Below, in pieces: positions 1 to 24,547 of a stretch of 24,547 nt of DNA (position 1 is its first letter; each line of letters opens with the position of its first letter). Source of the stretch: a virus. The translations under genes were made by a program, and so were the position numbers. Below the pieces are notes generated by a model, which saw nothing but the letters and a program-made list of their open reading frames with translations, had not been told where the DNA came from and made no database searches. The stretch is taken from positions 1 through 24,547 of IMG/VR virus record IMGVR_UViG_3300017770_000156. One strand, written 5' to 3'.

Positions 1-67
1 CCTCTTGGTTAACAGGTTTTTTTGTGCCTTGCGTTATGTTTTGTATTCTAATGTTAAATGGTTCCAT
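1..67 (-). CDS. Start of a downstream phage gene (5' end only)
   Basis: An ATG at 67-65 opens a frame that runs without a stop to the window edge. The 22 visible codons read MEPFNIRIQNITQGTKKPVN and then Q-E. The start lies one base after the TAA of the giant virion protein gene (arrangement TAA-T-ATG), the same spacing as between the 507- and 110-residue protein genes, so it looks translationally coupled and part of the same transcript. Too little is present to name a function. Its position suggests another late or virion gene. The short reading frame is supported mainly by the spacing and by continuity of strand. Confidence 0.55.
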   Translation of the reverse strand, partial: MEPFNIRIQNITQGTKKPVNQE

Positions 68-68
68 A

Positions 69-3000
69 TTAATTTGATCTTAGTATTGAATCTCTTACTC
101 TTTTGTTTCGCTTTCTTGTAGCCGCTGCTTTTTTTGCTGCAGCAGATCGCTTTGCTTTTTCTTTTAATAAGTACTCTCGTTTTTCATCAGGAGTCATCGC
201 GGCTAGTTTATCAAACTTCTTTTGCGTTGCAACAAGTTTATTATATTCTCTTTTTTTCTTTGAAGCATCTTTTTTCTCTTCCTGTATAGCTAGTTTAAGA
301 AAATCGTGATATTCATTCTTAGCGCTAACATCCCATGTCCTCCAGCCTAAGGACAAAGCTATTCTTTGATATGCAGTGTTTCTATCATCAACCGCCTCCG
401 CTAAAGCATTAATTTCAGATACAACCCTGTCTAATGGTAGGTTAAGAAATGCTGAAGATAGACCGCCTATTATTTGATATGATGGGCTTAAATTTAAGTT
501 ACCTTGCTTGTCTAAAACTTCTAAACCTCTTTTTTCTATAATACCCCTGTCAAATTTATTTGTTTGTATTGCCCCATACACTTTTCTAAGCTTAGAACCT
601 ATAGGTGGCGATATGTTTGCAAGCTCCAACAATGTATAAGTATGATCAGCGGTAAACCCTTTCTCTTCTTCTTTTTCGTAGCGCATGTATGCGTTTTTAA
701 TCGTAGATGCTATTGCACCATACAAACCGGAGCCTCGCAATATAGAATCAAGCATTCCATTCAGTATTTTTAACTCTTTTTTATCTAGCTTTTTATCAAC
801 ATCCTCTTCATCTTCTTCATCACTAAAACCGGGTATCATAGCGAATAAAGCTTGTTGTAATGAGTTAAATATTAAGTTTTGTATAAAACCATAATAAGCA
901 ATCTTACTAACATTAGTTTTAAAGTCGCCACGGCCGTTTATAAGATCCTGGCCGGCTTTTTTCATTAATCTAGTGTATTGCATCGGCGTATTTTGGAAAG
1001 CCAATACAAGGCGCCCTAAATGGCTGGACTGCTGAGCGGATATTAACATAGGGTCACCTGACTGCTGTGTCTCATCTGATATTTTACTAAAATCTTCGAA
1101 CGCTGCAGCTTCGGCATCCGCTTTTGACATGCCTTGTTTTGCATATGTTTTAGTCCTGTTTATTAAAAACGTAGCACCTCCGGTCGCAATAGCCATACTA
1201 TCTGCTATTTGTGTAGGGGTAAAACCTATTTTCAATAAATAAGAAACTATAGCACCTGCTTTGTTTTTACTATTCCTAGCTTGATTCGCAATTTCCTGTT
1301 CTTGCACGTCGGACTTTAAACCTCCACGTCTTTCTTTTAGTTTGTCTGAATTGAATATTTTAGACCATGCCTCCCAATAAGCCGGCTGATTAGCAAAAGC
1401 AATACCCGCTTTTAACGGATTGTTGTCGCTCCAGTTTACAAAGTTAGCAAATGATAACATCTGTAACACAGCGGATCTTCTGTTAAAAAACATTATAGTA
1501 CCAACAGAATTGTTAACCCAGTTTAACCATTGTCTTTCGTATTTACCAGGCTGGCTAGGTCGGTTTACACCAGACTTCATTCTGCTTATAATATTATTTA
1601 AAGCTTCAACGTAACCAGTCCCATATACCGCTTCAAGTTTATTTAGCATAGCCTCGTCAAATACAGCGTCAACATTTTCAATAAACTCAGCAAGATATTC
1701 TTTTCTGCTAACTTTTTCGGATATTTCGTTTATATCTTGTAATATGCTACTCACATCCCAATACTCATTAGGCTTAACCCATTCGTCTTTTTTAGTTATT
1801 AATTGTAATCCATCGGCAAAAGCTTTTACATCAGCATCACCTTCGACAAATTTGTTTATAGCTTTTAAATCACGCTTAGATAAACCAGACACTTCAAACC
1901 CAGATTTATTATACAAATAAATTCTTATAGCTTGGTCATAAGTATATTCTAATCCTGGCACTTTCTTACCTAATTTTTTTCTAACTGTGGGGAACATTTT
2001 TCTAAGTGCCGCGTAATCATTTTTTAATGCTCTCTTGGCTCTTTCCATTGCTGCTACACCTGTTACATAAGGATTAACTAAATTATCTTCAAAAAACTTT
2101 TGATCTGCATCTCCTTGCTTTCCTTTGCCGGCTAAAACATAAGATGTTAAACCTCTAAAGTCTTCTGCCCCATATGGTAAAAAGAATTTAAATCTACCTT
2201 TATTAGCTCCTTTTCTTCGCGCAACCGCTTTTGAGTAATTAGCCTCGGCTTTTACATTTTTGTTGCGCTCAATCATTTTATTAAGACTTTTATTTAGACC
2301 TTTGCTAAATTTAATTTTAGCTTGTTGAACATCAGATTTTACATCAAATAAACTTAAAGTGTCTTGTACTGCTTTAACATTTTTAAAATGATCGTCTGCA
2401 AAATAAAAATCATTAAATCCTTCGTTAACTTTCCCAACCATCCACTCAGCTTTTGCTTCTGGCCTTCCGTCTGCGAGTCCTGTTATATTCTCTAGCTTTA
2501 AATCTAAACCTAAACCTTTAGCAAATTTTTGTATCGCTAAAGCTGATTCCTGCGGCCTTGCGGTAAGTATAAATATATTGTCATTACCAAACTTTTCCTG
2601 TCTTTTTAATGCTAAATCAAACAATGGACCTTTTCTGCCTTTAACCACTTTGTTAAACTCGCTAAAGTCAAAGGTAGCACCTTGGTTTTCTAAGTTAACC
2701 GATTCAGCTGCAAACTCAGCTGGTGTAATTTTTTTAGTTGGGCCAGGAACTTCTTTTAAAACCTCTTGCTTTTGTTCTTCTGAAAGATTATCAAATGATC
2801 TTTTAAAGCTAGGAAGGTCTTTAAATACAGTGCTATTAAATTTTCTTCTAGCAGCTATGTCCAATATCTCTTTGTCCTGAACTGGCATTTTAACTATTAC
2901 CATGCTTTTAGATATCGCCACGGTATCGTCAAAGTCTAACACAGTTATACCTTTAGGATTTATACCGTAGTTTAAGCCTTTTGAAAGCTTGAAAGCGTTT

Positions 3001-6000
3001 TCATATGCTATACTCGCTTCTACTACAGCTGGCGCGTCTGTTTTAACCGTTAATGGATCAGACGTGGAATTAAAATAGTCTGCATAATTTTGACCAATAA
3101 TTTCTCCATTCTCTAAAGATTCCAAAGCATATTGTACTTTTCCTCTCGTTAGTATATTATAATAGCGACTGTACCATGGCGTTTGCCCAGCAACATAACC
3201 TGCAACTGCTATAGGTCCTAAACCTTGATCACCAATAACCTTATCCATTGTCTTAGGTATTAGTGCGACCTTATAATCGTTTTTAAGCGCTTGTAGGCTT
3301 ATAGACTTATCATCCTTCACGATAGACTTGTACATGTCAAAAAGAACCCGTCTAGCAGGTAAAGCATGCTCGTATCTATAATCATCTTTATCTAATGAAT
3401 TAAAACCCGCTGTTCTATATAATACAGGAGCAGCTACTCTTAAAGCTGTATTAGTTCCGCTATTCATTGCCGCTAAAACCATAGCTTGTATGTCGGGGTT
3501 TTCATTTTTAATACCCCTAACGACAGCTGTAGTAAATTCCCAAGCAGCTGTTGCATTTTTAATATCTTTATCGGTATTAAAGTTTGCTTCAAGCATGCCT
3601 TTAGTAACGCTGCCTGTTGCTGTAAACTTTTTCTTTATAACTTTACCGTTTTTTAAAACAATGTCACCGTTTTTCTGTATACTTTCAAGCTGCGGGAACA
3701 TCCTTTTTAAAGCCGGAAGCCATTGAGCCTCACCTCCGTAAAAATCAGCTCTAAAACTTTCATTAGCGTCTTTAAAGTTACGCATTCCAACTTTGCCAGA
3801 GTTAGCAAAAGTACCGCTAAAGAAAGCCACAACAGTCTCTATAGGTAACTCGCTTAACGCATTTTCAATAGCCTCCTGGGCTATATAAACGTTCGTGCCT
3901 GTGTTCCATAAATTTTTAATAGAATCGCTAGCACCTGTATATAATTGTATAGAAGCATTGCCATCTACATCTTGCGCAACTTGCTCTACATAATCTGTTA
4001 GTTCTTGTTCACTTACATTAACATACTTTTTAGGGAATGATTTATTTAACGGTTTTAATAAGTTAAAAAATTGCTTAGATATACCGTCATATTGTTTTTT
4101 AGTAAATTTATCGCCATATGTGTTTTGCAGAACTTTTTTAATTGCAGTTGGCGTTTTACCAAAATCATTGTCCATGCCTACTATAAGTTCTTTTAGTTTT
4201 GGCAATCCATCTCTAAAAGTTTCATTTTCTGCAGGTGTTAATGTAGCTAATCCTTTACTAAATTTTATATTACCTCGTTCTGTATCTTTTTGTACTTCTT
4301 GAACAAAGTTATCTGCAAGTTCAGCGCCTAATGCTGCTTGATTATTTACAAATGCTTTTCTTAATTCACTGTCTGGCTTTTGTAATTCACTATTAAATAA
4401 ATCAAACGCAAGCTCTTCGGCTAATGCCTTCGATAAAGATTCTTTACGACCACGAATAACAGCTCCGTCTTTAAACATGTAAGACAAAAATTGCTCGTCA
4501 GTAACTTTATCTGCAATATTAGGTAATCTTCTAACTATATCAGCGCCTGATGTTCTACCCGCTTTATCTGTATCAACCGTTTCTCTGTCAATCTTTTTGC
4601 CCTGCCAGTCAGATGTAAACTTACCATTAACTTGTTTTTGAACAGCAAATGGCATAGCGCCCATCAACCAAGTGGTTGTCATGTTTTCTAATATAGGTTT
4701 CTTAAATCTAAGATAATTTTTTCTTAGTATGCCATCTTTCTTTGAGCCTAACCTTTTCTTAAATTCAATATCAGCCTGCTTACCCATTTCTTTTTTAATC
4801 TCAGCTACCAAAGGAGTAACTGTTTTGTTTATAGAAATGTCGGCGCCTAGTTTTGATTTTAGCACTCTTATTGTACTAAGCAATTTTTTCTGTACTGATT
4901 CTAAAGCGTCAGCGGGTAATACTTTGCTTTGTAATAAGTTTCTAAATTTAGGCTTTTCTTTTTTTGCTGTTTGTACATCATCGACTACAACTTCAGAAGC
5001 TTTTTCTAAACCAGTAAGCTCTTGTTTTGTTACAACATCAAGATAATCTGGATTTGCTCTTAAAGCATCTAGTATACGCTTAGCGATACGGCCGTTTATA
5101 AAGCCATATAAGCTGCCCCTACCGTCCCATTTAGTATTTTCTTGTGCTTCATATACCCTTGCAATTACGTCAGCTTGTAGCTCTTCTCTTACGTTTGGAT
5201 CTAAATTAAGTCTATTACGTATTTGTGCATCTACCATGCCAAATAATTCATTAGCTATAATGTTTTGACTGGCGCGTGAGGGTAATTGTTCTAATGGTAT
5301 TGATTCAAGTCTTTGTCTTACCTTCTCTACAGCCTTTGATGATTTAATTTTATCACCCTCTTTTTCTTCCCCTTCAGGCAATTGGTATACTAATGCTCTA
5401 TTTTGCCAGTTAGCAACAAACGCATACACATCGCTCGGTGAATTAATTTTAAAGAAATGAGAATAGTCGCCATTTACTTTTTTAAGTATACTGTTTACAA
5501 ATGTTTTTGCCCCATATATATTACCAAAACTACTTTTAGGCAAAACGCCTATTGCTGTAAAGTCTGAAACTAATTGCAATAACTCGTCAGCGTCTATTCC
5601 TTTAACATCTACATCTTTGTATAGGGCAATTCTAGCATTAAAATTATCAAAAGCTTCTTTAGATATGCTTCCTTTATTAAACCTAGACCTAACATCATTT
5701 ATAATACTACTAACCATATCGTTAGAAGCGCTAACAATTTTGTTGTCTTTTATTATACCCTGCTGTTTAACTTGCCAGTGGCCCAACTCATGCAAAGGAG
5801 AAGCCGAAGCAACCTCACCGTCAATACCCGGTTGTTGCATATTTCTTGCGGCGATTTCATTAAAAATTAATATATCATTGTTAACCTGAGCTGCGCTGTT
5901 ATTACCTTCGTTCATAGCCGTATAGCTATATTTTTTGCCATCAAGTTTGTTTTCTTTTAAGTAAGCGTTAAACTGCTCCTCGTTATTTATATCTATAACA

Positions 6001-8825
6001 TTAACACCTTTAGTTTCTTTAGCGATTTCTTTAAACATGTTAAACCTGCGAAAGTTAACCTCCGTGACAAGTGGGTTTGGTGTGTTTTTTGCTAACTTTT
6101 CTATTTCAGCTTCTGATCTACCTAATATTGATTGGCTTTCATTATATAAAACTTGAGACGCATTTTTTAATCGCTCGAATTCTCTACGATCTCTTGCATC
6201 AAAACTAGCTAAATCTAATTGGGAAGCTTGGTATTTTAATTTTCTAATGCTTGCAGCATTCTCAAAGACTCTATTTATTTCACTGCCAGTAAGACCTTTT
6301 AAATTTAAAGGTATTGCTGTATTTAAATCTGCAGCATCACTTATTAGATTGTCTCTTTCTTGTTTTAAATTTCTAGCTTCCTTTGTTCTGCCGTCTAATG
6401 TGTTTAGCTTATTTGATACATCTATTAATTTATCGCGTATTTCATTTTCTTGTCTAGCTTGCTTTCTAGTTTTAACTTCATTGTTTAATGCAGTCATAAC
6501 GTTTTGGCTTGCACCCGCTCCACCAATAGCTAAAGATGTTACATACGTATTTCTAAAAAATTCGCCATCTAAACCATCAATTAAACTTTTAGGATTTTCC
6601 GGTTGAAAAATTAAGTTATCACTTAAATTTTGCGCAATTAATGTCGCACCTTCTTCAATAAATTCTATACCTGGACCTATAGCCCCAAAAGCAGTAACGG
6701 TACCTAAGCCTTTACTTATATTAGTGCCTAAAGTTTCACCGAATTGTTTTCTTAACGTGTTACCGCCTATGGCTCTTGAATATTTTTGAAAGTTTTTAAC
6801 AAAACCTAAAGTTCCTAGTCTTTCAGCTAAAGCGGCAGTTCCACCATAAATTGTACTGTTAAACCCTTTTTGAAAAGCGTTTAAGCTTAATATGTTTTCT
6901 TGATATTCTTTATCTGCCTCTAATTTATTTATTTCGTTTAGGGGCGCACCGTTAGCTTTTGCTTCTTCTATTTGTTTATTTAAAGCAGCGATCATTTTTG
7001 GCGCTTCTCTTTGCTGAATCTCTAAATTAGATAACTGCCCACCAGCTTCCATAGTAAAGAATATACCCATTGAAGCATTGGATGCTTGTCTTATAGCGGC
7101 AAGCCTAGCAGCGCCGGTTAGCCCCGCACCTGCACCCATTGTTGCAGCAGCCACAGCTATTGAAGGGGAGTTCCTGATGAGCATGTCCCCAAAATACTGC
7201 GCTGCACTTGAGTCATCATCGCTTGTTAAAGCTTGTGGTAAATATTTTTGAGCCTCACTTTGCAGTCTTTGATTATAATTAGTTGCAGCTTCATAAGTTA
7301 TACCACCATCAAAAGGAGAAATTATAGCACCCCCTAATTGGGCTGCTGAACCTAAAAAAGCGCTTTCCCATGTGTTCGCTAGCAAATCCGATGTTTGGTA
7401 AGACTTAACTAAAGCGGCGTCAGCCACATTTGTCGTGCTATACACATTTAAATCATTGGTAAGTTTATCAGCTCGGGCTTGAAGTATTAATTGATCAGCT
7501 TGTAATTCGTTCATTAATACCTTTTGGCGATCAAATAAGCTATCTCTAAAAGCAACCTCCTCAGGATTGTTAAAATTATCTTGTTCTACATTGTAGTTTC
7601 TAATTTCATCCTGTACATTATTTAACTCTGTTGCTTGAGTATCAAATATTTTTACTGCACTTTCAATCTCACCCGCTTCTTTTGCTATTCTTTTTTCTTC
7701 TCCTTCTTGTACTTTATTAAGGGTAAGCTCTCTGTTAAATGGGGTATATGTTCTACCCTGAAGTTTTTCAGTTCTAACTAATGGCCTTCCGAATTTAGCT
7801 TCAAAATCTCTAGCATCTCTAAGCGCTCTTTCTTTTTCATTTAATAAAGCAGTATTTTTCTTTGTAACAACTTCATCAGTTCCAGTAAATTGCTCTAATA
7901 AATCCTGTCTTTTTTGTTCTTCATCAGTAACATAAAATCCGCCTATGTCTCTTGTGTAATTTTCAGCAGCCTTACTTCTTTTACTAGCTACAACAGAGTC
8001 TATAGTCTTGTCGTTTTTGTTATCTTGAATTAATTCTAAACTAATATACTGGTTTACGTTTTCTTTTGTAAGATTTTCACCGTTTGCTTCAGCTAATTCT
8101 TTGGCGGTTATATACTGTTTGTATTTTACAGGGCCTAAATGGTTTTTTAAATCAGTATCATAATCATTTTTATATTCTGAAAATCCACTTTTTCTTTCCT
8201 TACCTTGCCACATTTGGGGCGATCCGTCGGAGTTTCTTAATGTAGGAAAAAATTGAGGTCTATTCATACCAGTTATTTGACCATCGTCGTTTAATCCAGT
8301 AAAATAATCCCCTGCGATCTCTTCATAATTTGCTTCAGGTGTTTCAGCTTCAATAACTGCAGTAAGCTCTGTGCTGTCTTTTTTAGCTTGTTTTACTTCG
8401 TCTGATAACTCTGCTTTAACAACAACCTCGTCAAGCATCGCGCCCTCGTCAAAGTTTGTCGTTTGGATTTTAGTATTTGGAAAAGTTTTTGCAACATAAA
8501 CATCAAATTCCGCAGGGTATCTACCTTTGTCCTCTAAGTCTGCATAGAAATTATTATATTCGGATTCAGACATTGAAGCGTCTTTACCGTTACGTTTATA
8601 ATTAATATATCTTTCAGGTGGTTGATTTGATTCCAATAAACCATTTTCCGAATTGGAGACCGTATTGTTTTTCGACCCTACATTTGTCTCCGCACTTGCA
8701 GGGTCTTGTTGAAAAGTATTTTCTTCTATTTTGTATTGTTCTAAATCGCCATAAGCGTTTTGAAAAACACCGATGTTAGAATCATTAATTTCATACTCAA
8801 CGCCGTCTATTTTTATTTTGAACAT
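69..8825 (-). CDS. Giant multidomain internal virion protein (2918 aa), probably ejected with the DNA
   Basis: A single uninterrupted 2918-residue frame. Visible parts in order: N-terminal head with LDEVVVKA at 131-138; coiled-coil/charged region to about 480; Gly/Ala-rich hydrophobic stretches about 550-780; zinc-protease-like HELGH at 1012-1016, with DADEL downstream as a possible third ligand; a stretch about 1192-1263 resembling sigma-70 region 2 (DGRGSLYGFINGRIAKRILD); a segment ending near 1520 that I recognise from uncultured marine phage giant proteins; HAD phosphatase motifs DFDDT (D1964, D1966), LTAR (T2088) and ADDH (D2144, D2145); a long helical C-terminal half; and a Lys/Arg-rich tail over the last 60 residues. 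Motifs of the type KFSKG recur at 1159, 1521, 1946 and 2170. Its place after two smaller internal-type genes parallels T7 gp16, and crAss-like phages also carry giant cargo proteins. The start ATG has an A/T-only leader 15 bases long. Enzymatic activity is inference; a tape measure is unlikely because no tail-tube genes are nearby. Confidence 0.7.
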   Translation of the reverse strand: MFKIKIDGVEYEINDSNIGVFQNAYGDLEQYKIEENTFQQDPASAETNVGSKNNTVSNSENGLLESNQPPERYINYKRNGKDASMSESEYNNFYADLEDKGRYPAEFDVYVAKTFPNTKIQTTNFDEGAMLDEVVVKAELSDEVKQAKKDSTELTAVIEAETPEANYEEIAGDYFTGLNDDGQITGMNRPQFFPTLRNSDGSPQMWQGKERKSGFSEYKNDYDTDLKNHLGPVKYKQYITAKELAEANGENLTKENVNQYISLELIQDNKNDKTIDSVVASKRSKAAENYTRDIGGFYVTDEEQKRQDLLEQFTGTDEVVTKKNTALLNEKERALRDARDFEAKFGRPLVRTEKLQGRTYTPFNRELTLNKVQEGEEKRIAKEAGEIESAVKIFDTQATELNNVQDEIRNYNVEQDNFNNPEEVAFRDSLFDRQKVLMNELQADQLILQARADKLTNDLNVYSTTNVADAALVKSYQTSDLLANTWESAFLGSAAQLGGAIISPFDGGITYEAATNYNQRLQSEAQKYLPQALTSDDDSSAAQYFGDMLIRNSPSIAVAAATMGAGAGLTGAARLAAIRQASNASMGIFFTMEAGGQLSNLEIQQREAPKMIAALNKQIEEAKANGAPLNEINKLEADKEYQENILSLNAFQKGFNSTIYGGTAALAERLGTLGFVKNFQKYSRAIGGNTLRKQFGETLGTNISKGLGTVTAFGAIGPGIEFIEEGATLIAQNLSDNLIFQPENPKSLIDGLDGEFFRNTYVTSLAIGGAGASQNVMTALNNEVKTRKQARQENEIRDKLIDVSNKLNTLDGRTKEARNLKQERDNLISDAADLNTAIPLNLKGLTGSEINRVFENAASIRKLKYQASQLDLASFDARDRREFERLKNASQVLYNESQSILGRSEAEIEKLAKNTPNPLVTEVNFRRFNMFKEIAKETKGVNVIDINNEEQFNAYLKENKLDGKKYSYTAMNEGNNSAAQVNNDILIFNEIAARNMQQPGIDGEVASASPLHELGHWQVKQQGIIKDNKIVSASNDMVSSIINDVRSRFNKGSISKEAFDNFNARIALYKDVDVKGIDADELLQLVSDFTAIGVLPKSSFGNIYGAKTFVNSILKKVNGDYSHFFKINSPSDVYAFVANWQNRALVYQLPEGEEKEGDKIKSSKAVEKVRQRLESIPLEQLPSRASQNIIANELFGMVDAQIRNRLNLDPNVREELQADVIARVYEAQENTKWDGRGSLYGFINGRIAKRILDALRANPDYLDVVTKQELTGLEKASEVVVDDVQTAKKEKPKFRNLLQSKVLPADALESVQKKLLSTIRVLKSKLGADISINKTVTPLVAEIKKEMGKQADIEFKKRLGSKKDGILRKNYLRFKKPILENMTTTWLMGAMPFAVQKQVNGKFTSDWQGKKIDRETVDTDKAGRTSGADIVRRLPNIADKVTDEQFLSYMFKDGAVIRGRKESLSKALAEELAFDLFNSELQKPDSELRKAFVNNQAALGAELADNFVQEVQKDTERGNIKFSKGLATLTPAENETFRDGLPKLKELIVGMDNDFGKTPTAIKKVLQNTYGDKFTKKQYDGISKQFFNLLKPLNKSFPKKYVNVSEQELTDYVEQVAQDVDGNASIQLYTGASDSIKNLWNTGTNVYIAQEAIENALSELPIETVVAFFSGTFANSGKVGMRNFKDANESFRADFYGGEAQWLPALKRMFPQLESIQKNGDIVLKNGKVIKKKFTATGSVTKGMLEANFNTDKDIKNATAAWEFTTAVVRGIKNENPDIQAMVLAAMNSGTNTALRVAAPVLYRTAGFNSLDKDDYRYEHALPARRVLFDMYKSIVKDDKSISLQALKNDYKVALIPKTMDKVIGDQGLGPIAVAGYVAGQTPWYSRYYNILTRGKVQYALESLENGEIIGQNYADYFNSTSDPLTVKTDAPAVVEASIAYENAFKLSKGLNYGINPKGITVLDFDDTVAISKSMVIVKMPVQDKEILDIAARRKFNSTVFKDLPSFKRSFDNLSEEQKQEVLKEVPGPTKKITPAEFAAESVNLENQGATFDFSEFNKVVKGRKGPLFDLALKRQEKFGNDNIFILTARPQESALAIQKFAKGLGLDLKLENITGLADGRPEAKAEWMVGKVNEGFNDFYFADDHFKNVKAVQDTLSLFDVKSDVQQAKIKFSKGLNKSLNKMIERNKNVKAEANYSKAVARRKGANKGRFKFFLPYGAEDFRGLTSYVLAGKGKQGDADQKFFEDNLVNPYVTGVAAMERAKRALKNDYAALRKMFPTVRKKLGKKVPGLEYTYDQAIRIYLYNKSGFEVSGLSKRDLKAINKFVEGDADVKAFADGLQLITKKDEWVKPNEYWDVSSILQDINEISEKVSRKEYLAEFIENVDAVFDEAMLNKLEAVYGTGYVEALNNIISRMKSGVNRPSQPGKYERQWLNWVNNSVGTIMFFNRRSAVLQMLSFANFVNWSDNNPLKAGIAFANQPAYWEAWSKIFNSDKLKERRGGLKSDVQEQEIANQARNSKNKAGAIVSYLLKIGFTPTQIADSMAIATGGATFLINRTKTYAKQGMSKADAEAAAFEDFSKISDETQQSGDPMLISAQQSSHLGRLVLAFQNTPMQYTRLMKKAGQDLINGRGDFKTNVSKIAYYGFIQNLIFNSLQQALFAMIPGFSDEEDEEDVDKKLDKKELKILNGMLDSILRGSGLYGAIASTIKNAYMRYEKEEEKGFTADHTYTLLELANISPPIGSKLRKVYGAIQTNKFDRGIIEKRGLEVLDKQGNLNLSPSYQIIGGLSSAFLNLPLDRVVSEINALAEAVDDRNTAYQRIALSLGWRTWDVSAKNEYHDFLKLAIQEEKKDASKKKREYNKLVATQKKFDKLAAMTPDEKREYLLKEKAKRSAAAKKAAATRKRNKRVRDSILRSN

Positions 8826-8840
8826 ATTTATTTAATTTTA

Positions 8841-10055
8841 TTATGGACAATCGTATTGTTTGTTTTTAACACGTGCTATTGCGGTAGTTTCATCAATTTT
8901 GCATTGGGCCATCATCCCCTGAACAAGTTGCATGTTTATTTCCTCTTTAGGCGGAGTGGTGGTAGTTGTAGTAGTTTCGTCACCGCCTCCTGCTGGGGTT
9001 AACTTGCTTACATCACCTTCATAAACATTACCAAAATCATCTTCAATTATTTTTTGATTATTAGATAATGTGGTTATCTTATATACGGTACCATTTGGGC
9101 CTTTGTAGGCATTTTCTTTAACTCTTGCAATTCTAGGTTGATAACCGCCATCTGTTGTTTGTTTTTTAGCTTTACCTTCCGCCGCCGCACTACGCGCTGC
9201 CTCACTAGATCTTTGGACAAACGCCTCTGTAACTTCTTCAAGCTTAGCTGGATCATCCAGCAATGGCATAAGATCTTGGTATTCGCCAAAGCTACTTAAT
9301 TCATCAGCAATAATAGACTTCATTCCGTCTGGATTAGAAGACATCATTGCTCTAATTCTATCTTCAAAAACCTTTTGTTTAGTTGAATCGTATGTACCAG
9401 AGTTATAAATAGGTGTAAACAAATCATTATATTGCATTGCTGTTTTGTAGTCTTTTTTAAACGGCATCTTAATATCTTTATAAGCCATATTAGTACCATC
9501 TTGCCCTTGAAAGAACAAATTCCCACCTGTGCCTATTGTAAAAGGTGTTTCACCTGTAAATATGTTTGCTGCATTGTCTGACTGTAAACTATTATTACCA
9601 GCAGACTGATCTTTAAAGGAGTCCATGTAATTTCCTTTAGACTCTTGATAGCCATCAAGCTGCCCCTTCAAATTACCGAGGCTGTTTTTAACGCCATTCA
9701 TAATATCGAGCTGTTCCATATACTCGGATGTGCCGGGTTTAAAGTTTACTATAGCGCTTGCTGCTTGTGCATATTCGTCTTTAACGCCCATTAAATATTG
9801 ATTAACTGCTTTTTGATCAGTTTCAGTTAACGCTGTAACATCAATATTAGAGTTTAAAGCAGAAATATAACTCTCTACTTTATTATTTCTTTGTTGCTCT
9901 CTCGCTTGTCTTTCTTTAGCGGCTTGTTGTAGGCGTTGCATAGGTGCGTCAAAAGCTTGCATAAGCGGTTGAAACCCGCCAGCCTGCCTCATTGCTCCCT
10001 CGCCTCTAACTAAACTTAAGTCAGCGCCGTAATTTCTTTGTGCTTTTTTTGCCAT
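8841..10055 (-). CDS. Putative internal virion protein (404 aa), second gene of an ejection-protein-like trio
   Basis: A 404-residue soluble-looking protein with no signal peptide or membrane helix. It starts MAKKAQRNYGADLSL, followed by a Gln/Arg/Ala-rich helical stretch (about 40-65) suited to a coiled coil. The middle is helical and the C-terminal third has a short beta-rich piece (GTVYKITTLSNNQKIIEDDFGNVY in outline, about 325-350). Then comes a low-complexity linker with seven Thr followed by Pro-Pro, and a terminal helix ending in QYDCP. The terminal segment (MQLVQGMMAQC...AIARVKNKQYDCP) may be a separate small docking domain. The gene lies 10 bases after the 212-residue internal-type gene and 15 bases before the giant gene. 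T7 gp15 occupies the equivalent place between gp14 and gp16, so a role in the internal core is inferred from position. I do not recognise a named domain. Confidence 0.5.
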   Translation of the reverse strand: MAKKAQRNYGADLSLVRGEGAMRQAGGFQPLMQAFDAPMQRLQQAAKERQAREQQRNNKVESYISALNSNIDVTALTETDQKAVNQYLMGVKDEYAQAASAIVNFKPGTSEYMEQLDIMNGVKNSLGNLKGQLDGYQESKGNYMDSFKDQSAGNNSLQSDNAANIFTGETPFTIGTGGNLFFQGQDGTNMAYKDIKMPFKKDYKTAMQYNDLFTPIYNSGTYDSTKQKVFEDRIRAMMSSNPDGMKSIIADELSSFGEYQDLMPLLDDPAKLEEVTEAFVQRSSEAARSAAAEGKAKKQTTDGGYQPRIARVKENAYKGPNGTVYKITTLSNNQKIIEDDFGNVYEGDVSKLTPAGGGDETTTTTTTPPKEEINMQLVQGMMAQCKIDETTAIARVKNKQYDCP

Positions 10056-10065
10056 AATATTTTAT

Positions 10066-10704
10066 TTATCCGCCTAAGATTCCCGCGACTCCTTCTCCAA
10101 AAGCTCCGGCCGCTCCAGCTTCTACACCAGCTCCGAGCAAACCACCAACACCGCCCATAATAGATTGAGTAGCGGCTGCTCTTGCTTGTTTAGCGGCACC
10201 TAATCTTTGTTGTGCCATTCCAAGTTGTGTGCTAGTTTTACTATATTCTAATGATCTTGCTTGTTCAGCTCCTTGCGCTTCTTGAGATTGTAATTGCCCC
10301 GCCATTTGTGCCTTAGCCATTTGGTTAGATCTTTCTTGCTGCCCTATACTTGCCGCTGCTTGTGCCGCTCCTTGCGTTTGTTGGTTAGCCATCGCTTGCG
10401 CCAACGCGGCTATACCAGACCCACCAGCTGCTCCGGACATCTGATCCATAATATTAGCTTGCCCCTGTTGCTGCGCTTGCAACTGGAACTCCGCTGCTCT
10501 TTGGTCGACAGTTAAGTCTTCCATAGTATTTTCTAAGTTAGCGTATAGGTTAGATGTGTCAAGTTCTTGGTATTGAGTTTTGAACATATCGTACTCTTCT
10601 TGAGCCGCTGCTTCTTCTCTTTTTCTTTTTCCACTACCTATAATACCACCCGCTATTCCGGTTAAGCCCTTTACGGCGCCCATTGCTGCTGCTACTGGTA
10701 TCAT
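10066..10704 (-). CDS. Small Ala/Gln/Gly-rich internal virion protein (T7 gp14-like by character)
   Basis: A 212-residue protein. The N-terminus is Gly/Ala-rich and hydrophobic (MIPVAAAMGAVKGLTGIAGG), then a basic patch (GKRKREEAA, about 25-33). A long Gln/Ala-rich helical middle, about 35-175, should form a coiled coil. The C-terminus is again Gly/Ala-rich and hydrophobic (IMGGVGGLLGAGVEAGAAGA). Glycine-rich amphipathic ends around a helical core are what is seen in small podoviral internal or ejected proteins such as T7 gp14, which inserts into the outer membrane. Size (T7 gp14 is 196 residues) and position as the first of three internal-type genes agree. Function is inference from composition and order. 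The start ATG follows a 32-base A/T-rich gap after the preceding gene. Confidence 0.55.
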   Translation of the reverse strand: MIPVAAAMGAVKGLTGIAGGIIGSGKRKREEAAAQEEYDMFKTQYQELDTSNLYANLENTMEDLTVDQRAAEFQLQAQQQGQANIMDQMSGAAGGSGIAALAQAMANQQTQGAAQAAASIGQQERSNQMAKAQMAGQLQSQEAQGAEQARSLEYSKTSTQLGMAQQRLGAAKQARAAATQSIMGGVGGLLGAGVEAGAAGAFGEGVAGILGG

Positions 10705-10736
10705 AATTTTATTGTTTTATAATTTATTATTACGTG

Positions 10737-11069
10737 TTATTTACTGCTCTCAAATATCTCTGAGCCCACAGAAAACAACTCTGATTTGTTTAATGAATCG
10801 TTTCTAAGTTCAACCTCCGCGAAATATCCTAATATGCCGCTTGTATTAACTTTATTATCTTTAGTAAATAATATAAACGACGTAGACGTTGGTCTAACTG
10901 TTTGTGAAGCTATGTTACATACAATTGTATTTGTGCCGTAGTCTATTGACACAACATCACCTATTTTTACAACGGTTACACCCATTGGATCGTTCGTGTA
11001 ATATAGTATATCTCCAATTTGTACAGATACTTGTATGGGACTGCTAAATGCTAATGTTATTTGATCCAT
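10737..11069 (-). CDS. Small beta-rich virion protein of unknown function (110 aa)
   Basis: A 110-residue, mostly beta-strand protein without Cys, signal peptide or membrane segment. The N-terminal half (VQIGDILYYT, then VVKIGDVVSIDYGTNTIVC) looks like a compact beta barrel or OB/SH3-like fold. The C-terminal part (GILGYFAEVELRND then SELFSVGSEIFESSK) resembles small proteins I recall from uncultured marine phages, where they also lie beside tail or nozzle genes. Its ATG comes one base after the TAA of the 507-residue protein gene, so the two are probably translated together and may act together on the virion surface or tail tip. No enzymatic motif is visible. It could be a small tail or head decoration protein. 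Confidence 0.45.
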   Translation of the reverse strand: MDQITLAFSSPIQVSVQIGDILYYTNDPMGVTVVKIGDVVSIDYGTNTIVCNIASQTVRPTSTSFILFTKDNKVNTSGILGYFAEVELRNDSLNKSELFSVGSEIFESSK

Positions 11070-11070
11070 A

Positions 11071-12594
11071 TTATGAGCATGTTATCGTTGGGTTAAGGGC
11101 AGGTGGATTTCCATCACCTGATATTAATGAAGCTGGTGGCATTAGTCGAGCACATTGCCCTGTAACAACCCCTCCCGCGGGCACTGTTTCTTGTGTAATT
11201 GCGCCAGTGTCACAATCAGCATATTCATATACGGAGTCTACAGTTCCCTGTGAATTGTCAAAATCAAGCGCAGCACATACGTACGTTTTAGTAATGTAAG
11301 TATCAATATCATTTGTAAGTGCGTAACTCATATTCTGTACGCCTGTAAATGGCGAAGTAATATCAACCCTAAGTGTTAAATCAGAACTTCCTAAATTTAG
11401 TAGCTTTGCTCCTTGAGTTATTGTAAAATTACCATCGGCTTCTGTTTTTGTAAAATCAGAATCAACTAAAGAATTAGTATCTGTCCATGCTATAGTGAAG
11501 TCCGCTAAAGGTGAAATAGTAATATCATGGGTCAGACTGCCGCTTTGTGTAAAGCTATAACTAGCGTCTAAAGCCAATGGTGTAGGATTAGTAACTGAAA
11601 GATCAGTATCACCAGAGGTTATTGTTCCACTTAATTGAATAGAAGTAATAACTCTTCTTTGGAAAACTATTGGATTAGGCTGACTAAAATCAGGACTTAA
11701 ATCCGTCCCAGGAACAACAAATGTTAAATTGTGTGTTGTGGTTGATGTTACCGTTGGGAATGTTATAGGTACAAGCTCTTGGCCAGAAGGCAATACACCT
11801 GTAATGGCATTTGTGCCGTTAGAAAAAGTAGCGCCGTTATCTATTGTTAAAGAATAGTCTGCCCCTTGAACACCTGTTATAGCTAGATTTCTAACCGTCT
11901 GCGCGGCTGGAACTGTTGTATTTATTGAATATCCAGTTACATATTCTAAAATAACGGGTATTTCTATTGCGTGTGCATATACGTCTATTTCATCGCCGCT
12001 ATGATTTACAAAAGGATATGTGTAGTCTGCATTAACTCTTATAGCGGTTAACCTGTTATCCGAATCAAGTACAGAGCCTGTTGTATATAAGTTGTAGTCA
12101 GTTGGATCGCCAGTTCTAAGAGATATGGTTGGCGTAGATTGAAAATAGTAACCCGTATCGGCTTGTATAAGCTGTGATAATATTTCTTCCGTACTTTCCG
12201 CCGGCCCTGAATTTGTATAAGGTAAGTTTTGGGGCAATGGCGTAGCGTTTGCTGTATCATAAAATACAGTACCTGCAATAGTTACACCAAGCTCTTGAGC
12301 TGCTCCACGCATACATACTTTTATATCAAGATTATTACTAGGCATAGTTGCTGTCGATACAAAAACAACTGTCAGCATAACGTTTTCACCGTCTTGTGTA
12401 AAATAAGAGCTAGGTACATCTACCTCTGGGTTTGACGAAACAACCGTAAAATTACTTGCCTCAATCTCGTAACCCTGATTAGGTGTTATTGTTAATACAG
12501 CTTGAGGAGCAACACTGCTTATCAAATCGCCGCCTGGTATTATGAATTCTTCTGATGTTACCGTAAAATTATCTATTGCTACTATATTACTCAT
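11071..12594 (-). CDS. Beta-rich virion surface protein with Ig-like character (tail spike/fibre candidate)
   Basis: A 507-residue protein very rich in Thr, Ser, Asn, Val and Ile and poor in Lys, as in adhesin-like proteins built of beta-sandwich units. Residues about 25-60 (VLTITPNQGYEIEASNFTV) resemble bacterial Ig-like or BACON-type repeats. A central part (about 235-400) has alternating strands with TISPLADFTIAW and similar. The last 80 residues hold four Cys (YVCAAL, YADCDTG, GQCAR, TITCS), which could form disulphides outside the cell. Its start overlaps the stop of the 1906-residue nozzle-type gene by one base (TAATG), which points to translational coupling and a shared structure. A tail fibre, receptor-binding or decoration role is inferred from composition and neighbourhood. 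No trimerisation or peptidase domain is recognised. Confidence 0.45.
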   Translation of the reverse strand: MSNIVAIDNFTVTSEEFIIPGGDLISSVAPQAVLTITPNQGYEIEASNFTVVSSNPEVDVPSSYFTQDGENVMLTVVFVSTATMPSNNLDIKVCMRGAAQELGVTIAGTVFYDTANATPLPQNLPYTNSGPAESTEEILSQLIQADTGYYFQSTPTISLRTGDPTDYNLYTTGSVLDSDNRLTAIRVNADYTYPFVNHSGDEIDVYAHAIEIPVILEYVTGYSINTTVPAAQTVRNLAITGVQGADYSLTIDNGATFSNGTNAITGVLPSGQELVPITFPTVTSTTTHNLTFVVPGTDLSPDFSQPNPIVFQRRVITSIQLSGTITSGDTDLSVTNPTPLALDASYSFTQSGSLTHDITISPLADFTIAWTDTNSLVDSDFTKTEADGNFTITQGAKLLNLGSSDLTLRVDITSPFTGVQNMSYALTNDIDTYITKTYVCAALDFDNSQGTVDSVYEYADCDTGAITQETVPAGGVVTGQCARLMPPASLISGDGNPPALNPTITCS

Positions 12595-15500
12595 TATGGT
12601 ATTGGATTTACGGGTTGACCTGTATATATGTCAATTGTTATTAAAGTTCCGGTTGTAAATGCCGTACAAAGTATTTGTTGTGCGTTGCCGTCAAATACAT
12701 TAAACCAAAGAGCGGTGCTGTGGCAATTAGCGGTTGTAGTACCAGTATTAAATGTACCACATTCCATAAAAAACGTAATCTGACCATTGCTTGAGTTTTG
12801 CGCTAATGTCTGGGCATCCGCTTCACTTATTTTGAAAGCACTATATCTATCGCTCGTGCTTCTAACCTGCCCTTGTGGCGTATAGTATTTTTCATTTCCA
12901 CTTGGCGCACCTAAATCGGGTGTTGGGTTGCCATCACTATCAACATAGTTTGAGCCACCGCCGCCTGTGTTAGAAATATGAACTCTACCAATTTCTACAG
13001 CGTTACCAGAATCCGCTGCTGCAAATATATTAAATGTACCCCTGCTGCAACTATGACCACCTGAAGCTGGAGATGCGCATACCGTTGTTTGTACCCCAGT
13101 GCTAGGGTCAACCCATACCCCTTGTGGTTCGTTAGTAGAAACATACCTACCTATTATGTCTAAGTTAGTTAGTAAATTAGCTAAACCTTCTACGGTTACA
13201 TTTTGTGTAGCTGTATTAGGCGGATTATCCGGATCGCTTACAACCAAATCAAAAGAGTATGGTTGGGCATCTGGGACTGTGCCTGTTACAACGGCGGTCC
13301 CGTCTCCGTTATCAGTAAGTGTCAACCAGCTTGGTATATTACTTGAAGTTATAGTTAACTCCGCTCCAGTATGATCTGCGTCAGCTACTCCGACATTATA
13401 AATATACGTATCACCTATAGCATACGCTGTAGTTGGTGGAGTTGTTGTAAAGTAAGGAATATCCGCGACTGGATCAACCGCAATTGTAACTGTACCAACA
13501 TTGCTTACAAGTTGTGATCCATTAAAGGTATCAGTTGCCGTAAAGTTAAATGCCCCAGCGTCACCGTTAAAGTTTGCGTTTGGAGTAAAAGTAACAATGC
13601 TGCCATTTATAGTTAATGCCCCATTATTTGTGTTATCCGATGTAATATCATATGTAATAACCCCTGCTGGTATATTATTGTCTGTAGTTAAATTAGCAAG
13701 GTCAATTGTCGGACAAGTAGTACAATCTTCTATAGAGGTTAAACTTCCATTCATAACATAAGGCGCAACTCTTGCCACAAAACAAGACGGGTCAACTTCC
13801 ACATGTAAAACAAATGAACTTTGAGTATCCCCTGATATTTCCGCACGTCCAATACCTTGCATTGAAAACTCTGCGGCATCTAAATTGTTATCTAAATTAG
13901 TACTAAATTGCGTGCCAATACCTTTTATGTAATTAAAGTATTTGCCTTCTTTATCCAAAAACTCTTTAACGCTACCTTCTTGAAGATTTGTTTGTATTAA
14001 ACTTGTATACCAACCAGGCGTAAACACCTCGTTTGTTGGATTATAATTCGGATTAGCTTGTAATTCAGCTAAATTAAATGTTTGCTCTTCTGGTTTTCCT
14101 TCTACCTGGTATCTATATTCCCTAGACTCTGTGCCTGAATAATTTAATGTTTTATATTTTTTAACAATATTTGGCTGGTCATTTATTAGAAATCTAATCG
14201 AGCTGTCATATTGAACACCATAAAAATTATTTCTTGTAGCGCTTGTTGCCCCGTGCTCCCAAATCTTACCATTTTTAATACTGTAATATTTGTTATTTAA
14301 GGATATAGCACCTTCAGGTATAAAATCTTTACGAGAAGTCCAGCCTTTAACGTCTTCTTTAAAGGAAACAGTAGTTCCAGTTTGAGTTAATGACGGGTTA
14401 AAATAATTAAGTTTAAGCTTATCTTTCCATTCATCTGTAAGATTATTAAGCGTAAGGTTATAAACGTCCTTATCGTCGTCGTATGAGCCTAATAACACGC
14501 TTGATGAGTGTAAGTTATCAGCAAAGAAATCACGCATATTAGCGGATGAAATTTCTTCTAACCCATTTCGTGATAATCTTAAAATAACACCTCTGTTTTT
14601 ATCAGTAAAGTATGCTCTAAAACCATAAGTAGCAAAGCTCTCTGGGTTTTTAGATATACCATATTCACCAAGGAAAGGTATTGATTGCCCCAACACGGCT
14701 GTATTACCTACAATGTTTGTGTTACCATCAGCATTAAATAGCGCATCTTTATTTGCTAATACCTTAAGAACTTTATCTTCACAGAAAGCAATTAAGTCAG
14801 TATCTCTTGAGTGCAGCTTTTGAACACTTGTATAATACGGGTTTAAATCTTTAGTTATTGGTTCTGCAGCTATAAACTGGTTTAACCTATTAATACCAGA
14901 AGTAGAATTAAATATTTGTGAGAATATTAAACCTGTGGCTTTTGTTTCTTCGCCATACGCCTCGTCTAAAACAGTTGAAACAACAGGACCCTTGTCTATA
15001 CGGGTTGCATTGAAATCATCACGTATACGATCAGATTCTACGCCTTGCCCAAAAGAATAGCAATTAAACCAATCTAGTTTTTGTAATGGTTGGTGAGCAG
15101 CCATAGTGCTACCGGCATTTTGTATTTCATATATATCGCTAGCTGAATAATATAAGTCTAAATCAACAGCTTCCTTTGGGTAAGTTTCAAATATAGCAGG
15201 ATTATTAGATGTGTATGTATCCGCATCTACCGCATATAGTCTTAAAAATTCTACACCTGTTCTTGTCGGGTTTGCCTGTCCAGTATTAATAGGTGGTAAA
15301 CCTACAGACGTAGCTATAGGCTTATCTATTTTTATATTCCATCTTACAACTCGTCGGCTACCATATTTACCAGAACCATGTCTACCAGTTCTTCTACTAG
15401 CAACACAGTACGCCGAGCGATAGCTCATTGTTATATTGTAAGTATGAGAATCAAGCTCTTTATCTGGATCGTCTGTAATTCTAAATATACTACCTGCTGT

Positions 15501-18314
15501 GTCTAACGCTTTAGCAAAACCTATATGATGGCCAGCGCTTGGTTGATTAGTTGGCCAATTCCACCAAATACCTTTTCTATTGTAGAAAGCTTTAGATTGT
15601 TTCCAGGGATTACCAAATCCGTGAAATGATATGGTTAAATTTCTAGATCCTACATCTATACCTAATCCTTGATATGGTCGATCGTCTTGATTACCACGCT
15701 GATATTTAACATCAGGAGACGCTCTTCTTCTTACATCTAATGGAGATGATTTATCCCAAAACCATCCTTTACTATTATCCGGGGCTGTATCTCTCCAGAA
15801 ACTACTCTTACCGCCTTTTTGTATATAGGCTACTTCTTTTTGGTATTCTATAGTTAACTGCGCGTCTTCAGCTTTTTTAATTATACGTTGTTCTAAAGCG
15901 TTGTCTTTGTATATTTTTACAAAAAATCTACCTTGATATTCAGGTTTATTTTCAGATCTAGATTGATATATTGCTATGTCTAAGGGTATACCTGTTTGTC
16001 CTTCTGGTATAAAGTCTAAGCTTTCATCAGTAGGGAATCTAAGTTGAATTCTATATATATTACCTTGTTTTTTTATCCATTCTATTTCAAAATAATCAGA
16101 TATATTTGAACCAGAAAGTATTCTACAAGAAAGATTGTTCTCTTTGTTTAAATCAGCTAATCCACCACCGGATCCCGTACCGTCTTCTTTACCGTCAAAA
16201 TCATCTTCGGGTATTTCAAAAAACCCTTTGTTAACTTGAGGGTATCCCGATCCCGTAAACTCTGTAGTTTGCCTACCAGCTTGGTGTCTTCTTATTTTAA
16301 CAGCATCTGGCGCTTCGTTTGATATAGCTAATATCTTATATCTAGCGGTTTCTTCAATAAACGAATTGTTGTCATGCTCTTTTTTAAGCTCCAAAAACGT
16401 TTCTTCGTCGACTTTATTCCTGTCGGCAGACGGAAAAGACAACCATACACTACCATCTTCTGGCAGATAAAATCTATCTAATGCTAAGTTATAATACTCG
16501 TTAGATGTTTCTTTTACATAAAACTTGTAATGTGTTGCCCACTTTGGCGGGTTTGAAAGCATACCTATCTCTATAGTATTGTATAGGTCTGCAAATTCTT
16601 TCGCTAATGATCTACCACCGCTATCATTTGTAAATACCGGCGTTTGCCTACCGTATTGGTCTAAATATACCACACCCATTTGATATGTGCGCATAGACTT
16701 TAAAGATGGCACCGGCGTAGAGCCGTCGGGATCTGATGATATATTTATAAATTGCCCTGGGTTATCTGGGTCTTCAATGATATCTTCATTTTTTGTAGGA
16801 TCATGCACAATACTAAACTCAAAGTTTGGTATAACCTCACTGTCAGCGAAGTCAACCATGTCAAAGTTTTGTGTGTAGTTACCGTATATAATTCTATTTC
16901 CAGTAATTTCTTGAGCCAACGCTTTTTTAGGAACGTTATCATAAGGTCTTAGTAATTGGTTAGACGGCAATAAAGAAGATATAAGCTCTGTCTCTATTTT
17001 AATTCTACCGCTATAACCTGTTGCCCCGCCTTCTTGATAGCTTGTATCATTCCATTGATTATATGATTGGCCAGGTAAATTTGGCGCAGTTTTTTCTATA
17101 GTGTCAACACGATACACATTGGTACTGTTTGATTCTTTGTAAAGTATATCTATAGCTATTACATCATCAGGAATGTTAGGCGTAATAAAATCCCTTACTT
17201 CTAAGACTCGTATGTTATTAGTCATAGCCAAGTTATAACCATCAACACCTGTATACTCAAACTCATCACCTGGTATAAATGCTATCTCTGTAAAAGGAGA
17301 AAATGTGGAAAATTGGTTATCATCGTACTTATAACGATATGCGAAGCGAGGAAATTTAAACTCAAATAATGGATCGTCTTGTTCCAGTTCCACATCAAAC
17401 CCTTGTGGCCCCGCGGGTAGATCCTCACCTACGCTTTGTAATTCACATATAGCCTGCGCTTCTGAAACAACTTGTGTAACTTTTACTCTAGCTTGGAATT
17501 CTCTTAAGAAATTATCGTCGGGATCTTGTATTGTTAATAATAAAAAGTCACCTGCTATATAGTCTACTGCGTTTGTCCAGTTTAAAGTTATAACAGTACC
17601 GAAGTCCATAGAGATCGTTTCATCAGGATCATCTTCTGGGTCGGTAGACAGTGTGTTAAACTCAAATGTAGTAGTTGTTTCTATCTCACCATCCCTAACA
17701 GTATTCTTTTTATATATAGTTGGTCGTAAAAGAGGTGATTTTTTTATAACAGTAATATCAGCTTCTATGAAGTTTCTGCCGAATATTTGTGTGTGTGTAG
17801 CAAAATCAGATGAACCCTCTTTAAATTTCTTTATTTCAATTTTTTTAGGCTCAGTTTGGTTATCTGTAAAAAATAAAAACCCTTCGAGTATGTTTACACC
17901 CGTAATTAAAAAGTTTTCATTAAACCCAAGTATACCGTTTTTATCAACTAAAATAGGGAATACAACATCTCTTATTTGGTCATATTCAACAATAGCATCT
18001 ACGCTCTGTGATGTAATAAACCAATATATCTTTTCTGTGGTTGCATCTTTTACGGTACCTATACATTTAGCGTCAGCAGGTATATAAGCCAGTCCAGAGG
18101 CTGCCCATGTGGTATGCAGCGTAGTTATATCGTTTAAAGTACGATTGACCATCTGAACATTACCAACTAATGTCTGTAATGCACCGACGTCTGAGCCTTC
18201 GGATGTAGCTACCTCTAGGTTTAACGCATCCCTATACTCGCCATTTGGAACTAAACGCTCATCAAGGTCTTTATTCATTTTACCCTTGAGAAACGTATGA
18301 ATCAATTCTGGCAT
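12594..18314 (-). CDS. Tail nozzle/muzzle-type structural protein with C-terminal Ig-like and Cys-containing extension (1906 aa)
   Basis: The N-terminus (FLKGKMNKDLDERLVPNGEY at about 8-27, then RDALNLEV) matches the conserved start of large tail proteins in uncultured marine phages. It resembles the opening of the P22 gp10/T7 gp12 nozzle family (crAss 'muzzle'), which form a beta-propeller ring closing the short tail. The long middle part, to about residue 1525, is beta-rich. Then comes an added region: a cadherin/tandem-95-like Ig unit about 1530-1622 (NFNGDAGAFNFTATDTFNGS), a second putative Ig unit about 1622-1710 (LTLTDNGDGTAVVTGTVPD), and a final domain of about 195 residues with five Cys and Gly-rich loops, a candidate receptor-binding head. 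It follows two connector-type genes at 3-base spacing and overlaps the next gene by one base. Tail location is well supported; the adhesin role of the C-terminus is inference. Confidence 0.65.
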   Translation of the reverse strand: MPELIHTFLKGKMNKDLDERLVPNGEYRDALNLEVATSEGSDVGALQTLVGNVQMVNRTLNDITTLHTTWAASGLAYIPADAKCIGTVKDATTEKIYWFITSQSVDAIVEYDQIRDVVFPILVDKNGILGFNENFLITGVNILEGFLFFTDNQTEPKKIEIKKFKEGSSDFATHTQIFGRNFIEADITVIKKSPLLRPTIYKKNTVRDGEIETTTTFEFNTLSTDPEDDPDETISMDFGTVITLNWTNAVDYIAGDFLLLTIQDPDDNFLREFQARVKVTQVVSEAQAICELQSVGEDLPAGPQGFDVELEQDDPLFEFKFPRFAYRYKYDDNQFSTFSPFTEIAFIPGDEFEYTGVDGYNLAMTNNIRVLEVRDFITPNIPDDVIAIDILYKESNSTNVYRVDTIEKTAPNLPGQSYNQWNDTSYQEGGATGYSGRIKIETELISSLLPSNQLLRPYDNVPKKALAQEITGNRIIYGNYTQNFDMVDFADSEVIPNFEFSIVHDPTKNEDIIEDPDNPGQFINISSDPDGSTPVPSLKSMRTYQMGVVYLDQYGRQTPVFTNDSGGRSLAKEFADLYNTIEIGMLSNPPKWATHYKFYVKETSNEYYNLALDRFYLPEDGSVWLSFPSADRNKVDEETFLELKKEHDNNSFIEETARYKILAISNEAPDAVKIRRHQAGRQTTEFTGSGYPQVNKGFFEIPEDDFDGKEDGTGSGGGLADLNKENNLSCRILSGSNISDYFEIEWIKKQGNIYRIQLRFPTDESLDFIPEGQTGIPLDIAIYQSRSENKPEYQGRFFVKIYKDNALEQRIIKKAEDAQLTIEYQKEVAYIQKGGKSSFWRDTAPDNSKGWFWDKSSPLDVRRRASPDVKYQRGNQDDRPYQGLGIDVGSRNLTISFHGFGNPWKQSKAFYNRKGIWWNWPTNQPSAGHHIGFAKALDTAGSIFRITDDPDKELDSHTYNITMSYRSAYCVASRRTGRHGSGKYGSRRVVRWNIKIDKPIATSVGLPPINTGQANPTRTGVEFLRLYAVDADTYTSNNPAIFETYPKEAVDLDLYYSASDIYEIQNAGSTMAAHQPLQKLDWFNCYSFGQGVESDRIRDDFNATRIDKGPVVSTVLDEAYGEETKATGLIFSQIFNSTSGINRLNQFIAAEPITKDLNPYYTSVQKLHSRDTDLIAFCEDKVLKVLANKDALFNADGNTNIVGNTAVLGQSIPFLGEYGISKNPESFATYGFRAYFTDKNRGVILRLSRNGLEEISSANMRDFFADNLHSSSVLLGSYDDDKDVYNLTLNNLTDEWKDKLKLNYFNPSLTQTGTTVSFKEDVKGWTSRKDFIPEGAISLNNKYYSIKNGKIWEHGATSATRNNFYGVQYDSSIRFLINDQPNIVKKYKTLNYSGTESREYRYQVEGKPEEQTFNLAELQANPNYNPTNEVFTPGWYTSLIQTNLQEGSVKEFLDKEGKYFNYIKGIGTQFSTNLDNNLDAAEFSMQGIGRAEISGDTQSSFVLHVEVDPSCFVARVAPYVMNGSLTSIEDCTTCPTIDLANLTTDNNIPAGVITYDITSDNTNNGALTINGSIVTFTPNANFNGDAGAFNFTATDTFNGSQLVSNVGTVTIAVDPVADIPYFTTTPPTTAYAIGDTYIYNVGVADADHTGAELTITSSNIPSWLTLTDNGDGTAVVTGTVPDAQPYSFDLVVSDPDNPPNTATQNVTVEGLANLLTNLDIIGRYVSTNEPQGVWVDPSTGVQTTVCASPASGGHSCSRGTFNIFAAADSGNAVEIGRVHISNTGGGGSNYVDSDGNPTPDLGAPSGNEKYYTPQGQVRSTSDRYSAFKISEADAQTLAQNSSNGQITFFMECGTFNTGTTTANCHSTALWFNVFDGNAQQILCTAFTTGTLITIDIYTGQPVNPIP

Positions 18315-18317
18315 ATT

Positions 18318-19238
18318 CTAGTGTTTTATTTGCTTAGACTTACCTCGCATAACCTGCGTTAGTTCTTCTAGCTTAATATTTGATAACCTTAATTTAGCAT
18401 TACGCTTTGATGCTCTTGCCTCTTTTTTATATCTTTGTACAATATACTCTGGTATTGCAGGGCGCGTTGAAACTATAGCGTAGGCTATATATTTATATAA
18501 AGCTTCTTCTGCAAACTTATGTATTTTGCTTTCTTCGTCAGTGGCTAACCCATCTGATATATATTTTATTGAAACTATTTGACTTACACAATTTGAACTA
18601 AAGTGCATAACACCTCTTATAGGGTCTATAAAGAATACCCCGTTACTTTGCGAATATTCTGGATCTAAACCGTATCTGCGGCCCGCAGATGTTCCGCGCA
18701 TAAGGTCGGCATTGTTTATATTTTGAAAATCTGTGTCAGGTGTACTGCCCTGTCCTTCTGATCTTCTAAATCTTTTAAAAGTTTCTGATGGTGTTGCTGT
18801 TACTATTTCACGAGTCTGCTCGTCAAATATATACTCATATTCGTTATCTTGAACATAAGGCAAAGGATCGCCTGTTTTTCTTGCGGGGTATAATATTCTT
18901 TCTATACCAGATTCATCTGTCATTGCAACTTTTACATAGCCAACAAAGTCTTGAGGTAACGGCACATATAATGTGGGTCCAACCTCTACTTCAATCCATT
19001 TAGAAGATGGTAATATATCAAAACTCATTTCAGCTAATCCGCGTTGTGCGTGGAAAGCTACATCAGTTCTTTTAATTTTACTAACTAGTTTACCTTCGCC
19101 AACATAAGATATTATAAAGTTATTTATAATGTCTTTTAAAGAAACAGCCTGGTAATCACCGTAATTCTCATCGTAACTATTCCATATGCCATCTGGCCCT
19201 AAATAGTACTGCTCATTATTTTGATATAGTAAACCCAT
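18318..19238 (-). CDS. Head-tail connector/tail ring protein (306 aa)
   Basis: A 306-residue soluble protein. N-terminal helices (about 30-75, SLKDIINNFIISYVGEGKLV then AFHAQRGLAEMSFD) are followed by a beta part with WIEVEVGPTLYVPLPQDFVG at about 82-101, the 'LP.DFV' pattern common in tail adaptor/gatekeeper proteins of the T7 gp11 and P22 gp4 type. A second beta segment (GVFFIDPIRGVMHFSS) comes at about 209-224, and the protein ends in a helical, strongly basic tail (RYKKEARASKRNAKLRLSNI). The neighbouring 261-residue protein has a similar helix-then-beta layout, suggesting two stacked rings between portal and nozzle. Spacing is 3 bases on either side, so it is tightly coupled. The family assignment is by pattern and position; which ring it forms is not determinable here. 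Confidence 0.55.
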   Translation of the reverse strand: MGLLYQNNEQYYLGPDGIWNSYDENYGDYQAVSLKDIINNFIISYVGEGKLVSKIKRTDVAFHAQRGLAEMSFDILPSSKWIEVEVGPTLYVPLPQDFVGYVKVAMTDESGIERILYPARKTGDPLPYVQDNEYEYIFDEQTREIVTATPSETFKRFRRSEGQGSTPDTDFQNINNADLMRGTSAGRRYGLDPEYSQSNGVFFIDPIRGVMHFSSNCVSQIVSIKYISDGLATDEESKIHKFAEEALYKYIAYAIVSTRPAIPEYIVQRYKKEARASKRNAKLRLSNIKLEELTQVMRGKSKQIKH

Positions 19239-19241
19239 CTA

Positions 19242-20027
19242 TTATGCTTTTTCTTGTTGTGTATTCTTAATTTCTTCACCTGCTGCTATTTGATACATTT
19301 GAATATCTTTAACAACTAACCCAGCCATCTCTAATACTTTTATTACAAGCTCAGTCTCTTCTGACGGATCCAGCTCAAAGTCTTGTGAGTATGTTGCGTC
19401 ATACAGCGCTTCACCGTACACCATTTGATATCTCCATTCTACCTTAGCTGGCTTACGTATATAATTACACTTTACAGCAGAAGTTAATTCGGTATCGCCG
19501 TATACATTAATAGTATTGTTTTTAGAAACATATATAGGTCGAATATTTTTAGGCTTAGTTAATGGAGAGGAATTAATATATAAAAATTCATTACCATTTA
19601 TACGCTCCGCTTCAATGTCTTCATTAAGAGTTTGTCTGTATATAGTAGGGTTGTTTTCCGGAAAGTTTGCTTCCTGAGTTGGCGACGGGTAAAGATCCCT
19701 AGTTGTTGTATTAGTAAATATAACAGTGCCAAGTCTGTACATATCCGTAGGAAACGGAAAGTAGCTATTTGTTTCGTCGTATGTTAAGCTATCTTGCGTT
19801 TCGAATATAGCTATTTTTTTATTTAATATATCGAGCATGTCGGAATACTCTGTGTCATTCCCTGGCGTTCTGCCAAACTGATTTATATCGTAAAAATATT
19901 GTTCAAATAAATCTAATTGTGCTTGATTTGCAAACAGGTTAAACTCCTGAGGCGTAACATACCCTCGTTGTTCTTTATTGAGTATGCCTAATACTCTTTG
20001 ATAAACAGTATCTATACTTACGCTCAT
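19242..20027 (-). CDS. Head-tail adaptor/ring protein (261 aa)
   Basis: A 261-residue protein. The N-terminal helices contain VYQRVLGILNKEQRGYVTPQ then EFNLFANQAQLDLFEQYFYD (about 8-47). This looks like the opening of ring proteins between portal and tail in crAss-like and related marine phages. A beta-rich middle carries YFPFPTDMYRLGTVIF (about 89-104) and a later KCNYIRKPAKVEWRYQMV. The C-terminal part is helical (ETELVIKVLEMAGLVVKDIQ) and ends with a charged Gln/Glu tail. The gene begins after a 57-base gap that contains an RNA hairpin, and lies 3 bases before the next connector gene. The role as a connector ring is inferred from this pattern and the order. Its leader (AAATAAAAAAAT before ATG) has no Shine-Dalgarno sequence. 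Confidence 0.55.
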   Translation of the reverse strand: MSVSIDTVYQRVLGILNKEQRGYVTPQEFNLFANQAQLDLFEQYFYDINQFGRTPGNDTEYSDMLDILNKKIAIFETQDSLTYDETNSYFPFPTDMYRLGTVIFTNTTTRDLYPSPTQEANFPENNPTIYRQTLNEDIEAERINGNEFLYINSSPLTKPKNIRPIYVSKNNTINVYGDTELTSAVKCNYIRKPAKVEWRYQMVYGEALYDATYSQDFELDPSEETELVIKVLEMAGLVVKDIQMYQIAAGEEIKNTQQEKA

Positions 20028-20048
20028 ATTTTTTTATTTATAGTAATT

Positions 20049-20069
20049 AGGCCACCCATAAGATGGCCT
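20049..20069 (-). promoter_or_regulatory. RNA hairpin between the 256- and 261-residue protein genes
   Basis: In the minus-strand transcript the arms AGGCCAUC and GGUGGCCU pair over 8 base pairs around a 5-base loop UUAUG. One pair is U-G, which in the opposite strand becomes a C-A mismatch, so the structure favours the transcript of the flanking genes. It is not followed by a U run, so it is not a classical terminator. It lies 21 bases before the ATG of the adaptor gene and could mark RNA processing, stabilise the upstream mRNA or tune translation. Confidence 0.5.
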
Positions 20070-20084
20070 GACCACTATGAGTGA

Positions 20085-20855
20085 CTATTTAAGTCTTTTT
20101 TGAATTGTCTTATAGACTTCTACGCCTTCGTCTGTTTTAAACCACGCTGCTAATGCAGAGTATGGATTTTCATCAAAAGGAACAGTCATAAGCTTTCTAT
20201 CGCCGTCTCCATATGTAAATGTTCTTTGATCAGCTGATAGTTTAATCAAACCTGCTTCTACAGATTTAATACCAAAGTTTCTTAATTGTACGTTATCATC
20301 ATTAGCTAACTCAACAAATAGCAATGGATTTCTTTTTGCAAATATTAATCCATCTCTTTTTAATTCGCTGCTTGATAACTGATTAACTGATGTACCAAAC
20401 TGTACTCTTAATATAGCTTCCATTTGTTCAACGTCTAGTGTCTTAGCTAAGTTAAGCGCTGCAATTTCTGCTTCAATCCAATCTAGTTGACTTGCTGCTT
20501 GCTGTTGAGGCTTATACTCTTCCCACACTTCGTCTTTCATGGGGTGGTACAATGATAATAGCTTTTGTAAAACTTGATTTTCTTTTGGAACATTTAATGC
20601 CCCATTTCTGAAAACAATACGCCCTAACGTTGCCGTTCCTTTTTGTTCATCAACAAACGGAGTGGGTTGGTTTGTAGCGTATTTTAATTCACGTTGATAT
20701 CCTTTATCAGCATCAAACCAAAGTAATGGTTTTCTTGCGCTGTGTTTGGATGGTATTGTGAATACTAATGGACGCTTATTATTTTTAAGCGTATATAATC
20801 TATCTTTAACTTCCCAAGATTGAATTACAACCTCGGCTTCTTTCTTTTTTGACAT
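20085..20855 (-). CDS. Conserved head-region protein of unknown function (256 aa)
   Basis: A 256-residue protein between the capsid and connector genes. Residues about 10-90 are beta-rich with LYTLKNNKRPLVFTIPSKHS then RKPLLWFDADKGYQRELKYA, and continue into PFVDEQKGTATLGRIVFRNG then LNVPKENQVLQKLLSLYHP. I recall this N-terminal pattern from many uncultured marine phages just downstream of the major capsid gene. Residues about 115-190 are helical, and a C-terminal part ends YKTIQKRLK. There is no signal peptide, membrane helix or catalytic motif. Possible roles are head completion, capsid decoration or a DNA-binding virion factor; the sequence alone does not decide. It is flanked by RNA hairpins on both sides, which may give it a separately controlled mRNA segment. 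Confidence 0.45.
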   Translation of the reverse strand: MSKKKEAEVVIQSWEVKDRLYTLKNNKRPLVFTIPSKHSARKPLLWFDADKGYQRELKYATNQPTPFVDEQKGTATLGRIVFRNGALNVPKENQVLQKLLSLYHPMKDEVWEEYKPQQQAASQLDWIEAEIAALNLAKTLDVEQMEAILRVQFGTSVNQLSSSELKRDGLIFAKRNPLLFVELANDDNVQLRNFGIKSVEAGLIKLSADQRTFTYGDGDRKLMTVPFDENPYSALAAWFKTDEGVEVYKTIQKRLK

Positions 20856-20881
20856 GATATAATATAATAAAAATGTTAATA

Positions 20882-20925
20882 ATAGTAATAACTACCCCCG
20901 TCAGTTCAACGAGGGTAATTACTAC
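20882..20925 (-). terminator. Strong hairpin just after the major capsid gene (partial terminator or mRNA 3' stabiliser)
   Basis: In the minus-strand RNA an outer stem GUAGUAAU/AUUACUAU (8 pairs, one G-U) and an inner stem ACCCUCGU/ACGGGGGU (8 pairs, one U-G) are separated by a 1x4 internal loop and closed by a 7-base loop UGAACUG. It begins 7 bases after the capsid stop codon. The downstream sequence is A/U-rich (AUUAUUAACAUUUUUAUU) but its U run is displaced by several bases, so complete intrinsic termination is doubtful. The next gene depends on the same direction of transcription, so read-through or RNA 3'-end protection of abundant capsid mRNA fits better than a full stop. Confidence 0.6.
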
Positions 20926-20932
20926 AGGTTTT

Positions 20933-22345
20933 CTAACTTGTTGCTTTCAACAATACGAAGTTGTTGGCAGCTTGAACACACAACGCTCTTTCAGATAAGA
21001 AGTGTACGTTCATTTCGTCAGCGTCAGAAGTATAGTTACCTCCTACTGATCCAGTCACCCAAGACTTCATTCTACGGTCATCAGCTTCAGAAGCTCTGTA
21101 GCGGATGTGTAGGAATGGTCGAGAGATGTTCTTTCCGAGTTGCTGATCGTAAACTGTAGAAGTTCCAGCAGGAACTAGTACACCTTCAACATCTGCAACT
21201 AATCCACGAGTTGTAGAATCGTTTAGATATTTCCAGTCAGTTTTGTAGAAATCGTAAGAACCTCTTCGGAATCCTGAGAATCCAAGGTTTAGCGCCATGT
21301 CTTCTGAATTGTCGAATACACCGTAAGATGTACCGCCAGCTCCGTAAGAATTTTGAGCAGCCAACATATTGTCAATCGCTAGTGAAGTACCACGATCTAA
21401 GAAAAGCATGTTTTCTTCGATTGATCCTTGCTTATCTAGCTCAGCTAAAATAGTATCAAAGTCCGCAAGACCTGCGCCACCAGCAGCGTTGAAGTCAGCA
21501 TCAGTATAAACTAATCCTCTATCTTCAAGAGCAGCAAATAGACCTTCAGATCCTGTTACGTTAGTACCACCTCCAAAACCAGCAGCAGCGGTAATGTTTC
21601 TTACTGTGCCATCGATGTTTAAAGATTTTTCAGCTTCGACCATAGCCATTTCAAGTTGATCTTCGAAACGGATACGAGCTTCGTGCTCAGACTTTAAGTA
21701 CCAAAGGTAACCAGAAGTTCCAGCCTCAGTAGTTACTTCTACCCAACCAATTTGAGCAACATCAGAACCATTTACATTATACTTATCTCTAAGAATAATT
21801 GGTTTGTTGTTGAAGGTTGTGAAAGAAGCGTCAATTGAGTTACCAGCATTTTCAGTTCCTTTAGCGTACTCAGAACCATAAACAAACACCTTAACGTCAG
21901 CACCAGTCATTGTAAGACCAGCAACCTCGCCGTAAGTGTCAACAGTTACAGTTTGTCCAACTACGTCTTGTACATATGCTTTTTGAGTAATGAAGCCTTT
22001 AGATACAACAAGTGTCATTCCTTTTCCAATCAAGTGACCAGCAGGGAATGTTAAAGTTGTAGTAGAAGCTACTTCAACGTCATCATAAGCAATGTGTAAA
22101 CGTCCTTGTTCTGACCAAGTAATTACGTCAGAAGCCATAGGCATTTCAGCGCCTACCATACGTAAAAATCCAGCAATAGTACGATTTCCATATCGTTCTA
22201 CTTCCTTCTCATATACCTCAGGCAAAAATTGTTGCGTGAAGTCTAAGTCCGCGACAGAAAGGTAGTTGTCTCCAAACAATCCCTTAATAGGTCGTGGGGT
22301 TAAATGTGCGAGAGCCGTTGGGCTCCCAGTAAAAGATCCAGCCAT
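20933..22345 (-). CDS. Major capsid protein (HK97-fold type, 470 aa)
   Basis: A 470-residue protein with the character of a major capsid protein. It is rich in Gly, Ala, Asp and Val with few Cys. The N-terminal arm is followed by a helical segment ERYGNRTIAGFLRMVGAEMP (about 50-69). A beta-rich region with EQGRLHIAYDDVEV then follows, and a long helix near 220-245 (KSEHEARIRFEDQLEMAMVE). The conserved C-terminal block HIRYRASEADDRRMKSWVTG (about 411-430) leads into SVGGN and LSERALCVQAANNF. I recognise this block from capsid proteins of uncultured marine phages, and the layout resembles crAss-like capsid proteins. The gene sits between scaffold and connector genes as expected. No fused protease or separate N-terminal propeptide is obvious. 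The leader before ATG (ATTAAAAAATTAATAAA) is A/T-only, and a strong RNA hairpin follows the stop, consistent with high, stable expression. Confidence 0.85.
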   Translation of the reverse strand: MAGSFTGSPTALAHLTPRPIKGLFGDNYLSVADLDFTQQFLPEVYEKEVERYGNRTIAGFLRMVGAEMPMASDVITWSEQGRLHIAYDDVEVASTTTLTFPAGHLIGKGMTLVVSKGFITQKAYVQDVVGQTVTVDTYGEVAGLTMTGADVKVFVYGSEYAKGTENAGNSIDASFTTFNNKPIILRDKYNVNGSDVAQIGWVEVTTEAGTSGYLWYLKSEHEARIRFEDQLEMAMVEAEKSLNIDGTVRNITAAAGFGGGTNVTGSEGLFAALEDRGLVYTDADFNAAGGAGLADFDTILAELDKQGSIEENMLFLDRGTSLAIDNMLAAQNSYGAGGTSYGVFDNSEDMALNLGFSGFRRGSYDFYKTDWKYLNDSTTRGLVADVEGVLVPAGTSTVYDQQLGKNISRPFLHIRYRASEADDRRMKSWVTGSVGGNYTSDADEMNVHFLSERALCVQAANNFVLLKATS

Positions 22346-22368
22346 TTTATTAATTTTTTAATGGTTAA

Positions 22369-23580
22369 TTATTTTCGTTTTTTAACTTTAAAACTACTCG
22401 TGCTTACTGCATCATTATTAACCGCGCGTATCGTCCAACCATTTTGTGTTGTTACTTTTTCGTGTCCCCGTCTCGGGTCCATATCAACATTCTTAGTTCT
22501 CGACATGCTATCCTTTACTGCATCGGCTTTGCCTTGCTCGTAAAAGTGGTTTGCGATTGCATCAGCATTCATAGCTGTAAATAGCGACTTATGATAACCC
22601 TTAGCGTCTGACATTTCATTTTTATCGTTCAAAAACTTTTTGACGAAATTATTAATGTCGCTTTGGGTTGTCTTTACGTCTTCAGTATTTTTAATTTTAA
22701 ACCTATACTTCTTGTCTCCTACAGAATAGTCAAAACCTTTGAAATTCTGATTAAAAACGTTTTCGGTTTCAGTTAAAAATATTTTCTTTTGCGATTCAGC
22801 TACTTTAGTAACCTCTTCGTTTTCTTTATTATAGCGATTGAAAAATTCAACTGCTTTTTGCTGGTCCTGTGTTAAATTAGATCCAGCTTTAATATTTTCG
22901 TAATACTTAGATTTTAAACCTTCAAGATGCTTTTTAGCTTTAGCAGCTTCTTCTTTAAAGGCTATTTTAGCTTTTCTAATATCCTTGGGTTCATCTAACT
23001 CTTCGTCATATGAAAAGTCTTCCATAAGGATATCAATATCTTCTTTATCTAAATGAGGCTTTGTCGTTTCATAAAATTCACGAATTAATTGCCCTTGATT
23101 TAATTTAGAATAATCAGTATTTAATTTTACGTAATCATCAAGGCTACCCCCTGTTTCATTCATAAAGTCTACAACTTTTTGAATATTTTCCGGTAACTCA
23201 ATGCCGGTTTCATTTGACTCAGCTACAGCTTCTTCAACAATTTCTTTCGCTTCTTTAACTGTAGGTGCAGGTTCGTCTTCTTCTGTTACTTCTTCAAGTA
23301 CACTTACTTCTTCTTCGGCGTCTTGTATTTCTTCAACCACTTCTTCGCTGTCTGTCGCGTCTTCGGGTTGTCCGACAGCAGCATCGCTGTCATCTGAGCT
23401 TTGCTCTTGAACGGCATCTTCTTGTGGTTTATTTAAATCTGATAAGTTAACTTTTATTGTACCTTCTTCGTCCTGCGTTACAGGGCCTGTAGGTTTTTCC
23501 TCAACAACTTCTTTTTCAGCTGTTGTTTGATCTTGGGTATCTTCTTGTACCTCAAGAACTTCTTCTTGGTTTTCTGACAT
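22369..23580 (-). CDS. Capsid scaffolding-type protein (403 aa)
   Basis: A 403-residue, highly charged protein. The first 125 residues are an intrinsically disordered acidic tract dominated by Glu and Asp (EEVVEEIQDAEEEVSVLEEV). The middle is helical with MNETGGSLDDYVKLNTDYSK (about 139-158), then IREFYETTKPHLDKEDIDI, and long Lys/Glu-rich helices to about 270 suitable for coiled coils. The C-terminus is basic and ends KVKKRK. Acidic front, helical centre and basic tail are typical of phage scaffolding proteins, whose basic end binds the capsid protein. Its position between portal and major capsid genes is the standard one. No prohead-protease motif is visible in it or elsewhere in the window, so scaffold release may not need cleavage, or a protease is encoded elsewhere. 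It could alternatively be an internal head protein. Confidence 0.7.
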   Translation of the reverse strand: MSENQEEVLEVQEDTQDQTTAEKEVVEEKPTGPVTQDEEGTIKVNLSDLNKPQEDAVQEQSSDDSDAAVGQPEDATDSEEVVEEIQDAEEEVSVLEEVTEEDEPAPTVKEAKEIVEEAVAESNETGIELPENIQKVVDFMNETGGSLDDYVKLNTDYSKLNQGQLIREFYETTKPHLDKEDIDILMEDFSYDEELDEPKDIRKAKIAFKEEAAKAKKHLEGLKSKYYENIKAGSNLTQDQQKAVEFFNRYNKENEEVTKVAESQKKIFLTETENVFNQNFKGFDYSVGDKKYRFKIKNTEDVKTTQSDINNFVKKFLNDKNEMSDAKGYHKSLFTAMNADAIANHFYEQGKADAVKDSMSRTKNVDMDPRRGHEKVTTQNGWTIRAVNNDAVSTSSFKVKKRK

Positions 23581-23613
23581 GATAAAATATTATATAATTA
23601 TACATTACTATTA

Positions 23614-24547
23614 TTACTTAGGTTCGAAGGTTCCTAAGTCAAACCCTCCGCCAATTATATCGTTTCCGCCGGATTCGAAGTTTTTTGGTGGTGTATTGTT
23701 TTTTCTTTGCTCAATTAATTCACTTTGTTGAGAAGCTTCCATTTTTGAACGATCATCTTTTCGATCTTCTTTTTGAGATTCTCTTTGTTTTAATATATCG
23801 GTTTCCATACCTTTTAGCTGTAGGTTATACTCAAACTCTTGCGCCATTAATTCTTTTTTGGCTGTTACCTCAGCTTGTAGCTTTTGTATGTCTAATTGAC
23901 CTTTAAGTTGTTCTAGTTCTGCTTTCTGAGCAGTTAAAGCTTGATTCTTTTGAACCTCAGCTTGCGCAGCAACTTGTTGTGCTTGAGCGTTTGCTTGTGC
24001 CTGTGCTTGTATATTTTGTTGTTGCATCGCTTGGTCACGCTCTTGCTTTTTCTTACGTTTTATTTTAAGAAGCTGATTTGCTAGTTTTAAATTTTGCACT
24101 TCTCTAATATCGATTGCATCGTCTAAATCAATCAACCCCGCTGATAACGCGGTTTGTATATTATTCTCAAGCATTTGTTTTTCTTCTTCATCTGGCATAA
24201 GTGTTAAAAATATACCAAAATCGTATAGATGCAAATTGCTCATTTCCGAAAGGGTAGCTACATTGTGAGCCCCTATTTTTTGTATAAACGCTTCTCTAGC
24301 TGGAGAATATTCTATTATATCGGATACTCTTAATGATAAGCATTCAGCTAAATGAGCTGTTATATATAACCCAGCTTGCATTATATGTCTTGTTGCCGTG
24401 TTGCTATTAGCTGCTGCTATTTTTTGTATACCCACTAAAGCTTTGCTATCAGGCATACTGCCGTCTCTTGCTTCGTTTAACCCGGTTACGTCACGTATCA
24501 TTTGCAAGTAATAGTTGTAGGTATTTATTAAAGCACCTAGCTTATTA
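23614..24547 (-). CDS. Portal protein, C-terminal part (5' end outside the window)
   Basis: The frame is open through the window edge; the first in-window residues read NKLGALINTYNYYLQMIRD, so a TTG at 24507 is an internal codon, not a start. TGLNEARDGSMPDSKALVGI (in-window about 22-41) and the later LHLYDFGIFLTLMPDEEEKQ then LSAGLIDLDDAIDIREVQNL are patterns I recognise from portal proteins of crAss-like and uncultured marine podovirus-type phages. The clip and wing helices give way to a Gln/Ala-rich coiled coil (about 165-230) and a charged tail ending in a Gly-rich segment. It forms the dodecameric DNA channel at the capsid vertex. The gene ends in four successive in-frame stop codons (TAA TAA TAG TAA) and is followed by the scaffold gene. 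At least the N-terminal half of the protein is missing here. Confidence 0.8.
   Translation of the reverse strand, partial: NKLGALINTYNYYLQMIRDVTGLNEARDGSMPDSKALVGIQKIAAANSNTATRHIMQAGLYITAHLAECLSLRVSDIIEYSPAREAFIQKIGAHNVATLSEMSNLHLYDFGIFLTLMPDEEEKQMLENNIQTALSAGLIDLDDAIDIREVQNLKLANQLLKIKRKKKQERDQAMQQQNIQAQAQANAQAQQVAAQAEVQKNQALTAQKAELEQLKGQLDIQKLQAEVTAKKELMAQEFEYNLQLKGMETDILKQRESQKEDRKDDRSKMEASQQSELIEQRKNNTPPKNFESGGNDIIGGGFDLGTFEPK

Follow-up and report, generated by a model that had tools for sequence, protein, structure and literature searches.

A giant protein of an uncultured crass-like virus combines candidate enzyme modules with a repeated boundary motif

We found that an uncultured crass-like virus encodes a 2918-residue protein in which several enzyme-like modules lie in a single chain, one of them in an exchangeable slot edged by a repeated (I/V)-K-x-S motif. 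The gene lies in the window, that is, the whole stretch of DNA analysed here (24,547 nucleotides, the IMG/VR virus record IMGVR_UViG_3300017770_000156). We read this giant protein as a cargo or pilot polyprotein whose modules would be separated by its own zincin around delivery, in a crass-like podovirus that is related to phages of flavobacteria, and we give this reading a probability of about 0.5. A preliminary description had proposed a toolbox delivered at infection. Its modules are borne out unequally, and the proposal is strengthened by the exchangeable HAD/kinase slot and by the boundary motif, both of which that description had missed; the packaging, ejection and activity of the protein are still what we infer. 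The outcome that would have refuted the proposal, an absence of all three folds, did not arise: the evidence for HAD is good, zincin is supported as well, and sigma-2 is supported in part. The features are collected in Table 1.

Table 1. Features of the giant protein and of two context genes, with residues of the protein and positions in the window.
Feature	Residues	Positions	Strand	Basis
Giant protein P0001, whole frame		69..8825	-	ATG-started ORF; identical copies on L002-L004
N-terminal pilot-like element	~440-880	6186..7508	-	Profile homology; Gly/Ala-rich hydrophobic stretch 555-573
Zincin-like metallopeptidase domain	~940-1150	5376..6008	-	HEHE ligands; PPEP-2 overlay
HELGH zinc motif	1012-1016	5778..5792	-	Conserved in alignment
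Presumed third zinc ligand	E1081	5583..5585	-	Conserved in alignment
Weak boundary motif DKIKSSKAVE, zincin/sigma-2-like junction	1158-1167	5325..5354	-	PWM 9.6 (<10.67 threshold)
Sigma-70-region-2-like domain	1176-1260	5046..5300	-	Sigma70_r2, PDB profile and VIA matches
Conserved core domain	1290-1517	4275..4958	-	A5 columns conserved >=90%; high pLDDT
Boundary motif GNIKFSKGLA, core/variable slot	1518-1527	4245..4274	-	PWM 22.5
Third module	1528-1942	3000..4244	-	Conserved Y-E-H..P
Boundary motif NAFKLSKGLN, before HAD	1943-1952	2970..2999	-	PWM 4.6 only
HAD-fold phosphatase module	1955-2168	2322..2963	-	Invariant motifs; VIA vs T4 Pnkp
HAD motif I DFDDT	1964-1968	2922..2936	-	Invariant in A9
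HAD motif II ILTARP	2086-2091	2553..2570	-	Invariant in A9
HAD motif IV FADDH	2142-2146	2388..2402	-	Invariant in A9
Boundary motif AKIKFSKGLN, variable slot/C-terminal part	2169-2178	2292..2321	-	PWM 21.3
Highly conserved C-terminal part	2179-2850	276..2291	-	A2 alignment
Basic tail	2851-2918	72..275	-	K/R vs D/E count
Muzzle-like protein (context)		12594..18314	-	crAss_MUZ_C E 6e-8; phrog_14478 E 9.8e-132
Major capsid protein (context)		20933..22345	-	phrog_13704 E 2.1e-103; Crass_capsid E 1.5e-4

The giant gene closes a crass-like structural block

In the listed open reading frames the giant is an ATG-started frame of 2918 residues on the minus strand, from 8825 to 69, which confirms the uninterrupted frame described earlier with no strand given. 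Three further IMG/VR contigs (L002-L004) carry a protein 100% identical over the whole length, and the frame is therefore not an assembly accident. The gene is the final one of a crass-like structural block and adjoins tail genes. The Crass_capsid match of the window capsid lies below the cut-off, and this capsid is 49% identical to a virion structural protein of Maribacter phage Panino.

We compared the giant with those of four flavophages: Cellulophaga phi38:1 (gp101) and phi19:3 (gp129), Flavobacterium elemoF (CDS 88) and Maribacter Panino (CDS 69). A common order of portal, scaffold region, capsid, two virion proteins, muzzle, small genes and giant was found, with four genes between muzzle and giant in the window compared with three in phi38:1 and elemoF. 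A profile of the N-terminal element (23 sequences, filters off) matched the giants of elemoF (62.1 bits), phi38:1 (38.7) and phi19:3 (19.2), all positional equivalents of the window giant, while reversed controls gave at most 3.4 bits; under default filters the profile matched none of the cultured-phage giants. In three cultured flavophages, giants with the homologous N-terminus carry a structural annotation. The equivalents in Panino and ctfjg026 have no structural annotation, that of Panino being annotated as a tRNA methyltransferase. Gene position and N-terminal homology to the structural-annotated giants thus suggest a virion role for the window protein.

The position after the muzzle within the structural block is also that of crassvirus cargo. 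By their numbering, the cargo proteins gp45-gp50 of PhicrAss001 presumably sit just after muzzle gp44. Passages on this cargo in Bayfield et al. 2023 (PMC10172136) describe large proteins that are carried in the virion, some of them tied to transcription. By description, the two systems share large proteins and a virus with a muzzle protein, but the crassvirus cargo includes RNA polymerase-associated proteins, whereas the giant has no such Pfam match over the cut-off. The likeness to T7 gp14-gp16 and the P22 ejection proteins, which are named in PMC10172136, would be ejection through the envelope; the Pfam scan of the giant gave no transglycosylase match.

Searches with the whole giant gave sub-threshold matches only in Pfam and PHROGs, with no database family for the full length. 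PF18472, the only named polyvalent-protein domain of Pfam that was matched, stayed below its cut-off (E 0.029). No match was obtained among PDB sequences or, by tblastn at E 1e-5, among cultured phages. Among BFVD structures, the best match obtained in this analysis was an unnamed viral protein at E 0.038. Relatives of the C-terminal part are nevertheless encoded on 459 stretches of uncultured viral contigs. The related loci analysed here were the best 80 of these 459 in one search and the best 80 of 166 in another. From 191 frames with a profile match, 83 near-copies were removed and 108 were kept; the motif counts omit 27 of the 108, which lacked an anchor or had one in the wrong order, and so refer to 81 proteins, among them the window giant, represented by its copy on L002.

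The order of motifs along the chain is as the preliminary description had it: HELGH at residue 1012, the sigma-2-like stretch at 1215, DFDDT at 1964, ILTARP at 2086 and FADDH at 2142. Its Gly/Ala-rich hydrophobic stretch and basic tail are likewise present. Residues 501-600 are 29% G+A, with the best 19-residue hydrophobic window at 555-573, and the final 120 residues hold 31 K/R against 18 D/E.

A HAD phosphatase module occupies an exchangeable slot

The HAD motif set proved to be the best supported of the earlier assignments. In an alignment of 34 modules (A9, from which near-copies and two modules with long inserts were left out), positions D25, D27, T149, K186, K193, D205 and D206, which make up HAD motifs I-IV, are invariant in 34/34. 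The predicted model adopts a HAD Rossmann fold by both Foldseek and VIA. The best VIA row is the 3'-phosphatase of T4 Pnkp (Z 12.0, rmsd 2.5, 127 residues); T4 or bacterial Pnkp fill four of the top five rows (Z 10.8-12.0), and other HADs follow at Z 9-10. In Foldseek the best row is a HAD (E 0.02, probability 0.99) and most leading rows are HADs, none at E 0.001. HAD profiles matched no PDB sequence in one search and one designed protein in another.

We found that this module lies in a slot whose contents appear to be exchangeable. Among the 81 proteins the slot holds a HAD in 42, a Pnkp/zeta-like kinase in 11, both in one (L010) and neither in 27. The window giant has no 5'-kinase; the same-chain pairing typical of Pnkp is seen in L010 only. 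The slot kinases of the relatives match AAA_33 and Zeta_toxin over the cut-off and keep intact P-loop kinase motifs. The bacter_Pnkp model is matched by 12/12, below the cut-off, and models of homoserine kinase (12/12) and shikimate kinase (10/12) are matched about as well as Pnkp. The PDB kinase entries that they match are listed as Metallophosphoesterase, which we take to be Clostridium Pnkp. The modules therefore recall T4 polynucleotide kinase/3'-phosphatase and bacterial Pnkp, the kinase weakly; unlike in those enzymes, they are parts of a giant protein that usually has one enzyme or the other, with zeta toxin matching the kinase about equally. A Pfam scan of ten slot regions gave just two sub-threshold DUF6934 matches. 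The HAD-kinase stretch of L010 matched eight phage records, in the kinase part only, all annotated as hypothetical proteins.

Upstream of the HAD lies the third module, in which E and H are conserved in at least 90% of 46 sequences (A6) and pLDDT is high apart from about the first 100 residues. The third module and HAD together had no match among phages at E 1. The core-domain profile matched no PDB sequence. A DxxGR polymerase motif considered in residues 1290-1520 was dropped, since neither its D nor its R falls in a column that reaches 90% conservation.

These data bear on another reading of the protein, in which it is an ejection or pilot protein whose C-terminal part and N-terminal element form the ejection apparatus, while the enzyme-like modules are structural relics or spacers, or have the virion or envelope as their sole target. 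No other part comes near the C-terminal one in conservation (70% mean column identity over the 20 sequences of A2). The C-terminal part matched no PDB sequence, no Pfam family over the cut-off and no PHROG in that region. The N-terminal element is what the cultured phages share, and the giants of phi38:1, phi19:3 and Panino lack HExxH. Against this reading, zincin and HAD retain their catalytic residues in diverging surroundings, and a spacer would not be expected to give way to a P-loop kinase whose motifs are intact. We regard this reading as unlikely.

The (I/V)-K-x-S motif marks the slot edges

Next, we considered the sequence at the edges of the slot, where the same short motif, (I/V)-K-x-S, recurs. 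The regular expression and the PWM (threshold 10.67) were built after the sequences had been inspected, and the counts are to be read with this in mind. The motif was found at the core/slot edge in 74/81 proteins (13% by chance) and at the slot/C-terminal edge in 52/81 (4.4% by chance). HAD-bearing proteins, 43 by profile and 41 by pattern, gave 37 unique upstream stretches other than that of the window; [KR]xS occurs in 32 of them (15% by chance) and in the window's stretch too. Before the slot kinase the motif is present in 10/12. At the zincin/sigma junction it is barely above chance, in 62/77 family members against 52%. None of the 11 other window proteins has a motif above the threshold, and the giants of phi38:1, phi19:3, elemoF and Panino have no pair of boundary motifs.

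The two edges of one protein also resemble each other. Their variable motif positions agree at 1.38 of 3 compared with 0.61 after shuffling, a value reached in 0 of 10,000 shuffles. After thinning to below 80% and below 70% C-terminal identity, the observed agreement was reached in 0 and 1 of 5000 shuffles, respectively, and at 65% (11 proteins) in 47 of 5000. Judged from these alignments, the motif marks the slot edges and co-varies between them within one protein.

Whether this signal reflects cleavage is less certain. The motif might instead be a linker, a docking signal (for packaging beside the portal or for binding another protein) or a recombination junction, which we consider a real possibility, though one short of even odds. 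Its location at the edges of an exchangeable slot fits these roles, and recombination via shared ends would likewise make both edges of a protein alike. However, the likeness of the edges persists after the thinning described above, and proteins with neither HAD nor kinase in the slot retain the motif, at the first edge in 27/27 and at the second in 16/27.

A zincin-like domain in the same chain is a candidate processing enzyme

The candidate for such cleavage is the zincin-like domain, where the HELGH motif reported earlier has held up through invariant ligands and one fold match. H1012, E1013, H1016 and the distal E1081 (HEHE) are kept in 74/77 aligned sequences, the window included, and the other three are gapped; this conservation stands against a mean column identity of just 19%. 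Residues 22-243 of the predicted model overlay the endopeptidase PPEP-2 in VIA (Z 5.3, rmsd 4.5 over 144 residues), which accounts for a single row among the 50. Foldseek at E 0.001 gave no PDB match for either of two predicted models. A zincin was also found in the elemoF giant (35 bits, filters off).

A metallopeptidase within a long chain is a feature of polyvalent proteins of phages and conjugative elements, including the N4-type virion RNA polymerase with its zincin MPTase (Iyer et al. 2017, PMC5512222). As outlined in that paper's account of them, they are very long chains with several unrelated domains, in which the MPTase is thought to process the chain, and a zeta-like kinase and a 'jump-start transcription' theme are known there as well. 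The window giant similarly has at least two distinct effector domains in one chain, zincin and HAD, with the sigma-2-like part less certain. Unlike them, it matches no Pfam family above the curated cut-off and combines a sigma-2-like domain, a Pnkp-like HAD and a boundary motif that recurs; the main text of PMC5512222 does not contain the words sigma, phosphatase or linker. Among the papers listed in a literature search, none had as its subject, judged by title or opening of the abstract, a sigma-like domain in virions or a motif at which such proteins are cleaved.

The zincin could also be an effector that cuts host proteins instead of its own chain. This alternative is listed for such domains in Iyer et al. 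2017 (PMC5512222), and PPEP-2, the one zincin that appears among the fold matches, is an endopeptidase. Yet self-processing, more than a host substrate, would predict a motif that recurs in its own chain and co-varies within each protein; we consider the effector reading unlikely.

A sigma-region-2-like segment is the least certain module

The sigma-2-like stretch, ELQADVIARVYEAQE, begins at residue 1215. The Sigma70_r2 family matched the window segment at E 0.13, covering family positions 22-67 of 71. We worked with 51 of 75 distinct segments (A7); the 24 left out at first were near-copies and divergent-looking segments, and were tested afterwards. No family was matched by more A7 members than Sigma70_r2, in 8/51 (best E 4.2e-4), compared with 1/24 of the initially omitted segments (E 0.049), or 9/75 overall; these matches lie below the Pfam curated cut-off. 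In a PDB profile search, sigma factors, ECF sigma factors among them, made up 6/10 matches for A7 (E 0.39-1.6) and 0/3 for the other 24. A longer window segment around this part matched no family, and profile scans of the giant gave no match to Sigma70_r4 (region 4).

In VIA the predicted model overlays SigA (Z 6.5, rmsd 2.7, 82 residues) and sigma70 (Z 6.2), falling on sigma70 residues ~370-447. Sigma factors are 20 of the 50 rows listed, of which 12 are compact region-2 overlays (rmsd 2.3-3.4) and eight have rmsd >15. Their Z values of ~5-6.5, all <7, are level with or below those of TFIIB, cyclins and MoeN5. Such ties with unrelated helical proteins, together with the sub-threshold Pfam matches and the near absence of a sigma signal in the 24 omitted segments, would fit a three-helix arrangement of a common kind, unconnected with transcription, a serious possibility though one below even odds. 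On the other hand, the Sigma70_r2, VIA sigma70 and PDB ECF sigma matches converge on the same region. The sigma-2 resemblance thus appears to be real but is the weakest of the three enzyme-like assignments. The earlier claim holds, at middling scores, for part of the family and fails for a divergent subgroup, in which no sigma signal was seen.

A possible course of events during infection

If the giant is a self-processing cargo protein, it may be packaged and then ejected with the DNA, with the N-terminal element helping to cross the envelope. Either before or after entry, cleavage by the zincin at the K-x-S signals or close to them would free the modules. The sigma-2-like fragment could then bind host RNA polymerase, favouring early phage transcription, and the HAD (in relatives the kinase, or both) could heal nucleic-acid ends, plausibly of RNA cut by host defence nucleases. 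In its most specific form, zincin cleavage at (I/V)-K-x-S on entry would yield two products, a sigma-2-like fragment to capture host RNA polymerase and an exchangeable end-healing cassette (Pnkp-type phosphatase, kinase or both) that reverses host anticodon-nuclease cuts, all before phage gene expression; we hold this version to be improbable.

If the self-processing reading is right, polyvalent proteins, long suspected of processing themselves, would gain a sequence signal for it in this motif, and the idea becomes testable because the motif, the protease and the cassettes have each been named. The exchangeable phosphatase/kinase slot would mean that these phages adapt a counter-defence loaded in advance, in the way that polymorphic toxins swap their ends. 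The same reading would further suggest a way for phages of this group, in which no RNA polymerase was detected, to act at once on host transcription. The search behind this statement covered T7-type RNA polymerase (PF00940), which was found in 0/6 related contigs, and control genomes likewise gave no match. A related contig of 64.9 kb encodes a separate sigma-like gene.

The giant protein and its relatives

In the giant protein and its relatives we observed a domain anatomy, an exchange of contents within one slot, and a boundary motif with statistics beyond chance at both slot edges. Its frame is open, begins with ATG, encodes 2918 aa and is the final gene in a block of co-oriented genes. Within this block the muzzle-like protein matched crAss_MUZ_C (E 6e-8) and the capsid protein matched phrog_13704 (E 2.1e-103), with a match to Crass_capsid below the cut-off. 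By these two proteins, the nearest named phages have Flavobacterium, Cellulophaga, Maribacter and Tenacibaculum as hosts. The record is itself a 24.5-kb fragment, and the giant is 100% identical on three longer contigs.

The first scan gave 30 distinct loci with relatives. In profile scans, the C-terminal part had relatives encoded on 459 stretches and the core on 166; of each set the best 80 were retained, and 108 proteins were left when copies were removed. Core and C-terminal part occur together in 87 of these, and both anchors were mapped in order in 81, including the window's own protein. Identity to the window within the initial set of relatives climbs from ~20% near the N-terminus to ~80% around residues 2450-2650.

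Equivalents at the same position in phages phi38:1, phi19:3 and elemoF are annotated as structural (for phi38:1 gp101, by similarity), and those in ctfjg026 and Panino carry other names. A profile of residues 440-880 with filters off matched elemoF (62.1 bits), phi38:1 gp101 (38.7), phi19:3 (19.2) and one Panino domain (15.7), while reversed-sequence controls reached at most 3.4; ctfjg026 was unmatched, and under default filters no match was reported. This homology supports a virion role for the giant.

The zincin-like and sigma-2-like domains

Of 77 aligned sequences, 74 have HEHE at the positions of H1012, E1013, H1016 and E1081, and the other three have gaps there. A structure predicted for residues 900-1535 from 77 sequences (mean pLDDT 83.3) aligned by VIA over 144 residues with the zincin PPEP-2 (Z 5.3). 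The zincin region is also found in the elemoF giant (35 bits, profile with filters off), where HEIFH lies inside the match.

For the next domain, a 91-residue window segment matched Sigma70_r2 as its sole Pfam family (E 0.13), and a longer window segment matched no family. Sigma70_r2 was the family most often matched among 51 chosen segments (8/51, best 4.2e-4) and was matched once among 24 segments initially left out (E 0.049), giving 9/75 overall. With the chosen segments, sigma factors made up six of the ten matches from a PDB profile search (E 0.39 to 1.6); with the 24, three matches were returned and none was a sigma factor. In VIA, sigma factors occupied 20 of the 50 rows listed for the residues 900-1535 model, many of them one and the same E. 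coli protein; 12 overlaid region 2 compactly (rmsd 2.3-3.4) and eight had rmsd over 15. SigA region 2 was overlaid with Z 6.5 over 82 residues, the top row was MoeN5 (Z 8.1), and TFIIB and cyclins tied with the sigma rows. Foldseek with the same model gave no match in PDB at E 0.001. In a subgroup of related loci, among them L020, L023, L029 and L134, another stretch takes the place of this domain. On this evidence we call the domain sigma-2-like rather than a sigma factor. In the four loci named, the replacing stretch is conserved (VFNPI...GEFIF.N) and without sigma signal, and is perhaps another exchangeable part.

The exchangeable slot

Among the 81 proteins, the slot between core and C-terminal part holds a HAD module in 42, a P-loop kinase in 11, both in one and neither in 27. 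In an alignment of 34 HAD modules, with near-copies and two long-insert modules left out, D25, D27, T149, K186, K193, D205 and D206 are invariant (34/34); DUF2608 matched 24 of these members and the Pfam family HAD eight. VIA comparison of a structure predicted for residues 1523-2200 from 46 sequences (mean pLDDT 84.0) ranked the T4 Pnkp 3'-phosphatase (Z 12.0, 11.2, 10.8) and bacterial Pnkp1 (11.6) highest; numerous other HADs scored Z 9-10. HADs also led the Foldseek rows (best E 0.02).

The slot kinase exceeded the cut-off for AAA_33 and Zeta_toxin. NCBIfam matches, all below cut-off, were bacter_Pnkp (12/12), homoserine kinase (12/12), PNK-3'Pase (11/12) and shikimate kinase AroL (10/12). 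Among PDB matches, zeta toxin, four Clostridium Pnkp kinase entries and a fungal kinase were level at E about 0.001. By itself, the kinase evidence does not single out Pnkp. Because phosphatase and kinase exchange places and once co-occur, we prefer the healing of nucleic-acid ends to other HAD roles as the putative task of the slot enzymes.

A boundary motif at the slot edges

A short recurrent signal, with (V/I)-K-F-S-K-(S/G/T)-L as its commonest residues, lies at the core end and directly before the C-terminal part; the window's copies are GNIKFSKGLA and AKIKFSKGLN. The motif was noticed prior to testing. At the first place it occurs in 74/81 proteins, compared with 13% of random windows drawn from these proteins; at the second, 52/81 carry it, compared with 4.4%. 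For the 27 proteins with neither enzyme the counts are 27 and 16. [KR]xS precedes the HAD in 32/37 unique stretches (15% expected) and the kinase in 10/12 (14% expected). Furthermore, within single proteins the variable positions of the two motif copies match each other more often than in shuffles (1.38 of 3 vs 0.61 shuffled; 47 unique pairs, 0 of 10,000 shuffles). This agreement held after thinning to C-terminal identity below 80% (24 proteins, 0 of 5000 shuffles) and below 70% (16 proteins, 1 of 5000); at 65% (11 proteins) it was equalled by 47 of 5000 shuffles.

With a score matrix built from the motif sites, which is circular for the giants, none of the other 11 window proteins exceeded the threshold (best 6.5 vs 10.67). 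The window's copy ahead of the HAD scores low (4.6), and a site between zincin and sigma part scarcely exceeds chance (62/77 vs 52%). The cultured equivalents contained no motif pair, and a single match only in ctfjg026 (16.3).

Proposed mechanism

Long phage proteins that combine several domains with a zincin, some also with a zeta-like kinase (Iyer 2017, PMC5512222), and crassvirus cargo including RNA polymerase-associated proteins (PMC10172136) have already been described. The literature searched yielded no mention of the sigma-2-like part, of the exchangeable slot with its Pnkp-like enzyme or of the boundary motif; it comprises few subscription journals, so earlier publication may have been missed.

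We infer every functional step of the most likely mechanism. The giant would be packaged as cargo, its N-terminal element may help passage, the zincin would separate modules at the K-x-S edges, the sigma-2-like part could act on host RNA polymerase, and the slot enzyme would repair or clean nucleic-acid ends.

Coordinates of features in the window and in related viral loci (L numbers)
Feature	Location	Observation
Giant protein	window:69..8825, minus strand	
Sigma-2-like domain	giant residues 1176-1260	
Block, gene order		portal C-terminus, 403-aa protein (scaffold position), major capsid protein, one further gene, two virion structural proteins, 1906-aa muzzle-like protein, four genes (507, 110, 212, 404 aa), giant
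Muzzle-like protein	window:12594-18314	sub-threshold cadherin/Ig-like matches close to C-terminus (PF17892, PF17963)
Third module	window:3000-4244	conserved Y-E-H..P pattern (alignment of 46 sequences)
Phosphatase-kinase in one slot	L010:15443-16765	P-loop kinase inserted within HAD between motifs I and II
HAD modules with insert	L088:9050-10030; L145:12284-13270	>100-residue insert separating motifs I and II; by eye, may resemble an ADP-ribosyltransferase
Slot region	L016:11729-12856	sub-threshold match to Rv2466c-like (E 8.8e-4); perhaps another exchangeable module
Giant equivalent, phage ctfjg026	L035:741-12320	3859 aa; two HExxH motifs, one strong boundary-motif match
In-frame stop	L024:12680-12683	just ahead of zincin domain; divides giant into pieces of 993 and 651 aa, either a genuine split or a sequencing error
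Separate sigma-like gene	L196:11466-12215	related 64.9-kb contig; Sigma70_r2 E 0.0013, below cut-off
GroEL-type chaperonin	L194:6175-7725	same 64.9-kb contig
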